Part shown: one piece after another, positions 1 to 64,000 of the stretch
Layout of the letters: every line of letters begins with the position of its first letter
Numbering within the stretch: the stretch's first letter is position 1
Assembly (NCBI GenBank): GCA_016787725.1
Contig: JAEUTZ010000021.1
Coordinates: 434,001 to 498,000 of the forward strand
Reading direction: 5' to 3'
DNA: 64,000 bases
DNA from: Cyclobacteriaceae bacterium
GTDB taxonomy: Bacteria; Bacteroidota; Bacteroidia; Cytophagales; Cyclobacteriaceae
Translations under genes and position numbers: made by a program
Notes under the pieces: model-generated
What the model was told of the DNA's origin: nothing
What the model saw: only the letters and a program-made list of their open reading frames with translations
The model's database searches: none

Positions 1-527
1 CCATCAACGCGCGGGCCGAAACCATGTGGGAGAAGCCCGCCTTCCGCGAGGCTGCCCGCATCCGCAGGTGCCTGGTGCTCGTGGACGGCTTTTTTGAACA
101 CCATCATAAGAACAACAAAACCTTTCCATACCACATCCACTTCAAAGATGATGCGCCCATGACACTGGCCGGACTGTGGGACGAGTGGCGCGATCCCACT
201 TCGGGCGTGGTGCGTCATACGTATTCAATCATTACCACCCGTGCTAACGCGCTGATGGCCCGGATTCATAATAACCCGAAGGCCGAAGAAGGTCCGCGTA
301 TGCCGTTGATCTTATCAAAGGAAGCCGGGTGGGAGTGGTTGCGCCCGATCAGTACGGAGGCGGATCAGAAGTTGATCAACGACCTGGTGCGCAGTTATGA
401 CGAACTCGAACTCAAAGCCTTTACCGTACCACGCCTGCGGGGCAAAGAGGCAGTGGGTAACCTCCCGGCCGCTATTACCCCCACACGTTACCCGGAGTTG
501 GAAGAACAACAAGGCTCATTGTTTTAA
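1..527 (+). CDS. SRAP/YedK-family abasic-site DNA-binding protein, 5'-truncated by the window edge
   Basis: C-terminal part of an SOS response-associated peptidase (SRAP, YedK/HMCES family). These proteins crosslink to abasic sites in single-stranded DNA through an N-terminal Cys2 and so shield them. The frame is open from base 3 and begins inside the conserved NARAET block, so the ATG at base 24 is internal and the true start, with Cys2, lies outside the window. Visible family marks are NARAET, the GFFEHH segment carrying the catalytic Glu, the IHN segment expected to carry the active-site His, and the RMPLIL strand. The gene ends with TAA at 525-527. The family call is firm; activity cannot be judged without the N-terminus. 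Confidence 0.9.
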   Translation, partial: INARAETMWEKPAFREAARIRRCLVLVDGFFEHHHKNNKTFPYHIHFKDDAPMTLAGLWDEWRDPTSGVVRHTYSIITTRANALMARIHNNPKAEEGPRMPLILSKEAGWEWLRPISTEADQKLINDLVRSYDELELKAFTVPRLRGKEAVGNLPAAITPTRYPELEEQQGSLF

Positions 528-612
528 GGGGCCTTGTCTGCGAAGAAACCAAACTTGTGCGATGGATAGGGTATCGGCTTCTTTTCTTATTTTTAACCGA
601 ATAACCCATCCC

Positions 613-1026
613 ATGTATACCCCTGGAAAAGTAAGTTCAGTAGAAGCTCAGCGCATGATTGAGCAAGTCGTTGCGGAAGCCAATAAAATCAACAAGCCTG
701 TTGTTGTGGCGGTGGCTGGTCCGGAGGGCGAGCTCGTGGCCTTCCTGCGCATGGACGGTGCCAACGCTGCATCGGGCGTGATTGCGCAGAATAAGGCTTA
801 CACGTCAGCGCGTGATCGCAAGACCACCCGTGAGATGGGTCAGTACATGCGCGAGAAAAATTCTCCACCTGCATTCTGGGGCGATATACACATTACCGGA
901 TTTGGAGGCGGGGTACCCATTGTCCAAAACAACCAGGTCATTGGCGGCATTGGTGTCAGCGGTCTTTCGCAGGATGAAGATGAACGCATTGCGCGGGCGG
1001 CCATCGAGGTAGTGTATGGAAAGTAG
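613..1026 (+). CDS. GlcG/HbpS-family (DUF336) protein
   Basis: A 137-residue protein of the GlcG/HbpS family (DUF336), small alpha/beta proteins of which some bind haem or cobalamin-like ligands and others sit in glycolate or diol operons. Supporting features are the N-terminal helix with VEAQRMIEQVV, the strand VVVAVAGPEGELVAFLRMDGA and the glycine-rich GFGGGVPIV...GGIGVSG stretch typical of the family. The open frame extends upstream, but only sequence from the ATG at 613 looks like the family, and the length then fits; the upstream extension overlaps the SRAP gene in another frame. It stands alone between an SRAP gene and a protease, so context does not reveal a ligand. Function is unassigned. 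Confidence 0.85.
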   Translation: MYTPGKVSSVEAQRMIEQVVAEANKINKPVVVAVAGPEGELVAFLRMDGANAASGVIAQNKAYTSARDRKTTREMGQYMREKNSPPAFWGDIHITGFGGGVPIVQNNQVIGGIGVSGLSQDEDERIARAAIEVVYGK

Positions 1027-1147
1027 ATGACACCCTTCCACTCGGTTTCTGACTTCCCCGGCCGGTAGTTCTAAAAATGCAAAATACTCTTACCTTCGTA
1101 AACCTGCCCTGAACTTCCCTTTACCACTTTAACACCTTATTCTTTTT

Positions 1148-4100
1148 ATGAAAAAAATCCTACTACCCGGGTTGTTGATGTTTGTATTCACTTCCCACGC
1201 CCAGATCAACGCCAAGTTGATGCGCTACTTCGATGTTTCTGATACGCAAATCACTTTTGTATATGGAGGCGATTTGTGGATTATGCCGAAAGCGGGTGGT
1301 CAAGCCATGCAAATCACGCATTCCCCGGGCGAAGAATCATTTCCAAAATTCTCACCGGATGGTTCTGAGATTGCTTACACCGCCAGCTACAATGGCAACA
1401 GCGATGTGTATGTGATGTCGAGCAAAGGCGGAGTGCCCACCCGTGTAACCTATGCCTCGTATCTGGATCGCATGATTGAATGGCATCCCGATGGCAAGCG
1501 CCTTTTGTTTGCTTCAAGGCGGGAGGCCGGTACGCCACGCATCATGCAGTTTTTTCTGGTGGATAAGAAGGGCGGGTTCCCACAAAGACTGGCGGTGCCG
1601 TATGGCGAACTCGCCAGCTTTTCACCCGATGGCAACAAGCTGGCCTACATTACCAAGATCACCGAGAACTATCCTTTCAAGCGCTACCGCGGAGGGTTAA
1701 CCTCGGATGTGATCGTTTATGATCTGCTGACCAACAAAGCAGAGAACATCACGAATAACCTGGCCAATGATGGCAAGCCGGCCTGGGTGGGGAACAAGAT
1801 TTATTTCTTGTCGGATCAGGATAAGAACATGCGGTTGAACCTTTGGTCCTATGACACCCAATCAAAAGCCTCCAAACAGATTACCACCTTCACCGATTTT
1901 GACATAACCTATTTCTCTGCGAGCACAAAGGAACTGGTGTTTGAAAATGGGGGTGTGCTTTACCTGATGGATGTGGCCACTGAAAAATACCAACCCATGA
2001 AGGTGGAGGTAGTGAGTGATCTTTCCGTAGAAATGCCGAGACAAAAAAATGTAGAACGTCAGATCCAATCGGCCACAGCTTCCCCGGGCGGCAAGCGGGT
2101 GGTGTTTGAAGCGCGTGGGGAGTTGTTTAACGTTCCTGTCAAAGAAGGTTTTGTTGTGAACCTGACACAATCCAGCGGAGCCAATGACCACAGCCCCGCG
2201 TGGTCGCCCGATGGGAATAGCCTCGCCTACTGGAGCGATAAATCCGGAGAATATGAACTCTACCTTCAGGATCTGAAGCAATCAACCCCAGCCCGCAAAC
2301 TCACCGACCGCAAAGTTGGCTTCGGCTATGGGGCGAGTTGGTCTCCGGATAGCAAACTCCTCGCCTACATGGATGAGACAAACGATATCAGCGTGATTGA
2401 TGTGAGTACCGGGGCGGTGAAGAAAGTGGACAACTACAGTTGGGAATTGGGTCATGGCAGCCGCTATGGATATCCCATCCAATGGTCGCCCGACTCGAAG
2501 TGGATCACGTATACAAAAGGAGATGACAATGCCAATGATGCGATTTATATGTACAGCGTGACAGAAGGAAAGGCCTATCGTGTCACCAGCAGCTTTTTCC
2601 ATAGTTACCATCCCGTTTTCAGTGCCGATGGAAAATATCTATTCTTTGTTACGGATCGTGAATTCAATCCGACCTATAGTGGCTTGAATGATGGTACTTG
2701 GATCTATCCGAACAACTCCCGCCTCGCGGTGATCAGCCTTACCAAGGATGCCCCGGACTTGCTGAATGCGAAGAACGATGAATTGGAAGCACCCGCTCCC
2801 AAGAAAGCCGAGCCTGAAAAGAAAACCGATGATAAATCCAAGAAGCTGGCACAACCCGAGCCGGAGAAAAAGCCCGAAGTAGTGGTACGGGTGGATTGGG
2901 ACGGCATTGAAAGCCGGCTCACCCTCTTGCCGCCCAAGGCGGGCAACCTGGGATACATAATGGCCTTTGAAGGTAAAGTGGTCTACCATCGCTATCCCAT
3001 CACCGGTGATCAGGACGGCAAGCCGGCTCTGTATTTCTATGATCTGGATAAGCGCGAAGAAAAGAAAATCATCGATGCGGTGGAAGGTACGGCTATCACC
3101 ACAGCCGATGGTAAGAGCATCCTGGTGAAGAGTGCCGGCAAGTACGGCATCATCAAACCGGAAGCGGATCAGAAAATTGATAAGCCTATTCCCACCGGTG
3201 ATTTAGTAATGACCTGGGTACCCAAAGAAGAATGGCGCCAAATCTTTAACGACACATGGCGCAGGCACCGCGACTTCTTCTACGATAAGGACATGCAGCA
3301 AGTAGATTGGAATGCCCTGCGCACCCGCTATGGTGCGTTGATTGAAGATGCCCGCACCCGGTGGGATGTAAGTTATTTACAATCGAACCTTAATGCCGAG
3401 TTGAGTGCCGGCCATACGTATACCTTTGGTGGCGACAATGAATCGGTAACCCCCATCCTTACGGGATATCTTGGGATTGATTGGGAGTTGACCAACACTG
3501 CATATCGTATAAAACGTATTGTGAAGCCGGCCGCCTGGGATACGGAAGTTCGCTCACCCTTTGATCGCCCCGGCTCCACGGTACAAACCGGTGACTATAT
3601 CCTATCAGTGAATGGAGTAGCATTGGATCCCACGAAAGATCCCTTGGCCGCTTTCGATGGATTGTCAGGAAAAACGGTTTCCCTTTCGGTAAGCAAGACT
3701 GGCAAAACTACGGATGCAAAAACGGTGGTCGTGAAGTGCCTCACACAAGGGGAGGACCAAAACCTGCGTTACCTGGAATGGATTGAGCAAAATCGGATAA
3801 CGGTTGAGAAATTATCGAACGGCAACCTGGGGTATATTTACATGTCGAATACGGGGGGTGAAGGTCAGCGCGAATTGATCCGGATGTTTTATGGACAATT
3901 GAATAAAAAGGGATTCATTATTGACGAACGATTTAATGGTGGCGGACAATTAGCCGATCGGTTTCTTGAATTGGTGAGAAGGCCCATTGTCTACAACCTG
4001 TACTGGCGGCATGGCCGGCATCATGGCTTTCCGATCAAAGCGAATCCGGGTCCCATGGGCATGCTGATCAATGGTTGGGCCGGTTCCGGAGGCGATGGGT

Positions 4101-4444
4101 TGCCGTGGGCATTTAGAGAATTGAATGCCGGGCCCATTGTGGGCGAAAGAACACTTGGCATTTTAGTTGGCCCGGCTACGGGTCATCAATTGATTGATGG
4201 CGGTGGCATTACCGTGCCGGAAGCGCGGCTCTATTATAATTCCGGACGATGGTTTGATGAAGGGGTGGGGGTGAAACCGGATCATGAAGTGTGGGACGAT
4301 CCGAACCTGCTGGTGCAAGGTCGGGATCCGCAAATGGAAAAGGTGGTGACCGAAGTAATGAAGATCGTCAACACCAATCCGTTGAAGCGCACACTGCCTC
4401 CGGCCAAGGAGGACCGCACGGCTGCCGGGCAAAATAAAAATTAA
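1148..4444 (+). CDS. Tricorn-type secreted serine protease (S41 family)
   Basis: A 1098-residue exported tricorn-protease homologue, expected to degrade oligopeptides in the periplasm or outside the cell. A Sec signal peptide covers about residues 1-19 (MKKILLPGLL...SHA). Residues about 30-520 hold repeated WD40/TolB-like propeller blades (SPDG, SPDSK, YTKG). A lysine/proline/glutamate-rich linker lies near residues 545-580. The protease half follows, with SAGHTYTFGG near residue 755 (candidate catalytic His), a PDZ-like stretch near 800-860 and INGWAGSGGDG around residue 980, where the Ser before GGD matches the tricorn nucleophile. Length is close to archaeal tricorn (about 1070). It is monocistronic, with TACCTTCG (7 of 8 to the Bacteroidota -7 box) about 50 bases upstream and two hairpins after the stop. 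Confidence 0.93.
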   Translation: MKKILLPGLLMFVFTSHAQINAKLMRYFDVSDTQITFVYGGDLWIMPKAGGQAMQITHSPGEESFPKFSPDGSEIAYTASYNGNSDVYVMSSKGGVPTRVTYASYLDRMIEWHPDGKRLLFASRREAGTPRIMQFFLVDKKGGFPQRLAVPYGELASFSPDGNKLAYITKITENYPFKRYRGGLTSDVIVYDLLTNKAENITNNLANDGKPAWVGNKIYFLSDQDKNMRLNLWSYDTQSKASKQITTFTDFDITYFSASTKELVFENGGVLYLMDVATEKYQPMKVEVVSDLSVEMPRQKNVERQIQSATASPGGKRVVFEARGELFNVPVKEGFVVNLTQSSGANDHSPAWSPDGNSLAYWSDKSGEYELYLQDLKQSTPARKLTDRKVGFGYGASWSPDSKLLAYMDETNDISVIDVSTGAVKKVDNYSWELGHGSRYGYPIQWSPDSKWITYTKGDDNANDAIYMYSVTEGKAYRVTSSFFHSYHPVFSADGKYLFFVTDREFNPTYSGLNDGTWIYPNNSRLAVISLTKDAPDLLNAKNDELEAPAPKKAEPEKKTDDKSKKLAQPEPEKKPEVVVRVDWDGIESRLTLLPPKAGNLGYIMAFEGKVVYHRYPITGDQDGKPALYFYDLDKREEKKIIDAVEGTAITTADGKSILVKSAGKYGIIKPEADQKIDKPIPTGDLVMTWVPKEEWRQIFNDTWRRHRDFFYDKDMQQVDWNALRTRYGALIEDARTRWDVSYLQSNLNAELSAGHTYTFGGDNESVTPILTGYLGIDWELTNTAYRIKRIVKPAAWDTEVRSPFDRPGSTVQTGDYILSVNGVALDPTKDPLAAFDGLSGKTVSLSVSKTGKTTDAKTVVVKCLTQGEDQNLRYLEWIEQNRITVEKLSNGNLGYIYMSNTGGEGQRELIRMFYGQLNKKGFIIDERFNGGGQLADRFLELVRRPIVYNLYWRHGRHHGFPIKANPGPMGMLINGWAGSGGDGLPWAFRELNAGPIVGERTLGILVGPATGHQLIDGGGITVPEARLYYNSGRWFDEGVGVKPDHEVWDDPNLLVQGRDPQMEKVVTEVMKIVNTNPLKRTLPPAKEDRTAAGQNKN

Positions 4445-4446
4445 GC

Positions 4447-4503
4447 AAGCACGCCAACGTGCTTTGAAATCCTACTTTGCTTTGGCGGGGTAGGATTTTT
4501 CTT
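4447..4503 (+). terminator. Tandem hairpins after the tricorn protease gene
   Basis: Two stem-loops follow the stop codon. The first is a perfect 7-bp stem with a 4-base loop (AAGCACG ccaa CGTGCTT, 4447-4464). The second pairs AAATCCTAC (4467-4475) with GTAGGATTT (4490-4498) and runs into a T-rich tail. The second looks like an intrinsic terminator, and its A/T arms could make it work in both directions between the convergent protease and lipoprotein genes. Confidence 0.7.
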
Positions 4504-4508
4504 TGGAC

Positions 4509-5462
4509 CTATTCATAGTATTCAATCCTGCGCACCGTAACGGATACCGGTTTGCCCTGCCAGTAGGCAACGTCTTTTATCCATTGACCAAAGGCATCGT
4601 ATTCGTAGCGATGCTTTTCGGTGCGGGCGGGCCCCTGGATACCCGCAGTGGTTATTTCCATGGGATTGTGATACGAATCAAATTTACTCCGGATGGTTGA
4701 CTCAATCATCTGACTGCTGTTCAAAACCACAGTTTCAATATTGTTGTTCGCTCCATCGTACTTGAAGTGCAAGGTCTTCTCTCCGGTAGGATCGCGTTGA
4801 AAGGAGGTGATGCGATTACCCTGGTCATCATAGCGATTATATTCCGAATAGGAGGGCACGTCACGCGTATAGCGATGCAGTTCCAGCACGTTTCCGCGGG
4901 CATCCATCACCTTTTCTTCCTTTTTTGAGTATGCCTCTTTCAATAACGTCCACGCAATTATCCTTTTTTGCTGATTAGGTTCGAAGATCACGGTTTCCTT
5001 GCCAATGATTTGAGCACCGGCATCATACAGGCGCATTTCAACAAACTCATCTGCTTCATAAACATACATGCGTTTTTCCGAAACTTTATTGTACTGATAT
5101 TGTATTTGCTCCAGCAACTGGCCTTTTGGATTATATTTGAACACATCCCGACTGATCAGATTTCCCAGATCATTCACCTTTTCCTGCTGTACCAATGCCC
5201 CTTGACGATTGAAGATGGATTTAACAAGAATGGAATGCTTAGCGACTTCCGGATAATGTTGCTGCCCATTGGTCTTTTCAATTGGATCATGCACCGAAAG
5301 CAAAATGCTTTTGATCTTTTTATCGGCAATTAAGTTTTGTTTTTTATCGACCTTGCGTTCATCACAGCCCGGCATGCACAGCAATAAAAGGCAAGGCAGA
5401 AAGAATTTAAAACCCGTCTGCAGGGGAACACTAAGAAAATTGTTTTGATAATTGATTATCAT
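4509..5462 (-). CDS. Putative lipoprotein with YD/RHS-like repeats
   Basis: A putative exported lipoprotein. The frame opens at 5510, but the ATG at 5462 gives a better signal peptide: a charged start, a hydrophobic run FFLPCLLLLCMPG and a Cys that could be lipidated. The mature part has repeated short motifs such as YDDQGN, KYDGANN, EYDAFGQW and EYNPKGQ-like strings, which resemble the YD repeats of RHS proteins and Bacteroidota hypothetical lipoproteins. No catalytic motif is visible. It lies just downstream of the adenylate cyclase gene (stop at 5516) and is probably co-transcribed with it and the Tat-signal protein upstream. The role is unknown; an envelope location is likely. Confidence 0.7.
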   Translation of the reverse strand: MIINYQNNFLSVPLQTGFKFFLPCLLLLCMPGCDERKVDKKQNLIADKKIKSILLSVHDPIEKTNGQQHYPEVAKHSILVKSIFNRQGALVQQEKVNDLGNLISRDVFKYNPKGQLLEQIQYQYNKVSEKRMYVYEADEFVEMRLYDAGAQIIGKETVIFEPNQQKRIIAWTLLKEAYSKKEEKVMDARGNVLELHRYTRDVPSYSEYNRYDDQGNRITSFQRDPTGEKTLHFKYDGANNNIETVVLNSSQMIESTIRSKFDSYHNPMEITTAGIQGPARTEKHRYEYDAFGQWIKDVAYWQGKPVSVTVRRIEYYE

Positions 5463-5515
5463 CGCCACATGGGCCAAGATACTTTTTTTCAGGTCAGAGT
5501 AACAATGCAAACTCG

Positions 5516-7315
5516 TTAAGTCGTTTCGACAAAATACATTTTAAGTGTACCCTTGTTTTTAACGTCAATTTCACCACGATACGTGCAGGCGATGACTTCT
5601 TTTACCAACAGGTAAGTACCTTCAGAGATGTTGATTTTTCCGGGTTCTGAAGCGGACTCCATGCGGGCAGCGATGTTTACGGTATCGCCCCAAATGTCGT
5701 AGGCAAACTTTTGTGTGCCTACCACCCCGGCCACTACTGGCCCCGTATGGATCCCGATACGAACTTCAAAGGTATGTGCCACCTCAGCCGACTGACGGGT
5801 AGCTGCCACAAATTCAGCCATGGCTTTTGCGGCCCCTACCACTCTCAAAGCATGGTCCTCGCAGGAAAAAGGCAGCCCACCGGCACACATATATGCATCG
5901 CCAATGGTCTTGATCTTTTCGAGGCCGTGTTGTTGAATGATTGCATCAAACTTTGAAAAGTAGTAATCCACCGTTTCCACCAATTGTTCAGGTGTCAGGT
6001 TTTCGGCATACTGGGTAAATCCCTTGAAGTCCGCAAAAAGCACAGTCACCGAGGCAAACTTTTTTGCCTGAACTTTGCCATGTTGCTTTAATTCCTGAGC
6101 AGTTTCTTTCGGCAAAATATTCAGTAGTAAAGCTTCCGACCGGTTGCGTTCCTGTTCAATGATCCGGTTGGTGCTTTTAATGTAGCGGTAGCGCCTAAAT
6201 AACCCAATGGCCAGTAATCCGATCAGAATAAGCGCAACGCCAGTACCAATGGCAATAATCTGTTGATTTCGCTTTTGTTGATTGGCAAGGTCTACCTCAA
6301 TTTGTTTTTTGGAAACTTCAAAATCCGTGCGCAAGTTTGCCATTTGTTGCACCGCAGTAATATCTTTTACGCTGTCCTTGTAGGCAATGTGATTCTTATA
6401 ATAGACATAGGATTCTTGCAGCTTGCCCGCCTGCTCATAGATCTCAGCCAACTTTAAGTAGGCATCGCTGATCTGTTCTTTCAAACCATGACGCACAGCC
6501 AGTTCCAGGCTCCGGTTGGCATACTTCAGAGCCGTACCCTCATCTCCCTGGGCAAAGTAGATATCGGCAATGTAATTGAGGTAAACGGCCATAGGATAAT
6601 ATTCCTGCAATGCCTCTAACAGCAAAATGGCTTCGTTCATGTTCTCGGAGGCTTGCAGATTGTCGCCCATTTTTGCGTAGATCATGCCCAGGTTACCCAG
6701 GCTGTATGCCTGGCCCAGCTGTGAATTAACCTTCTGGAAGATGAGTTCTGCTTCGCGTGTGTACAGCAGTGCCGTATCCAGTTGGTTGAGGGTGATGAAG
6801 GCATCCCCTGCATTGAGGAGGGCCGATGCAATATTGACAGAATCCTTTGCTTCTCGCAGAATCTGAATGGCCTTCTGATGATAGCTCATCGCATTCGGAT
6901 AGTTACCCATGATGGCATAAACATCAGCAATAGCCACATACACGGCTCCGAGCCGATGTCTGTACTTTTCATTGTCAACAATCCGGGCTCCTTCGTAGTA
7001 GCTTTCCATCGCCTGACTCAAGTCACTCTTTAAGCGATACGCATTCCCCTGCTCCAGGTATCCCTGGAAAAGATACTCGATGGAATCGACCACCCGGGCA
7101 GCTTCAATGAGCTGTTCGCTGTAATAAAGTGCACGATCGGCATTTGGATGGTGGATGGCCAGCGCTTTCAGTATCAAAAGCTTTTGCTGCGGGGCGTACG
7201 TACCATCTGCATACAGCGTTTCAAGACTATCCAGTGATGATGGCGGCTGGCTCAGGCTAGTCAGCCAACTGAATAACAAGACTGCAATAACAGAAGCGCC
7301 CTTCAGAACATCCAT
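5516..7315 (-). CDS. Membrane class III adenylate cyclase with extracytoplasmic TPR domain
   Basis: Likely makes cAMP from ATP in response to an envelope signal. Order: signal/anchor sequence at the N-terminus, about 300 residues of TPR repeats (NLGMIYAKMGD, AYLKLAEIYEQAGK) predicted periplasmic, a short coiled coil, one membrane helix (GVALILIGLLAIGLF) near residue 350, then a class III cyclase domain in the last 180 residues. Metal aspartates lie in LFADFKGFT and GDAYM. The adenine-selecting Lys (KTIGDAYM) and Asp (YDIWGD) are both present, which favours ATP over GTP. The transition-state Asn and Arg (TVNIAARM) are kept. I chose the ATG at 7315 for its clean signal sequence; a GTG at 7348 lies 6 bases after the upstream stop and is the alternative. 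Confidence 0.9.
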   Translation of the reverse strand: MDVLKGASVIAVLLFSWLTSLSQPPSSLDSLETLYADGTYAPQQKLLILKALAIHHPNADRALYYSEQLIEAARVVDSIEYLFQGYLEQGNAYRLKSDLSQAMESYYEGARIVDNEKYRHRLGAVYVAIADVYAIMGNYPNAMSYHQKAIQILREAKDSVNIASALLNAGDAFITLNQLDTALLYTREAELIFQKVNSQLGQAYSLGNLGMIYAKMGDNLQASENMNEAILLLEALQEYYPMAVYLNYIADIYFAQGDEGTALKYANRSLELAVRHGLKEQISDAYLKLAEIYEQAGKLQESYVYYKNHIAYKDSVKDITAVQQMANLRTDFEVSKKQIEVDLANQQKRNQQIIAIGTGVALILIGLLAIGLFRRYRYIKSTNRIIEQERNRSEALLLNILPKETAQELKQHGKVQAKKFASVTVLFADFKGFTQYAENLTPEQLVETVDYYFSKFDAIIQQHGLEKIKTIGDAYMCAGGLPFSCEDHALRVVGAAKAMAEFVAATRQSAEVAHTFEVRIGIHTGPVVAGVVGTQKFAYDIWGDTVNIAARMESASEPGKINISEGTYLLVKEVIACTYRGEIDVKNKGTLKMYFVETT

Positions 7316-7354
7316 CCACGCACATTGTTTGCTGAACGCAAATGTCACCGTGAA

Positions 7355-7864
7355 TTAATGAACCTTGATGACAGGATCAATATGAAAGGTTCCGTTGCGG
7401 TTTTGACCGTTGTTCTGCACAGTAAAGGAGATTTTGTATTTGAACCGATCCCTTTTTTCGTCTCCGGTTCTGTTCACAACTTTGCCCACTACTTTTTCGG
7501 GAGTTCCGCGGTCTCCGATTAGCACATTCTGACCAAAGATATTCTTGCCGCCTTCGTGGTTGATTGACTTAATATGAACCCGATCGGTTTGGGGCGCATT
7601 AGTCGAAACGCCTTGCCAGGTAATGGTATCTCCCAAATTCGCATCGATTGTAAATTCTTCATTCGGTACGCCTTCGGGCTGACCAAAGTTGCACGAGGTT
7701 GCAGTATTCTGTTTATCCACCAGGCTTGTGTTGACATACAGAGTTACAACAATATTTTGAGCCTGGCCCTGGCGTGTGCGAAAAATAGAAAATGCGGAGA
7801 GTGGTAATGCACCGGCAACTAACATCAATCCGGACTTCTTGATAAACGATCTTCTGTTTTGCAT
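7355..7864 (-). CDS. Tat-exported protein of unknown function
   Basis: A 169-residue protein with a clear twin-arginine signal (NRRSFIKKSG followed by LMLVAGALPLSAFSIF), so it should be exported folded through the Tat pathway. The mature part is beta-rich and polar: a TLYVNTSLVD segment, a Cys at SCNFGQPEG, FTIDANLGDTITWQG and FHIDPVIKVH. The pattern 'GDTITWQG' recalls cupredoxin-like or phage-tail-like beta sandwiches, but I see no His/Cys/Met copper site and do not assign a cofactor. It is the first gene of the minus-strand unit leading to the TPR adenylate cyclase, with only a few bases between them if the cyclase starts at its GTG. It could be a partner or ligand of the cyclase sensor domain; that is inference. 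Confidence 0.75.
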   Translation of the reverse strand: MQNRRSFIKKSGLMLVAGALPLSAFSIFRTRQGQAQNIVVTLYVNTSLVDKQNTATSCNFGQPEGVPNEEFTIDANLGDTITWQGVSTNAPQTDRVHIKSINHEGGKNIFGQNVLIGDRGTPEKVVGKVVNRTGDEKRDRFKYKISFTVQNNGQNRNGTFHIDPVIKVH

Positions 7865-8108
7865 AGCGGAGTGGGTTTGGTGACCCTAAGTTAACAAAAC
7901 CCAGGACAAGATGGGTGAGGGCGTTCAGGAATCATTCCTATCCCTATTCGATGTTAAAACCAGGTGCCCATCTTGAATCGGTCAATAATAAAATGGGTGA
8001 CTTTATTAGGAAGTACGCAGAGCCTCGTGTATAGGTAGTAAAGGTGTTTACTTTCATGCCGTTAGCCAAAAATTTTATTCCTACCTTAGAATCATAAATT
8101 CCAACTTC

Positions 8109-9074
8109 ATGGTTGTTGATTGTGCCGAATATTGCGAGGGCAGGCGCGTGGCCAATGTGGCAATCGAAAACGTACGTGAAGTACTCAAAAAATCGGACCG
8201 TTTTATATGGATTGGCTTGCACGAGCCAGAGCAAGCAATGCTCAAAACCATTCAACTTGAATTTAACCTGCATGAACTTGCGATTGAGGATGCCCTGCGC
8301 GCGCATCAACGCCCCAAAATTGAGGCGTATGGTGATACGCTATTTATTGTGCTTCGAACAGTACATCTCCAAGACAACCGGGTGGAGTTTGGCGAGAGTC
8401 ACATTTTTCTCGGCAGCAATTTTATCGTGACGGTGCGGCATGGGCATTCCAGTGGCTATGCCGAAGTCCGTGCACGGTGCGAGAGCACACCGGAGATGTT
8501 ACGCAAAGGTCCCGCCTTCGCGCTTTATGCGCTCATGGATGCGATTGTCGACCAATTTTTTCCTGTAATTGAATTTCTTCAGGAAGAAGTGACCGATATG
8601 GAGGAGAAAATCTTCCATGAGAAATACAGGCGGGACGTCACGACCAGGATATACCGGCTCAAGCGTCAGTTAATGGACGTGAAACGCGCGGTGTCGCCCC
8701 TGATCGACATGTGTAACCGGTTGTTGCGTTTTGATCTGAAGGTAATTGATGATGCAGCCCGGCCCTACTTCCGCGATGTGTATGATCACACCATCCGGAT
8801 CAATGAAATGCTGGACAGTTCGCGCGAACTGCTTTCCACCGCATTAGAGGCAAATCTTTCCATGATTTCCATTTCGCAAAGTGAAGTTTCCAAACGGTTT
8901 GCCGGATGGGCTGCGCTGATTGGGATACCGACCATGATTGCGGGGATCTATGGAATGAATTTTCAGTTTATGCCGGAACTTACCTGGCGCTGGGGGTATC
9001 CTCTGGTGCTGGTGCTAACCACGGTGATCTGCATCGTACTTTATATCCGGTTTAAGAAGTCGGGTTGGTTGTAA
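8109..9074 (+). CDS. corA: CorA-family magnesium/divalent cation channel
   Basis: A 321-residue CorA magnesium transporter. The N-terminal cytoplasmic domain (about 1-250) has family strings FIWIGLHEPE, DALRAHQRPK and FPVIEFLQEEV plus the long coiled stalk helix. Two membrane helices close the protein, separated by the loop MPEL, and the signature GMN sits at residues 282-284 (YGMNF). It ends with the basic tail RFKKSGWL. Length is standard. The start is the ATG at 8109. The 245-base region before it contains no gene; TACCTTAG (8082-8089) is a 7-of-8 match to a -7 box. The next gene, a small membrane protein, starts 24 bases after the stop and may be co-transcribed. Confidence 0.95.
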   Translation: MVVDCAEYCEGRRVANVAIENVREVLKKSDRFIWIGLHEPEQAMLKTIQLEFNLHELAIEDALRAHQRPKIEAYGDTLFIVLRTVHLQDNRVEFGESHIFLGSNFIVTVRHGHSSGYAEVRARCESTPEMLRKGPAFALYALMDAIVDQFFPVIEFLQEEVTDMEEKIFHEKYRRDVTTRIYRLKRQLMDVKRAVSPLIDMCNRLLRFDLKVIDDAARPYFRDVYDHTIRINEMLDSSRELLSTALEANLSMISISQSEVSKRFAGWAALIGIPTMIAGIYGMNFQFMPELTWRWGYPLVLVLTTVICIVLYIRFKKSGWL

Positions 9075-9098
9075 TGGGAACTCCAAGATAGAACCTGC

Positions 9099-9647
9099 AT
9101 GGTGTCGCCAAATCAGTCTCTCGAAGAGATGAAAGTTGCCTACGAAAAATTTCTGGCGCTGAAGGGGGAGGTATTCGAAGTGAAGTCGGTAGACATGAAT
9201 GCCGGAGAGGCGGCACTCGTGAAAAAGGCCGAGCGTTTCAATAGGCGAATTTCATTCCCGTTCTTCATAGCGATGGGCGTCCTTTCGATGGGTGTCGGTG
9301 TCTGGGCATTGTGGAGCGGCTTTATCATTCAGGGGCTGGGATTGTTAATAGGTGCCGTTGCGGCAGGGGCTTTCGGGTTGTCGTACAGCGGGTATAAACA
9401 AGAAAGCCCGAAGCATAAAGTAGTGATTACCGGGATCATTACCGGTCGGAAAACGTATAACCGGCAGTTTGGTAAATCCTATCTGATTACACTCAGCCGA
9501 AAGAAAGATTTATTGGTTGCGAAGGAGGATTACGATAAAATCAGACTCGGAGATCTTGTGCAATATGAAACGTTGAGTGAAACACAGGATATTAAGTCAG
9601 GCATTACCCGGCTTGGTCATATCAACGATGTGATGAATAGCAGTTAG
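9099..9647 (+). CDS. Small two-helix membrane protein of unknown function
   Basis: A 182-residue protein I do not recognise. The first 50 residues are charged and helical. Two hydrophobic helices follow (FPFFIAMGVLSMGVGVWALW and IIQGLGLLIGAVAAGAFGL, roughly residues 52-95). The C-terminal half (about 100-175) is a soluble beta-rich domain: HKVVITGIITGRKTYN, YLITLSRKKDLLVAK and LGDLVQYETL. That last pattern is compatible with a small OB-like or DUF fold exposed to the cytoplasm. It follows corA by 24 bases on the same strand, which may mean shared transcription, but there is no evidence for a role in ion transport. Confidence 0.7.
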   Translation: MVSPNQSLEEMKVAYEKFLALKGEVFEVKSVDMNAGEAALVKKAERFNRRISFPFFIAMGVLSMGVGVWALWSGFIIQGLGLLIGAVAAGAFGLSYSGYKQESPKHKVVITGIITGRKTYNRQFGKSYLITLSRKKDLLVAKEDYDKIRLGDLVQYETLSETQDIKSGITRLGHINDVMNSS

Positions 9648-9722
9648 GGTCTCTGCTTTTACACGCTGATCAGATCAACTTATACAACTCAACCGGATAC
9701 GTCACATTTTTCAGTTCTTGTT

Positions 9723-10694
9723 TCACTGACAACGAACCACAATCTTACCAACAAACTTTCCTTCCAGAAAATACCGGAACGCATCAGCTGTATTCTTCAA
9801 CGGGAAGATTCGGTCAATGACCGGAAAAATTTTGTTTGTTTCAAACAGGTGGGCAAGTAATTCCAAATCTGCACGATTGGGACGGTACCCCATGATGCCC
9901 AGTTTCTTTGATCTGAACCCGGACAGAAAGGGCTCGATCAGCATCATACTTAATAACAAACCACCCATGGAGCCACCAATCATAGCAAATACCCCATCCG
10001 GTTTAAGTGCCCGTTTGTAATCAGCCACCTTGCGGTGTGCAATGACGTCCAGAATTTTATCGTAGGTTTTGCCCGTTCGGGTATAATCGGTGCTTGTAAA
10101 GTCAATTACCTCATCGGCTCCCAGTTTAAGCAGGTATTCTAATTTTTCTTTGCGATCAACGCACGTCACCTGGGCCTGTATAGATTTCAAATATTGCAGT
10201 GCCAAGGTGCCGACACCTCCCCCGGCTCCATTGAGCAGGATGTGTTGTCCGGCTTTCACTTCTCCCTGATACCGCAAGCCTTGTATGGCCAGTAACCCGG
10301 CTTGCGGCAAGGCCGCGGCTTGTTCAAATGTCATGCGGGCTGGCTTTCGGGCTAATAACTTTTCAGGTACGGCCACGTATTCGGCCAACCCTCCAAATGT
10401 TTCGGCTATGTCACCAAATACTTGATCGCCAACTTGAAAATCTCGGGTTTGTGGTCCGGTTTCAACAACCACTCCCGCAATGTCCGCGCCCAGAATATTT
10501 TTGCGGGGTTTGAATAATCCGCTAAGCAGTCGAATAATCCATGAATTGCCATGCAGCATGTCGATGTCCCAGGAATTAAGCGAGGTTGCCTCCACCTTTA
10601 CAAGTACTTGCCCTTTTTTTGGAACAGGTCTAGGTACCTCCTTCCATTGAAGCTGATCGGGCGTGCCGTATTGGTAATAACAAATTGCATGCAT
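9723..10694 (-). CDS. Zinc-independent MDR oxidoreductase (quinone oxidoreductase-like)
   Basis: A 323-residue medium-chain dehydrogenase/reductase of the quinone oxidoreductase/NAD(P)-dependent alcohol dehydrogenase branch. It has the GroES-like N-terminal domain (VLVKVEATSLNSWDIDMLHG, ILGADIAGVVVETG, VGDQVFG) and the Rossmann domain with the nucleotide-binding run GAGGGVGTLALQYLK near residue 155 and a KYLLKLGADEVIDF strand pattern. The structural and catalytic zinc cysteines of alcohol dehydrogenases are absent, fitting a zinc-free NADPH reductase of quinones or enals. It lies downstream of a pirin gene on the same strand with a 66-base gap. The physiological substrate cannot be read from sequence. 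Confidence 0.9.
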   Translation of the reverse strand: MHAICYYQYGTPDQLQWKEVPRPVPKKGQVLVKVEATSLNSWDIDMLHGNSWIIRLLSGLFKPRKNILGADIAGVVVETGPQTRDFQVGDQVFGDIAETFGGLAEYVAVPEKLLARKPARMTFEQAAALPQAGLLAIQGLRYQGEVKAGQHILLNGAGGGVGTLALQYLKSIQAQVTCVDRKEKLEYLLKLGADEVIDFTSTDYTRTGKTYDKILDVIAHRKVADYKRALKPDGVFAMIGGSMGGLLLSMMLIEPFLSGFRSKKLGIMGYRPNRADLELLAHLFETNKIFPVIDRIFPLKNTADAFRYFLEGKFVGKIVVRCQ

Positions 10695-10760
10695 TCCTCA
10701 AGTTGATAAAACATGCCAAAGAATGCAAGAAGGTGCTGAATGCCTTCAAAACAAAACCGC

Positions 10761-11774
10761 CTAATTCTTCACCACCTCCGTACCATCCGGGTATTTGGCA
10801 AATCGGCTTTTTGTACGCGGGTGCACATGTTCATGACTCGGCCAGGGCCAGCCGCCAAATTCGGTTTGTTGGTATTCGGCATAGGCTTGTTGTATTTCCG
10901 CTTGCGAGTTCATCACAAAGGGCCCGTATTGCACGACCGGCTCGCCAATGGGTTTACCTTGAAGCAACAGGAAGAGCCCCGGTTCATCGCCATTAATTAG
11001 CGTTATTGCTACATCGGGTTTCAGCTCAAATGCCTGGTGCGTATTGAATGTCTTGTCTGCCAGTTGAATGGAAGTGCCACCATAAAAATAAAGAGACCTG
11101 TTTACCGAAACAGATGCAGTGGGCAGTGTCCAGGATGCACCCGGTTCCATCTTGATGGTCCAGATCGCCACTTCATTTGTTGGATTGGCAGCCCACGAAT
11201 CCGGGGCAGGTTGCGGAGCGTGAACGTTGTCAATAACACCTGCCACTATGTTAACGATGGATTTTTTGTTATTAACATCTGTATGCGTAAACGTGGGAAT
11301 GCTCTCGCTCCACAACATGGCGAAGTGTGGACTGGCCATTTTTTTATGGCGAGGCAAATTGAGCCAGATCTGAAAGAGTTCTAGCGGATTGTCTTGTTCC
11401 TGATTAATCAATGGAAACATTTCGCAATGTTGTACACCTTTTCCGGCCGTCATCCACTGCACATCGCCAAAGCCAAAGCGACCTGCAGCTCCGAGTGAAT
11501 CGGAATGATCAACCAGACCCTTCGTAACAATTGTCACAGTTTCAAACCCGCGATGGGGGTGGGCTGGAAAGCCCGGCACGTGTTCGCCATGGTACATGCG
11601 CCACGGTTGGTTGGGAGCAAAGTCCTGACCAATTGAACGACCTGCCAGGGAGGCAGCCGGTCCCATTTTCTCGTTTCCTTTAGGATAATAATCTTCGTGG
11701 TGGACACAGAATAAAAAAGGGTCTTGAGTTTGCCACGGAAAACCGAGTGGTTTAATTGACTTTATCGCGCTCAT
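10761..11774 (-). CDS. Pirin family protein
   Basis: A 337-residue bicupin of the pirin family. Pirins bind one metal ion in the N-terminal cupin; bacterial members include quercetin 2,3-dioxygenases and redox-linked regulators. The four metal ligands expected from the family are all present: His72 and His74 in AHPHRGFE, His116 and Glu118 in VQHCEMF. The C-terminal cupin region is also present, and the protein is longer than most pirins (about 230-300) by a C-terminal tail with [15 protein letters not shown]. It is followed on the same strand by an MDR oxidoreductase gene, suggesting a small redox or detoxification unit. Substrate unknown. Confidence 0.92.
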
Positions 11775-11873
11775 AGTAAACGGTTATCTTCTCTAACCAA
11801 GAAGTTAATTGAAAAGTTTTTGGACATCGAAAACAAGACGAGCCTCCTTCTTTGTGGATACAGCTTTATGCTC

Positions 11874-12635
11874 TCAATGTTTTTCTATTTTTCTAAAAAT
11901 GTCTGAAGGCACCAGTACCAACAGCTTGGATCCTGACTCAAATTGGATCTTCGCCAGAATATCTTTTGTTTTATGATTGATGGTGAGAATTTCTCCCATT
12001 CCATAGTTCATGTGAAAAAAGGAATCACCCACTTTCAGTTTGTCAATCTGAGGCTGGGTAAGAGGTTCGCCTACATAATCCGGCAACGGTGAAATGAAAG
12101 GCAAATGACTTTTCTTTTCCGGTTCCTCAAGAGGAATTGGTACGAATTCCGGAGCAGGTACTTCCGATTGAGCAGACGAAATATTCAATCGATTCAGCAA
12201 CTCATACGCGACTGGTTTAGTGGCCAGTGTTTTTTTCAAGGCCTCCCCTAATACTTCCACCTCAGTTTGCACGGTATCAATGCGGAGGGATTCATCGTAT
12301 TCAACGATCTCAAATTCTGGAATATTGGCGGTGGCGTTTGTTTTAATGTCTTTAATTAAAACTACTGGCAGATTCAGTGCATGCCGGATGGCAAACCCAT
12401 ACAGGGCATGCGGGTCGTTCGAACTTAAATCGCAGAGAACGATATCACTCTCAATCATGGTTTGCACAATTCCCAAGGGGGACTCGTTCATCGTAGGTTC
12501 GCCCACCTGAATGGGCGTGACTCCTGCCATTCGGCAGGCAGGTACAAGTATGTATTGATAAACCCGACCGAAGTGACCTTTTGCATATCCTTCAGGCTCC
12601 GAGCCTGGCAGGATAATAAAGCATTTCTTTTCCAT
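11874..12635 (-). CDS. Deoxyribosyltransferase-like domain fused to UvrD-tail/Tudor-like domain
   Basis: A 253-residue two-domain protein. Residues 1-140 follow the nucleoside 2-deoxyribosyltransferase/TIR-like Rossmann pattern: CFIILPGS, SDIVLCDLSSNDP (residues 63-75) and RHALNLPVVLIKD. In active relatives this block reads NPNV(L/F)YELG and its Glu is catalytic; here residues 74-82 read DPHALYGFA, so a Gly (residue 80) stands where the Glu is expected. Residues 141-197 are a Pro/Glu-rich linker. Residues 198-250 (KVGDSFFHMNYGMGEILTI...ILAKIQFE) match the C-terminal tail of UvrD/PcrA helicases, a Tudor-like fold that contacts RNA polymerase in that family. Monocistronic. It may be a nucleotide sensor rather than an enzyme. 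Function unknown. Confidence 0.75.
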   Translation of the reverse strand: MEKKCFIILPGSEPEGYAKGHFGRVYQYILVPACRMAGVTPIQVGEPTMNESPLGIVQTMIESDIVLCDLSSNDPHALYGFAIRHALNLPVVLIKDIKTNATANIPEFEIVEYDESLRIDTVQTEVEVLGEALKKTLATKPVAYELLNRLNISSAQSEVPAPEFVPIPLEEPEKKSHLPFISPLPDYVGEPLTQPQIDKLKVGDSFFHMNYGMGEILTINHKTKDILAKIQFESGSKLLVLVPSDIFRKIEKH

Positions 12636-12657
12636 ACGTTGCCAATTAAATGCCCTG

Positions 12658-12665
12658 CAAAAGTA
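12658..12665 (-). promoter_or_regulatory. Candidate -7 promoter box for the deoxyribosyltransferase-like gene
   Basis: On the minus strand this reads TACTTTTG, an exact match to the Bacteroidota -7 consensus TAnnTTTG. It lies 22 bases from the ATG at 12635, which would give a leader of roughly 15-18 bases. No TTG/TTTG -33 box is evident. Confidence 0.45.
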
Positions 12666-12716
12666 GTTTAAAAATCAGTCTAAGAGTATACTTAATGTGG
12701 TGTTAGTACGGCCATG

Positions 12717-12796
12717 CAATTAAGAATTGTTCGGATGGAGTACATCCTAGATCTAGTCTGCTTCTCCGGTTTTTTAGTAAATTCAATTCTTAATTG
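12717..12796. promoter_or_regulatory. Paired CAATT-N3-AATTG palindromes in the divergent intergenic region
   Basis: CAATTAAGAATTG at 12717-12729 and CAATTCTTAATTG at 12784-12796 are exact 13-base reverse complements. Each is itself a CAATT-N3-AATTG palindrome. Their centres are 67 bases apart, and the second ends 18 bases before the ATG at 12815. They could be two operators for one dimeric regulator or the arms of a long hairpin. The rest of the 180-base region contains the candidate -7 box at 12658 and nothing else that I can identify. Confidence 0.5.
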
Positions 12797-12814
12797 ACAC
12801 TTAACCCCAATCCC

Positions 12815-13243
12815 ATGACTACCTCAAAACCTGCCACCTGGTTCTGGATTGTTAGCGGTATTGCCCTACTCTGGAATCTCCTGGGTGTTATGGCCTACAT
12901 GGCCCAGGTAACCATGAGTCCTGAAGCCTTGCATGCATTGCCTGAAAATGAACGAACACTGATTGAGACTACACCTTCATGGGCTACCGGGGCTTTTGCG
13001 GTGGCCGTTTGGGGTGGCACATTGGGTGCCTTGTTATTGTTATTGCGTAGAACGGTTGCTACCCCTATCCTCATCGTTTCTTTAGTAGGCGTTGTCGTTC
13101 AGATGATTCACGCCTTTTTTATTTCCAATTCGATTGAAGTTTACGGTCCAGGAGGAATGGCTATGCCGGCTATGGTCATGATCTTTGCCATCTTTCTCAT
13201 ATGGTTTTCCCGCAGGGCAACAGCCAGTGGTTGGATGCGATAA
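12815..13243 (+). CDS. Four-helix integral membrane protein
   Basis: A 142-residue membrane protein with four predicted helices: WFWIVSGIALLWNLLGVMAY, WATGAFAVAVWGGTLGALLLLL, ILIVSLVGVVVQMIHAFF and MAMPAMVMIFAIFLIWFS. The loop between helices one and two carries SPEALHALPENERTLIE. Similar small Bacteroidota proteins are sometimes labelled 'sugar transporter', a label I would not rely on. The start is the ATG at 12815; a TTG seven codons upstream is less likely. The gene ends 10 bases before the oxidoreductase start and is probably co-transcribed with it. Two palindromic sites lie directly upstream. Function unknown. Confidence 0.75.
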   Translation: MTTSKPATWFWIVSGIALLWNLLGVMAYMAQVTMSPEALHALPENERTLIETTPSWATGAFAVAVWGGTLGALLLLLRRTVATPILIVSLVGVVVQMIHAFFISNSIEVYGPGGMAMPAMVMIFAIFLIWFSRRATASGWMR

Positions 13244-13253
13244 ACACATTGCC

Positions 13254-14330
13254 ATGAATAGAATCATTATCGTCTGCCTGTTGTTTATCTCCTTCAAAGG
13301 AACCACGCAACCGAAACCCTTTCGCATTGGCATAGCAGGCCTCACGCATTCGCATGTTCACTGGATTCTGGGTCGGGCTAAAACCGGAGATCTTGAAATT
13401 GTTGGGATTGCCGAGCCAAACCGGGCATTGGCTGAACGCTTCTTAAAGCAATACAACCTTCCCATGTCGTTGGTATATCCCTCGTTGGTGGAAATGTTGA
13501 ACAAGACCTCACCGGAAGCGGTAACGGCATTTAGCAGTATTGAAGAGCACCTCGAAGTGGTGCGCGTCTGTGCCCCCCGCAAAATCCATGTCATGGTGGA
13601 GAAACCATTGGCTGTAAGCTTGGAGCAGGCAAAAGAAATGGAGGCTCTTGCCACCCGCCATGGTATTATTCTGCTTACGAATTATGAAACAACCTGGTAT
13701 GGCAGCAATGAAGCTGCGGTTGAGAAACTAAAAGGCATGGGCCACATTCGCAAAATAGTTGTGCACGATGGTCATCAGGGCCCGAAAGAGATTGGTGTGA
13801 ACGCGGAATTTTTGGAATGGCTCACAGACCCAGTAAAGAATGGGGGCGGAGCCATTACGGATTTTGGATGTTACGGAGCCAACCTGATCACCTGGTTGTT
13901 GAAGGGGGAGCGACCCATTTCTGTGTTTGCCCTTACGCAACAATTGAAGCCGGAAGTATACCCGAATGTGGATGATGAAGCGACTATTGTAGTTGAATAC
14001 GCTCACGCGCAAGGGATCATTCAGGCTTCATGGAATTGGCCGTACAGCAGGAAGGACATGGAAGTGTATGCAACAACCGGGTCCGTGTTTGCTGATCGTG
14101 ATGGTATTAAAGTCAAGTCCGATCCGAATGCAGAGGCACAGTTTATCCGAACGGCTGCACCCGCTGCACCCCGTCACGATCCATTTGCTTTGTTCGCTGC
14201 GGTTGTGAGAAAAGAAATGGAACTATCCAAGGTGGATCTGTCTTCCCTGGATAACAATATGATCGTGATGGAGATACTCGAAGCCGCCAAACAATCAGCC
14301 CGTGAAGGCAGGCGGGTAAAGTTGCAGTGA
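13254..14330 (+). CDS. Exported Gfo/Idh/MocA family oxidoreductase
   Basis: A 358-residue NAD(P)-dependent oxidoreductase of the Gfo/Idh/MocA family, which act on sugars and inositols. The N-terminal signal peptide (MNRIIIVCLLFISFKGTTQ) suggests export, as for several Bacteroidota members. The Rossmann domain starts at FRIGIAGLTHSHVHWILG, where the usual GxGxxG is degenerate; the EKPLA motif with its catalytic Lys is at about residue 118, and the C-terminal beta domain has NGGGAITDFGCYGANLI. The ATG at 13254 was chosen because longer frames overlap the upstream gene and would hide the signal peptide. The substrate is unknown. Confidence 0.87.
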   Translation: MNRIIIVCLLFISFKGTTQPKPFRIGIAGLTHSHVHWILGRAKTGDLEIVGIAEPNRALAERFLKQYNLPMSLVYPSLVEMLNKTSPEAVTAFSSIEEHLEVVRVCAPRKIHVMVEKPLAVSLEQAKEMEALATRHGIILLTNYETTWYGSNEAAVEKLKGMGHIRKIVVHDGHQGPKEIGVNAEFLEWLTDPVKNGGGAITDFGCYGANLITWLLKGERPISVFALTQQLKPEVYPNVDDEATIVVEYAHAQGIIQASWNWPYSRKDMEVYATTGSVFADRDGIKVKSDPNAEAQFIRTAAPAAPRHDPFALFAAVVRKEMELSKVDLSSLDNNMIVMEILEAAKQSAREGRRVKLQ

Positions 14331-14412
14331 TGACGAAATGCCTATCATCTCTGTCCTACCCAGTATTTACAAACCCGTCAATTTAGAACCCATCAAAATT
14401 AGGCTACCAATT

Positions 14413-14441
14413 GTTTGGTATAGCTTTCGGGAGTATTTTTG
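14413..14441 (+). promoter_or_regulatory. Candidate promoter of the sdhCAB operon
   Basis: TTTG at 14413-14416 is separated by 17 bases from TATTTTTG at 14434-14441, an exact match to the Bacteroidota -7 box TAnnTTTG. The sdhC ATG follows 24 bases later. This is the only convincing promoter before the three-gene unit. Confidence 0.5.
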
Positions 14442-14465
14442 AATCACTGCTTATTCCTTAATGAT

Positions 14466-15140
14466 ATGAAATGGTTTCTTGATCTCTTCTCCAGTTCGCT
14501 GGGAAGAAAAGTATTGATGGCCTTAACCGGTTTGTTTCTCATTCTGTTCCTGGTTGTGCACCTGGCCGGAAACTTGCAACTCCTTAAAGATGATGGGGGT
14601 GAGGCTTTCAATATCTACGCTAAGTTCATGACTACCAACCCCCTCATTAAAACAATCTCTTACGTCAACTACACCTTTATCTTGTTGCACGTTTTAATAG
14701 CCATCTACTTATCGCGTAAGAACCGTGCGGCCCGCGGCAGCCGGGGGTATGCCATTTCTGGCAAATCTTCAACCTGGTCTTCCCGCAACATGGGTATCCT
14801 TGGGTTTTTGCTGCTCGTCTTTATTGTTGTTCACATGAAAGACTTTTGGGCGCAGATGCATTGGGGCGGTATTCCTACCGCTATGTATGATGGGGTGGAG
14901 GTGAAAGATCTTTACTCCATTGTCTCGCTTGCTTTTTCACAAGCCTGGTATGTTGGGTTGTATGTGTTTTGTATGATTGGCTTGGCGTTCCACCTTTGGC
15001 ATGGATTTGCCAGCGCCTTTCAAACGCTCGGCCTAAACCATCTCAAGTACAATCCTGTTATAAACTTTGTCGGAAAAGCATTTGCCATCATAGTACCTGC
15101 AGCATTTGCCTTGATTCCGATCTGGATGTTTCTTGTTTAA
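14466..15140 (+). CDS. sdhC: Succinate dehydrogenase cytochrome b558 subunit
   Basis: The 224-residue membrane anchor of complex II (type B, cytochrome b558), which passes electrons between the iron-sulfur subunit and menaquinone. It has five hydrophobic helices. Candidate haem-ligand histidines occur in VVHLAGNL, FILLHVLIAIYL, FIVVHMKDFW and GLAFHLWHGF, the expected spread for a di-haem b558 protein. The ATG at 14466 was preferred to an upstream in-frame TTG because it begins the conserved amphipathic segment MKWFLDLFSSSLGRK. It is the first gene of sdhCAB, with a promoter candidate just upstream and sdhA 39 bases downstream. Confidence 0.95.
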   Translation: MKWFLDLFSSSLGRKVLMALTGLFLILFLVVHLAGNLQLLKDDGGEAFNIYAKFMTTNPLIKTISYVNYTFILLHVLIAIYLSRKNRAARGSRGYAISGKSSTWSSRNMGILGFLLLVFIVVHMKDFWAQMHWGGIPTAMYDGVEVKDLYSIVSLAFSQAWYVGLYVFCMIGLAFHLWHGFASAFQTLGLNHLKYNPVINFVGKAFAIIVPAAFALIPIWMFLV

Positions 15141-15179
15141 TCTTTTCTTGTTAAGAATTAAAATCTTTAATCATAGGTC

Positions 15180-17105
15180 ATGAAGCTCGATTCGAAAATT
15201 CCGGAAGGCCCAATAGGAGAGAAATGGACGAAGCATAAGTTCAATCTGAAGCTGGTTAACCCGTCTAACAAGCGAAAGTACGACATTATTATTGTGGGCA
15301 CGGGGCTGGCAGGGGCTTCTGCCGCAGCCTCACTGGGTGAGCTTGGGTATAACGTAAAGGCATTTACCTATCACGATAGTCCGCGCAGGGCGCACAGCAT
15401 TGCAGCGCAAGGCGGGATTAACGCGGCCAAGAACTATCAGAACGATGGTGATAGCGTTTACCGGTTATTTTATGATACGATCAAGGGTGGTGACTACCGT
15501 GCCCGCGAAGGCAACGTGCATCGCTTGGCAGAAGTGAGCGTAAACATCATTGATCAATGTGTAGCCCAGGGAGTTCCATTTGCCCGGGAGTATGGCGGGT
15601 TGTTGGCGAACCGATCCTTTGGGGGTGCCCAGGTGTCACGCACCTTTTATGCGCGCGGTCAAACGGGCCAGCAATTATTGTTAGGTGCGTACAGTGCCCT
15701 TAACCGGCAAATCGCAAATGGGAAGGTGAAGATGTACACCCGTACGGAAATGCTCGATGTGATCGTGGTGGATGGCAAGGCCCGGGGTATCATTACCCGC
15801 GATTTAGTAACTGGCAAGATTGAAGCCCACAGTGCCCATGCCGTGTTGCTCTGCACCGGTGGTTATTCCAATGTTTTTTACCTGTCTACGAGCGCAAAAG
15901 CCTGCAATGCTTCGGCTGTCTGGAGAGCGCATAAAAAGGGAGCTTTCTTTGGCAACCCTTGCTTCACGCAGATTCACCCAACCTGCATTCCGGTCTCGGG
16001 CGATCATCAATCAAAACTAACGTTGATGTCGGAGTCGTTGCGGAACGATGGACGTGTGTGGGTGCCTAAGAAAGCCATGAAAGGGTTGAAGGCAAGTGAT
16101 GCAGCCAATATTAAAGAGGAAGATCGCGATTACTTTCTGGAGCGGAGATATCCTTCATTCGGAAATCTGGTGCCCCGCGATGTGGCTTCACGCAATGCCA
16201 AGAATGTTTGTGACGAAGGCCGCGGAGTTGGCCCTACCGGGCTGGCCGTTTTCATGGATTTCTCGGATGCGATTAAACGCGATGGTCGTTCCGTCATTGA
16301 ATCCAAGTATGGCAACCTGTTCGACATGTACAAACAGATTACCGGTGACAACCCTTACGAAGTACCGATGATGATCTTCCCGGCTGTGCACTATACCATG
16401 GGCGGACTGTGGGTTGACTATAATTTAATGACCACGGTTCCCGGATTGTATTGTTTGGGCGAGGCCAATTTCTCCGACCATGGGGCCAACCGACTTGGCG
16501 CCAGTGCGCTCATGCAGGGCTTAGCCGATGGGTACTTTGTAATTCCTTATACCATTGGCGATTACCTTGCCTCCCTGGGCTGGAAAGCAAAGATCGGCAC
16601 CGATCACCCGGCTTTTAAAGAGGGAATGGAAAAAGTGAAAGCCAGTGTTGACCGCCTCCTGAACATTAAGGGTAAGAAAACTGTGGATGAATTCCACAGG
16701 CAGCTGGGTTTAATCATGTGGGAGTATTGCGGTATGTCGCGCAATGAAGCCGGCCTGAAAAAAGCGAAGAAATTAATACAGGATCTGCGGGCCGAATTCT
16801 GGACCAATGTAAGTGTGTTGGGTTCGGACACAGAGTTGAACCAGGAATTAGAGAAAGCGGGTCGCGTGGCTGACTTTCTGGAATTGGGCGAACTGATGAT
16901 TGACGATGCCTTGAACCGCAGCGAATCGTGTGGGGGTCACTTCCGTGAAGAATCAGCCACGGAAGATGGTGAGGCGAAACGAAACGATGACCTCTTTGCC
17001 TATGTGGCGGCCTGGGAATTTACGGGCGACAACCAGCCGGAGAACCTGCATAAGGAAGATCTCCGTTTCGAAAATGTGAAGTTAACTCAACGAAGCTATA
17101 AGTAA
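15180..17105 (+). CDS. sdhA: Succinate dehydrogenase/fumarate reductase flavoprotein subunit
   Basis: The 641-residue catalytic subunit of complex II, oxidising succinate to fumarate in the TCA cycle on the cytoplasmic face of the membrane. The FAD fold is seen in [21 protein letters not shown] near residues 35-58. The His expected to carry covalent FAD is His72 in [11 protein letters not shown]. Substrate-binding segments HPTCIP and [10 protein letters not shown] are present, and the FAD-binding [11 protein letters not shown] is near residue 440. Length matches the Bacteroidota/epsilon-type enzyme. The stop is followed by two bases and then the sdhB ATG. Confidence 0.97.
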
Positions 17106-17107
17106 TT

Positions 17108-17878
17108 ATGAAGATCACTCTGAAAATCTGGAGGCAGAAAAGCAAGACAACGAAAGGTGAATTCAAGATCTATCAGTTAGGTCATGTTTCTCCCGATATG
17201 TCATTCCTGGAAATGCTCGATGTGTTGAATCAGGACCTCATCAAGAAGGGTGAGGAGCCAGTTACTTTTGACCATGATTGCCGTGAAGGTATTTGTGGCG
17301 TGTGCAGCCTGTATATCAATGGCCGGCCACACGGGCCGTTGCAAACTACCACCTGTCAATTGCACATGCGTACCTTCAAAGATGGTGAAACCATCACGAT
17401 TGAGCCTTGGCGGGCGCAGGCATTTCCAATCATTAAAGATTTGATGGTGGACAGGTCCGCTTTTGACCGCATTCAGCAAGCCGGTGGGTTCATCAGTATC
17501 AACACGGGTGGTGCTCCGGATGCAAATGAAATACCCGTACCAAAAAAGATTGCCGATGAAGCCATGGACGCAGCACAATGTATCGGTTGTGGGGCTTGTG
17601 TTGCAGCGTGCAAGAATGCTTCCGCCATGTTATTTGTCAGTGCAAAAGTTTCGCAGTTGGCATTATTGCCCCAAGGCCAACCAGAGCGAAAAGAACGCGT
17701 TGAAAAAATGGTAGCCCAAATGGATGCTGAAGGATTTGGTGCCTGTACCAACACCTATGCGTGCGAAGCTGAGTGTCCGAAGGGTATTAAGATTACTCAC
17801 ATTGCCCGCATGAACCGCGAATATTTTACCGCCATGTTAAGCTCGTATCAGATCGAAGCGAAGGCAGGCGGTGATTAA
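17108..17878 (+). CDS. sdhB: Succinate dehydrogenase iron-sulfur subunit
   Basis: The 256-residue iron-sulfur subunit linking the flavin of SdhA to the haems of SdhC. The 2Fe-2S ligands are Cys58, Cys63, Cys66 (CREGICGVC) and Cys83. The 4Fe-4S ligands start at Cys158 ([11 protein letters not shown]), and the later cysteines in [14 protein letters not shown] bind the remaining cluster. It is the last gene of sdhCAB and converges with a lipoprotein gene whose stop lies 12 bases away; I see no terminator hairpin between them. Confidence 0.97.
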
Positions 17879-17890
17879 GAGGAGTTCGGC

Positions 17891-18421
17891 TTAGTATTTA
17901 AAGACTTCCTGACGGTAGTTGCTTTTGCAGGTTCCGACCCCCACACGGCCGGATTGCAAGGCCTTCGTGACGGACCGCCCGATATTTCCACCGGCTAAAA
18001 TAATGTCTTGTTCAGGACCAACAGCGGAAAGGTGTACTTTAATACATGCTTCCAAATCAATCATATCCCAATAGGTAAGAGGCGTTTCATCGGCTAATTG
18101 GGATACAATTGTTTCACTGGTGCCCGTTCGTGCATCAACCGGGTTGAGAAGTGCGGCAACATCTGCCCCTGCGGTGGCAATATCTCCCAAGTGCAGGTGT
18201 ACGGGTAACTTAGCTTCGCCACGGGTACCGGTTAATGTAACTTGCACGGTTGAATGGCCATCCTTTCTTTCTTTGATCACCACCGTTCCTGAGGTGGCAT
18301 AAGCCGACCCTGGCTGTAAATAATACGTTACCTCATTCCCCGTAAATTCGCTGGTTGTCTCCGTTTCCTGGCAGGCCACTACCACCAGACCCATCATCAG
18401 TAATCCCAAAAATTGTTTCAT
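17891..18421 (-). CDS. Putative lipoprotein, CHRD-like
   Basis: A 176-residue putative lipoprotein. From the ATG at 18421 the protein has a short charged start, a hydrophobic run (FLGLLMMGLVVVA) and a lipobox ending VVAC, so the Cys should be lipidated and the protein anchored in the envelope. The mature part contains a GTVVIKERKDGHSTVQVTL strand pair and a LPVHLHLGDI segment, reminiscent of CHRD domains, which have repeated beta strands and a conserved His. A second Cys pair (LEACIKV, VGTCKS) may form a disulfide. A longer frame to 18454 would bury the signal peptide. Function unknown. Confidence 0.7.
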   Translation of the reverse strand: MKQFLGLLMMGLVVVACQETETTSEFTGNEVTYYLQPGSAYATSGTVVIKERKDGHSTVQVTLTGTRGEAKLPVHLHLGDIATAGADVAALLNPVDARTGTSETIVSQLADETPLTYWDMIDLEACIKVHLSAVGPEQDIILAGGNIGRSVTKALQSGRVGVGTCKSNYRQEVFKY

Positions 18422-18561
18422 GCCCACGTGGTTATACGGATTAAATTTATTCAATTTCTACAAAAGTACCCCTGTCAAATACCATAAAATCCACGAGTTC
18501 CTCGATTTGGCACAGATATGGTTTATATTCGTGGTAACGAAACCATGTTTATTTTAATTCT

Positions 18562-19938
18562 GTGAAACGGCTTTTATTTCTCTTGGTTATCCTGGGTGGC
18601 TGTAGTCCCTCGGTTACCAATTCCTCTCTGAAAACGGACTTGCAAAATCCCCGGCCCGAATGGCTCACCGCCAAACCGGTATCGCCTTCTTATTATATCG
18701 GCATTGGGCATGGTGTTAAGGATGGATCCAATAACTATATCCAGATGGCAAAGAAGAGTGCGTTGGAGGACCTTGTTTCGGAAATAAAAGTAAACATCTC
18801 GTCCACCTCAGTCTTAAGCCAGATTGATATTAATAAGGAGTTTCAGGAAAAATATGAGCAAATCATCCAGACCACAGTGGCGGATGAACTGGAAGAATTT
18901 GAGCAAGTAGACGCCTGGGAAGATGACCGCAACTATTGGGTGTACTACCGGCTCTCGAAACAACGGTATAAGGAGATCAAGGATCAACAAAAGCGGGATG
19001 CCATAGCCTTGGGTCTGGATTTTTTTACCAAGGCCAAAGAATCTGAGCGGAAAGGGGAGACTGTACTATCCCTCGGTTTTTACTACCAGGGTTTCCGGGC
19101 AATTGAAAAGTACCTGGATGAACCCATTCGCCTCGAGTTTGAAGGCAAGGAAATCCTGTTAACCAATGAGATCATCGCCAACATGCAGTTGCTCCTTGAT
19201 AAGATGGAGTTAACCGTTGACCCGAATCAGATTATGCTCAACCGCAGGGTGGCCCAAAATAATCTTATGGTACTGGCAAAAGTGGTAGATAAGACATCGC
19301 GTAGGGCTATTACGGATTTACCCCTTGTTGCTGCTTTTGAGAAAGGAGCGGGTGATGTGTTTCCCACCTACAAAACGGATGGATCGGGCCAGGCGCGCAT
19401 CCTCCTAACCAAGATCAGCTCGCGAGATGTGGAACAAACAGTAGGAGTGAAAGTAGACATCCTGAGTTTTTCTGGTACCAATGGTTCGGATATCTACACA
19501 TTGGTAGCCCAAAAAATGGTGGTTCCTAAAGCCACTGTTCTTATGAAAGTGCAACGTCCGTTGGTTTATGTAAGCGCTGTTGAAAAAAGTCTGGGCGTAG
19601 ACAAATCCAATCAACAAATCACGAATCGCATAAAAAATTACCTGGTGAACTCGGGATTTGAATTTACAGAAGATATCAATAAAGCAGAACTTGCATTAGA
19701 CATTAATGCGAATTCGGAGAAGGGTGCCGTTTCGGGGAGCATTTACATTACGTATGTTACTGCGTTGATTCGGGTATCAACGGCCAGGGACAATAAGGAA
19801 ATCTATGCCACCACACTTGACCGGATTAAAGGGTTCAGTCTCGACTTTGAACGCTCCAGCCAGGAAGCTTATAACAAATCGCTGGAGGTGCTGGAGAAAG
19901 AGAAATTGCCGGAACTGTTAAACGCGATTTTGCAATAA
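18562..19938 (+). CDS. LPP20-family lipoprotein
   Basis: A 458-residue lipoprotein with a GTG start. The signal peptide MKRLLFLLVILGGC gives a lipobox ending GGC. Residues about 30-150 resemble the LPP20 family: PEWLTAKP, YYIGIGHG, a long helix MAKKSALEDLVSEIKVNIS, then YWVYYRLSKQRY. This is the conserved core used for outer-membrane assembly or flagellar accessory proteins elsewhere. The rest is Bacteroidota-specific, with helical and beta regions ending in a domain with LALDINANSEKGAVSGSIYI. A smaller lipoprotein with the same helix pattern follows 112 bases downstream. Its biological role is not established. Confidence 0.8.
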   Translation: MKRLLFLLVILGGCSPSVTNSSLKTDLQNPRPEWLTAKPVSPSYYIGIGHGVKDGSNNYIQMAKKSALEDLVSEIKVNISSTSVLSQIDINKEFQEKYEQIIQTTVADELEEFEQVDAWEDDRNYWVYYRLSKQRYKEIKDQQKRDAIALGLDFFTKAKESERKGETVLSLGFYYQGFRAIEKYLDEPIRLEFEGKEILLTNEIIANMQLLLDKMELTVDPNQIMLNRRVAQNNLMVLAKVVDKTSRRAITDLPLVAAFEKGAGDVFPTYKTDGSGQARILLTKISSRDVEQTVGVKVDILSFSGTNGSDIYTLVAQKMVVPKATVLMKVQRPLVYVSAVEKSLGVDKSNQQITNRIKNYLVNSGFEFTEDINKAELALDINANSEKGAVSGSIYITYVTALIRVSTARDNKEIYATTLDRIKGFSLDFERSSQEAYNKSLEVLEKEKLPELLNAILQ

Positions 19939-20050
19939 AATATGCCTTTTTTGAATATAAATAAGGCTTTTTGTTTAGTAAATTGTCTTCGCATTAAAGT
20001 GGCCTGTTAATTGCATTATTGTAAATTGCATAACCAAATTTGAAATTGAT

Positions 20051-20614
20051 ATGAAAAAGTTAAACTATGTCTCTCTCCTTGTACTGGTTGCTGCAGCCCT
20101 CATTGTTGGCTGTAAGGGTAAGGAAAAAATTCCTGCTGGTGAAAAGGAAGTAGTCGTGCCTTGCTCCGGTCCGGATTACTTCACCACCGCCAAATTCTTC
20201 CGCTCCAATTCCATTGGCGAAAGCCAGGATCAGGTGACTTCCAAGAAGAAAGCACTAACCAATGCCCGCAACGAATTAGCGCAAGCAATCAATACTACGG
20301 TGAAAACGGTAACGGATAATTACGTTAACTCCCGTGAAATGAATAACCGGGAAGAAGTAGAGGAGCGTTTTGAGAGTCTGAACCGCGAAGTGGTGGACCA
20401 AAGTTTATCAGGAATCCGCACCTTATGCGAAAAACTGGTAAAAACTGATCAAGGTACCTACAAAACCTACGTTGCCATTGAGCTTTCTGCTGATGAATTA
20501 GTATCTAAGTACAACGAGCGCCTTTCCAAGGATGAGCGTCTCAAGATCGATTACGACTATGAGAAGTTCAAGGAAACCTTCGACAAGGAAATGGAAAAAA
20601 TGGGTAACAATTAA
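20051..20614 (+). CDS. Small LPP20-like lipoprotein
   Basis: A 187-residue lipoprotein with signal peptide MKKLNYVSLLVLVAAALIVGC (lipobox IVGC). The mature part has GPDYFTTAKFFRSNSIG, then a long helix TNARNELAQAINTTVKTVTDNYV and YKTYVAIELSADELVSKYNERLS, the same order of motifs as the LPP20-like core of the preceding gene, so the two look like distant paralogues. The C-terminal 50 residues are charged and helical. It is followed by a strong intrinsic terminator at 20637. The 112 bases before it hold a weak 5-bp hairpin with a T run (19944-19973) that may end transcription of the upstream gene. Confidence 0.75.
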   Translation: MKKLNYVSLLVLVAAALIVGCKGKEKIPAGEKEVVVPCSGPDYFTTAKFFRSNSIGESQDQVTSKKKALTNARNELAQAINTTVKTVTDNYVNSREMNNREEVEERFESLNREVVDQSLSGIRTLCEKLVKTDQGTYKTYVAIELSADELVSKYNERLSKDERLKIDYDYEKFKETFDKEMEKMGNN

Positions 20615-20636
20615 CCCTTACAACCATCCATATAAA

Positions 20637-20666
20637 AATCCCGATCCTTCGATCGGGATTTTTTTT
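20637..20666 (+). terminator. Strong intrinsic terminator after the small LPP20-like gene
   Basis: A perfect 10-bp stem AATCCCGATC / GATCGGGATT (20637-20646 and 20651-20660) with a CTTC loop is followed by a run of Ts to 20666. This is a textbook intrinsic terminator. Confidence 0.9.
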
Positions 20667-20674
20667 GCCCTTAT

Positions 20675-20682
20675 TAATTTTG
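20675..20682 (+). promoter_or_regulatory. Candidate -7 box abutting the DUF3052 start (possible leaderless mRNA)
   Basis: TAATTTTG is an exact match to the Bacteroidota -7 consensus TAnnTTTG and ends 4 bases before the ATG at 20687. Transcription would begin at or within a few bases of that start codon. It lies between the upstream terminator and the gene, so the gene needs its own promoter here. Confidence 0.4.
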
Positions 20683-20686
20683 ATGA

Positions 20687-21091
20687 ATGGCTGGATATTC
20701 AAATACGCCACTTCAGAAGAAGCTAGGCATCAAGCCTGGATTCAAGATCCTGATTTCTGGAGAGCCGGAAGAGTATTGGGATTGGATCAGCCCTTTGCCA
20801 AACGATATCAGGGTAGTAAAATCAGCCAAGAGCGGGCTTGATTTCATTCATATTTTTACTTCGGTTAACCAAGCATTTGAGAAAGAGTTTCTCCACGTTA
20901 AACCGTATCTGAAGAATAACGGTATGATTTGGATTTCTTGGCCTAAAAAATCTTCAAATGTTCCTACCGATTTGAATGAAAATGGAATTCGGGCATTTGG
21001 ATTAGCGCTCGGAATGGTTGATGTTAAAGTTTGTGCTGTGAGTGAAATCTGGTCGGGTTTAAAGTTTGTTTATCGTGTCAAGGATCGCTAA
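20687..21091 (+). CDS. DUF3052 family protein
   Basis: A 134-residue cytoplasmic protein of the DUF3052 family. The family pattern is visible: YSNTPLQKKLGIKPG near the N-terminus, then alternating strands and helices including ISGEPEEYWDWISPLP, LDFIHIFTSVNQAFEKEF, MIWISWPKKSSNVPTDL and a C-terminal SEIWSGLKFVYR. Homologues are small and often annotated as hypothetical; no enzyme activity is established. There are two possible ATGs (20683 is out of frame), and 20687 gives the family N-terminus. The stop codon TAA overlaps the opposing stop of the CAP gene by four bases. Confidence 0.85.
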   Translation: MAGYSNTPLQKKLGIKPGFKILISGEPEEYWDWISPLPNDIRVVKSAKSGLDFIHIFTSVNQAFEKEFLHVKPYLKNNGMIWISWPKKSSNVPTDLNENGIRAFGLALGMVDVKVCAVSEIWSGLKFVYRVKDR

Positions 21092-21645
21092 AAGGATTCG
21101 GCAAAATCCATGACACAATTGATTTGATAGGTTTTGTGGGGTTCTATTGCTATGCCCACCCATTTGTATCTGGGTTCCAGAATATTCTTTCGATGCCCTA
21201 AGGACTTAATGCCATCGTCAATCAGCAACGACATCACAATGTCCAACGCCTGATCATATCCATAGGAGCAATTCTCGGCAATCATCCCTTTGGCTTTTGA
21301 ATGGTTACGAACCCGCTCATGAAAAGGAGTACCATTGGAACTATTGTGACCTGTTATGCCTTTCTTACCCATATCCATGGCATGGATGCGTGCCACCTCG
21401 GTCAAAGGTTTTGAGAGCTGAAGTGCTTGCATAGTTTGCGTAGCCTTCAACTCCTTAACCAGCGATTTGGCATAACTATTCCTGGTCAGTTGGTGTTTGT
21501 CCAGATAGGGTTCTACCTGTTCTTTCAAAAACTGTTGGGGTCGCGTACGAACTTGATTCAATAACGTTAAGACAGCCGGTTCTGTTGACTGTGAATAGCC
21601 TACACACGGAATCAGAAAGTAGAGTAAAGTAAATCGCAGCATCAT
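21088..21645 (-). CDS. Secreted CAP/SCP-domain protein
   Basis: A 185-residue exported protein of the CAP superfamily (cysteine-rich secretory proteins, antigen 5, PR-1). Signal peptide: MMLRFTLLYFLIPCVGYS. Family marks in order are LLNQVRTRPQQF, the HAMDM helix segment with the first cavity His, TGHNSSNG, IAENCSYG with the Glu, and LGHRKNILEPRYKWVGIA. The putative CAP tetrad (two His, two Glu/Asp) thus appears present. Bacterial CAP proteins are secreted and mostly uncharacterised. The convergent stop with DUF3052 shares CTAA. The sugar-porter gene downstream is on the same strand but starts further along (23028). Confidence 0.88.
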   Translation of the reverse strand: MMLRFTLLYFLIPCVGYSQSTEPAVLTLLNQVRTRPQQFLKEQVEPYLDKHQLTRNSYAKSLVKELKATQTMQALQLSKPLTEVARIHAMDMGKKGITGHNSSNGTPFHERVRNHSKAKGMIAENCSYGYDQALDIVMSLLIDDGIKSLGHRKNILEPRYKWVGIAIEPHKTYQINCVMDFAESF

Positions 21646-21672
21646 TTGGAAATAACGGACCCGAGGTTAGAA

Positions 21673-23028
21673 TTATTTTATGCCCAATTTTTTTTGAATG
21701 TCCTCCAGGGATACGCCTTTGGTTTCGGGGAAACTGGTGAGAATCCAGATCAGTTCCAGTGTCATCATCGCGGCAAAGAAAGCGAAGATCATCCACGGGG
21801 TGTCTTTCAGAATTCCTTCCTTACCATCCAGGAATACCGGCATTAACAACGTAATTAAGGCGGCAAATACCCAATGCACACTGGCTCCAAACGATTGCCC
21901 TAATGCCCGAGATTTATTAGGAAAAATTTCAGCAATAAACACCCAAATCACAGCCCCTTGGCCGACCGCATGGGCTGCAATGAACATCAGTAAAAAGCTC
22001 ATTAGAAAGATGGCCCCGGAGCTGGCATAAAATGCATAAGCGACCATTGATAAACTAACAATATACCCAATGGCCCCGAACAACAGTAGGTTTTTACGGC
22101 CGGTACGATCAATCAGATACAAGCCTACGAAGGTAAAAACGAGGTTGATACCACCGATGGCTATGGAGTTGAATAACGACTCTTGCGTTGCCAGGCCGGC
22201 ACGCTCCAGGATTTCGGGTGCGTAGTAGAGAATAAAATTGATGCCCGACAATTGATTGAAGAATGCGATAAAGAAAGCAAGCAGAATGGGTTTCATTAAC
22301 CTCCTGCTGAAGAACGAACTTATGGTATCGCTTTCGGCTGTGTGTTTGTTTGCTTCGAGGATGATGTTCACTTCGGCTTCTGGATTGGGCTCCCCTAAAT
22401 CCGCCAGAATTTTCCGGGCACTCACAAGGTCGTTCTTACGGGAGATGAGCCACCGTGGACTTTCCGGAATCCGTAGCACCATGATTGTGTAAATGATAGC
22501 AGGAATGGCTTCCACCCCCAACATCCAACGCCAGTCATTCGAACCGCCCACCCCTATTAAGAAGTAGTTGGAAAGAAATGCAATCAGAATTCCGAACACA
22601 ACATTGAACTGGTACATGGCAACCAGCCGGCCACGTATCGAGGTAGTTGAGATCTCAGCGATGTACGTAGGCGCTACCACGGAGGACACACCCACGCCAA
22701 GACCACCGATAAAGCGAAAAAATGAAAAGGAGTATGGATCGGGCGCCACCGCTGAACCAATGGCACTTACCGTGTAAAGTACACCAATCCAAAATAAGAC
22801 CTTTTTACGACCTAATTTTTCAGTAGGGGCTCCGCCAAACAAGGCGCCTATGACAGTTCCCCACAGCGCCATAGACATAATGAAAAAGCCATGAAACCAG
22901 GGAGAGAGGTTCCATAATTGCTTAATGGGCAGGTTAGCACCTGAAATCACAACCGTATCGAAGCCAAACAGGAAGCCCGCCATGGCCGCAACAATGGAGT
23001 TCAGGAACGTGTATTGTCGGGTTGTCAT
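21673..23028 (-). CDS. MFS sugar porter family transporter
   Basis: A 451-residue secondary transporter of the sugar porter (SP) family with twelve predicted membrane helices, likely a sugar-proton symporter. Signatures: GFDTVVISGA in helix 1, the RxGR-type loop TEKLGRKK between helices 2 and 3, PESPRWL at the end of the first six-helix bundle, DRTGRKNLLLFG in the second half, and PETKGVSLEDIQ at the C-terminus. The ATG at 23028 was chosen because it begins TTRQYTFL, lies 26 bases after the pyrE stop, and avoids overlapping pyrE. Substrate cannot be read from sequence. Confidence 0.93.
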   Translation of the reverse strand: MTTRQYTFLNSIVAAMAGFLFGFDTVVISGANLPIKQLWNLSPWFHGFFIMSMALWGTVIGALFGGAPTEKLGRKKVLFWIGVLYTVSAIGSAVAPDPYSFSFFRFIGGLGVGVSSVVAPTYIAEISTTSIRGRLVAMYQFNVVFGILIAFLSNYFLIGVGGSNDWRWMLGVEAIPAIIYTIMVLRIPESPRWLISRKNDLVSARKILADLGEPNPEAEVNIILEANKHTAESDTISSFFSRRLMKPILLAFFIAFFNQLSGINFILYYAPEILERAGLATQESLFNSIAIGGINLVFTFVGLYLIDRTGRKNLLLFGAIGYIVSLSMVAYAFYASSGAIFLMSFLLMFIAAHAVGQGAVIWVFIAEIFPNKSRALGQSFGASVHWVFAALITLLMPVFLDGKEGILKDTPWMIFAFFAAMMTLELIWILTSFPETKGVSLEDIQKKLGIK

Positions 23029-23054
23029 GAATGGTTGAGGGTTAGGTTGGTTTA

Positions 23055-23702
23055 TTACTTCCAGTTGGCCGGATCCAATCGCCATGACTTTACATAAATC
23101 AACTGAGTTTCATCGAGAAAATTTTGCTTCAAGGCCACCTCCAGCATGTGATTGAAGTCACTTAAGCAGAATAACTGAATTTTGGCTTCGGCAAAATTTT
23201 CGGCCGCAGTTTCAAAGCCATACGTAAAGATAGCAGCCATGCCAATTACTTTACCACCGGCCTCAGTCATTGCCTGTGCTGCCTTCAGGGAACTTCCTCC
23301 CGTAGAAATCAGGTCCTCGACTAATACCACCTTGGTACCCTTGTCCACTTTGCCTTCAATCAGGTTTCCCATACCATGGTCCTTGGGTTTAGGCCTTACA
23401 TATACAAAGGGCAGCCCCAGCATATCGGCCACCAGAGCTCCTTGCGGAATGCCGGCCGTAGCGACTCCCGCAATGCACTCCACTTCCGGGAAATTACTTT
23501 GGATACCCGTTGCCAGTTTCTCTTTAATGAAAGTTCGAATAGCCGGGTAGGAGAGTGCCAAACGGTTGTCGCAATAGATAGGCGACTTCCAGCCCGAACT
23601 CCAGGTAAAGGGTTGTTTGTAATTCAACTTGATTGCCCCGATTTCAAGCAACCGCGATGCAACGGAAGCAGCAGTTTCAGGAAGAACTTTCACATAACTC
23701 AT
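23055..23702 (-). CDS. pyrE: Orotate phosphoribosyltransferase
   Basis: A 215-residue OPRTase, which transfers ribose phosphate from PRPP to orotate to form OMP in pyrimidine synthesis. The PRPP-binding motif VVLVEDLISTGGSS is near residue 125. Also seen are WSSGWKSPIYCDNR at the substrate side, GVATAGIPQGALVAD and the flexible-loop lysines in RPKPKDHG. Length is normal. It is followed by the sugar porter gene on the same strand. A Nudix gene diverges from it with a 163-base gap in which I see no exact promoter box. Confidence 0.95.
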   Translation of the reverse strand: MSYVKVLPETAASVASRLLEIGAIKLNYKQPFTWSSGWKSPIYCDNRLALSYPAIRTFIKEKLATGIQSNFPEVECIAGVATAGIPQGALVADMLGLPFVYVRPKPKDHGMGNLIEGKVDKGTKVVLVEDLISTGGSSLKAAQAMTEAGGKVIGMAAIFTYGFETAAENFAEAKIQLFCLSDFNHMLEVALKQNFLDETQLIYVKSWRLDPANWK

Positions 23703-23865
23703 ACCTGCAATTTATCAGGAATGAGACCCCAAGCCAACATCATCAGCCGAATAAATACGCTGATTTTTCGGACCCTATGAAGGGAAAGACCCATTTTAAT
23801 TTAGCCGGGGGTTGATTGATTGCGAATAATTTATGTTTTTGCGGTATGAACCTCGCCTGTTGGAC

Positions 23866-24546
23866 ATGAATCTCTTTGTAAATGACATTCCAATCCGGAT
23901 TCTGCACACAGACGAAATGCCACCCCACGGGCATGTGAACTTTGAAATCGATGCCTCCGCTGAAGCAATTACAAAAGCAAAGCTTTTTCATCACGTTTGG
24001 ATTCACCAGGTAGGTGTTCAGGACATGGATTTGATCCTGGATCTGATCAACTCGAAGGTGCCTACGAATCTTTTTTCACTCTATGTTTCGGTAAAGGATT
24101 ACGATGCCTTAAAGGTTTTTTTGATGAGCAAGTTCAAGGTGATCAAAGCAGCCGGTGGATTGATCAAAAAGAAAGATAAATTCCTGATGATTTACCGGAT
24201 GAAGAAGTGGGACCTGCCCAAAGGCAAGAAGGAGTCGGGGGAGCGCTACAAAGAAACTGCGGTACGCGAAGTGGAAGAAGAGTGCAATATTTCAGTTAAA
24301 CTAGGGAAAAAGATCTGCACCACCTGGCATACTTATACGATGAATAAAAACAGCATGCTCAAGAAGACGAGGTGGTATGAGATGGAGGTAGTCGATGATT
24401 CGCGTATTAAGCCCAGCCTGGAGGAAGACATCGAAGAAATTCGATGGATGACGCAGAAGGAAGTTTACCATGCGCTCGAGAATTCCTACAAGTCCATCCG
24501 GTTTGTATTTGAAGAATACTATAACCGGAAAGAGAAAATTTCGTGA
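23866..24546 (+). CDS. Nudix hydrolase-like protein with N-terminal extension
   Basis: A 226-residue protein with a C-terminal Nudix domain (about residues 105-220) and a 100-residue N-terminal extension that is common in Bacteroidota homologues. The Nudix box reads GKKESGERYKETAVREVEEE, then C-N-I: the G, E, RE and EE positions are kept, but the last conserved Gly is Asn. Other features are the domain strand AGGLIKKKDKFLMIYR and WDLPKGK. Substrates of this subgroup are unknown; general Nudix enzymes cleave nucleoside diphosphate derivatives. The ATG at 23866 follows an in-frame ATG at 23833; the shorter form begins MNLFVNDIPIRI, which fits the conserved start better. The convergent coaD stop is 5 bases away. 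Confidence 0.85.
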   Translation: MNLFVNDIPIRILHTDEMPPHGHVNFEIDASAEAITKAKLFHHVWIHQVGVQDMDLILDLINSKVPTNLFSLYVSVKDYDALKVFLMSKFKVIKAAGGLIKKKDKFLMIYRMKKWDLPKGKKESGERYKETAVREVEEECNISVKLGKKICTTWHTYTMNKNSMLKKTRWYEMEVVDDSRIKPSLEEDIEEIRWMTQKEVYHALENSYKSIRFVFEEYYNRKEKIS

Positions 24547-24551
24547 AGAGA

Positions 24552-25007
24552 TTAAAGTTTATACGGGATCATGGAGGAGACATCCCCTTTATAGCGATGC
24601 ACTTCCCGAATGATGGATGAACTGATGGCAGCAAAAGCCGGGGATGTAATCAGAAAAACAGATTCCAGTTCAGGGTTTAGGTTTCGGTTTACCTGCGAGA
24701 TGCTGTTTTCATATTCAAAGTCAGTGGTATTGCGCAACCCTCGCAATAAATAGCGGGCCTTATTTCGTTTTGCGAACTCAGCGGTCAGTTCCGAGAAGGT
24801 CTGTACGGAAATACTCGGTTGATTTTTAAATGTCTCCTTAATCTTTTCCACCATGAATTCGACCGGAAAATAGCGTTGACTCTTACCGCTATTATATCCG
24901 ATGGCCACAATGATGTCGTCAAATAAGGTTAATCCTCGCAGTACGATATCCTCATGGCCCTTGGTGAAAGGATCGAATGAGCCCGGAAAAATTGCAATTC
25001 TTTTCAT
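24552..25007 (-). CDS. coaD: Phosphopantetheine adenylyltransferase
   Basis: A 151-residue PPAT that adenylates 4'-phosphopantetheine to dephospho-CoA, the penultimate CoA step. The nucleotidyltransferase motif TKGH (residues 15-18, after FPGSFDPF) binds ATP. Further family segments are RYLLRGLRNTTDFEYE and the C-terminal ISSSIIREVHRYKGD with the second ATP-binding motif. Length is typical. The start ATG overlaps the stop of the DUF3822 gene by four bases, so the two are translationally coupled. Confidence 0.97.
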   Translation of the reverse strand: MKRIAIFPGSFDPFTKGHEDIVLRGLTLFDDIIVAIGYNSGKSQRYFPVEFMVEKIKETFKNQPSISVQTFSELTAEFAKRNKARYLLRGLRNTTDFEYENSISQVNRNLNPELESVFLITSPAFAAISSSIIREVHRYKGDVSSMIPYKL

Positions 25008-25900
25008 GGAACAGGGTGGAGGAGATGAATGGAGTAGAGATCCAGGAAATGATGTTCCTGAACTTCGTCAAAGAGGTATCCAAACGTAAGCACTGATGGC
25101 CGGCCACCGAACTTTACATTGCGCACGTACTTGATAAATTCCTGGTAATGGGGCGAATTTTTTCCAATGTATCCCCATAGGATTACCTCACTGGTATTTT
25201 GGTCCATGGCGAGGCTTTTCAAAACCAGCATGATGTACTTTACATAATCTGAGAATTGCTTGATTAGGAATTGATTATAGTAGATCAGCTTGCCTTGTTC
25301 CACATACAGGATATGAAGTTTAAACCGATCGACATAGATGTAGAGCGGTTTTCGGGTGCTGTTTTTGGCAGCCTCCAGTACACCTTCAATTAAGGCGGCT
25401 GACTGATGAACTATGTACAAATGCGTGTTCTTGTACAACTCAAGCAGCCATGCGTGCAAGTCTTTTTGTATAGCAAAAACGGTTGTTACCAGAAGGCTGG
25501 CTTGCTTACAGATGAGAATATCTTCGCGGGTGGAGTCTAGATGAGCATTGAATTGCAGATATTCGGCAGCAGCCTCGGCAACAAACAAGGGAGCAGGTAC
25601 TTGAACAAACTTCGTGTTCTTAATCGAAACGCGGACGTCCTTCCAGAAACCCGCCTGTAAAACAGGATGGGAATCAAATAAAACCTTGATCTGTGCTAAT
25701 AATTCCTCGTGTGAGTTCAGATCGCCCAGCACATAGTCTTCGAAAAATAAAATCCGGTTATCTGTGGAATCAATAACCGCAACCTGAAAGTCTCTGACAC
25801 CCAATTGTACGAGGAGGTGATACTGATGAAGATTTTCCTCATCGAATCGATCATCCTTGATCTTCTTGATCAGCTTAAAGCCCTGCGCAGTGGATTGCAA
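25004..25900 (-). CDS. DUF3822 family protein (ASKHA-like fold)
   Basis: A 298-residue protein of the Bacteroidota family DUF3822, predicted to have an actin/hexokinase-like (ASKHA) fold. Family segments are LLVQLGVRDFQVAVID, WKDVRVSIKNTKFVQVPAPLF, IVHQSAALIEGVLEAA and YIYVDRFKLHILYVEQGKLIYYNQF. The last is the strand-turn-strand typical of ASKHA nucleotide pockets, although I see no phosphate-binding motif. The gene probably uses a TTG start at 25900, because an in-frame stop lies just upstream and no early ATG exists. It overlaps coaD by four bases. Linkage to coaD suggests a link to CoA synthesis, but no activity is known. Confidence 0.87.
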   Translation of the reverse strand: MQSTAQGFKLIKKIKDDRFDEENLHQYHLLVQLGVRDFQVAVIDSTDNRILFFEDYVLGDLNSHEELLAQIKVLFDSHPVLQAGFWKDVRVSIKNTKFVQVPAPLFVAEAAAEYLQFNAHLDSTREDILICKQASLLVTTVFAIQKDLHAWLLELYKNTHLYIVHQSAALIEGVLEAAKNSTRKPLYIYVDRFKLHILYVEQGKLIYYNQFLIKQFSDYVKYIMLVLKSLAMDQNTSEVILWGYIGKNSPHYQEFIKYVRNVKFGGRPSVLTFGYLFDEVQEHHFLDLYSIHLLHPVP

Positions 25901-25909
25901 AACAAGTTG

Positions 25910-26719
25910 TTATTCCCAATTTCCAGACGTTGAAACATCAATACGCGAACCAAAATGAAGCGGCTTGCGGTTTTTTGCCTCGTTACTTTCTTTGCGGATA
26001 GGGTTGATCGGCTTTGGATCTCTGACTTCAATCACCTGAACTTTTACTCCTGCCTTGTCAACCATGCCCACAAATACTTCGAATTTTAATCCGGGCTGAC
26101 CGGGTACATCGCCCAGCGTACTTAAATCGGTGTTTGGATTAAAAACATAATCCGTAAGTGTCATCAATGTCTGACCTTTCTTCACCTCTTCGCCCGTGGC
26201 GATAGTTTCAAGCTTTGTAATGGTTCCCTGGTCCGACAAAGGCGGTTGCTTCACTGTTTCTCCTACTTTTATTGAATAAGGTTTTTGATTTTTTATTACC
26301 TGATCACCTTCTTTTACCTTAAAACCCATAAAAATGCCATTATCAGGAGCATTGACGGTATATATTTTCTTGAAGATGCGTTCTTTAGCCGGAATAAAAC
26401 CCAACGTGTCAATAAACACTTTCACCTCCTCAACACCGTATGATTTTTGGGTAATTTCCTCTCTGCGCTGTATAATCGGTACCTGGCCATTTTGGATAAA
26501 ATCGGCCAACGAATCCCAATTCGCTGTATATCTTCTATTTACGCTTTGAAACACAATTTCAGCCTCGCGGATCAATTTCAGTTTTTCAATGATAGCAGCT
26601 TCCGTTGTTGTAATAGCTTCACGCTCTTCGATTGTACCCTGCACGCTTCTGTAAAGCTTGTAGGCAAGAAAAATACTGGCAATTAGAAGAACTCCGGTTA
26701 GGATTTTAGTCAAGTTCAT
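25910..26719 (-). CDS. Membrane-anchored protein with lipoyl-like segments, unknown function
   Basis: A 269-residue protein starting at ATG 26719 with one N-terminal helix (LTKILTGVLLIASIFLAYKLYRSV), so it should be anchored with most of the chain outside the cytoplasm. A coiled segment follows (EAAIIEKLKLIREAEIVFQSVNRRY), then a beta-rich domain with VKEGDQVIKNQKPYSIKVGE and ATGEEVKKGQTLMTL. Those two resemble half-motifs of biotinyl/lipoyl domains of HlyD-type adaptors. I do not recognise the full protein. It precedes DUF3822 by nine bases and so belongs to the coaD unit. Role unknown. Confidence 0.7.
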   Translation of the reverse strand: MNLTKILTGVLLIASIFLAYKLYRSVQGTIEEREAITTTEAAIIEKLKLIREAEIVFQSVNRRYTANWDSLADFIQNGQVPIIQRREEITQKSYGVEEVKVFIDTLGFIPAKERIFKKIYTVNAPDNGIFMGFKVKEGDQVIKNQKPYSIKVGETVKQPPLSDQGTITKLETIATGEEVKKGQTLMTLTDYVFNPNTDLSTLGDVPGQPGLKFEVFVGMVDKAGVKVQVIEVRDPKPINPIRKESNEAKNRKPLHFGSRIDVSTSGNWE

Positions 26720-26776
26720 CGGGTTAACAGGTTTAGCTTGCAATTATAAAGATTTTATGGCGTTTAAAGCAACCAA

Positions 26777-27250
26777 TCATAACTTAAAATAGCCCCTTAA
26801 ATCGACAATTTTGGCTGGATTTTGGACTATTTTGAAAATGCCATGGAGTTCCTCTTCGGGCATTGCTTTAATTTCCACCCGCGAGAAATATTTCAATCCC
26901 GAAATGATTTGATGGTTGCCCATTTCCGGGTCTCGCCCGAGTTTCAACGAGCCACCTGCGACCTCCACCTGAAAGAATAGTTCAATGGCATGGAGCGGGT
27001 TCCTGATCAGTTCGCAAGAAAACAAAAAGTCTTTGATCGTTACTTGCAATCCGGTTTCCTCTTCAAATTCACGCAGTATGCATTGTTGAGCAGTTTCATT
27101 GAACTGAATGCCACCACCCGGAGGCGCCCAGAAGTTACCGGGTACAACGCCCTGGTGGTTTGCCAATAGAATTTTATCTGCCTGTAAACAAATACCACAG
27201 GCACGAACCCGAACTTGATTTCCAAAATGCGTATGAACCGGGTTGTTCAT
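26777..27250 (-). CDS. Nudix hydrolase
   Basis: A 157-residue Nudix hydrolase with an intact Nudix box at residues 46-68 (GGIQFNETAQQCILREFEEE followed by TGL), matching the consensus GX5EX7REUXEEXGU at every position. Its N-terminus has VRVRACGICLQADKILLANH, the usual first strands. The subgroup resembles ADP-ribose pyrophosphatase/MutT-like enzymes; substrate is uncertain. It is the first gene of the minus-strand run toward coaD, with a 57-base gap to the next gene. Confidence 0.92.
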   Translation of the reverse strand: MNNPVHTHFGNQVRVRACGICLQADKILLANHQGVVPGNFWAPPGGGIQFNETAQQCILREFEEETGLQVTIKDFLFSCELIRNPLHAIELFFQVEVAGGSLKLGRDPEMGNHQIISGLKYFSRVEIKAMPEEELHGIFKIVQNPAKIVDLRGYFKL

Positions 27251-27305
27251 TCGGGGTTTATCATATTTACGAACTTGTTAGAATCATAAACCATCGGTAA
27301 ACCTT

Positions 27306-27313
27306 TACATTTG
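27306..27313 (+). promoter_or_regulatory. Candidate -7 box for the DUF1573 gene
   Basis: TACATTTG is an exact match to the Bacteroidota -7 consensus TAnnTTTG, 27 bases before the ATG at 27341. A TTG at 27275 is 28 bases away, further than usual for a -33 box. Confidence 0.4.
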
Positions 27314-27340
27314 TAATTAAGTGTAAAGATACAGAATGCC

Positions 27341-27745
27341 ATGAAGTGGACGGTTGGATTACTTTGTTTGATTTCCGGATGCCTGTTGGCGCAAGGGCAG
27401 GTCACACCCAAGGGGGCAATGATCAGTTGGGAAACAGCCCGGCATGACTTTGGAGATATTGTTCAAGGTGAAAAGGTAGAACACACCTTCACCTTCACCA
27501 ACACTGGTGATCAGCCTTTGGTTATTACCAATGTGGAAGTCACCTGTGGTTGTACCACTCCGAAAGGCTGGCCGCGTGACCCCATTATGCCGGGGCATAA
27601 TGGTGAGCTAACGGTTGCTTTTGATAGCACCGGTAAAATCGGAAGACAAAATAAAGTAGTTACGATAACCTCCAACGCAACGGGCACCATCAATCAGGTG
27701 CTGATTATCATTAATGTTCTCGAGAAGAACCTTCCGGATAATTAA
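27341..27745 (+). CDS. DUF1573 family secreted protein
   Basis: A 134-residue exported protein with a signal peptide (MKWTVGLLCLISGCLLAQGQ) and one DUF1573 domain, an Ig-like fold common in Bacteroidota secreted proteins. Family marks are FGDIVQGEKVEHTFTFTNTG, PLVITNVEVTCGCTTP and the closing strand. The CGC motif carries the two conserved Cys residues. No enzymatic role is known; these domains are thought to be structural or adhesion modules. Its stop overlaps the opposing DUF423 stop in TTAA. A -7 box lies 27 bases upstream. Confidence 0.88.
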   Translation: MKWTVGLLCLISGCLLAQGQVTPKGAMISWETARHDFGDIVQGEKVEHTFTFTNTGDQPLVITNVEVTCGCTTPKGWPRDPIMPGHNGELTVAFDSTGKIGRQNKVVTITSNATGTINQVLIIINVLEKNLPDN

Positions 27746-28122
27746 TTCTTTTCAAATGCAGCGTAGAGTAATACAGCCCATCCTGCCAAAAGGAATAGTC
27801 CGCCTACCGGGGTAATCATGGCGATTGGAGTATAATTGGTTATGGCCAGGATATACAAACTTCCGCTGAACAGGATCATCCCTGTTACGATGAATACCAG
27901 ACTTAAAAAAAATCGTTTCGAATGGTTTTGCTTCAATAGCAAGCTGGTACTCAGCAAGACGAGCGTGTGATAGAAATGATAACGGGAAGCTAATTCAAAG
28001 GTGTCCAGTCTGTTGTTTTCAGTCAACAGTGACTTTAGGGCATGCGCTCCAAATGCACCGATAGCAACCGCCAGAAATCCTGCCACGGCAGTTAGAATGA
28101 GCCCGATGCGGTACTTATTCAT
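27742..28122 (-). CDS. DUF423 family membrane protein (YwdK-like)
   Basis: A 126-residue membrane protein with four predicted helices. The DUF423 signature is clear: GAFGAHALKSLL in helix 1, ELASRYHFYHTLVLLSTSL, then MILFSGSLYILAI and TPVGGLFLLAGW. No function is proven for the family. The start at ATG 28122 was chosen because the longer frame (28146) adds charged residues before helix 1. The gene overlaps the end of the PLPBP gene by eight bases, so it is translationally coupled to it. Confidence 0.9.
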   Translation of the reverse strand: MNKYRIGLILTAVAGFLAVAIGAFGAHALKSLLTENNRLDTFELASRYHFYHTLVLLSTSLLLKQNHSKRFFLSLVFIVTGMILFSGSLYILAITNYTPIAMITPVGGLFLLAGWAVLLYAAFEKN

Positions 28123-28798
28123 GGTTGGCTTTGATTCGCTCCCCAAAAATGGCGGTACCTACCCGCACCAGGGTGCTGCCCGTGGCCAACGCCAGCTTAT
28201 AATCGGCACTCATGCCCATCGATAATTCCTGCATGTGCATATTGGGGGGTAAGGTTCTGTTTTTTAACTGGTCAAACAGATTCTTTAGCTTTTGAAATTC
28301 TGCTCGAATTTGATCTGTGTTATCCGTGAGTGTTGCCATGCCCATTAAACCTTTTATTTCAACATTCGGATACAATTGATCGAGGTTTTTTTCGGCCAGT
28401 TGAAGAACTTCGGCCGGATCAAATCCAAATTTGGTTTCTTCCTGAGCAATGTACACTTGCAACAGGCAGGGGATTATGCGGTTGAATTTCTTGCCTTGCT
28501 TGTTGATTTCTTCCAGCAACCGAAGTGAGTCTACCGAATGGATTAAGGCAACAAAAGGAGCGATGTACTTCACTTTATTGGTCTGTAAATGACCGATCAT
28601 GTGCCATTCAACATCGTTGGGTAGCGCACCCTGTTTGGCAGCCATTTCCTGGGCTTTATTTTCTCCAAATAAGCGTTGCCCTGCGGCATAGGCTTCCAGC
28701 AGCTTTTCAATGGGTTGGGTCTTGCTCACCGCAATCAGGCGGCAAGAGTTGCCACTTAATTCTGCCTCCAACCCTTTTATATTATTTTTAATCTCCAT
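28115..28798 (-). CDS. PLP homeostasis protein (YggS/PLPBP family)
   Basis: A 227-residue YggS/PROSC-family protein that binds pyridoxal 5'-phosphate and helps balance B6 vitamers and amino-acid pools. Lys26 in AVSKTQP is the Schiff-base residue. Other conserved segments are FGENKAQE, WHMIGHLQTNKVKY, ETKFGF, IKGLMGMATLTD and ELSMGMSADYKLALATGSTLVRVGTAIFG. Length is typical. A TAnnTTTG box on the minus strand lies upstream at 28842-28849. The next gene, DUF423, overlaps its end. Confidence 0.95.
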   Translation of the reverse strand: MEIKNNIKGLEAELSGNSCRLIAVSKTQPIEKLLEAYAAGQRLFGENKAQEMAAKQGALPNDVEWHMIGHLQTNKVKYIAPFVALIHSVDSLRLLEEINKQGKKFNRIIPCLLQVYIAQEETKFGFDPAEVLQLAEKNLDQLYPNVEIKGLMGMATLTDNTDQIRAEFQKLKNLFDQLKNRTLPPNMHMQELSMGMSADYKLALATGSTLVRVGTAIFGERIKANHE

Positions 28799-28841
28799 TT
28801 AATAATTTCGCGCGTTCTTACTGTTAACTTATCCGCAGCTA

Positions 28842-28875
28842 CAAAGTTATGGCCCTACTCGGAACCTTACTCAAA
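28842..28875 (-). promoter_or_regulatory. Candidate promoter for the YggS/PLPBP gene
   Basis: On the minus strand TTTG (28875-28872) is followed after 22 bases by TAACTTTG (28849-28842), an exact -7 box. The element overlaps the first codons of the divergent GH3 gene. The PLPBP start at 28798 would have a leader of about 37 bases. Confidence 0.4.
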
Positions 28876-30381
28876 AAAGGAATTAAACTTCGCGAAAACC
28901 TGGAGCAGGAGTATACCTCACCCTTTGAGCTACAAAAGCGGGAGTTAAAAGAGTTGCTGATCACTGCCAGCCAAACTGAATTTGGGAAGTATTATAATTT
29001 TCAGGACATCCTCACCCGGTTCCGCAGAGGACACTATGATTTTTACCAGGCGTTTAAAAGTTCAGTTCCGATTCATGACTACAATAAAATTTATAAAGAC
29101 TGGTGGCAGTTGGCGTTAAAAGGAGCAAAGAATATTTGTTGGCCTGGCCGAATCAAATATTTCGCCCTCAGCTCAGGAACTTCGGAAGCCTCCTCCAAAC
29201 ATATTCCTGTAACCAAGGAGATGACGAAGGCCATTCAGCGCACCAGCATTCGCCAAATCCTGAGCCTTTCAAAATATGATTTGCCTCCCGAAGTGTTTGA
29301 AGCGGGTATCCTCATGATTGGAGGCAGCACCCATTTAAACAGACGGGGAAGTTATTTTGAAGGTGATTTGAGTGGGATTCAGGCTGCCCGCCTGCCCTTT
29401 TGGTTTCAGCATTTTTATAAACCCGGTAAAAAGATAGCCTCCAACCGTAACTGGGATACCAAACTCAATGAAATTGTTCATCAGGCAAAAGACTGGAACA
29501 TCGGCATTGTGGTGGGCGTACCCGCCTGGATTCAAATCCTGTTGGAAAAGATCATTGCTTATCATCAGGTTGAGAACATTCATGAAATCTGGCCGAACCT
29601 GTTAATATATGTTCATGGAGGTGTATCGATGGATCCCTATCGGAAAGGATTTGAGAAATTATTGGGCCGGCCGATTTACTACATTGAGACGTACCTTGCC
29701 TCTGAAGGATTTATTGCCTACCAGGCGATGCCCAAGCGCAAAACCATGCGGCTGGTATTAAACAATGGTATTTTTTATGAGTTTGTTCCTTTCGATGAAA
29801 AAAACTTTTTACCCACTGGCGAAATCAAACCGGAAGCCGAAACGCTGCTGATCGATGAAGTGGAAGAAGGCAAGGAATATGCACTACTCTTATCGACTTG
29901 TGCGGGTGCCTGGCGGTATTTGATCGGGGACGTCATCAAATTCGTCTCTCTCGAAGAATCCGAAATTATTATTACCGGCAGAACCAAGCACTTTTTGAGT
30001 CTTTGTGGTGAGCACTTATCGGTTGATAACATGAACAAAGCGATTGAACTCGTGTCCAATGAACTGAATGTAACCATTCCTGAGTATACAGTGGCTGGAA
30101 TACCGCACGGATCCCTCTTTGCACACCATTGGTTTATCGGCACCGATGATCCGGTGAATGCGAACCAATTAAGAGACCGCATTGATTTCCACTTAAAAGT
30201 TTTGAATGACGATTATGCCGTGGAACGAAGCGCTGCGTTGAAGGAAGTCTTGGTGGATGTATTGCCTTTGCACAAATTTTACGACTGGATGGAGTCGAAA
30301 GGAAAAGTGGGGGGGCAGAATAAGTTTCCCAGAGTGATGAAAAGCACGCAATTGGATGAATGGATTAAGTTCATCGCCTGA
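28849..30381 (+). CDS. GH3-family acyl-acid-amino acid synthetase homologue
   Basis: A 510-residue protein of the GH3 family. In plants GH3 enzymes adenylate an acyl acid such as indoleacetate and conjugate it to an amino acid; bacterial homologues, frequent in Bacteroidota, have no settled substrate. Family segments seen are KYFALSSGTSEASSKHIPVT (the ATP/AMP-binding loop, near residue 103), FWFQHFYKPGKKI, WPNLLIYVHGGVSMDPYR, YIETYLASEGF and YRYLIGDVIKF-like WRYLIGDVIKF, followed by ITGRTKHFLSLCGEHLS. Length is near plant GH3 (about 580-610) but shorter. The LysE-type exporter gene starts three bases after the stop, a notable partner for an enzyme using amino acids. Confidence 0.9.
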   Translation: MALLGTLLKKGIKLRENLEQEYTSPFELQKRELKELLITASQTEFGKYYNFQDILTRFRRGHYDFYQAFKSSVPIHDYNKIYKDWWQLALKGAKNICWPGRIKYFALSSGTSEASSKHIPVTKEMTKAIQRTSIRQILSLSKYDLPPEVFEAGILMIGGSTHLNRRGSYFEGDLSGIQAARLPFWFQHFYKPGKKIASNRNWDTKLNEIVHQAKDWNIGIVVGVPAWIQILLEKIIAYHQVENIHEIWPNLLIYVHGGVSMDPYRKGFEKLLGRPIYYIETYLASEGFIAYQAMPKRKTMRLVLNNGIFYEFVPFDEKNFLPTGEIKPEAETLLIDEVEEGKEYALLLSTCAGAWRYLIGDVIKFVSLEESEIIITGRTKHFLSLCGEHLSVDNMNKAIELVSNELNVTIPEYTVAGIPHGSLFAHHWFIGTDDPVNANQLRDRIDFHLKVLNDDYAVERSAALKEVLVDVLPLHKFYDWMESKGKVGGQNKFPRVMKSTQLDEWIKFIA

Positions 30382-30384
30382 CCG

Positions 30385-31014
30385 ATGGAGATTCTGTTCA
30401 ATGGGCTGAAAGTAGGAATTGTATTGGCCTTCCTGATTGGCCCGGTTTTTTTTACGATCATACAAACCAGCGTTGAACGAGGATTTTGGAAGGGCGTGTT
30501 AGTTTCACTAGGCGTCTCGCTCAGCGATGTACTCTATGTTGCTGTTTGTTATTTTGGACTGGCGCAAGTTATCAATGAACCAACGTTCCGGTTGTACCTT
30601 GCGTATGCCGGGGGCACTATTCTGATTTTGTTTGGAATCTACAACGTCTTCATAAAAAGCCGCAAAAACATGCATCCATCTTTGGATGTAGCCAACGAGA
30701 AAAGTAGGTACCGTTATTTTATTAAAGGCTTTATCATCAATGGAATGAGCCCTATGGTTCTGATATTTTGGGTGGGCACCATCAGCGTGGCTTCGTTGGA
30801 TTTTGGCTATGTACGAGGGTTGGAATTTTTTATCTTTTTTGCAATCGTGCTTGGCACGGTGCTTTCCACAGACATACTAAAAGCATTTTTAGCAGATAAA
30901 CTACGCACGCTTATTACTCAGCGCCTGCTTATGATCATGAACGTGATTGTTGGGATTTGCCTGATATTCTTTGGAATCCGGCTATTGGTGCTGGCCAATA
31001 CGTTTGGTGGCTGA
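30385..31014 (+). CDS. LysE-family amino acid exporter
   Basis: A 209-residue membrane protein of the LysE/RhtB family, which export amino acids or derivatives. Six hydrophobic helices are visible; the N-terminus has the family motif FLIGPVFFTIIQTSVERGFWKG, with the conserved GP and glycine-rich start. The C-terminus ends with a helix LMIMNVIVGICLIFFGIRLLV. It follows the GH3 gene by three bases and is almost certainly co-transcribed. The opposing batA-type gene ends one base after its stop. Substrate unknown; conjugated or free amino acids are possible. Confidence 0.9.
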   Translation: MEILFNGLKVGIVLAFLIGPVFFTIIQTSVERGFWKGVLVSLGVSLSDVLYVAVCYFGLAQVINEPTFRLYLAYAGGTILILFGIYNVFIKSRKNMHPSLDVANEKSRYRYFIKGFIINGMSPMVLIFWVGTISVASLDFGYVRGLEFFIFFAIVLGTVLSTDILKAFLADKLRTLITQRLLMIMNVIVGICLIFFGIRLLVLANTFGG

Positions 31015-31015
31015 A

Positions 31016-32059
31016 TCAGTCCTGCAACACATTGGTAAGGAACGTTGATTTTAGAAGCAGCCAAACTACAAAGCATGCCAATGCCCATTGAAGATAAATG
31101 TAGTAATAGTCTGCGGTATCCTTGAAACGGGTTTCCTTGATCTCCGCTTTTTCATATTGATCAATCCGGGCGAATACGCTCTTAAGCGCTTCATTATCGG
31201 TAGCCCGGAAAAATTCGCCCGATCCGAGCTCGGCAATCTTTCTCATCGTGGTCTCATCAATGGTATTTTCAACCATGTTTGGTCTGCCAAAATAATCCTT
31301 ACCAAAAGGCACCATACCTTCTTTGCCTACGATAATTGTATAAATTCTGATGTCATAGGCTGACGCCAACTCAGCTGAGGTAATCGGATCGATGTTGCCG
31401 GCTGTATTGTCACCATCACTAAGCAAAATGCAAACTTTGGATTTTGATTCTGACTCCCGCATCCGGTTGGTAACCACCGCCAACGCGGACCCAATCGCGG
31501 TTCCCCGTGATTCAATCATATCAAATGAAATATCATTCAGATAGGCATTCAAAAGTTCATAATCTGTAGTGAGTGGCGCTAAGGAAAACGCATCGCCAGA
31601 AAAAACTACAATTCCAATCCGGTCCTGCAGGCGACCTTTGATAAAATCGCGGGCTACATCTTTTGCTGCTTCCAGTCGGTTGGGTTGAAAGTCTTCAATT
31701 TGCATGGACTGAGAAATATCCACAGCCAACATAATATCAATTCCCTCTGTCCATTGCTCCACTTTCTCGTTTGTTTTTTGCGGTCGGGCCAGGGCCAATA
31801 ATACCAGAACGATTACAAGGGTTAATAGAAGTTCAGGCAGCAGCCGTATCCAGGTGAGGGGGGAGCCTTTCAAATCACTTTTAACCAAAGCAACGGGTAG
31901 CTTTTGATTAAAATAGTGCCGCAAAGCCCACCGCAGAATGAACACGATCGGAACGGCCAGCAACAGATACAGGAATATTAAATTCTCCCACGTAAACCCC
32001 TGTAGGGTGGCTGGCGAAAACCAACTCATGGAATACCAGGGATCAATTATTTCATCCAT
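31016..32059 (-). CDS. batA: BatA-type VWA domain membrane protein
   Basis: A 347-residue aerotolerance-type protein with two N-terminal membrane helices, a von Willebrand A domain (about 95-290), and a final helix near 325. The MIDAS motif DISQS (residue about 115, AVDISQSMQ) and the second Asp in LLSDGDNTAG are present, so metal binding looks intact. It is the last gene of the DUF58 - BatD-like - BatA unit; neighbouring genes overlap by eight bases each. The usual MoxR AAA ATPase is not in this locus. Bat proteins are linked to oxidative/envelope stress in Bacteroidota. Confidence 0.88.
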   Translation of the reverse strand: MDEIIDPWYSMSWFSPATLQGFTWENLIFLYLLLAVPIVFILRWALRHYFNQKLPVALVKSDLKGSPLTWIRLLPELLLTLVIVLVLLALARPQKTNEKVEQWTEGIDIMLAVDISQSMQIEDFQPNRLEAAKDVARDFIKGRLQDRIGIVVFSGDAFSLAPLTTDYELLNAYLNDISFDMIESRGTAIGSALAVVTNRMRESESKSKVCILLSDGDNTAGNIDPITSAELASAYDIRIYTIIVGKEGMVPFGKDYFGRPNMVENTIDETTMRKIAELGSGEFFRATDNEALKSVFARIDQYEKAEIKETRFKDTADYYYIYLQWALACFVVWLLLKSTFLTNVLQD

Positions 32060-32951
32060 GTTTTACCTCCTCAATCTTTTTGTTGAATCGACTTTGCGTA
32101 AAGTCTTTTAACTGATGGAATGAATCCAGGGTAGTCGGGCTCATGCGTCCATACACCATTCGGTCGACTGACTGCAACGCCTGCTTTAAATCTGAACTGT
32201 CCCTTTCGAGAATTTCGCGTGACGTGAATTTTGTGTAAGGTAGTGCGGAAAGTTCTTCCATATATTGTTTCCAGAGCGTAACCGAAGATTCGGCCCGTTC
32301 CGGAGAGAATTGATTCTTGAGTACCTCCACCGATTTTTCAAACTGATTCAGGAAAGCCTGATGACTTCGATGTAAACGTTTCAAGGTAAAATATTTTCGG
32401 ATTTTCTTTCCGAAGGCTATCCAACCGATGATTGCCAGGAGAATGGATCCACCGCCAACGATCAAAAGCAATGGATAATTCAGGATCCAGCTTACCGGAC
32501 TATAAGCCGTATTGGTTTTTAAAGGCAATTGATTGGCCGCTAACGAATCGGGTACAGTTTGCACTAACTCCTTAAAAAAGACAGTGTCCGTTCTCGCCAA
32601 GTAGGTAAGGCAGTCTTGCCCCTGGACTCGGAAAACCGGTAAGGTTAATAACTGAAGGCTGTCAATTTCAAATGTGGCCAGTGTATATACCGCACTGTCA
32701 TAGCTGATACCATTTTGTGTTTTGGTTACAACAAACTGTTTTTTGAGAAATTCAAAAGGTGTGAAGGCGAAGGTAGAATCTGGAAATAGCAATTGATACT
32801 GTTGTGGATAGCGGGCCGTCAGAAAATAACGGATGGGTTCACCCAGTTTAACCGTATCACCTTCAAAGCGCCCCGCAACGGAAACTTCCTGTGCCTTGGT
32901 GACAAGGAAGGAAACCATGAACAGGACTAAAAGTAATTGACGTTTAGACAC
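32052..32951 (-). CDS. BatD-like/DUF4381-like membrane protein of the Bat operon
   Basis: A 299-residue exported membrane protein with a GTG start and a signal peptide (MSKRQLLLVLFMVSFLVTKA). The N-terminal 150 residues form an extracytoplasmic beta domain (EVSVAGRFEGDTVKLGEPIRYFLTA), followed by one helix (YPLLLIVGGGSILLAIIGWIAF, about 160-181) and a cytoplasmic helical tail of 110 residues. This layout matches the middle gene of Bat/DUF58 clusters, which link an external domain to cytosolic parts. No motif gives a function. It overlaps both neighbours by eight bases. Confidence 0.72.
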   Translation of the reverse strand: MSKRQLLLVLFMVSFLVTKAQEVSVAGRFEGDTVKLGEPIRYFLTARYPQQYQLLFPDSTFAFTPFEFLKKQFVVTKTQNGISYDSAVYTLATFEIDSLQLLTLPVFRVQGQDCLTYLARTDTVFFKELVQTVPDSLAANQLPLKTNTAYSPVSWILNYPLLLIVGGGSILLAIIGWIAFGKKIRKYFTLKRLHRSHQAFLNQFEKSVEVLKNQFSPERAESSVTLWKQYMEELSALPYTKFTSREILERDSSDLKQALQSVDRMVYGRMSPTTLDSFHQLKDFTQSRFNKKIEEVKHG

Positions 32952-33822
32952 TTTTCACCGATTTATTCCTAACCTTAAACAAGCGCAGCAATTTGGGAAC
33001 ATACTCCTCCTCGGTTGAAAGACTAATGAAATTGATCTGGTGCTTGCGGCTGAAGTCAGTTAATTCCTTTTGACGGGCGAAGTGGTGAGATACCAGATTC
33101 TCCCGGAAATCTCCAAACGAGGAGTTCACCCAAAGCGTTTTGTTCGATTCTTTGTCCAGCACCGGGATGATGCCCAGTTTTGGTAATTGAGTTTCACGCC
33201 TATCGCTCACCTGAATCATGACCAGGTCGTGCTTCCGAGCCAATGACTTTAAGTGATGTTGGTAGCCTTCATCAATAAAATCAGAAATCATTATAATTAC
33301 ACTTCTTCGCTTTATGCTATTCAGGGCAAATGTAATAGCCTTGTTCAGATTGGTTTTGATCGACCGGGGCTGAAGTCGTTCCAGATTGGCAATGATCTCA
33401 TACGCCTGAGCCATGCCTTTTTTAGGTTTGATAAACTTTTCACGTTCATCCGAATAACAGATTAAACCCACCTGGCTCGACTCTTTTGTACCGGAAAGGG
33501 CCAGCACTCCGCAGATCTCCTTCGCAATATCGAATTTGGTTTTGCCCGGAGTGCCAATAAACTGCGAGGCACTGACATCGAGAATGAAAAAGATAGTCTG
33601 TTCCTTTTCTTCCCGAAATGTTTTTACAAAGGTACCATGCCCCTTGGCGGAAACGTTCCAATCAATAGTGCGGATGTCATCCCCATATTGATAGGGGCGA
33701 ACATCATCAAACTCAAGACCAGTACCCTTGAAAATAGAGTGGAAATCACCTTGCATCTGGCTGTTGATGGCCTTGCGTATCTGGATTTCGTACTTCCTAA
33801 GCTTTTTCAGCAGCTCTTTCAC
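32944..33822 (-). CDS. DUF58 domain protein of the Bat operon
   Basis: A 292-residue DUF58 protein with a VWA-like fold, no membrane helix. The family core is clear: GLEFDDVRPYQYGDDIRTIDWNVSA near residues 35-60, then FFILDVSASQFIGT (MIDAS-like DxSxS), and VIIMISDFIDEGY. The start is GTG at 33822, 35 bases from the divergent DUF4296 gene. It is the first gene of the operon. In characterised clusters it works with a MoxR AAA+ ATPase, which I do not find nearby. Confidence 0.9.
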   Translation of the reverse strand: MKELLKKLRKYEIQIRKAINSQMQGDFHSIFKGTGLEFDDVRPYQYGDDIRTIDWNVSAKGHGTFVKTFREEKEQTIFFILDVSASQFIGTPGKTKFDIAKEICGVLALSGTKESSQVGLICYSDEREKFIKPKKGMAQAYEIIANLERLQPRSIKTNLNKAITFALNSIKRRSVIIMISDFIDEGYQHHLKSLARKHDLVMIQVSDRRETQLPKLGIIPVLDKESNKTLWVNSSFGDFRENLVSHHFARQKELTDFSRKHQINFISLSTEEEYVPKLLRLFKVRNKSVKSV

Positions 33823-33857
33823 TCTGGCACTTTTTTGGAGGCCTAAAAATAAGAAAT

Positions 33858-34268
33858 ATGACTAATTTCGAAGCCGCTATGAAAAACTGGCCCTTGTTGC
33901 ATACGATGAGATCGTTTTCCGGTTGTTGGATTGTGTTAATCGGTATTTTGCTAGTCATGTGCCGGCCAGGTAACCAACCCGTGGGGGTACTCCCCCCGGA
34001 CGAAATGGCCAGGATTATGGTGGAACTTTATCTTGCCGAAGCCCGCCTGACCGACCAGATGATGGAAAGGGATTCGGCCAGGAAGTATTTCTTTCCATTT
34101 GAACAAAAATTATTAGAGAAATACGGGCTTCCGGATTCGGTGATTTTGAAATCGTACCAGTATTACGTTGATCATCCAGCGGAATTTGAAAGTATTTATG
34201 ATTCTGTTATCGACACATTGAGCCTGCGTGAACAAAAAGCCCGTGCCCTGCCTGTTGAGGTTAAGTAA
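33858..34268 (+). CDS. DUF4296 family lipoprotein
   Basis: A 136-residue putative lipoprotein. An N-terminal hydrophobic run (CWIVLIGILLVM) is followed by Cys (LVMC), a plausible lipobox, then a helical domain with PPDEMARIMVELYLAEARLTD and FFPFEQKLLEKYGLPDSVILKSYQYYVDHP, the DUF4296 pattern. An in-frame ATG at 33879 (MKNWPLL) or 33906 would give a more standard signal peptide length than the ATG at 33858. It ends six bases before the mutS2 start and is probably co-transcribed with it. Function unknown. Confidence 0.8.
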   Translation: MTNFEAAMKNWPLLHTMRSFSGCWIVLIGILLVMCRPGNQPVGVLPPDEMARIMVELYLAEARLTDQMMERDSARKYFFPFEQKLLEKYGLPDSVILKSYQYYVDHPAEFESIYDSVIDTLSLREQKARALPVEVK

Positions 34269-34274
34269 TTGACC

Positions 34275-36635
34275 ATGGTTTATCCGGCTGAATTCGAAAG
34301 TAAAATTGGTTTTGATCAGATCCGTCAGCGATTGTTGAATTATTGTTTGTGCCCACTTGGCGTGCGGAGGGTGGAGGAGATTGAATTTCGTACAGACTTT
34401 GATCTACTGCAAAAGCTACTCCGGCAGAACCTTGAATTTAAACTGATTCTTGAGAAAGATGAAGAGTTTCCTGCAATCAACTTCATTGATCCAGGAGATT
34501 ACCTGAAAACGGCTGCTATTGAGGATAGTTTTCTGGAGGAAGAGGGATTCCATACGATTTTACTTTCGTTACAAGCGATTCTTGCCTGCAAACAGTTTTT
34601 GGCGACCCGAAGCGAAATTTACCCGGAACTATTTTCCCTTTCCCATGTAGTCAACATCCCGAAGAGCGTGGTTCAAGCCATTGAATCGAAATTTGATGAC
34701 AAAGGTCAAGTTCGCGATAGTGCTAGTGCAGATTTGGGAAGGATTAGGAAGCGACTGCGCGAAGAACAAGGCCGGGTGAAACGCTTGGTGGATCAAATCT
34801 TTCGACAGGCGATAGAGCATGGCTGGGTACCGGAAGCGGTTTCAACAACAATTCGCGATGGCCGCTTGGTAATTCCTATCAGTGCGGAACACAAACGCAA
34901 ATTGCAGGGATTCATTGTTGACGAATCTTCGACCGGACAAACGGTCTATATGGAACCAGCCGAAGTATTGGAGGCAAATAATGAAATCCGGGATTTGCAT
35001 CATGCAGAGCGAAGAGAAATTGTAAAAATTTTACGCGATCTCACCCGGCTGGTTCGCGAGCATTTGCCGGATCTTATCCCCGCTTATGATTTTTTATCGA
35101 TCATTGATTTTACCCGGGCGAAGGCCAAGTTCTCATTGGATATTGGAGCTGAGTTACCGGAAGTGAAGCCCTATCCCTATCTCAATTGGATGCAGGCACG
35201 GCATCCGCTTCTTTTTTTGAGCTTACGCGGCAAGCGTGAGGTGGTGCCGCTTACCATTGACTTACCCGAGGAGCAATCATTTCTTCTGATCTCAGGTCCT
35301 AATGCGGGCGGCAAATCAGTCTGCCTCAAGACAGTAGGGTTGCTTCAATACATGGCGCAATGTGGATTGTTGGTTCCCATGCACGATCGTTCCACCGTTG
35401 GCATTTTCAAAAATATTTTTCTGGATATAGGCGATCAGCAATCGTTGGAAAATGATTTAAGTACGTACAGTTCTCACCTGAAGAATATGGCCTACTTTCT
35501 GGAGAATGCCAATGAGCAAACGTTGGTGTTGCTGGATGAACTTGGTGCAGGAACCGATCCCAACTTTGGCGGTGGAATTGCAGAGGCAATTTTAGATCAA
35601 TTATTGAAGCAGGGTACATGGGGGGTTGCCACTACCCACTATTACAACTTGAAGTTGTTTGCCGGCAAACACAGTCGCATTCGCAATGGGGCCATGCAAT
35701 TTGACAGTAAAAAATTAGAACCCTTGTTCCAATTGGAAATTGGAAAGCCGGGCAGTTCGTTTGCGATTGAGATCGCGCGGAAGACCGGGTTGTCGGATAC
35801 TACCATTAAGAATGCAGAGGCCATTATTGGAAAGGAACTGACTGGATTGGAATCGTTGATGAAGTCAGTGGCTGATGAAAAGCAAGCTCTGGGAATGCGA
35901 CTCAGGGAAATTCAGGCCAAAGAAAAGCAGTTATCAGAGTCATTGAAGCGTTATGAAAAGTTGGCAGATGAATTAAGTTCCAAAAAGAAGGAGATTATCG
36001 ATAAAGCTAAAAACGAAGCTTCACTCTTGTTAAGGGAAACGAACCGTGAAATTGAAAAGACCATTCGCCATATCCGGGAGAACAAGGCTGAAAAGAAGGA
36101 AACTAAACGGGTGCGGGAAGGCTTGCAGGGGCTGGTACAAAAAGTGAAACCGGTAGTCAGGGAAGTTATATCCAATGAGAAAATAGCGGTCGGGGATAGT
36201 GTTCGTTTGGTAGGTCAGGAAGTAAGCGGTAAAGTTATTTCGATTAAAGATGAAATAGCACTTGTTCAATTCGGTGATTTACGATCACAAATAAAACTCA
36301 AGAAACTGGTTCGCAGTGATCAGGTGATTTCGAATCCAACCATTTCCCGGGTTAAATCGCTGGGTGTAGATGTAATCAGTAAGCAAACAACTTTTGTTGG
36401 AACACTCGATATTCGGGGTAAGCGCGTGGAAGAGGTGAATGCCCTGGTTGATCAATTTTTAGATAATGCTCTTTTACTGGGACAGGCGGAGGTAAGGATT
36501 TTGCACGGGAAAGGGGAAGGTGTGCTTCGAAAAGTAGTTCGGGAACAATTAAAATTAAATAGAGGGGTAGCTTCCTTTGCGGATGAACACGTAGACCGTG
36601 GTGGTGATGGAATAACGGTGGTGGTATTGAAGTAA
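34275..36635 (+). CDS. mutS2: MutS2 ATPase/endonuclease
   Basis: A 786-residue MutS2 protein, a MutS paralogue without the mismatch-recognition domain that suppresses homologous recombination and, in some bacteria, rescues collided ribosomes. The clamp/lever part fills residues 1-300. The ATPase follows with Walker A GPNAGGKS at 341-348, Walker B LLDELGAGTDP and the TTHYYNLK segment. A coiled coil spans about 510-640, and a C-terminal Smr nuclease domain has LDIRGKR and HGKGEG (near residue 743). The ATG at 34275 starts MVYPAEFESKIGFDQIR, the family N-terminus; an upstream TTG at 34269 is less likely. Confidence 0.96.
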   Translation: MVYPAEFESKIGFDQIRQRLLNYCLCPLGVRRVEEIEFRTDFDLLQKLLRQNLEFKLILEKDEEFPAINFIDPGDYLKTAAIEDSFLEEEGFHTILLSLQAILACKQFLATRSEIYPELFSLSHVVNIPKSVVQAIESKFDDKGQVRDSASADLGRIRKRLREEQGRVKRLVDQIFRQAIEHGWVPEAVSTTIRDGRLVIPISAEHKRKLQGFIVDESSTGQTVYMEPAEVLEANNEIRDLHHAERREIVKILRDLTRLVREHLPDLIPAYDFLSIIDFTRAKAKFSLDIGAELPEVKPYPYLNWMQARHPLLFLSLRGKREVVPLTIDLPEEQSFLLISGPNAGGKSVCLKTVGLLQYMAQCGLLVPMHDRSTVGIFKNIFLDIGDQQSLENDLSTYSSHLKNMAYFLENANEQTLVLLDELGAGTDPNFGGGIAEAILDQLLKQGTWGVATTHYYNLKLFAGKHSRIRNGAMQFDSKKLEPLFQLEIGKPGSSFAIEIARKTGLSDTTIKNAEAIIGKELTGLESLMKSVADEKQALGMRLREIQAKEKQLSESLKRYEKLADELSSKKKEIIDKAKNEASLLLRETNREIEKTIRHIRENKAEKKETKRVREGLQGLVQKVKPVVREVISNEKIAVGDSVRLVGQEVSGKVISIKDEIALVQFGDLRSQIKLKKLVRSDQVISNPTISRVKSLGVDVISKQTTFVGTLDIRGKRVEEVNALVDQFLDNALLLGQAEVRILHGKGEGVLRKVVREQLKLNRGVASFADEHVDRGGDGITVVVLK

Positions 36636-36671
36636 AAAGGTCTGCTTATTCAGCAGACCTTTAATTTTTTA
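36636..36671. terminator. Intrinsic terminator after mutS2, probably bidirectional
   Basis: A 10-bp perfect stem AAAGGTCTGC / GCAGACCTTT (36636-36645 and 36653-36662) with a 7-base loop, followed by a T-rich tail. An A run precedes the stem, so it could also stop transcription of the opposing lipoprotein gene. Confidence 0.85.
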
Positions 36672-36683
36672 TTGGGGTTATAA

Positions 36684-37148
36684 TTATAATCCGAACGTAT
36701 AAACCCAGGCCCCTTTTACAACCCCGGTTCGGGCGGTATAACCCGTTCCATTAAATGTAAATGATACGGTGAGGGTAGACTCAGTAACGGCATAGGTAAC
36801 CGGCAACTCATCAGCAGTACCCTTATCCCGAATAATTTGGGTCTCGGGTGCCGTACCAAAATCCCAGGTACCACTCGCCTTCCACGGACTGAGACTCGGT
36901 CGGCTGGAAGTAGTGTAGTTAAATGGTGGTGAGCCCTTCGTACCGGAAAATACAAGCTGAAAACCTGTATAGTCGGATGTTTTATCAACGCCATCCAGCG
37001 TAACGGAATTGATTTTCCAGGTCTTGGCCAGTTTGTCAAATTGAACATCCGTCACGGGGGGTGCGGGTGGCGGGTCATCTCCACAATTGGAAAATGTCAC
37101 CAATACACTAACCAATGTTAATAGGCTAAGAATTCTAAGCGATTTCAT
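36684..37148 (-). CDS. Lipocalin-like putative lipoprotein
   Basis: A 154-residue putative lipoprotein. From the ATG at 37148 it begins MKSLRILSLLTLVSVLVTFSNC, with a lipobox-like FSNC before an acidic, proline-rich linker (DDPPPAPPVTD). The mature part alternates strands: LAKTWKINSVTLDGVDKTSDY, FQLVFSG, YTTSSRPSLSPWKASGTWDF and LTVSFTFNGTGY. This is the pattern of the lipocalin-like/DUF5004 families of Bacteroidota. Ligand unknown. Alternative ATGs at 37151 and 37184 do not change the mature protein. Confidence 0.75.
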   Translation of the reverse strand: MKSLRILSLLTLVSVLVTFSNCGDDPPPAPPVTDVQFDKLAKTWKINSVTLDGVDKTSDYTGFQLVFSGTKGSPPFNYTTSSRPSLSPWKASGTWDFGTAPETQIIRDKGTADELPVTYAVTESTLTVSFTFNGTGYTARTGVVKGAWVYTFGL

Positions 37149-37259
37149 CATATTTTTCAACAAAAACCTGTTAAACATAATCAATTCAAGGTTCTAAAAA
37201 AAGCCCGTTACACTCCAACATAAGTCCTCTTAATGGAACGGATTAACTGAATTGTAACC

Positions 37260-37877
37260 CTATTTATACTTTAAAATGTCGATTTTTTCAGCGGTTTGCG
37301 GATATTCCTGCTCCTGATTTGAAGCAATGATTACCAGAATTTCTTTTGGCAGATTATTTAATTGATTCCAATACCAAGCAATTGATTTTTTGTCAAGGTT
37401 GGTGGTGGGCTCATCCAGAAAAAGTGCACTTCCTTCTGAATAAAAGGCTAGTCCTAACTTTAAACGCTGCCGCATACCGGAAGAAAAATTCGCCACGGTT
37501 TTATCTTTTGCGTGGGTTAACTCAAATAGCTCCAACAATTCAGCGATTGATAGGTTCTTTCGAACGCGTTTGAATTTGAAGTGGAAATGGACCATTTCCA
37601 GCAGCGTAAACTCATCGATCAGATCCATATACGGAGTCGCAATCGAAATGTGTTTGAAAACTTCTTCTTGTGGCAAAACCGATCCGCTGGTTTCGTAAAT
37701 CAAATTCCCCTGGCTGGGAAGCAATTGCCCCCACAGAATCTGCAGTAAGGTTGATTTGCCAGACCCATTGGGGCCAACAATCGCATAGTTATTTTCGGGA
37801 GAAAATTGAAACGAGAGGTCTTTAAAAATCCATTCGCGATTGAATCGCTTGCTTAGATTTTCGACCTTTATCTTCAT
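37260..37877 (-). CDS. ABC transporter ATP-binding protein (orphan)
   Basis: A 205-residue single ABC ATPase domain. Walker A GPNGSGKST (near residue 36), the signature FSSGMRQRLKLG, Walker B SALFLDEPT and a C-terminal switch region are all present, so ATP binding looks intact. There is no membrane domain in the protein and no permease gene beside it. It overlaps the lpxA stop by four bases and is the last gene of the lipid A block, which suggests a role in envelope transport with a permease encoded elsewhere. Exact substrate unknown. Confidence 0.9.
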   Translation of the reverse strand: MKIKVENLSKRFNREWIFKDLSFQFSPENNYAIVGPNGSGKSTLLQILWGQLLPSQGNLIYETSGSVLPQEEVFKHISIATPYMDLIDEFTLLEMVHFHFKFKRVRKNLSIAELLELFELTHAKDKTVANFSSGMRQRLKLGLAFYSEGSALFLDEPTTNLDKKSIAWYWNQLNNLPKEILVIIASNQEQEYPQTAEKIDILKYK

Positions 37878-38674
37878 TCAAAAGCGGTGGTGTGGGCAGA
37901 AAATCCCTTCATTACTCCACGTTCACTGCTGCGTATAAATTGAACAATGTAATCACGCTCTTCTGTTGCTGCCAGTTCACTTTCTACAAGATCCAGCGCC
38001 TTGGAGTTATTCAACCCTTTCAGGAAAATGTATCGATACACTTCCTGAATTTCGCTGATCTTCTCGGCACTAAAACCTCTTCGTCTTAACCCTACCGTAT
38101 TCACCCCGGCATAGGAAAGCGGTTCGCGGGCAGCCTTGGTATAAGGAGGAACATCTTTTCGCACGAGGGAACCCCCGGAGATCATGACATGGGCTCCCAC
38201 TTTTACAAATTGATGCAGGGCACTGGCACCACCGATGATCGCCCAATCGTCAATGGTTACGTGGCCGGCAACTTGCACGGTGTTTACTAAAATGCAATGA
38301 TTGCCGATCAGACAATCGTGGGCTACATGCACGTAGGCCATCAGCAAACAATTTTTGCCGATCTGGGTGCGGAATTTATCCGTGGTACCGCGGCTGATGG
38401 TTACACATTCGCGAATCACCGTGTTATCGCCAATAAAGGTTTCTGTTTTTTCACCAGCAAATTTTAAATCTTGCGGAATGGAGGATACAGAAGCGCCCGG
38501 GTAAACTTTTACACCTTTGCCCAATCGTGCCCCTTCCCAAATGATGGCATTGGGGCCAATCCAACAATTGTCTTCTATGACCACATCGGATTTGATGGTG
38601 GCAAAGGGTTCTATAATTACGTTGTTGCCAATTTTCGCCTCTGGGTGAACGTTGGCTAGCGGATGATAACTCAT
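37874..38674 (-). CDS. lpxA: UDP-N-acetylglucosamine acyltransferase
   Basis: A 266-residue LpxA, which adds the first hydroxyacyl chain to UDP-GlcNAc in lipid A synthesis. The left-handed beta-helix repeats are evident (IGNNVIIEPF, IEDNCWIGPN and so on), and the catalytic His lies in HVAHDCLIGNHCIL, with GGASALHQFVKVG and the C-terminal helices following. The ATG at 38674 begins SYHPLANVHPEAKIG, the family N-terminus, and overlaps the lpxC-fabZ stop in ATGA, whereas the longer frame does not match the family. Length is typical. Confidence 0.96.
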   Translation of the reverse strand: MSYHPLANVHPEAKIGNNVIIEPFATIKSDVVIEDNCWIGPNAIIWEGARLGKGVKVYPGASVSSIPQDLKFAGEKTETFIGDNTVIRECVTISRGTTDKFRTQIGKNCLLMAYVHVAHDCLIGNHCILVNTVQVAGHVTIDDWAIIGGASALHQFVKVGAHVMISGGSLVRKDVPPYTKAAREPLSYAGVNTVGLRRRGFSAEKISEIQEVYRYIFLKGLNNSKALDLVESELAATEERDYIVQFIRSSERGVMKGFSAHTTAFE

Positions 38675-40071
38675 GAATCTTTTCGCACAATACTGGCCGT
38701 CATGGAACCTTCGCACACCAAACTATTCCCTACATAGGCACGCCCGTACATTTTGGCAATGCCTCGTTTAATTGGAGCAATAAGATCGCACTGAATAACC
38801 AGGGTATCGCCCGGTAATACCATTTTACGGAACCGGAAATTTTCGATGCCGAGGAAGTACGTCCAATAATTTTCTGGGTCGGGCACTGTATTCAATACCA
38901 GAATCCCTCCGGTTTGCACCATGGCTTCTACCTGAAGCACTCCGGGCATCACCGGGTTGCCCGGAAAATGACCCTGAAAGAAGGGTTCGTTATACGTTAC
39001 GTTTTTAACACAAGCAACCGTCTCACTGTCCAGGTAAATCACTTTATCAATCAACAGGAAAGGATAGCGATGGGGAAGGGTTCCCGTAATTTTATTGATG
39101 TCCATCACCGGTGGAAGACTTGGGTTGTATTTTGGCCTTCCCTTCTTGTCATCTTCCTGCATAGCCTTTTTCAACTTGCGTGCAAAGGCAACGTTGGCGG
39201 CATGCCCTGGTCTTGCTGCCAGGATCTGTGCTTTTAAAGGGCGACCGGCTAAGGCCAGATCTCCAATAATGTCCAGCAACTTGTGGCGAGCCGGTTCATT
39301 GTTATAACGTAGCTCGATGTTGTTCAGGATACCTTCTTTTTTTACTTCCACTTTGGGTTTACCCAACATCTTGGCGATGTTTTCCAATTCATGTGTTTCC
39401 ACCACACGGTCGACAATCACAATGGCATTGTTCAGATCTCCACCTTTGATCAGATTGTTCTTGTAAAGCATTTCCAGCTCGTGCAAAAAGCAGAAAGTGC
39501 GGCAAGAGGCAATTTCTTTTTCAAATTGCCGAATGTTGGTGATGGACGCATGCTGGCTGCCCAACACAGGTGAATTGTAGTCGATCATCACTGTTACCCG
39601 ATAATCATCGAGTGGCAATGCTGCTATTTCTACATTTCGGGCTGCTTCACGGTAAAAAATGCTATCCTGCACTTCATAGAAATCACGCAACGCATTTTGT
39701 TCTTCCGATTCAGCTTCTTTCAGAATATTTACAAACTGAATCGAACTGCCATCCATGATGGGAGCCTCCGGGCCATCCAGTTGAATAAGAACATTGTCAA
39801 TTTCAAGGCCTACCAACGCGGCTAAGGTATGCTCTATCGTACTCACACGGGCTCCACTCTGCTCAATGGTGGTTCCACGAGAGACGTCTACCACGCGATC
39901 ACAATCAGCATCAATAATAGGCGAACCAGGTAAGTCAATCCGCTGAAACTTGATTCCGTGGTTAGGCTTAGCCGGTATGAAGGTCATGTTGGTTTGCACG
40001 CCCGTATGCAAACCCACCCCCGAAAGGGTCACCGACTTCTTAATCGTTTGTTGCTTATGATTGAGCCTCAT
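38671..40071 (-). CDS. LpxC-FabZ fusion (lipid A deacetylase plus hydroxyacyl dehydratase)
   Basis: A 466-residue two-domain enzyme. Residues 1-305 are LpxC, the zinc deacetylase that commits to lipid A synthesis: zinc ligands His81 (STIEHT), His263 and Asp267 (ARHKLLD), and the catalytic His290 (GHAAN) are present. Residues about 325-466 are FabZ, the (3R)-hydroxyacyl-ACP dehydratase of fatty acid synthesis: PHRYPFLLIDKV, and catalytic His368 (GHFPGNP) and Glu382. The fusion is a known Bacteroidota arrangement and may balance the shared hydroxyacyl-ACP pool between lipid A and membrane lipids. It sits between lpxD and lpxA. Confidence 0.96.
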   Translation of the reverse strand: MRLNHKQQTIKKSVTLSGVGLHTGVQTNMTFIPAKPNHGIKFQRIDLPGSPIIDADCDRVVDVSRGTTIEQSGARVSTIEHTLAALVGLEIDNVLIQLDGPEAPIMDGSSIQFVNILKEAESEEQNALRDFYEVQDSIFYREAARNVEIAALPLDDYRVTVMIDYNSPVLGSQHASITNIRQFEKEIASCRTFCFLHELEMLYKNNLIKGGDLNNAIVIVDRVVETHELENIAKMLGKPKVEVKKEGILNNIELRYNNEPARHKLLDIIGDLALAGRPLKAQILAARPGHAANVAFARKLKKAMQEDDKKGRPKYNPSLPPVMDINKITGTLPHRYPFLLIDKVIYLDSETVACVKNVTYNEPFFQGHFPGNPVMPGVLQVEAMVQTGGILVLNTVPDPENYWTYFLGIENFRFRKMVLPGDTLVIQCDLIAPIKRGIAKMYGRAYVGNSLVCEGSMTASIVRKDS

Positions 40072-40128
40072 AGGTAAAAAGTGGGCAAATTTAAGGGGTT
40101 ATAGGCCCATTACCAAACTAAATGGCGG

Positions 40129-41202
40129 CTACTGACCGTTGTTTCCTGGCGTGATATTGACGGCTTTCAGGTCTGCTGTCTTCTTTTCAAGCTCCCGAAG
40201 CCGGTCATTTAGCTCGGGCAATCGTTTGAAAATGACGTAGGAGCGAAAATGGTCTTTTAAATCAAAGGCTGGTGACCCATTGAGTTGCGTACCTTCTTCT
40301 TTTGGCGATTTCAAAATACCGGATTGCGCTCCGATTTGTGTTCGGTTTGCGATTACAAGATGACCGGCAATTCCGACCTGACCGGCAATCATCACGCTTT
40401 CGCCAACTTTGGTTGATCCTGAAATGCCCGTTTGAGCGGCAATGACCGTATTTTTTCCGATCTCTACGTTGTGTGCTATCTGGATCAGGTTATCCAATTT
40501 TACCCCCCGCCTTACAATCGTAGAGTCGCCAAATAAAGTGGCACAATCAATGACGGTGTTGGCACCAATGGTCACATTATCTTCAATCAATACATTGCCT
40601 AGTTGTGGAATGGATTTGTAGGAACCATCCCCCTGAGGTGCAAATCCGAACCCATCACTTCCAATCACCGCACCTGCGTGTATTACACAGTTATTGCCGA
40701 TGCGTGAATCTGCGTAAATTTTTACGTTGGGATGTAAAATGGTGTTATTGCCGATCACAACATTATCCCCTATAAATACGTGAGGATAAATTTTTACGTT
40801 ATCACCGATGGTTACTTTATTGCCAATATATGAGAAGGCGCCCCGGTAAATTTGTGTCCCGGTGGCAGATCCATCACCGATGAAAGAAGGTTGCTCAATG
40901 CCTGATTTCTGAAATGAAATCACCTTGTGATATTCTTCCAGCAACGCGGTAAAACTGGTATAGGGATCATCCACCAAAATCAATGATGATGTGATTTCTT
41001 TTCTCGCCTGAAAATCTTTCTTTACGATGACAGCGCTTGCCTGCGTGGTATAAATAAAATGCTCGTACTTGGGGTTCGACAAAAATGCTATTTGACCCTT
41101 TTTGGCATCCTGAATTTTAGCGAGCATATTGATTTTCTCTGCTCCATTGCCTTTCACCTCTCCACCCAACATGGCTGCAATTTGAGCAATGCTAAACTCC
41201 AT
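40129..41202 (-). CDS. lpxD: UDP-3-O-acylglucosamine N-acyltransferase
   Basis: A 357-residue LpxD, adding the second hydroxyacyl chain in lipid A synthesis. An N-terminal uridine-binding domain (residues 1-100) precedes many hexapeptide repeats (IGNKVTIGDNVKIYPHV, IGANTVIDCATLFG). The expected catalytic His is in QIAHNVEIGKNTVIA, and the C-terminal helix (LPELNDRLRELEKKTADL) supports trimer formation. It lies between the HD-domain gene and lpxC-fabZ on the same strand, with gaps of 50 and 57 bases. Confidence 0.95.
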   Translation of the reverse strand: MEFSIAQIAAMLGGEVKGNGAEKINMLAKIQDAKKGQIAFLSNPKYEHFIYTTQASAVIVKKDFQARKEITSSLILVDDPYTSFTALLEEYHKVISFQKSGIEQPSFIGDGSATGTQIYRGAFSYIGNKVTIGDNVKIYPHVFIGDNVVIGNNTILHPNVKIYADSRIGNNCVIHAGAVIGSDGFGFAPQGDGSYKSIPQLGNVLIEDNVTIGANTVIDCATLFGDSTIVRRGVKLDNLIQIAHNVEIGKNTVIAAQTGISGSTKVGESVMIAGQVGIAGHLVIANRTQIGAQSGILKSPKEEGTQLNGSPAFDLKDHFRSYVIFKRLPELNDRLRELEKKTADLKAVNITPGNNGQ

Positions 41203-41252
41203 AAACGATGTACGTGTTAATTATGAAATAGGTAGGTGCTTATCGAAGGCCT

Positions 41253-42482
41253 TTACAAAGATACATTTTTGGGCCAGCATAAATAGTTTTTTTCTACGAT
41301 TTTGCTGATGGCTTTAATGCTGGGAAGATCAGAGGCATGTGCGATATCTACCACCGCACCCTTTTTCGTCAGAATGTTGATCGATTTACCCCCGGAAACA
41401 TAGGCTTCATTGCTGACGGTGCCCAGTGAATAGAGATAATTTGTATCCTTTCTTAAAATGCCGTAGCGTTGATGAATTTCAAGCCTGACTTTTTCAACGG
41501 CTGTTTTTTTAATGGGTTCGGTAGAGAGCACAATCTGAAACAGTTCTCGTTGTAAAAGGCGGTTACACAGTCCTGATAAAATAGTATCCGGATGATTTCT
41601 CCAGTTTTTGATGGCCCCCCAAATATCATTGTCATCCATCTGTCCAAAAATGTCTAATAATTCAGGGCGGTCGTTAAAATCGGTAAGCTTGTAATCAATC
41701 ATCAGGAAATTTCCCAACGCATCCGTTGCAGGTAGAGCTTCCCCTGCTTGCAACAAGTATTGCCCTCTTCGAATGATGTTCACCATCATGCGCTCGGCAC
41801 TTAAGGCGGTCTTATGTAAATAGACTTGCCAGTACATTAGTCTCCGTGCATGTAAAAAACTTTCTATGCTATAAATACCTTTTTCTTCCACAACCAGTTG
41901 ATCCCGATGTACATTCAGCATGGCGATGATCCGGTCCACACCAATCGTACCTTCCAGCACTCCGGTAAAAAAACTGTCGCGGGTTAGGTAATCCAGGCGG
42001 TCAATATCCAACTGACTGCTGATTAACTGGTGAAAGAATTTTCTTGAGTAACTGTTTCTGAAAAATTGAATGGCCAGGCCCAATGCACCGTTAAACTGTT
42101 TATTTAATTCTTTCATGAACAGGTAGGAAAGACTCTCATGCCTGACATCCTTAAGGAGAGTTTCTTCCAACGCATGGGATAAGGGTCCATGGCCTATATC
42201 ATGGAGCAAAATGGCAATCTGAGCGGCCTCCGCTTCCTGGTCTGAGATTTCAATTCCTTTCAGCTGCAAATTTTTGATCACCCGGCTCATCAGGTGCAAA
42301 GCACCCAATGCATGATGAAATCGTGTATGCATGGCCCCGGGATACACCAGGTCACTTAATCCCAGTTGTTTAATGTAACGAAGTCGCTGGAAATACGGAT
42401 GCTGAATCAGGTCGTAAATCAAATCACTTTGAATGGATATGAACCCATACACCGGATCATTGATAATTTTCTTTTTATTCAA
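41253..42482 (-). CDS. HD-domain phosphohydrolase (SAMHD1/YdhJ-like)
   Basis: A 409-residue HD-domain protein resembling deoxynucleoside triphosphate triphosphohydrolases and SAMHD1-type proteins. Metal ligands are seen in order: MHTRFHHALG (first His), ILLHDIGHGPLSHA (HD pair) and DIDRLDYLTRDS (later Asp). Start is a TTG at 42482 giving MNKKKIINDPVYGF, the start seen in relatives; there is no earlier ATG. Substrate could be dNTPs or other phosphates. It leads the minus-strand lpx block and diverges from porX 58 bases away, so promoters for both must lie in that short gap; I find no exact box there. Confidence 0.9.
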   Translation of the reverse strand: MNKKKIINDPVYGFISIQSDLIYDLIQHPYFQRLRYIKQLGLSDLVYPGAMHTRFHHALGALHLMSRVIKNLQLKGIEISDQEAEAAQIAILLHDIGHGPLSHALEETLLKDVRHESLSYLFMKELNKQFNGALGLAIQFFRNSYSRKFFHQLISSQLDIDRLDYLTRDSFFTGVLEGTIGVDRIIAMLNVHRDQLVVEEKGIYSIESFLHARRLMYWQVYLHKTALSAERMMVNIIRRGQYLLQAGEALPATDALGNFLMIDYKLTDFNDRPELLDIFGQMDDNDIWGAIKNWRNHPDTILSGLCNRLLQRELFQIVLSTEPIKKTAVEKVRLEIHQRYGILRKDTNYLYSLGTVSNEAYVSGGKSINILTKKGAVVDIAHASDLPSIKAISKIVEKNYLCWPKNVSL

Positions 42483-42540
42483 GCGAGGGGTTGAGATTGA
42501 AATAGATGCTGTAAATTAGGAAGATTTTTATCCAGGTTTC

Positions 42541-44100
42541 ATGCAAAGATACAGCATTTTGTGGGCGGATGATGAGATTGATTTACTCAAACCTCATATT
42601 TTATTTCTTCAGCAGCGTGGCTATGATGTAACACCGGTTAATAATGGTTCGGAAGCAGTGGAACTTTGCGAATCGAAGCATTTTGATATTGTCTTTTTGG
42701 ATGAACACATGCCTGGAATGTCCGGGTTGGAGGCGTTAAACCTGATTAAGAATCAGAAGCCCTCCTTACCAGTGGTAATGATAACCAAAAATGAAGAGGA
42801 GCAAATTATGGAAGAGGCCATTGGTGCCAAGATCGATGACTATTTAATCAAACCCATTAATCCTAGCCAAATCCTATTGTCGATCAAGAAGATTTTGGAC
42901 AATAAACGGCTGGTAATTGAAAAAACGAATTTGAACTATCAGCAGGAGTTCCGAAAAATCAGCATGGCTTTTCTGGATGATATGAACCACACACAGTGGG
43001 CAGAAATTTACCGGAAGCTGGTGTATTGGGAACTTCAAATGGAGGAGTCGGGTAACCGGGATATGGCGGAAGTATTGGAGATGCAAAAGGTAGAGGCCAA
43101 TGTTAATTTTTGCCGGTTCATTAAACGGAATTATGAAGGCTGGCTGAACAATCCGAATATCGACAAGCCTTTGATGTCGCATCAAATCATGAAGAAAAAT
43201 GTATTTCCGGAAATTAAACCGGGCATATCCACTTTTTTTGTTTTGATTGATAATCTAAGGTTTGATCAATGGAAAACCATTGAACCCGTCCTGAGTGAAT
43301 TTTTCAATGTAGATCGCGAAGAGACCTATTACTCCATTTTGCCAACCACGACTGCCTATGCCCGCAATGCCATATTCTCCGGGATGATGCCTTCGGAGAT
43401 GGCCAAGATCCATCCGGATCTTTGGGTAGGCGAAGATGAGGATGAGTCAAAGAATAATTATGAAGATGATTTTTTATCCAAGCAGATTCGCAAGAACAAT
43501 CTGAATATCAAATTCTCGTATAATAAGATAAAGAAACTGGAAGAAGGCCGTGACCTGGCCGACTCGATTAACAACCTTTTTCACAACGATCTGAATGTAA
43601 TCGTTTACAATTTTGTGGACATGCTTTCACACGCGCGTACCGATATGGCCATGGTTCGGGAGTTGGCCCCCGATGAATCTGCTTACCGATCTATTACGAA
43701 GTCGTGGTTCATTCACTCACCCTTATTTGAGGTGTTGCGAAAGATTGCCGACAAGAAGGCGAGATTAATCATTACCACTGATCACGGCACCATCCGTGTG
43801 AAACGAGCATTCAAAATCGTAGGCGATCGGAGTGTCAATACGAATCTTCGGTATAAACAGGGAAAGAACCTCGGGTTTGAAGGCGACAAAGTATTTGAGG
43901 CGAGTAAGCCTGATCGCTTTTTCCTGCCAAAAACCAATGTTTCCACGGCCTATGTATTTGCCACGGAAGATCAGTTCTTTGCCTATCCCAATAACTACAA
44001 CTACTATGTAAATTTCTATAAAGACACCTTTCAGCATGGTGGCGTTAGCCTGGAGGAGATCATCATTCCTTTTATTTTATTATCTTCGAAAAATGCCTGA
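42541..44100 (+). CDS. porX: PorX, T9SS response regulator with PglZ phosphatase domain
   Basis: A 519-residue response regulator of the type IX secretion system (T9SS). The receiver domain spans about 1-120 with acidic DDE residues near the N-terminus, the phospho-acceptor Asp54 (FLDEHMPG) and Lys near 106 (YLIKPIN). The C-terminal part is a PglZ-type alkaline phosphatase-like domain with VLIDNLRFDQWK, YSILPTTTAYARNAIFSG and TTDHGTI, matching PorX proteins known to cut cyclic and linear oligonucleotides. Its partner kinase PorY is not in the window. The tsaE start overlaps its end by eight bases. The CHU_C protein in this window is a potential T9SS client. Confidence 0.95.
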   Translation: MQRYSILWADDEIDLLKPHILFLQQRGYDVTPVNNGSEAVELCESKHFDIVFLDEHMPGMSGLEALNLIKNQKPSLPVVMITKNEEEQIMEEAIGAKIDDYLIKPINPSQILLSIKKILDNKRLVIEKTNLNYQQEFRKISMAFLDDMNHTQWAEIYRKLVYWELQMEESGNRDMAEVLEMQKVEANVNFCRFIKRNYEGWLNNPNIDKPLMSHQIMKKNVFPEIKPGISTFFVLIDNLRFDQWKTIEPVLSEFFNVDREETYYSILPTTTAYARNAIFSGMMPSEMAKIHPDLWVGEDEDESKNNYEDDFLSKQIRKNNLNIKFSYNKIKKLEEGRDLADSINNLFHNDLNVIVYNFVDMLSHARTDMAMVRELAPDESAYRSITKSWFIHSPLFEVLRKIADKKARLIITTDHGTIRVKRAFKIVGDRSVNTNLRYKQGKNLGFEGDKVFEASKPDRFFLPKTNVSTAYVFATEDQFFAYPNNYNYYVNFYKDTFQHGGVSLEEIIIPFILLSSKNA

Positions 44101-44533
44101 TGCGTGGAAGGCCACACGGTTTGGAGTTGTAACAGCAGCGCAATGGCCGGAGGTGGCCAAAGAGTTGTTGAGGCTTGGAAGGGGATACACCATTTGGTTA
44201 TTTTTTGGCGATATGGGAAGCGGAAAGACCACCCTCATCAAGCATTTGGTTAAAGAATTGGGATTGCAGGATGCCGTAGTCAGCCCAACGTACTCAATCG
44301 TAAACATGTATGGCAACCCGGATGAAAACCCGGTTTATCATTTTGATTTTTACCGCTTGAAAAACGAACTGGAAGCGTTGGACCTTGGCTTTGAAGAGTA
44401 TCTCACTTCAGGCCATTTGTGTTTAATTGAGTGGCCGGAAAAGGTGAAAAGTTTGCTACCGGAAGCTGTATTCGAAGTCAACATCCAATACCACGATGCA
44501 ATGAGCAGGGAATTATACTACAGGCATGAGTGA
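44093..44533 (+). CDS. tsaE: tRNA threonylcarbamoyladenosine biosynthesis ATPase TsaE
   Basis: A 146-residue TsaE, the ATPase that works with TsaB/TsaD to make t6A in ANN-decoding tRNAs. The P-loop GDMGSGKTT is near residue 42. The conserved SPTYSIVNMY, YHFDFYRL and EWPEKV segments follow. The ATG at 44093 begins MPDAWKATRFG and overlaps porX; the longer frame would read through the porX end. It overlaps the alanine dehydrogenase start by eight bases, so porX-tsaE-ald is translationally coupled. Confidence 0.95.
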   Translation: MPDAWKATRFGVVTAAQWPEVAKELLRLGRGYTIWLFFGDMGSGKTTLIKHLVKELGLQDAVVSPTYSIVNMYGNPDENPVYHFDFYRLKNELEALDLGFEEYLTSGHLCLIEWPEKVKSLLPEAVFEVNIQYHDAMSRELYYRHE

Positions 44534-45749
44534 AAAGAAGAAATCGGGTTTTGAAACCCTGGCTAAATCGGGGCTCTATCCCCAGGAGGAAATGCTTAAG
44601 GTTAAAAAGGGTAAGCATTCTTTTTTTATTGGCTTGCCCCGTGAAATTTCGCTACAAGAGAACCGGATAAGCCTTACACCTGATGCGGTAGCCTTGTTGG
44701 TAAACAATGGCCATGAAGTTTGGGTGGAGACAATGGCCGGTGAAGGGTCAAAATTTTCGGATAAGCAATACAGTGAGGCAGGAGCAAAGATTGTGTATTC
44801 TGTTGAGGAAGTTTACAAGGCAAACATTATCTTAAAAATTGAGCCGCCAACCATCGATGAATTAGAGTACTTCCGGCCGGGGCACACGCTCATCTCTGCA
44901 TTGCAGATGGGCAACTTAAAACCCGAGTGTATCAACGCCCTGTTGAAGAGGCGGGTAACCGCACTCGCGTACGAGTTTATTGAAGACAAAGTCGGAGGAA
45001 TGCCCATCATCCGGGCGATGAGCGAGATTGCAGGGAGTACAGTGATGCTGATTGCCGCGGAATACCTCAGCACGGTGAACAAAGGCAAAGGAATTATTTT
45101 AGGAGGAATAACCGGAGTACCACCCACCAAAGTGGTGATCATTGGAGCCGGCACCGTGGCTGAGTACGCAGCCCGGGCGGCCCTCAGCTTGGGAGCCGAA
45201 ATTCAAGTGTTCGATAATCATTTGTATAAATTGAGGCGCATCAAACACACGTTGGGTCATCAATTTTATACATCAACTATCGATACCTATACCCTTAGTG
45301 AAAGTTTAAAAAATGCAGATGTAGTGATTGGTGCGTTGCGGGCAGAAAAAGGAAAGGTGCGGCACGTGGTATCGGAGGAAATGGTGAAACAAATGAAACC
45401 AGACTCACTGATCATTGATCTTAGCATTGATCAGGGTGGTTGCATTGAAACATCGGAAACTACAAGCTTAAACCGACCGGTATTTCGTAAGCACGATATC
45501 ATACACTACTGCGTGCCCAATGTGGCGTCACGGGTGGCCACCACAGCGACTACAGCACTCAGCAATATTTTTACGCCCACTATTTTAAGGGCTGCAGAGG
45601 AAGGAGGGGTGGAAGAGATGATCTTCAGCCACAAGTGGTTTATGAAAGGGGTTTATACGTACAAAGGTTCTCTTACCAACGAATCGGTTGCCCGTAAGTT
45701 TGATATGAAATTTAAGAATATCGAATTGCTGCTGGCCATTCGGGTTTAG
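44526..45749 (+). CDS. ald: Alanine dehydrogenase
   Basis: A 407-residue alanine dehydrogenase, interconverting L-alanine and pyruvate with NAD. The alanine dehydrogenase/transhydrogenase N-terminal domain is seen in IGLPREISLQENRISLTPD and KIEPPTIDELEYFRPG, and the Rossmann domain has VVIIGAGTVAEYAARAALSLGAEIQVFD near residue 200. The C-terminal YCVPNVASRVATTATTALSN carries family residues. A 30-residue N-terminal extension before IGLPRE is longer than in typical Ald and is rich in Lys. It ends one base from the valS stop. Confidence 0.92.
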   Translation: MSEKKKSGFETLAKSGLYPQEEMLKVKKGKHSFFIGLPREISLQENRISLTPDAVALLVNNGHEVWVETMAGEGSKFSDKQYSEAGAKIVYSVEEVYKANIILKIEPPTIDELEYFRPGHTLISALQMGNLKPECINALLKRRVTALAYEFIEDKVGGMPIIRAMSEIAGSTVMLIAAEYLSTVNKGKGIILGGITGVPPTKVVIIGAGTVAEYAARAALSLGAEIQVFDNHLYKLRRIKHTLGHQFYTSTIDTYTLSESLKNADVVIGALRAEKGKVRHVVSEEMVKQMKPDSLIIDLSIDQGGCIETSETTSLNRPVFRKHDIIHYCVPNVASRVATTATTALSNIFTPTILRAAEEGGVEEMIFSHKWFMKGVYTYKGSLTNESVARKFDMKFKNIELLLAIRV

Positions 45750-45750
45750 T

Positions 45751-48426
45751 CTAGTTCAACCCTTGTAACGCCAACTCATACGATCTGATTTTGGCTTCCG
45801 CATCGGCTTTCTTCTTTCGTTCCATTTCAATTACCTGGGGCGGTGCACTGTTTACAAACTTTTCATTCGATAGTTTCTTTTCAACGGTGGCCAGAAATCC
45901 GCGGTGATACTCCAGGTCTTTTAAAATGGTTTCACGCTCTTTTTCTGCATCCAGTTTGCCAACCAGCGGAACGGTGAATTCGGTGGTACCCACCAGAAAA
46001 GAAACACCGGCAGGTTTGTCAGAACCGCTTTCCAGAGTGGTTACGTTGGAAAGTTTTTTTACGAGGGACGCAAATTGTTGGGGGTAGTTACGAGCCTCCG
46101 AGGTATAAATCTTCACTGACTCCCGTGGGGAAATCCCTTTCGCACTGCGGATATTCCGGATTTGGGAAATGAGTTCAAAAGCGAAGGCTCCTTCCTTCAA
46201 AATAGATTCGTTAAGGGTACCCGGTGCAGGCCATTTTGAGACGATCATGCAGTCATTTTCAGCCCTGGGCTGAAGTTCATTCCAAAGCTCCTCCGTGATG
46301 AAGGGCATAAAGGGATGCAATACCTGCAGGACCGATTCAAACAAGGAAACAGTTTGGTGAAAAGTTTTGCTGTCCATCGGTTTGCCAAATTCCGGCTTCA
46401 CCATCTCCAGGAACCAGGAGCAGAAATCATCCCAGATCAATTTGTACACGGTGAGGAGCGCATCCGACATGCGGAACCTGGCAAAATGATCATTGAGTTC
46501 ATTCAGCGATTGGTTAAATTTCGCTTCGAACCAGGCGGTGGCTACTTTATTCTCTTCGGGTTGTGCCAGGGCGGAATCCACCTGCCATCCCTTTACCAGG
46601 CGAAAGGCATTCCAGATTTTATTGGTGAAGTTTCTTCCTTGCTCAACTAGTTTTTCATCGTATAACAAATCATTTCCTGCCGGGGAACTAAAGAGCATGC
46701 CAGTACGCACGGCATCGGCACCATAGGTAGCAATCAGTTCCAACGGATCGGGTGAATTGCCCAACGATTTGGACATTTTTCTACCCTGTTTATCGCGGAC
46801 TATTCCTGTGAGGTAGACATCCTCAAAAGGTTTTTTATCCATGTATTCGTACCCCGCAATGATCATCCGGGCTACCCAGAAGAATAGAATCTCAGGAGCA
46901 GTAACCAACACCTGTGTGGGATAGAAGTAGCTAAGGTCTTTATTAGATGCCGTATTAATTTTTCCGGATGGATGATCAAAGTACTCATTTTTAAAGCCGT
47001 GAAATACCTCTATCGGCCATAGCCAGGACGAGGCCCAGGTATCCAATACATCGGGGTCCTGTTGCAAATCTTTTTCTGTAAGCGGGCGGCCGCATTTTTT
47101 GGAACCAATTTTTATCGCTTCTTCCAATGTTTCAGCAACCACAAAGTCATTCTCACCCGGGCCATAATAGTAAGCCGGAATGCGATGCCCCCACCACAGT
47201 TGCCGCGAGATACACCAATCGCGAACGTTTTCCATCCAATGGCGGTAGGTGTTTTTAAACTTGGCCGGGTGAAGCTTGATTTCATCCTCTTCTACGGCCT
47301 GGTATGCTTTCCTCGAAATTTCTTTCATCTTCACGAACCACTGTAAAGAAAGCTTTGGTTCTACAACCGAATTAGTACGTTCCGATCGCCCAATGCGGGT
47401 AACAAATTCTTCTTCTTTTATCAGTAAGCCGGCTTCGCGTAAATCCTTTACAATTTCCTTGCGCACAGCAAAGCGATCCTTTCCATAAAATTTTGGAATC
47501 TCACATTTCTCGTTTAATGTACCATCATCATTGAGGGTGTCAATTACCGGCAAGTGGTGTCGTAGACCAATCTCGTAGTCGTTAACATCATGTGCGGGAG
47601 TTACCTTTAGGCACCCTGTACCAAAGGCCTTGTCCACATAGTCATCGGCAATTACCGGAATTTCGCGGTTGATAAAGGGCACCAGCACGTTCTTGCCTAG
47701 CAGGTGGGTGTATCGGTCATCGGTTGGATTGACGGCAATAGCCACATCTCCCATGATTGTTTCAGGTCGTTGGGTGGCAATCACTATCCAGCCATCGGTA
47801 TCCTTTATCTTGTAGCGAACCGAGTAGAGGACGGATTTCTCTCCCTCTTCTTTGTATAAAACTTCTTCGTTAGAGAGGGCGGTCTTGGCTTCGCAATCCC
47901 AATTGATCATCCTCAACCCCCGGTAGATATATCCCTTCTTATATAAGTCAACAAATACCCGGATTACCGCCTGGTAATAGGTTGGATCCATCGTAAAGGC
48001 TGTGCGATCCCAATCGCATGAGGCTCCCAGTTTTTTCAATTGTTCCAGAATAATGCCACCGTATTTTTCTTTCCATTCCCAGGCATAGTTTAAAAACTCA
48101 TCGCGGGAAAGACTCGATTTTTTGATTCCCTTTTCGCGTAACATGGCTACTACCCTGGCTTCTGTGGCGATCGATGCATGATCTGTTCCTGGCACCCAGC
48201 AGGCCTCCTTCCCTTCCATGCGGGCTTTCCGAATCAATACGTCCTGAATGGTATTATTGAGCATATGACCCATATGCAACACCCCGGTTACGTTGGGTGG
48301 GGGTATGACGATACAGTACGGTTTTTTATTAGGATTGGGCTGGGCGTGAAAAAAACCTTGCTGCATCCAATGCTGATACCACTTATCTTCAACTTCCGAT
48401 GGATTGTATTTTGTGGAAAGTGCCAT
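45751..48426 (-). CDS. valS: Valyl-tRNA synthetase
   Basis: An 891-residue class I synthetase charging tRNA-Val. The HIGH-type motif is HMGH in PPNVTGVLHMGHMLN (near residue 50), and KMSKS is in GRKMSKSLGNSPDP (near residue 550). The editing domain with WIVIATQRPETIMGDVAIAVNP lies between them; the C-terminal coiled arm begins near residue 830. Size and order are normal. A TAnnTTTG box on the minus strand lies 31-38 bases upstream of the start, and a tRNA-like sequence fragment lies beyond it. It converges with ald with one base between stops. Confidence 0.97.
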   Translation of the reverse strand: MALSTKYNPSEVEDKWYQHWMQQGFFHAQPNPNKKPYCIVIPPPNVTGVLHMGHMLNNTIQDVLIRKARMEGKEACWVPGTDHASIATEARVVAMLREKGIKKSSLSRDEFLNYAWEWKEKYGGIILEQLKKLGASCDWDRTAFTMDPTYYQAVIRVFVDLYKKGYIYRGLRMINWDCEAKTALSNEEVLYKEEGEKSVLYSVRYKIKDTDGWIVIATQRPETIMGDVAIAVNPTDDRYTHLLGKNVLVPFINREIPVIADDYVDKAFGTGCLKVTPAHDVNDYEIGLRHHLPVIDTLNDDGTLNEKCEIPKFYGKDRFAVRKEIVKDLREAGLLIKEEEFVTRIGRSERTNSVVEPKLSLQWFVKMKEISRKAYQAVEEDEIKLHPAKFKNTYRHWMENVRDWCISRQLWWGHRIPAYYYGPGENDFVVAETLEEAIKIGSKKCGRPLTEKDLQQDPDVLDTWASSWLWPIEVFHGFKNEYFDHPSGKINTASNKDLSYFYPTQVLVTAPEILFFWVARMIIAGYEYMDKKPFEDVYLTGIVRDKQGRKMSKSLGNSPDPLELIATYGADAVRTGMLFSSPAGNDLLYDEKLVEQGRNFTNKIWNAFRLVKGWQVDSALAQPEENKVATAWFEAKFNQSLNELNDHFARFRMSDALLTVYKLIWDDFCSWFLEMVKPEFGKPMDSKTFHQTVSLFESVLQVLHPFMPFITEELWNELQPRAENDCMIVSKWPAPGTLNESILKEGAFAFELISQIRNIRSAKGISPRESVKIYTSEARNYPQQFASLVKKLSNVTTLESGSDKPAGVSFLVGTTEFTVPLVGKLDAEKERETILKDLEYHRGFLATVEKKLSNEKFVNSAPPQVIEMERKKKADAEAKIRSYELALQGLN

Positions 48427-48456
48427 AAATCGATGAAAAATGCCTTCTTAAGACGG

Positions 48457-48464
48457 CAAAAATA
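48457..48464 (-). promoter_or_regulatory. Candidate -7 box for valS
   Basis: The minus strand reads TATTTTTG, an exact match to TAnnTTTG, and would place the start of transcription about 25 bases before the valS ATG at 48426. The tRNA-like fragment at 48471-48496 would then lie just upstream, outside the mRNA. Confidence 0.45.
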
Positions 48465-48470
48465 GGAAAA

Positions 48471-48496
48471 GCCCGGCAATGTAGGACTCGAACCTT
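48471..48496 (-). other. tRNA 3'-end-like fragment upstream of valS
   Basis: The minus strand contains GGTTCGAGTCC (48494-48484), with a canonical T-loop TTCGAGT, followed by CCTAC and a stretch resembling an acceptor strand (ATTGCCGG). Only three of five T-stem pairs can form (AAAGG against CCTAC), and no D-arm, anticodon arm or 5' acceptor strand is found upstream. It is therefore at most the degenerate tail of a tRNA gene, possibly left by a lost tRNA or an integration scar. The remaining 130-base valS-MFS gap has no gene. Confidence 0.3.
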
Positions 48497-48555
48497 TTAT
48501 CTGTCCTTAGGTTAAAATTATTATTAGTTTCGATGGAGAAATGCAAATTTAAAGT

Positions 48556-49680
48556 ATGGAAAAAACCGCTTCAGCCGAAAATGTAAGAATTGATCAAATT
48601 GAATGGAAACAATTGTGGAGCCTGGCAGCCTTGTATGGATCCATTGTCATCGGCTGGATTACCTACCACAATTATCAGCCAAAGTTGCTTGTTCAATTCA
48701 ATTTCACGCAGTACTCCTTTTTGTTGGTAATTGTTCAGGGTATTATTCTGATTGCTACTCCCCCGGTGGCCGGTAAATTCGGTGACCGTTTTCGGTTTCG
48801 TCAGGGTCACCGTCTGCCGATTATCTCATCGGGTATCAGCTTCGCGGCTATGGTTTTTATGGCGGTAGCCTTCACTTTGATGTCAAGCCCAGGTGAAACC
48901 CTTCGCTGGATATTACCCTTTCTGATTGTCTTATGGTTAGTGGCCATGAGTATTTTCACCAGTCCTGCTTTATCAACATTAGAATTATTCACGCCCATAG
49001 ATCAATTGCCCCGAGCGATGGCGATTTTGACTATTGTCGCTAACCTCGTTTATAGCCTCGAACCGGTAATTGTGGATTTGATTGATTATTTGGGCGCCCC
49101 CATCACGTTTATAATTGGTGGCTTGGCTGTTTTCGTTTCGGGCTATGCGTTGCGAAAGAACTCCATGAACTTATTCAATTCGGGGTCTCAGCAAAAGACT
49201 GACTTCAAATTGGATACACAACGTTCAAATTATGGTTATATATTCTTGTTGGGGACAGGTTTAGGTATTTCCACTACGCTATTGTTTAATTACTTCCCGT
49301 CAATTTTGGAGAGCAATCTGGCCGATATTTTACCGTGGGAAGGGAAATGGTTGTTGGTATTGGTTTTGTTTTCAACAGCCGTACTTTCTTTACCAGCCAG
49401 CTCCTGGATCTCCACCCTTGGAGTCAGCAACTCCTTCGGGTGGAGTTTGGCCATCAATCTGCTATCGATCGCAATTATATTTTTTACGGGATCGGGAATT
49501 GTTACTGTACTTGCCATTATTATGTTTACGCTTTCTTTCACCGTACTCTCCATCAGTTCATTGCCGCTGGCGATTGAACGGGCTAATTACTTCGAGAAAG
49601 TATTCTGCGTTGGAATCTTTTTCAGTGGGGTAGCCTTACCCGATGGAATCGTTGAATCGCTTCAGGCGTTGGGCTACTGA
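48556..49680 (+). CDS. MFS transporter (SLC45/GPH-like)
   Basis: A 374-residue membrane protein with about eleven predicted hydrophobic helices. The cytoplasmic loop after the second helix, VAGKFGDRFRFRQGHRLPII, matches the motif A variant of SLC45/glycoside-type permeases (GxxxDRxRxRxGRR). The first-helix side carries YGSIVIGWITYHNYQPKLL, and there is an internal loop near the middle. Such proteins usually move sugars or drugs with protons, but the substrate is not deducible here. The ATG at 48556 is 129 bases from valS; TAGTTTCG (48525-48532), 7 of 8 to the -7 box, lies upstream. Its stop abuts the opposing methyltransferase stop. Confidence 0.8.
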   Translation: MEKTASAENVRIDQIEWKQLWSLAALYGSIVIGWITYHNYQPKLLVQFNFTQYSFLLVIVQGIILIATPPVAGKFGDRFRFRQGHRLPIISSGISFAAMVFMAVAFTLMSSPGETLRWILPFLIVLWLVAMSIFTSPALSTLELFTPIDQLPRAMAILTIVANLVYSLEPVIVDLIDYLGAPITFIIGGLAVFVSGYALRKNSMNLFNSGSQQKTDFKLDTQRSNYGYIFLLGTGLGISTTLLFNYFPSILESNLADILPWEGKWLLVLVLFSTAVLSLPASSWISTLGVSNSFGWSLAINLLSIAIIFFTGSGIVTVLAIIMFTLSFTVLSISSLPLAIERANYFEKVFCVGIFFSGVALPDGIVESLQALGY

Positions 49681-51036
49681 TCAACCTGCCTGCCGGATTC
49701 TCCAGGCTGCCGGGTAGAGATTATTAATCCGGTTTCCTAATCTGTTAATCCAACCCAGGGGATGATTCTGATAGGTAACCAGGGCGAATCCTTTTTCAGT
49801 ATCCAGTTGGTTCAAGGTCTCCTTTCTCAAATAGGTTAAAGCTTGTTCTAAAGAAAGTTCAAAGGAAATAAATTTCAGTTTGTTCAAATGAATGGATAAG
49901 GCCAGTGAATGTTCGGGTATTAACTTTTCGTGTTTGATTTCGGCCATTGCAGTCCCTTTGCTCACCACGTGCAATTGTTGGGACAAAAAATTAAATTCAT
50001 CAAACCGTTCTGCCGGTAGCAACAGCAATAGATCTTGCTGTTGAATGATGCAAAAGTGTTCTGGGCATAAAACCCAGGAGCTAAGTTTTTCTACTATTTT
50101 TTTCGAAGCCAGGTGAAAACTTTTACCGGTTCGGATTTTGATTTCAGTTTGTTGACTGCTTTTACGAACCGCTGCAAAAAAGAATCCTTCTCCCAAAACG
50201 GCATGCGGAAAACATTGGTATCCAATCAGATTGCCAGCCACCACTGGTTCGACTTTCCAATCTGGATTAAGTTTTATCGGAATTTGCTGGATGGATTCCT
50301 GCTGTGCCAACCAGGTTAAGTTGTTTTCGTTTTCATCAGGATTGTAGGTACAGGTGCTGTAGATCAAGATCCCGTTTTCTTTGAGGGCCGGCCAAACATC
50401 CTTTAATATTCTCCGTTGGCGGTGCGAGCAAAGTGTGGTATGATCGGTAGACCACTCCTGCATCGCTCCCGGATCTTTTCGAAACAGACCTTCCCCCGAG
50501 CAAGGCGCATCCACCACAATTAAATCAAAAAATCCTGGTAGCCTTTGAAAGACTTCCGGATCGTTATTGCTTACGACCACATTGCTACATCCCCACTTAA
50601 CAACATTTTCGGCCAGTACCTGAGCCCGCGATCGGATCACTTCATTGGATACCAACAAGGAATCTTTGGTTAGGAGGCTTAATAAGTGCGTTGATTTTCC
50701 ACCGGGGGCTCCACATAAGTCCAACACGCGTAATGGGATAGAGACGTCAAGTGTTTGCTTTATGACTTGTTCCAATAACATGGAGCTAGGTTCTTGTACG
50801 TAATAGGTTCCCGCATGGAAGAGCGGATCGAACGTAAATGCCGGACGTTCCTTTAGATAATAACCAAAATCAGTCCACGGAATTTTATTTTCATTCCAGG
50901 ATTTAGTTTTATGGGGATTGATGCGAATGCTTGTAGGGGATGCAGATTGATGTGTCTTAACAAAGGATTCCCATTCATCTTTCAATATTACTTGCATGCG
51001 CTTTTCAAACTCAGGCGGAAAGGAGACAGGCATCAT
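49681..51036 (-). CDS. RsmF/NOP2-family RNA m5C methyltransferase
   Basis: A 451-residue SAM-dependent RNA cytosine-5 methyltransferase of the RsmB/RsmF/NOL1 family, methylating 16S rRNA or tRNA. SAM-binding is marked by VLDLCGAPGGKSTHLLSLL (near residue 106). The two active-site cysteines are in VVDAPCSGEGLF and YSTCTYNPDENE, the second being the usual nucleophile. The N-terminal PTSIRINPHK and YYVQEPSSML segments fit the RsmF-like branch. A C-terminal PUA-like domain follows. It diverges from the fumarylacetoacetase gene. Confidence 0.93.
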   Translation of the reverse strand: MMPVSFPPEFEKRMQVILKDEWESFVKTHQSASPTSIRINPHKTKSWNENKIPWTDFGYYLKERPAFTFDPLFHAGTYYVQEPSSMLLEQVIKQTLDVSIPLRVLDLCGAPGGKSTHLLSLLTKDSLLVSNEVIRSRAQVLAENVVKWGCSNVVVSNNDPEVFQRLPGFFDLIVVDAPCSGEGLFRKDPGAMQEWSTDHTTLCSHRQRRILKDVWPALKENGILIYSTCTYNPDENENNLTWLAQQESIQQIPIKLNPDWKVEPVVAGNLIGYQCFPHAVLGEGFFFAAVRKSSQQTEIKIRTGKSFHLASKKIVEKLSSWVLCPEHFCIIQQQDLLLLLPAERFDEFNFLSQQLHVVSKGTAMAEIKHEKLIPEHSLALSIHLNKLKFISFELSLEQALTYLRKETLNQLDTEKGFALVTYQNHPLGWINRLGNRINNLYPAAWRIRQAG

Positions 51037-51090
51037 TGCGTTACAGGAATTCGAAAGAAAAGAAATATCTTGTGAAGGTAATGGAGTAAT

Positions 51091-52362
51091 ATGATAAAGG
51101 CTAATGATCCGGCATTGACCAGTTGGGTGGAAGTACCAAAAGGATCGGACTTTCCCATTCAGAATTTGCCCTTTGGGATTTTCAAAACGAAGTACTTATC
51201 ACCGGTAGCCGGGGTAGCCATCGGCAACTTTGTGTTGGATCTAGTCTATCTTCACGAGAACGGTTTTCTGGATGGCTATGACCTGCCTTCCGGAATTTTC
51301 AATCAACCCTACCTCAATGATTTCATCGCGTTAGGAAAAAAGAAGACACGTGCAATTCGTGAACGATTATCAGAATTGTTACGGCTGGATAATGACGAAC
51401 TAAAAAATAATGTGGGTGCCCGCGAACTTGCGTTGATCCCCATGGATGAAGTGGAAATGTTGTTGCCGGTTAAGATTCCCAACTACACCGATTTTTATAG
51501 CAGTGAAGAGCATGCGTATAATGTAGGTTCCATGTTTCGCGATCCAAAAAATGCCTTGTTGCCCAACTGGAAACACTTACCGGTGGGGTATCACGGCCGG
51601 GCTTCTTCAATTGTTGTTTCCGGAACGCCCATCCACCGGCCAAAAGGTCAAATCAAACCAGCCGATTCCGAACTTCCGGTATTCTGCCCAAGCCAGAAGC
51701 TGGATTTTGAATTAGAGATGGCGTTTATCACAAACCAGAATACCCGGCTTGGAACATCGGTGCCTGTTCATGATGCTGATAATTACATTTTTGGTTTTGT
51801 CTTGTTCAACGATTGGTCGGCCCGCGATATCCAACAATGGGAATATGTACCCCTGGGACCTTTTCTTGGAAAAAACTTTGGTTCAACCCTCTCACCTTGG
51901 ATCGTCACTCTTGACGCGTTGGAACCTTTTCGGGTAAAAGGTCCGGAGCAGTTTCCAAATGTACTGCCTTACCTCGCCATTGAAGGCGAACGGAATTTTG
52001 ATATCATATTGGAGGTTTTCTTAAAGCCAGAAGGAGCATCAGAAACCACCATCAGCCGGTCCAATTTCAAATACCTGTATTGGAATGTCAACCAGCAGTT
52101 GGCCCATCATACTGTCAATGGATGTAACATTCAGGTGGGAGATCTTTATGCTTCTGGTACCATCAGCGGTCCCTCACCAGGGTCATATGGCTCCATGCTC
52201 GAACTATCGTGGAATGGACAACGGCCGTTGCATTTAACAGATGGATCGGCCCGCACCTTTCTGCAAGATGGAGATTCGATCATCCTACGAGCCCATGCGG
52301 AACACAAGGGGGTTCGTATTGGCTTCGGAGATTGCAGCGGAAAAATTTTGCCAGCCACGTAA
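51091..52362 (+). CDS. fahA: Fumarylacetoacetase
   Basis: A 423-residue fumarylacetoacetate hydrolase that cleaves fumarylacetoacetate to fumarate and acetoacetate, the last step of tyrosine/homogentisate breakdown. The metal Asp and catalytic His region is DFYSSEEHAYNVG (near residue 130). Other family segments are LPVGYHGRASSIVVSGTPI, FELEMAFI, DWSARDIQQWEYVPLGPFLGKNFG and ASGTISGPSPGSYGSMLELSW. Length matches the eukaryote-type enzyme. The flavin reductase gene starts two bases after its stop and must be co-transcribed. Homogentisate dioxygenase is not in the window. Confidence 0.96.
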   Translation: MIKANDPALTSWVEVPKGSDFPIQNLPFGIFKTKYLSPVAGVAIGNFVLDLVYLHENGFLDGYDLPSGIFNQPYLNDFIALGKKKTRAIRERLSELLRLDNDELKNNVGARELALIPMDEVEMLLPVKIPNYTDFYSSEEHAYNVGSMFRDPKNALLPNWKHLPVGYHGRASSIVVSGTPIHRPKGQIKPADSELPVFCPSQKLDFELEMAFITNQNTRLGTSVPVHDADNYIFGFVLFNDWSARDIQQWEYVPLGPFLGKNFGSTLSPWIVTLDALEPFRVKGPEQFPNVLPYLAIEGERNFDIILEVFLKPEGASETTISRSNFKYLYWNVNQQLAHHTVNGCNIQVGDLYASGTISGPSPGSYGSMLELSWNGQRPLHLTDGSARTFLQDGDSIILRAHAEHKGVRIGFGDCSGKILPAT

Positions 52363-52364
52363 GT

Positions 52365-53225
52365 ATGATCATTGAACCAAAGCTTTTGCCCGTACCTAAA
52401 CTGCAAGGTTACTTGCAAGGAGCAGTTGCTCCAAGACCGATTGCTTTTGTTAGTTCCATGGATAAAGCTGGGCAGGTGAATCTGAGCCCCTTCAGCTTCT
52501 TCAACATGTTTAGCATGAACCCGCCCATTCTGGTATTCTCGCCCTCCAGAAGGGTGCGTGATAATTCAACTAAACACACTCTTCAAAATGTATTGGAGGT
52601 GCCCGAGGTAGTGATTAACATCGTGTCCTACAGCATGGTTGAGCAGGCATCTCTGGCCAGTTGCGAGTTTCCGAAAGGAACGAACGAATTTCTAAAAGCT
52701 GGGTTTACTGCGATTGATTCACAAATGGTGAAACCACCGCGGGTTGCTGAATCTCCGGTGTCGTTTGAATGTAAAGTCAATCAAGTAATCCCCTTAGGGA
52801 AAGAAGGTGGAGCCGGAAATCTGGTAGTGTGTGAAGTGTTGCTCATGCATATTCGTGATGAAGTATTGGATGAGCAAGGCAAGATTGATCCTCAAAAATT
52901 AGATGCTGTTGCCAGGATGGGGCAAGACTATTACTGCCGTGCCCAGGGTCCGAATATTTTTGTTGTTCCAAAACCCAATGAGAAAATAGGGATGGGATAT
53001 GATCAGATTCCGGAGAAGATCAGAAACAGCCGGATTTTGACTGGCAATGACCTGGGCCGGTTGGGCAATCTCGAAAAACTCCCGGAACGAAGGGCCATTG
53101 AGGAGTTTCAGAAACAGGACGAATGGAAAGCTGCCGCACGGGGAGGTATGGATGATCTCCACCGGTTAGCCCATCACTATTTGAAGATCGGAAGGGTGGA
53201 GGATGCCTGGAAGATTTTGCTATAA
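52365..53225 (+). CDS. Flavin reductase family protein
   Basis: A 286-residue flavin reductase-like protein with the FMN-binding split-barrel fold. Family segments: LQGAVAPRPIAFVSSMDKAGQVNLSPFS near the N-terminus, NPPILVFSPS, and ASCEFPKGTNEF. The C-terminal 90 residues (from QDYYCRAQG) are an extension seen in Bacteroidota homologues. The ATG at 52365 lies two bases after the fahA stop; the longer frame would start inside fahA. The pairing suggests a step in aromatic amino-acid breakdown, for example supplying reduced flavin or acting on an intermediate. Exact reaction unknown. Confidence 0.88.
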   Translation: MIIEPKLLPVPKLQGYLQGAVAPRPIAFVSSMDKAGQVNLSPFSFFNMFSMNPPILVFSPSRRVRDNSTKHTLQNVLEVPEVVINIVSYSMVEQASLASCEFPKGTNEFLKAGFTAIDSQMVKPPRVAESPVSFECKVNQVIPLGKEGGAGNLVVCEVLLMHIRDEVLDEQGKIDPQKLDAVARMGQDYYCRAQGPNIFVVPKPNEKIGMGYDQIPEKIRNSRILTGNDLGRLGNLEKLPERRAIEEFQKQDEWKAAARGGMDDLHRLAHHYLKIGRVEDAWKILL

Positions 53226-53230
53226 ATACA

Positions 53231-53253
53231 AATGCCGGCATATAACCGGCATT
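53231..53253. terminator. Hairpin between the flavin reductase and pdhB genes
   Basis: An 8-bp stem AATGCCGG / CCGGCATT with a 7-base loop stands between the convergent genes. It lacks a clear T tract on either side, so intrinsic termination is uncertain. Confidence 0.45.
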
Positions 53254-53273
53254 CTCAGAATTAACTTAAATCT

Positions 53274-54254
53274 TTAAGCCCGATACATCACAGCCTTTAC
53301 CGCTTTTACAGTGCGGGCCACATTGGGAAGAATTGCGTCAATTAGCGTAGGTGCATAGGGGAGTGGAACATCCAGGCTGTTGATGCGATGTACCGGTGCA
53401 TCCAGGTAGTCGAACGCATGCTTTTGTATGTGATACGTGATTTCAGTGGCGATGGATGAAAGAGGCCAGGCTTCCTCTACAATTACCAACCGGTTAGTTT
53501 TCTTCACGGATTCAACAACGGTTGCATAATCGATAGGTCGAACAGACCGCAAGTCAATCACCTCGGCAGAAATGCCTTCTTTTTCAAGTTCCTGGGCGGC
53601 TGCTAACGCCACTTTCATGATTTTCCCGAAGGAAACAATCGTAACATCGTTCCCGCTGCGTTTTATGTCAGCTACACCGATCGGAATCAGATATTCTTCT
53701 GTAGGTACTTCACCCTTATCTCCATACATCAATTCCGATTCCATGTAAATGACGGGGTCGTTATCGCGGATAGAAGTTTTGAGCAAACCCTTTGCATCGT
53801 AGGGGTTGGAGGGCACGACTACCTTTAACCCGGGGGTGTTGGCAAACCAGTTTTCAAAATTTTGCGAATGCTGAGCGCCTAATTGGCCGGCATTACCGGT
53901 AGGCCCGCGAAATACAATCGGAACGTTAAACTGCCCGCCCGACATGGAGAGCATTTTAGCGGCTGAGTTAATCACCTGGTCGATGGCTACTAACGAGAAG
54001 TTGAACGTCATGAACTCCACGATAGGGCGAATTCCATTCATGGCTGCACCTACCCCAATGCCTGCAAAGCCCAGTTCAGAAATGGGCGTGTCTATTACCC
54101 GGTCAGGCCCAAATTCATCCAGCATGCCCTGGCTGACCTTATATGCCCCATTGTACTCGGCAACTTCTTCGCCCATGAGAAGCACTGCTGGATCTCTTCT
54201 CATTTCCTCGCTCATTGCCTCGCGCAAAGCTTCTCTGAATTGAATTTCTCTCAT
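53274..54254 (-). CDS. pdhB: Pyruvate dehydrogenase E1 component, beta subunit
   Basis: A 326-residue transketolase-like beta subunit of a pyruvate (or branched-chain 2-oxo acid) dehydrogenase, feeding acetyl-CoA into the TCA cycle. Family marks are REALREAMSEEMRRDP, LLMGEEVAEYNGAYKVSQGM, DTPISELGFAGIGVGAAMNG, PIVFRGPTGNAG, the H-S-Q-N pocket segment QHSQNFENW and VPSNPYDAKGLL. The last 50 residues contain the conserved LDVPLPYA. A pyruvate role is favoured over branched-chain substrates from the DTPISE/QHSQ pattern; the alpha subunit is not in the window. Confidence 0.92.
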   Translation of the reverse strand: MREIQFREALREAMSEEMRRDPAVLLMGEEVAEYNGAYKVSQGMLDEFGPDRVIDTPISELGFAGIGVGAAMNGIRPIVEFMTFNFSLVAIDQVINSAAKMLSMSGGQFNVPIVFRGPTGNAGQLGAQHSQNFENWFANTPGLKVVVPSNPYDAKGLLKTSIRDNDPVIYMESELMYGDKGEVPTEEYLIPIGVADIKRSGNDVTIVSFGKIMKVALAAAQELEKEGISAEVIDLRSVRPIDYATVVESVKKTNRLVIVEEAWPLSSIATEITYHIQKHAFDYLDAPVHRINSLDVPLPYAPTLIDAILPNVARTVKAVKAVMYRA

Positions 54255-54354
54255 AGCTGCCGTTAGTTTGGAAAGCCCGTAAAAATAGGTATCCGGAGCA
54301 TCAGGTTAAAGGGAAAGGATTGATTTTTTGCGGTTTTGAAAGCTCTTGATCAAT

Positions 54355-54380
54355 AAAAAACCCCGGTTTTGCCGGGGTCT
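54355..54380 (-). terminator. Intrinsic terminator of the OmpA/TPR lipoprotein gene
   Basis: On the minus strand the 7-bp stem ACCCCGG / CCGGGGT (plus positions 54360-54366 and 54372-54378) with a 5-base loop is followed by six Ts (54360-54355). It follows the stop of the gene at 54402 at a suitable distance. Confidence 0.85.
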
Positions 54381-54401
54381 TTTAATCCTATGGAGAGGAA
54401 A

Positions 54402-56174
54402 TTATTTCAGCGCGTTACGGAACGCTTCGGTAGTAGCAAACTTTGTAAACTCCAGATCAGTCAATGCCTTTTCCTTCAGGGAAGCATCAATCTTAACTGC
54501 GCTGGTCAGGTTGCTAACCACGGCATCGCCATTACCGGAACGAGCTGCTGCTACAGCAGCACCATAATAAGCGATAGCATAGTTGCTGTTTTTACGGGTT
54601 GCTTCTGCAAAAGAAGCAGCTGCATTGCTATAATCTTTATTCAGCAGCTGAGCCAATCCCTTGTTGAACAGGTTAACATCCGTATTCAGTGCAGAAGAAG
54701 TTGAACTTACTGCAGAGCTGTAATTCGCCATGTAGATTTCAGAGGCACCTTTAACTCCGTTTACACCACGGGTAACTTCGTTGCTGGCACCGCGCAGGGC
54801 CTTGGTAGCATGACTGTTGGCTTTGTAAGGATTCCCTTTCCACAAGGCAACGGTAGCCAGGTTTGCGTGTACTTCAGGAGTTTCACGCAGTTTGGCGGCA
54901 ATCTCCAATTGTGCAGCCGCTTTATCGGCATATTCAGCAGCACGCCCCGGGTTTTCCATCGCTAACTTGATGTAGGCAGCGCCCAGGTTATTGTGTGCAT
55001 TCCAGTTGCTTCCCTTCTTAGTAGCGGCTTCATAGATGGCAGCTTTCTCTTCGGTTGAAGGGGTAAGGGTAGCGGAATACATCAATTCTTCGAAACTCAA
55101 AGCATCGGCATTGGCTTGACCGGATGTAATTTGCTTAGCCAAAACAGAAATTTCAGCATCGGTCTTTTTGTCTTTTATGGTAAGGATTTCGGTTTTTGCA
55201 GTACGTAAGCCCGGATAAACATCTTTGAAAACTTTGTTGTACGTCTTCAGCTTCTTCATTTGCTTCTCCTGATCTTCGAAGGAACCGCCTCCATTAATGA
55301 TATCCAGGTAGGCAGTTTTTTCATCATTGGAAATTCCAGCATATGCTGCTAAAGCAGTTTTGAATTCGGTCCAATCGTCAACAATCGGCTTCAAAATGAA
55401 CTTGATGGAATCAGCTGCTCCCTTGTAATCATATTTTTTCATTTGAGCGCGATAATACTTTTCGATGGCTTGTGCACGCTCTTGAGAGAGTTTGCTATTA
55501 ATACGCTCAGCACCTTCGGGTGAGTGTGTACCGGTAATCGTAACGGTTCTGGTTACGTTCTTGGCAGCAATAAACGCGTCTAGTTGCTTTCCTTTCTCGG
55601 CTTTCGTTTCGGAAGTACGCAATACGGATTTGCCTCTTTCAAAAATGAAGTCCGGGATGATCACCGGAATCAATTCTTCCTGATTGTTATAACCATGATC
55701 TGCAAAGGCTGCATAATACGAGTTTTGAACCAGCTTGGATGTGGTAATCAAACCGGTAGCCAGCGGCATCCGAGGGGTAGTCTTGGACTTGGTGCCTTTT
55801 GAGGCAACTCCTTGAACCTCCACCGTTCCTACTTTGTAAGCTACCTGATAAGGGAAAGTAAATGTTTTTGAAACCTTAATTTCTTCAACGCTGCTGTTCG
55901 GATAATCTTCGGCTTTAAAAGGAACTGGATCTAATGCCAATTCACTTTCGCCATACTTGTAGAAAGTGTTCAGGGTATAAACGGTACCCTTCTTCAGCAT
56001 TTTAATGGGAAGGTTGCCCGCCAGATCGAAGTTCACGGTATCCTTATGAACTTCCAGTGGATTCGGGGTTGCTTCTAATTTTTGTTCCTTGGCAGCTTTG
56101 ATCATTTGAGGGAGTGTACAGCTCGAGAAGGTGAGCGCCCCAATGATCACGAATGCGTAAAATAATTTTCTCAT
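54402..56174 (-). CDS. Lipoprotein with central OmpA-like domain and C-terminal TPR repeats
   Basis: A 590-residue lipoprotein. The signal peptide MRKLFYAFVIIGALTFSSC has a lipobox FSSC. The first 180 residues are beta-rich. Residues about 180-260 resemble the OmpA C-terminal peptidoglycan-binding fold: PDFIFERGKSVLRTSE, LDAFIAAKNVTRTVTITGTHSPEG, and LSQERAQAIEKYYRAQM. Several TPR-like units follow (NAHNNLGAAYIKLAMENPG, VHANLATVALWKGNPYKA, FNKGLAQLLNKDYSNAAASF). The combination fits a peptidoglycan-linked scaffold of the envelope, possibly linked to gliding or T9SS machinery, which is inference. An intrinsic terminator follows and a good promoter lies upstream. Confidence 0.85.
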   Translation of the reverse strand: MRKLFYAFVIIGALTFSSCTLPQMIKAAKEQKLEATPNPLEVHKDTVNFDLAGNLPIKMLKKGTVYTLNTFYKYGESELALDPVPFKAEDYPNSSVEEIKVSKTFTFPYQVAYKVGTVEVQGVASKGTKSKTTPRMPLATGLITTSKLVQNSYYAAFADHGYNNQEELIPVIIPDFIFERGKSVLRTSETKAEKGKQLDAFIAAKNVTRTVTITGTHSPEGAERINSKLSQERAQAIEKYYRAQMKKYDYKGAADSIKFILKPIVDDWTEFKTALAAYAGISNDEKTAYLDIINGGGSFEDQEKQMKKLKTYNKVFKDVYPGLRTAKTEILTIKDKKTDAEISVLAKQITSGQANADALSFEELMYSATLTPSTEEKAAIYEAATKKGSNWNAHNNLGAAYIKLAMENPGRAAEYADKAAAQLEIAAKLRETPEVHANLATVALWKGNPYKANSHATKALRGASNEVTRGVNGVKGASEIYMANYSSAVSSTSSALNTDVNLFNKGLAQLLNKDYSNAAASFAEATRKNSNYAIAYYGAAVAAARSGNGDAVVSNLTSAVKIDASLKEKALTDLEFTKFATTEAFRNALK

Positions 56175-56208
56175 GGATATAGATTTATGGTTTCCGTAAA
56201 ACGAGGTG

Positions 56209-56239
56209 CAAAGTTAACTTTATACCCCTTTTTTTGCAA
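56209..56239 (-). promoter_or_regulatory. Candidate promoter of the OmpA/TPR lipoprotein gene
   Basis: On the minus strand TTG (56239-56237) is followed after 20 bases by TAACTTTG (56216-56209), an exact -7 box. The start codon is 35 bases downstream (56174). The spacing is what is expected for a Bacteroidota housekeeping promoter. Confidence 0.55.
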
Positions 56240-56291
56240 TTATAGTCAAAAAAATAACAAGGCGACCGCCCATAATAGATGTGTGACCGCT

Positions 56292-56299
56292 TATATTTG
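56292..56299 (+). promoter_or_regulatory. Candidate -7 box for the PspC gene
   Basis: TATATTTG is an exact match to TAnnTTTG, 79 bases before the ATG at 56379. No clear -33 box is seen. Together with the box at 56209 it explains most of the 204-base divergent region, whose remaining sequence shows nothing I can identify. Confidence 0.4.
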
Positions 56300-56378
56300 C
56301 AAGGGGGTAAAATTGTCGATAAATAGACCTTTTACCTGGGTAAATGGATGATTCGAGGAGAAACTTAATCAAATCACA

Positions 56379-56606
56379 ATGGCAGGATTGATCAAGGAAA
56401 TACAGCTATTTTTTGAACGCCAGGCATTTGGCGTTTGCACTGCATTGGGGGAGAAAATGGGGATTGCCACCTCTTCCATCCGGTTATTTTTCATTTATGC
56501 CTCGTTCCTTACCTTCGGGTCCCCTATTATTATCTACTTATCTCTCGCATTTATACTCAATATGCGGAGGCATTTGCGCAGAAGGAGCACCATTTGGGAC
56601 TATTAA
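56379..56606 (+). CDS. PspC-domain small membrane protein
   Basis: A 75-residue membrane protein with a PspC domain, the family of phage-shock and envelope-stress proteins. The core FGVCTALGEKMGIATSSIRLFF followed by YASFLTFGSPIIIYLSLAFIL matches PspC's GVCGGLA...T(LI)RLLFV...LIYLILWL pattern. The C-terminus is basic (MRRHLRRRSTIWDY), likely on the cytoplasmic side. It stands alone, and its stop overlaps the opposing glycosyltransferase stop in TTAA. Role in stress response is inferred from the domain only. Confidence 0.88.
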   Translation: MAGLIKEIQLFFERQAFGVCTALGEKMGIATSSIRLFFIYASFLTFGSPIIIYLSLAFILNMRRHLRRRSTIWDY

Positions 56607-57622
56607 AATTCTAACTTGTCAAAGGTCCTTTTCCCCAAAAGGAAAAAATCAATCGTTAGAAATCCCTTGTATTGCATGGTAATCGGATAGGCAACACCCT
56701 GCTGGGCCAGCGTTCTTCTCTTTTCTAAATCCCCTGTAAGCCCCCCAATAAAGTTAAGATGTGCTCGCACAACCGCCCCGCAATCGGTTGGGGAACCCTG
56801 TACTAAAAACTTCAAGGCTGCCACCCAATCTAAGAAAAGTCGTAATGGCAACTTCCAGATCAGCTGACTGCCTGGGAGGTTTTTGAGGAGTAGACTTAAT
56901 CCATTTTTAAAGTTCAGATAGGTTTTTCGGGGATTTGATTTGGATAAGGTTCCACCCCCCACGTGATAAACAACACTTTCACCTACATAATACACTTTTT
57001 GCCCCCTCCGATTCAATTGCCAGCATAGATCAATCTCTTCCATATGGGCAAAGAATTTTTCATCTAAGCCCCCACATTCAAAGAAGCTTATTGAGCGAAT
57101 GAATAGACAGGCTCCGGTAGCCCAAAATACAGGCCGGGTATCATTGTATTGACCTGAATCTTTTTCAAGTGCGTTAAATAAACGGCCCCGACAGAATGGA
57201 TACCCTAAGGCGTCAATAAATCCGCCAGCCGCCCCGGCATATTCAAAGTGATCCTTCTGATGATAGGCGAGTATTTTTGGTTGTGCCGCAGCGATGGTTG
57301 CATCGCTCTTAAGTACCTGAAGGATGGGTCCAATCCATCCCGGTGTAACTTCTATATCAGAATTAAGCAGGACAAAAAATTCAGCATCAATAGTTTTCAA
57401 TGCATAGTTGTATCCACCACAAAAGCCAAGATTCTTTTCAATCTTGATTACGTCCACCGAACCGGAGAAGTTCTTTTCAAGAATTTCCAAAGAATCGTCA
57501 GTGGATCCATTATCTGCGACAACAATTTTGGCTCCGGGACTGCAGGTAATAACGATCGGAAGAAATTGAAGCAGAAAGTTTCTCCCATTGTAGTTGAGGA
57601 TAACAACCGCGACTTCGGTCAT
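56603..57622 (-). CDS. Family 2 glycosyltransferase
   Basis: A 339-residue GT2-family glycosyltransferase (GT-A fold). Nucleotide-sugar binding is seen in VVILNYNGRNFLLQFLP and VVADNGSTDDSLEILEKNF; the DXD-like segment is LLNSDIEVTPGW; a WATGACLFIRSISFFECGGLDEKFFAHMEEIDLCWQL-like acceptor region follows. The C-terminal part holds hydrophobic segments that may dock at the membrane. Its start overlaps the ybaB stop by four bases. The donor sugar and acceptor cannot be read from sequence; a cell-surface glycan is likely. Confidence 0.92.
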   Translation of the reverse strand: MTEVAVVILNYNGRNFLLQFLPIVITCSPGAKIVVADNGSTDDSLEILEKNFSGSVDVIKIEKNLGFCGGYNYALKTIDAEFFVLLNSDIEVTPGWIGPILQVLKSDATIAAAQPKILAYHQKDHFEYAGAAGGFIDALGYPFCRGRLFNALEKDSGQYNDTRPVFWATGACLFIRSISFFECGGLDEKFFAHMEEIDLCWQLNRRGQKVYYVGESVVYHVGGGTLSKSNPRKTYLNFKNGLSLLLKNLPGSQLIWKLPLRLFLDWVAALKFLVQGSPTDCGAVVRAHLNFIGGLTGDLEKRRTLAQQGVAYPITMQYKGFLTIDFFLLGKRTFDKLEF

Positions 57623-57954
57623 CCCATTAGGCTGCTTAAGTCCATCCCGGGAATATTGGGCAACAATCCTTCAGTCGCTTTTTTCAATTCTTCTTTTGCC
57701 AACACTTCCACTTCTTCCGATGCCTTATTTACGGCTGCCACCACCAGATCTTGTACCAACAATTTATCTTCAACTTTCAGGATGGCCGGATCAATTTCCA
57801 AAGAGATCAACTGTTTTTTTCCATTCACCATGGCCCTCACCATGCCGCCACCGGATTCTCCGGTTGCCTTCACCTTAATTAAATTATCCTGGGCCTCCTT
57901 TATGCGAACCTGCACCTCCTTCATCTTGCCCATCATTTTCATCATGTCAAACAT
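57619..57954 (-). CDS. YbaB/EbfC-family nucleoid-associated protein
   Basis: A 111-residue YbaB/EbfC DNA-binding protein. The Met/Lys-rich start MFDMMKMMGKMKEVQ, the strand GESGGGMVRAMVNGKKQLISLEIDP and the final helix with NIPGMDLSSLMG match the family. The 48 bases between it and the upstream CHU_C gene have no distinct features. It overlaps the glycosyltransferase gene by four bases, so the two share a transcript. Confidence 0.95.
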   Translation of the reverse strand: MFDMMKMMGKMKEVQVRIKEAQDNLIKVKATGESGGGMVRAMVNGKKQLISLEIDPAILKVEDKLLVQDLVVAAVNKASEEVEVLAKEELKKATEGLLPNIPGMDLSSLMG

Positions 57955-58002
57955 ACGATACGATTTAGAGTAACAAAGGTAAGGAATCTGTAAGGGCAGT
58001 AA

Positions 58003-59907
58003 TCAACTCTTTTTCTTAAGTATCACCACGGTGCTTCCAAAGTTTAACGAACGGCCCGCTAAATCACTCAGTTGCACCTGCCACACATAGGTTCCTTCCG
58101 GCAAGGGCTTGCCATTATTCGTCCCGTTCCAGGGTTCATTTTTGTCAGAATAGAAAACCAGAGTGCCCCAGCGATCGAAGACTTTCAACTCCAGCGATAC
58201 AATGTATTGTCCCCGCACAGTAAACGTTTCATTTTCAGCAGGGCCGGCACCATCCGGAGTGAAGGCCGTGGGATAAAACAGATTTACTTCTTTGGTTACG
58301 GCCAGACGATTGGAGACGGAATTAATCAGCCCTGTTTCGTTGGCAACGGCCACAACCTCATACTGAACTACCTGATTATTGGCATCCGGTTGATCGTCCA
58401 CAAATACCGTGTCGGTGCCCATGTTCACGGTTTGAATCAATCCTCCGCTTTTATCAAATCTTCGCAGGAGGTACTGATTGACACCCAACCGCCAGCCTTT
58501 TAAAGAAGTCCAGCGTACGGTAATAACGTTCTTATCATCCAGGCTGGCAGAAAGCCGTATGGGGCAAACCAAGTCACCCTGTAAGCTGGCATTTCCGCAG
58601 AGGTCACCATAATTAATCCGATAGCAGGTAGCATTTTCAGTGCTGTACCCTAGGTCTGAAAACTCGGGATTAACCGTTTTTCCAATCAACCCGAAAGTAG
58701 ATCCGAATCCTCTAAGAATGGCATGTTCTTCCACGGTAAACAGCGGATTGTTTGTCCACGTTAATTGAACGCCATTCGACCCGACTACCGAGGAGACATT
58801 GTTAATGGCAGGTGGATTTACCGTGGTAAATGCTTCACCACATTTTTCAAGTGAGATACTCCGCGTACCGCCCGCATAAAGATTGATTACCTGGTAGCAA
58901 TAGTTTGTTTTACAAACCACATCCACATCGTTTAAGAAAGTAGGGGCACCCGGGATGATGGTGTATGAAGTATTGTTGCGTAAAATTTCCGTGGAAATGA
59001 CCCCGGCCGAGGCAGTTGCCCAGGTAAGTCGGTTTAGGCCGTTCAAAATGGCCAGATCAAAATTCTGACTGCAGATGGGTGCTGAGTAGGTATTGCTGTT
59101 TGTGCATGGATCAAAAGAACTTAACCGGAAGCAATAGTAGTTGTCATCGGTTTTCAGGTTGGGAATCGTAACGGAATTCACACCATACAACGTTTGAAAT
59201 TGCTGAAAGGTGGTTGCATTATTTACCGCAATCTCCAGTTTGTATTGAATGTTTTGTTGTTGATTGAAGTCGAGCTTCAAAGAAGTTCCATCCAGCGCAG
59301 TAAGCGAGGTTATCTGTGGGGCAGGTAAGGTTGATAAAGAGGTGAAGGGTAAAATCTTCGCAGTACAATTGTTAGCGGAATTAAGGTCTTTTCCGCGCAC
59401 GCTGATCGTGAAATTACCAGCCACTCCGTAATTATGACTGGCAGTTTGATTATTGCTGTTGGGAATAATGGTTTCCAGGGTACCATCATTATTAAAATCA
59501 ATCTGATACTGATCGTAATTTTTGTCCGTGATCTTTATTTGGGTTTGTAACCCGGAACACGTGTAGACTTCAAAATCCGGTTGGATGTTTGGGTCTACGG
59601 TGATTACAATATCATCCGCACCAATACTTTGATACAGTACCGATAAGGTAAAGGTGCCCGCTTGCGGATAGGTGATAATGAATTGATTTTGCTGTTGAGG
59701 AGTACCATTGCCTGCATTCATCAGGCATGGTTTCCCTGCGGTGCATTCGCCTGTGGTAATTAGATTAGTGTCAAGAATGGTAACAGTAAGCGGAGCACAC
59801 CCCTTCACTTCATTTACCTGAAAGCGCCCCAACCGGCTTACATACTGTGCCTGGGCACAGGTAAGTGCAAGGGTTAACATCAGTACAATCGGCAATCCCT
59901 TCTTCAC
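58003..59907 (-). CDS. Secreted gliding-motility-associated (CHU_C) T9SS cargo protein
   Basis: A 634-residue secreted protein with a GTG start and signal peptide MKKGLPIVLMLTLALTCAQA. After a PKD-like domain (residues about 25-190, PQAGTFTLSVLYQ, NYGVAGNFTISVRGKD) and fibronectin III-like domains, the last 90 residues form the CHU_C (gliding motility-associated, type B) sorting domain: FYPTAFTPDG, FTVRGQYIVSLELKVFDRWGTLVF, WNGTNNGKPLPEGTYVWQVQ. Such domains direct export by the T9SS, which PorX in this window regulates. The protein is probably a surface adhesin or scaffold. It lies between hutH and ybaB on the same strand. Confidence 0.93.
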   Translation of the reverse strand: MKKGLPIVLMLTLALTCAQAQYVSRLGRFQVNEVKGCAPLTVTILDTNLITTGECTAGKPCLMNAGNGTPQQQNQFIITYPQAGTFTLSVLYQSIGADDIVITVDPNIQPDFEVYTCSGLQTQIKITDKNYDQYQIDFNNDGTLETIIPNSNNQTASHNYGVAGNFTISVRGKDLNSANNCTAKILPFTSLSTLPAPQITSLTALDGTSLKLDFNQQQNIQYKLEIAVNNATTFQQFQTLYGVNSVTIPNLKTDDNYYCFRLSSFDPCTNSNTYSAPICSQNFDLAILNGLNRLTWATASAGVISTEILRNNTSYTIIPGAPTFLNDVDVVCKTNYCYQVINLYAGGTRSISLEKCGEAFTTVNPPAINNVSSVVGSNGVQLTWTNNPLFTVEEHAILRGFGSTFGLIGKTVNPEFSDLGYSTENATCYRINYGDLCGNASLQGDLVCPIRLSASLDDKNVITVRWTSLKGWRLGVNQYLLRRFDKSGGLIQTVNMGTDTVFVDDQPDANNQVVQYEVVAVANETGLINSVSNRLAVTKEVNLFYPTAFTPDGAGPAENETFTVRGQYIVSLELKVFDRWGTLVFYSDKNEPWNGTNNGKPLPEGTYVWQVQLSDLAGRSLNFGSTVVILKKKS

Positions 59908-59941
59908 GGGTTCAATATTTCAGATTTCCAGGACACATCCG

Positions 59942-61444
59942 CTAAACGGAAAATCTAAGTGCATATTCCTTCAAAAACTTTTCAGCGGCCACGATATCCA
60001 CATGCAATTCACGATCTGTTTCTATAAACGGAACAACCTGTCGGAAAGTATCAGCAAATTCCTCCAGTACCGGGCTGGTTCGCAACGGTCGTCTGAAATG
60101 AACGGCCTGGGTAGCGGTTATCAGTTCAATGGCAAAGATCGAATAGAGATTATTGACAATGCGGTATACTTTGGTGGCAGCATTGGCGCCCATGCTCACA
60201 TGATCTTCCTGGCCATTCGAGGATACAATTGAATCCACCGAGGCGGGTGTGCAAAGTTGCTTGTTCTGGCTCACCAGCGAGGCAGCGGTGTATTGTGGAA
60301 TCATAAGTCCGGAGTTAATACCCGGATTGGCCACTAAGTAATTGGGTAAATCGCGTGATCCGGAAATTAATTGATACGTTCTGCGCTCTGAAATATTTCC
60401 AAGCTCGGCCAAAGCAATGGCCAGAAAGTCCAACGGCAGGGCCAGCGGCTGACCGTGAAAATTACCTGCAGAGATAATTTTATCTTCATCCACAAAGATG
60501 TTTGGATTATCGCTGACCGAGTTGATTTCCGTTAGAAAACTATGTTTTACGAACTGAATGGCATCGTAACTCGCCCCGTGCACCTGCGGAATACAGCGGA
60601 AGGAGTAGGGGTCTTGAACATGCTTTTTGGATTGGGTGGCAATAGCACTTCCTGACAGCAACGATTTTATTTCTGCGGCCACAGCGACCTGCCCTGCATG
60701 GGGCCGAATGGCATGGACGGCCGGATCAAAAGGTTCCAGGCGCCCATCAAATGCATCCAGCGAAAGCGCCCCGATTAAGTTAGCCAGCTTCAGCAACCGA
60801 TGTGCGTGTAGCAATGACCATGAACCATACGCACTCATGAACTGAGTTCCGTTCAACAAGGCAAGTCCCTCCTTGGCCTTGAAGTGAATCTTTTCCCAAC
60901 CCAATAATTTCAAGATCTCTTCCCCGGAGTAGGTCTTGCCGAGGTAATGGGCTTCGCCTGAGCCAATCAGATTCAGTGCCAAGTGAGCCAGCGGTGCCAG
61001 GTCGCCTGAAGCGCCCAGTGATCCCATTTCATACACGCGCGGCAACACCCGCTGATTAAACATGTCGATGAGTCGTTCTACCGTTTCTACCTGTACGCCC
61101 GAGTATCCATACGACAAAGACTGGATTTTCAGAAACAACATGAGCAGAACAACTTCACGCGGAACGTCTGGCCCGGTGCCGCAGGCATGCGAACGGACCA
61201 GGTTATCCTGCAGTTTTTCTAGGTGATCTTTCGGAATGTTTTTATTGTACAGCGAACCGAAGCCTGTATTGATACCATAAATCGGACTGGTTGAGGAAGC
61301 CAATTTTTGATCGAGGTAATCGCGGCACTTGATAATTTGTTGACGTGAACTTTCGGACAACGCTAATTTGGAATGACCACGAAGAATGTGATCAAGGTCG
61401 TTGAGGGTAAGCGGTTTGTTGGCGATGTGGTGGGTAGGTTCCAA
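59942..61444 (-). CDS. hutH: Histidine ammonia-lyase
   Basis: A 500-residue HutH, deaminating L-histidine to urocanate in histidine catabolism. The autocatalytic MIO cofactor forms from Ala145-Ser146-Gly147 in GSLGASGDLAPLAH. Other family segments are YGINTGFGSLYN with the catalytic Tyr, NLVRSHACG, GLALLNGTQFMSAYG and QKHVQDPYSFRC-like KKHVQDPYSFRCIPQVHGA. The start is a TTG at 61444, since the frame has an upstream stop and no earlier ATG. The hisS gene ends 18 bases upstream. Other hut genes are not in the window. Confidence 0.95.
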   Translation of the reverse strand: MEPTHHIANKPLTLNDLDHILRGHSKLALSESSRQQIIKCRDYLDQKLASSTSPIYGINTGFGSLYNKNIPKDHLEKLQDNLVRSHACGTGPDVPREVVLLMLFLKIQSLSYGYSGVQVETVERLIDMFNQRVLPRVYEMGSLGASGDLAPLAHLALNLIGSGEAHYLGKTYSGEEILKLLGWEKIHFKAKEGLALLNGTQFMSAYGSWSLLHAHRLLKLANLIGALSLDAFDGRLEPFDPAVHAIRPHAGQVAVAAEIKSLLSGSAIATQSKKHVQDPYSFRCIPQVHGASYDAIQFVKHSFLTEINSVSDNPNIFVDEDKIISAGNFHGQPLALPLDFLAIALAELGNISERRTYQLISGSRDLPNYLVANPGINSGLMIPQYTAASLVSQNKQLCTPASVDSIVSSNGQEDHVSMGANAATKVYRIVNNLYSIFAIELITATQAVHFRRPLRTSPVLEEFADTFRQVVPFIETDRELHVDIVAAEKFLKEYALRFSV

Positions 61445-61462
61445 CGGAGTGTTTATTGATTA

Positions 61463-63133
61463 TTATTCGTTGTTCGTTTTGAACAGGGCAATGATTTTAT
61501 CGAGGGTGATTTTCTGTTGTTCTCCGGTTTTCATGTTCTTGAAGGCCAGCAAACCACTTTTCATTTCTTCCGACCCAAGGATAATCGTAAAGGGAATCAA
61601 CTTCTTATTGGCATACTCGAGCTGTTTTTGAATTTTTACGGAGTCCTGATAAATCTCTGCGGCAATTCCTTTGTTTCGAAGTGCTTGCAGGATGCCCAAT
61701 CCATACCGTTTACTTTCCGCATCAAAGTGGGCAATCATTACTTTGGATGAAATTTGTGCCTCCTGGGGGAAGAGTTTTAATTCTTCCATTGCATCGTAGA
61801 GCCGGTCAACCCCAAACGAAAACCCAACTCCCGAAACACCGGGCATCCCAAACACACCGGTGAGATTATCATACCGCCCGCCTCCGCTTACACTGCCAAT
61901 GGAAACGTTGTTGATTTTTACTTCGAAGATGCAACCGGTGTAATAGCTCAGCCCGCGGGCGAGGGCAAAGTCAAGGTAAACATGATCTTCGTTTGAACCA
62001 AAATCTTTTAATAGACTCAATAATGTATAGATATCCTCACTTCCTTTCAGGCCACGTTCAGATGTAGCCATAATAAGATTTAGGTCTTGTTCCTTCTTGT
62101 TAGGGTCACGATTTGGGTCGATAATGTCAAAAAGTGTGGAAATAGAATCTTCCGAAAATCCTTTTACAGTAAGTTCTTCTCTGACTTTATCTTTTCCAAC
62201 TTTATCCAACTTATCAATTGCTGTAAAAAGATCAGATTCCTTTCCTTTCGCATTTAAAAAATCAGCGAGACCACCCAATATTCCTCTATGGTTAACTTTA
62301 ATAGTGTAATCACTTATACCCAATACCCGAAACACCTCTTTGATCATCAGAATAATTTCCGCTTCGCAGATCAAAGAATCCGTTCCCACCACATCGGCAT
62401 CGCATTGATAAAACTCGCGGTAGCGTCCTTTCTGTGGCCGGTCGGCCCGCCACACGGGTTGTATCTGATAACGCTTAAACGGAAAAGTGATTTCATGCCG
62501 GTTCATCACCACGTACCGGGCAAAAGGAACTGTAAGGTCGTAACGAAGGCCTTTTTCTGAAATATCACTAGCGTTATTATAAATATCATTATCAGTAAGA
62601 TTTGATACTAGCTTACTTGATAGTTGGGTTATTGATAAGTAACCTGTTTTTGTTGGGTAGATCTTTAAAGTTGCATTTGTTTCTATGAGGGAATCAAAAA
62701 TCAACTGCTTATTTGATCTGACTACTTCAAGCAAGTTGAATATTTCCGCATCTGGATTTTCACGAATAAATTTTTCTAGATAATCTTTCAATTCTTGCTC
62801 AAATCTGATCTCATCTCTTTTTTCAAATGTCAATTTTTCAAATGGCCCTTTATAAAAGCCAAACAGAAATTCAACCAATTTATCTCTCAGTATTACCTTG
62901 GACTTTATTTTTTTCGAAAAGTCACCAGAATTAAGAATCTTAAATAACAACTGATCGCCTTCTTCTCCATACTTCCCAGTCAGGGTAGTCAGATTCTCCA
63001 TGGCTGGGGTTTCCAATGGCTGGAAGCCATAGGTTTGAAATACCGTGCGGATGTGATCGAGGATAAACTGACGTTTGGCCATCTGAATCGGGCCAAAGTC
63101 GCGGGTGCCTTTGGGCAATGTGGGTTTTTCCAT
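61463..63133 (-). CDS. hisS: Histidyl-tRNA synthetase with an unusual internal insertion
   Basis: A 556-residue class II synthetase, over 100 residues longer than common HisRS (about 420-460). Motif 1 region is near residues 9-65 (LPKGTRDFGP). The tRNA/adenylate segments GLRYDLTVPFAR, YREFYQCDADVVG and the histidine-binding ARGLSYYTGCIFE are present, as is GGGRYDNL and the anticodon-binding C-terminal domain. The extra length sits between LFKILNSGDF and SEKGLRYDLT, about 115 residues (plus-strand 62567-62914) of AT-rich sequence (about 30% GC by hand count) with no frame break. The ATG at 63133 starts MEKPTLPKGTRD. It should still be active. Confidence 0.93.
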   Translation of the reverse strand: MEKPTLPKGTRDFGPIQMAKRQFILDHIRTVFQTYGFQPLETPAMENLTTLTGKYGEEGDQLLFKILNSGDFSKKIKSKVILRDKLVEFLFGFYKGPFEKLTFEKRDEIRFEQELKDYLEKFIRENPDAEIFNLLEVVRSNKQLIFDSLIETNATLKIYPTKTGYLSITQLSSKLVSNLTDNDIYNNASDISEKGLRYDLTVPFARYVVMNRHEITFPFKRYQIQPVWRADRPQKGRYREFYQCDADVVGTDSLICEAEIILMIKEVFRVLGISDYTIKVNHRGILGGLADFLNAKGKESDLFTAIDKLDKVGKDKVREELTVKGFSEDSISTLFDIIDPNRDPNKKEQDLNLIMATSERGLKGSEDIYTLLSLLKDFGSNEDHVYLDFALARGLSYYTGCIFEVKINNVSIGSVSGGGRYDNLTGVFGMPGVSGVGFSFGVDRLYDAMEELKLFPQEAQISSKVMIAHFDAESKRYGLGILQALRNKGIAAEIYQDSVKIQKQLEYANKKLIPFTIILGSEEMKSGLLAFKNMKTGEQQKITLDKIIALFKTNNE

Positions 63134-63229
63134 ACTAAAACGCAGCAATTTAAGCACATCGCCCACAGAATCACTGATTTTAAATTGAAATAATCCACCC
63201 CATAGGCGCTGAAAATCGCAAAACCTGAT

Positions 63230-63237
63230 TATTTTTG
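63230..63237 (+). promoter_or_regulatory. Candidate -7 box for the 51-residue basic protein gene
   Basis: TATTTTTG is an exact match to TAnnTTTG, 23 bases before the ATG at 63261, predicting a leader of about 18 bases. No clear -33 element is visible. Confidence 0.45.
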
Positions 63238-63260
63238 CGCCCTATTAAAAATCAGAAGTC

Positions 63261-63416
63261 ATGTCTGTTACCCGATTGAAAAGAAAGAACCGCAAGGATA
63301 AGGCAAAAGCGGCCCGCAGAAGAACCGATTTGAAAAATCAAAACTTCAAGCCCGTAGCGAAAGGGGTTGATATAGAGAAGATCAAGGAAGAATTCAAAGC
63401 TAAAAAGGCCAAGTAA
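63261..63416 (+). CDS. Small basic protein of 51 residues, conserved-looking but unassigned
   Basis: A 51-residue open frame with a promoter box upstream and a strong intrinsic terminator downstream, so probably a real gene. The protein is very basic: 14 Lys and 6 Arg of 51 residues, with SVTRLKRKNRKDKAKAARRR at the start, then a PVAKGVDIEKIKEEFKAKKAK tail that looks helical. It resembles short Bacteroidota proteins of unknown function; the charge suggests contact with RNA, ribosomes or DNA. It diverges from hisS with a 127-base gap containing a -7 box. Confidence 0.75.
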   Translation: MSVTRLKRKNRKDKAKAARRRTDLKNQNFKPVAKGVDIEKIKEEFKAKKAK

Positions 63417-63435
63417 TTCTCATTGAATGTATGAT

Positions 63436-63470
63436 AAGCCAGCAGGGTGCGCTCTGTTGGCTTTTTTTTT
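63436..63470 (+). terminator. Intrinsic terminator after the 51-residue protein gene
   Basis: A 10-bp stem AAGCCAGCAG / CTGTTGGCTT (one G-T pair; 63436-63445 and 63454-63463) with an 8-base loop is followed by at least seven Ts. Confidence 0.9.
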
Positions 63471-63487
63471 ATCACCCTGAACCCTTC

Positions 63488-63994
63488 TCAAGTCAATGTT
63501 CCCCGTTTGCCTAATTCAATCACCTCCAGTTTGGATACAATCGTATCGCTGATCTCCAGCCTGATCATGGTTTTAATGGAGTGAAATCCCTGATTGCCGG
63601 CCGCGCCCGGATTTATGTAAAGCATGTTCCCATAAGCCGGATCTTTCCTTACCCGAAGGATGTGCGAGTGCCCGCAAATGAAAATGTCCGGAACCCGGTC
63701 CTTCAGAATTCTTTTGATACGCGGATTGTAGTTGGGGGGCGCTCCGCCTATGTGCGTCATCCAGATGGTGAGTCCCTCGCAGGTAAACCAGAGGTCTTCG
63801 GGAAAGCGTGTTCGTATTGCTTGATCATCGATATTTCCAAACACCGCCCGAAATGGTTTTACTTTTTCCAAGACTTCTGCCACGCCATCGCCAAGATCAC
63901 CGGCATGCCAGATCTCGTCACAGTCCTTAAAGGAATCGACTACTTTCGCATCCAGGAAACTGTGGGTGTCTGACAATAATCCAATACGCGTCAT
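63488..63994 (-). CDS. YfcE/MJ0936-type metallophosphoesterase
   Basis: A 168-residue calcineurin-like phosphoesterase of the YfcE type, a cytoplasmic phosphodiesterase or phosphatase. The metal-binding motifs are complete: GLLSDTHS (DxH), WHAGDLGD (GD), VFGNID (GN), MTHIGG (H) and CGHSHI (GHxH). Length is typical. It ends 71 bases from the small basic protein gene, with that gene's terminator between them. The physiological substrate is not known for most members. Confidence 0.93.
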   Translation of the reverse strand: MTRIGLLSDTHSFLDAKVVDSFKDCDEIWHAGDLGDGVAEVLEKVKPFRAVFGNIDDQAIRTRFPEDLWFTCEGLTIWMTHIGGAPPNYNPRIKRILKDRVPDIFICGHSHILRVRKDPAYGNMLYINPGAAGNQGFHSIKTMIRLEISDTIVSKLEVIELGKRGTLT

Positions 63995-64000
63995 CCTGTT

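Follow-up and report, generated by a model that had tools for sequence, protein, structure and literature searches.

What does a protein do that joins a domain of the TIR/deoxyribosyltransferase class, lacking its catalytic Glu, to a tail resembling that of the helicases PcrA and UvrD? This question is raised by a gene in the 64,000-nucleotide stretch of Cyclobacteriaceae DNA analyzed here (the window), which a preliminary description had read as a deoxyribosyltransferase-like protein without its catalytic residue and with a UvrD-tail-like C-terminal domain. The 253-aa open reading frame starts with an ATG and is encoded on the minus strand, which that description had left unstated (Table 1). 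All motifs quoted there could be located in the protein, i.e., SDIVLCDLSS (residues 63–72), DPHALYGFA, RHALNLPVVLIKD (residues 84–96), and VGDSFFHMNYGMGE (residues 202–215), and the Pro/Glu-rich linker between the two domains was recovered as well. Upstream of the ATG, TACTTTTG resembles what we take to be the Bacteroidota −7 promoter element; a clean −33 element was not seen upstream of TACTTTTG in the sequence before the ATG.

Table 1. Features of the 253-aa protein gene and of its surroundings (positions in the window).
Feature	Positions	Strand	Basis
Whole gene, 253 aa, solo gene	11874..12635	−	ORF list, 14-locus comparison
N-terminal domain, residues 1–140, modelled as five-stranded Rossmannoid of the TIR/NDT class	12216..12635	−	structure model, structure matches, phrog_3634
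DPHALYGFA, residues 74–82, counterpart of NPNVLYELG	12390..12416	−	alignment
Gly80 codon (Glu in relatives)	12396–12398	−	alignment
EYDESLRIDTVQ, residues 112–123, where the Glu-less clade is most conserved	12267..12302	−	column conservation
Pro/Glu-rich linker, residues about 141–180	12096..12215	−	sequence and model, mostly low confidence
LPFISPLPDYVG, residues 178–189, pre-tail motif kept in most clade members	12069..12104	−	alignment
C-terminal domain, residues 200–250, predicted PcrA/UvrD-type Tudor barrel	11886..12038	−	profiles, contact residues, Foldseek
TACTTTTG, 22 bases 5′ of ATG	12658..12665	−	read from sequence
Weak Imm68 match, residues 81–150	12186–12395	−
TPR protein with class III nucleotide cyclase domain	5516–7348	−	Pfam, PADLOC
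149-aa ORF, divergent from the gene	12794–13243	+

The N-Terminal Domain

The structure model of the N-terminal domain (ten-residue pLDDT means of 66–97, most ≥83) found its best structure matches in DNPH1, MilB, nucleoside 2′-deoxyribosyltransferases (NDTs), and TIR-STING, rather than in an unrelated family, and the domain is accordingly modelled as a Rossmannoid of the TIR/deoxyribosyltransferase class. Among profiles, phrog_3634 matched residues 2–118 (E = 8.1e-13) as well as all 17 members of relative set A3; PF05014 (nucleoside 2-deoxyribosyltransferase) had no match listed for the 253-aa protein at E ≤ 10 and matched five of the 17 A3 members weakly (best E = 0.0042). The PADLOC TIR effector model matched L030, the closest relative that carries the catalytic Glu (i.e., is Glu-positive; E = 3.2e-7); the 253-aa protein itself had no PADLOC match. 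Because of this effector match and the absence of a PF05014 match to the 253-aa protein, the domain looks, by sequence, nearer to the TIR-like immune-effector branch than to classical deoxyribosyltransferases; the deoxyribosyltransferase likeness initially proposed is upheld by the model matches, with this shift toward the TIR-like branch as a correction. A sequence search of the PDB with the 253-aa protein yielded no N-domain match at E 10, and the A3 profile yielded two, a designed protein (E = 0.7) and Blasticidin M (E = 1.1), with the EIG of the latter falling on the ELG of the family. DUF4062 was not among the Pfam matches listed to E 10 for the 253-aa protein nor among the families listed at 0.05 for sets A4 and A3, in searches whose HMMER filters drop most matches above 0.1.

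The 253-aa protein differs from DNPH1, MilB, and the NDTs (N-glycosidases, PF05014) in that it has Gly in place of their Glu, and identity to them is 9–16% in the listed alignments. The DUF4062/Swarozyc TIR-like NADases share with it the TIR-like class and an accessory C-terminal domain, and Glu-positive relatives of the 253-aa protein are likewise found near defence genes; however, according to the part of the Swarozyc report available to us, Swarozyc requires its Glu (E97) for defence, a residue absent here, and its mechanism is described there with helical stalks and without mention of a Tudor barrel (PMC13174449). A weak match to the immunity protein family Imm68 (17.7 bits, below the cut-off of 29.6) was also observed over residues 81–150, and three of the 20 other rows that bear the tail had one as well (best E = 4.7e-4).

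Loss of the Catalytic Glu

The position of the catalytic Glu, located in the helix after strand 3, is occupied by Gly80. In the tree alignment, built from 52 of the 111 distinct frames matched (≥95 bits; one near-copy dropped), this column contains Glu in 34 rows and another residue in 18, in agreement with the replacement inferred from the 253-aa protein before homologues had been aligned. A misaligned Glu was ruled out, since the protein has no Glu at residues 63–106 and thus no adjacent Glu that could slide into column 80. The 16 rows from the genus fall into a single starred clade, in which position 80 is Gly in eight rows, Ala in three, Val and Ile in two each, and Ser in one, and the Glu-positive L030 is sister to this clade; the remaining two Glu-less rows, L032 (Lys) and L033 (Gln), group with the Glu-positive L031. 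While the tree requires two changes at the Glu position on starred branches, an AU test did not reject a single Glu-less clade (p = 0.273), so independent losses of the Glu appear likely from these alignments but are not proven. L032 (genome G249) and L033 (G297), which read NSEVLYKLG and NSEVLYQLG, represent a second Glu-less tail-bearing lineage; both are also changed at Asp45, and L032 at Arg43, and both retain the stalk-like region.

With the Glu present in 0 of 16 clade rows, the residue expected of an active TIR-like NADase or N-glycosidase is missing, although Asp69 and Ser71 are present in the 253-aa protein; as the class includes inactive sensors too, Gly80 bars the designation enzyme but not class membership. 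Among the 39 columns conserved at ≥90% in 23 of the 34 Glu-positive tree rows (11 distant or long-branch rows were excluded), those lost or rare in the clade include Glu80 (0/16), Gly82 (0/16, Ala in 15), Phe87 (0/16), Val77 (2/16), and Pro75 (4/16), and those retained in 16/16 include Cys5, Pro10, Tyr17, Gly20, His21, Pro32, Ala33, Asp69, Ser71, Arg84, Tyr113, and Val122. The 253-aa protein additionally lacks Arg43, Asp45, and an acid at position 55.

Occurrence and Selection

Within the genus, a full member was found in 16 of 63 genomes, including the genome studied here; all 16 lack the catalytic Glu and have an open frame, one of which ends at a contig end. The protein behind a seventeenth match in the genus (G164) is distantly related and reads NPNVLYELG. 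Beyond the genus, we searched samples of 246 (family), 391 (order), 395 (class), and 395 (phylum) genomes as well as the families of two matches (8 and 92 genomes); in the larger-group searches at most 6–10 first-look candidates were scored per genome, and counts are lower bounds. The class sample yielded two further matches at E 1e-25, both from outside the genus and neither aligning over the tail, and the own genome yielded neither a second family member nor a Glu-positive relative. Tail-bearing rows numbered 21 (one cut by a contig end), three with an intact Glu and two with Lys or Gln. The domain combination, which was new to the author of the preliminary description, thus occurs in at least 21 rows and is not unique to the 253-aa protein; no description of a fusion of a TIR-like domain with a PcrA-type tail was found in open-licence PMC.

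The least diverged of nine pairs (L004/L005, dS 0.37) showed a dN/dS of 0.09 overall and 0.06 in the N-terminal domain. Three further pairs gave whole-gene values of 0.09–0.18 at dS 1.7–3.2, i.e., near saturation, and the other five pairs, including both with the 253-aa protein, were saturated over the whole gene (pN/pS 0.20–0.36); where a value was obtained (four pairs), the linker evolves faster, at 0.25–0.53. Purifying selection in the compared pairs suggests that the gene is maintained without the catalytic residue, and, together with a member in 16 of 63 genomes and the absence of the Glu from all 16, the selection in the close pair argues that the loss is more than chance.

The C-Terminal Tail and a Docking Motif in RpoB

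With the 253-aa protein alone, both the CarD/TRCF RID (PF02559; 19.5 bits, cut-off 23) and the PcrA/UvrD tudor family (PF21196; 15.6 bits, cut-off 23.9) scored below their cut-offs. Across 21 members, 11 matched RID and eight matched the PcrA tudor at E 0.05, with best E-values of 4.8e-5 and 1.2e-7, respectively; L031 passed the PcrA tudor cut-off with 31.9 bits, and L001 barely passed that of RID with 23.8 bits. In a PDB search with a profile of 20 tails (L117, which ends at a contig end, was excluded from the tail counts), all eight top-ranking chains were named PcrA, UvrD, or DNA helicase (E = 2.8e-7 to 1.1e-4), and CarD-named chains appeared only at E ≥ 1.6. In the own genome, the same profile scored 36.9 bits against PcrA and 18.7 bits against Mfd, and Foldseek matched the modelled tail to 5dma (rank 16, E = 2.9e-3, TM 0.76 on target, rmsd 2.2). 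By sequence profile and model, the domain matches a PcrA/UvrD-type Tudor tail, with the CarD/TRCF RID as a close rival by Pfam; the family profile, the PcrA of the own genome, and the 5dma fold match all bear out the UvrD-tail likeness first noted by eye.

H681A, W684A, K712A, and L714A each severely reduce the pulldown of RNA polymerase (RNAP) by the PcrA tail (PMC5397179). In the profile alignment to 5dma, these residues fall on His208, Tyr211, Lys237, and Leu239, and the 20 tails have His (20/20), Tyr (8), His (8), or Phe (4), Lys (20/20), and Leu (18) or Ile (2) at the respective positions. The likeness to the PcrA/UvrD Tudor domain (PDB 5dma, 7egs, 6yi2; PF21196) thus comprises the profile, the predicted barrel fold, the contact His, Lys, and Leu, a barrel Phe, and a disordered linker preceding the domain; in contrast, the tail here occurs without a helicase, has Tyr, His, or Phe instead of Trp, and in most tail rows carries an extra C-terminal segment with RKI. 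In RpoB, the PcrA tail binds the SI1 insert at a hairpin with the TGE motif, which UvrB also contains (PMC8318588). The RpoB of the genome studied here contains VDEDTGEVV, which fits the published motif and sits between both pieces of a split beta2-domain match (beta2 insert), and the putative RNAP docking surface of the tail appears largely kept.

A tail common to prophage relatives is not claimed, since A6, aligned by hhalign with the C-ends of five prophage relatives, reached a probability of 1.7. By eye, the linker replaces a region resembling a helical stalk in Glu-positive relatives.

Phage and Defence Contexts of Glu-Positive Relatives

Ten neighbours, hand-picked by eye from seven Glu-positive loci and scanned without a background rate, included PADLOC matches at five of the seven: an AbiL pair (L133) and PD-T7-4 (L132) adjoining the relative, PDC-S71 two genes before L030 (L096), and GajA (L129) and PDC-S15 (L100) some 1.7 kb away; the neighbours picked at L128 and L134 had no PADLOC match. 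At L096:3705–7211, the PDC-S71 candidate defence gene, a 245-aa gene without PADLOC match, and L030 follow one another on one strand. Inferred from the class and these neighbours, the Glu-positive family probably comprises immune effectors.

Prophage settings were also seen: L092 lies between an annotated CI repressor and integrase, and L127 likewise by eye; L090 lies a few genes before an annotated terminase, and L138 and L139 directly before genes read by eye as terminase-like. On viral contigs, the 253-aa protein as query found no relatives, and A2 as query found 19 loci. The phrog_3634 proteins (function unknown) look like an unstudied phage-borne TIR-like family; their N-domain is homologous to that of the 253-aa protein, but the phage and viral-contig members examined keep the Glu, and their C-ends differ from the Tudor tail. 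A distant relative of the N-domain is carried by phages of Staphylococcus (14 records) and Streptococcus (15 records), where it is hypothetical if annotated; the listed Staphylococcus phage relatives (H2–H14) have 27% identity to the N-domain.

Possible Function

The 253-aa protein gives the impression of a defence enzyme that was disarmed and then co-opted at the transcription machinery as a sensor or regulator. Our preferred reading, offered tentatively, is a pseudoenzyme whose family consists of TIR-like proteins, probably effectors, and which is tethered to RNAP and acts as a non-catalytic sensor or regulator; this reading best accommodates the modelled fold, the aligned loss of the Glu, a predicted tail with most contact residues, the TGE motif of RpoB, and the purifying selection. 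The tail would dock the protein on the RNAP beta subunit, or on another partner with a TGE motif such as UvrB, where it might compete with PcrA or mark the PcrA site, and the flexible linker would present the N-terminal domain. Less firmly, this domain may still bind, but not cleave, a ligand that is a nucleotide or derives from NAD, as Asp69, Ser71, Arg84, His21, and Tyr113 are kept in 16/16 and the YDESLRID loop is near-invariant. The protein would then be a ligand-gated adaptor at RNAP, with PcrA recruitment, transcription, repair, or the activity of other TIR-like proteins as candidate outputs; the initial proposal of a nucleotide or NAD sensor coupled to transcription or repair is plausible. 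If true, immune domains of the NAD/nucleotide type would be linked physically and directly to the transcription machinery, and the loss of a catalytic residue with retention of the docking site would amount to a natural experiment. Docking predicts RpoB binding through VDEDTGEVV that depends on His208 and Lys237.

The next best, though unlikely, alternative is that the protein works as a decoy or scaffold through protein contacts only, its ligand-free dead N-domain capping or poisoning active TIR-like effectors (e.g., of incoming prophages) or its tail outcompeting PcrA for RNAP or UvrB. Loss of the Glu and, by eye, replacement of the stalk-like region suit a dominant-negative form, pocket residues drift in the 253-aa protein, and Glu-positive relatives in prophages and near defence genes mean that a target exists in nature, which, with no such relative found in the own genome, would come from outside; the weak Imm68 match would agree with this but could be fortuitous. 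However, Asp69, Ser71, Arg84, and His21 are invariant (16/16), and no pairing with the gene of an active relative was seen in the compared surroundings.

We consider it rather doubtful that a branch of TIR-like immune effectors guards the host RNAP via the PcrA-type Tudor domain and fires when phage takeover displaces it, and that in this genus the disarmed effector now serves that docking site as a regulator or inhibitor gated by nucleotides; for such guarding of RNAP as a phage-sensing strategy, the relatives of interest are the three that have both the tail and the Glu.

That the tail binds DNA, RNA, or a partner other than RNAP, its likeness to PcrA being one of fold only, seems quite improbable. 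Tudor-like barrels have many partners, the Pfam calls are divided, and the five prophage C-ends are not demonstrably homologous, but conservation of three of the four contact residues, the match to the PcrA tail of the own genome, and the TGE motif carried by the RpoB insert of the host speak against it.

Very improbable, too, is an enzyme with a moved active site, in which an acid of the EYDESLRIDxVQ loop (Asp114, Glu115, Asp120) or Asp69 substitutes for the Glu, perhaps on a new substrate. The loop, EYDESLRIDTVQ, has 11 of 12 columns conserved in ≥15/16 clade rows, as compared to 31 of 140 columns overall, and none of 100,000 column shuffles (which ignore correlation along the chain) was as dense; it follows strand 5, which by topology would be the side of Rossmannoid active sites. 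Position 115 is acidic in 16/16 clade rows and 2/23 Glu-positive rows, and position 114 in 16/16 and 7/23. However, L030 carries the motif along with its Glu, suggesting by sequence that it probably arose before the loss, and position 80 is variable, with residues that are small or apolar. That the gene is a functionless, decaying remnant is, despite the several missing catalytic-site residues and the patchy occurrence, extremely improbable given the open frames, the invariant tail contacts, and a dN/dS of 0.09 that contradicts it in the single pair far from saturation.

Gene Surroundings

No other ORF of window positions 4001–22000 was matched (E 1e-5) in the 14 compared loci and could represent a partner gene; L093 and L095 have neighbours in common, as do L098 and L099. 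The next gene downstream, after a gap of 99 bases, encodes a pirin. Seven of ten scanned neighbours had Pfam matches (E 0.001), i.e., TPR-cyclase, PixA, CorA, zinc-type dehydrogenase, pirin, GFO/IDH/MocA, and succinate dehydrogenase flavoprotein types, and nine of the ten had no PADLOC match. The 149-aa ORF had no Pfam match at E 0.001 and is membrane-like by eye. The TPR-cyclase, 4.5 kb from the gene, matched Guanylate_cyc in Pfam and the Pycsar cyclase models of PADLOC (E = 1.7e-17), a match that class III cyclases generally might give.
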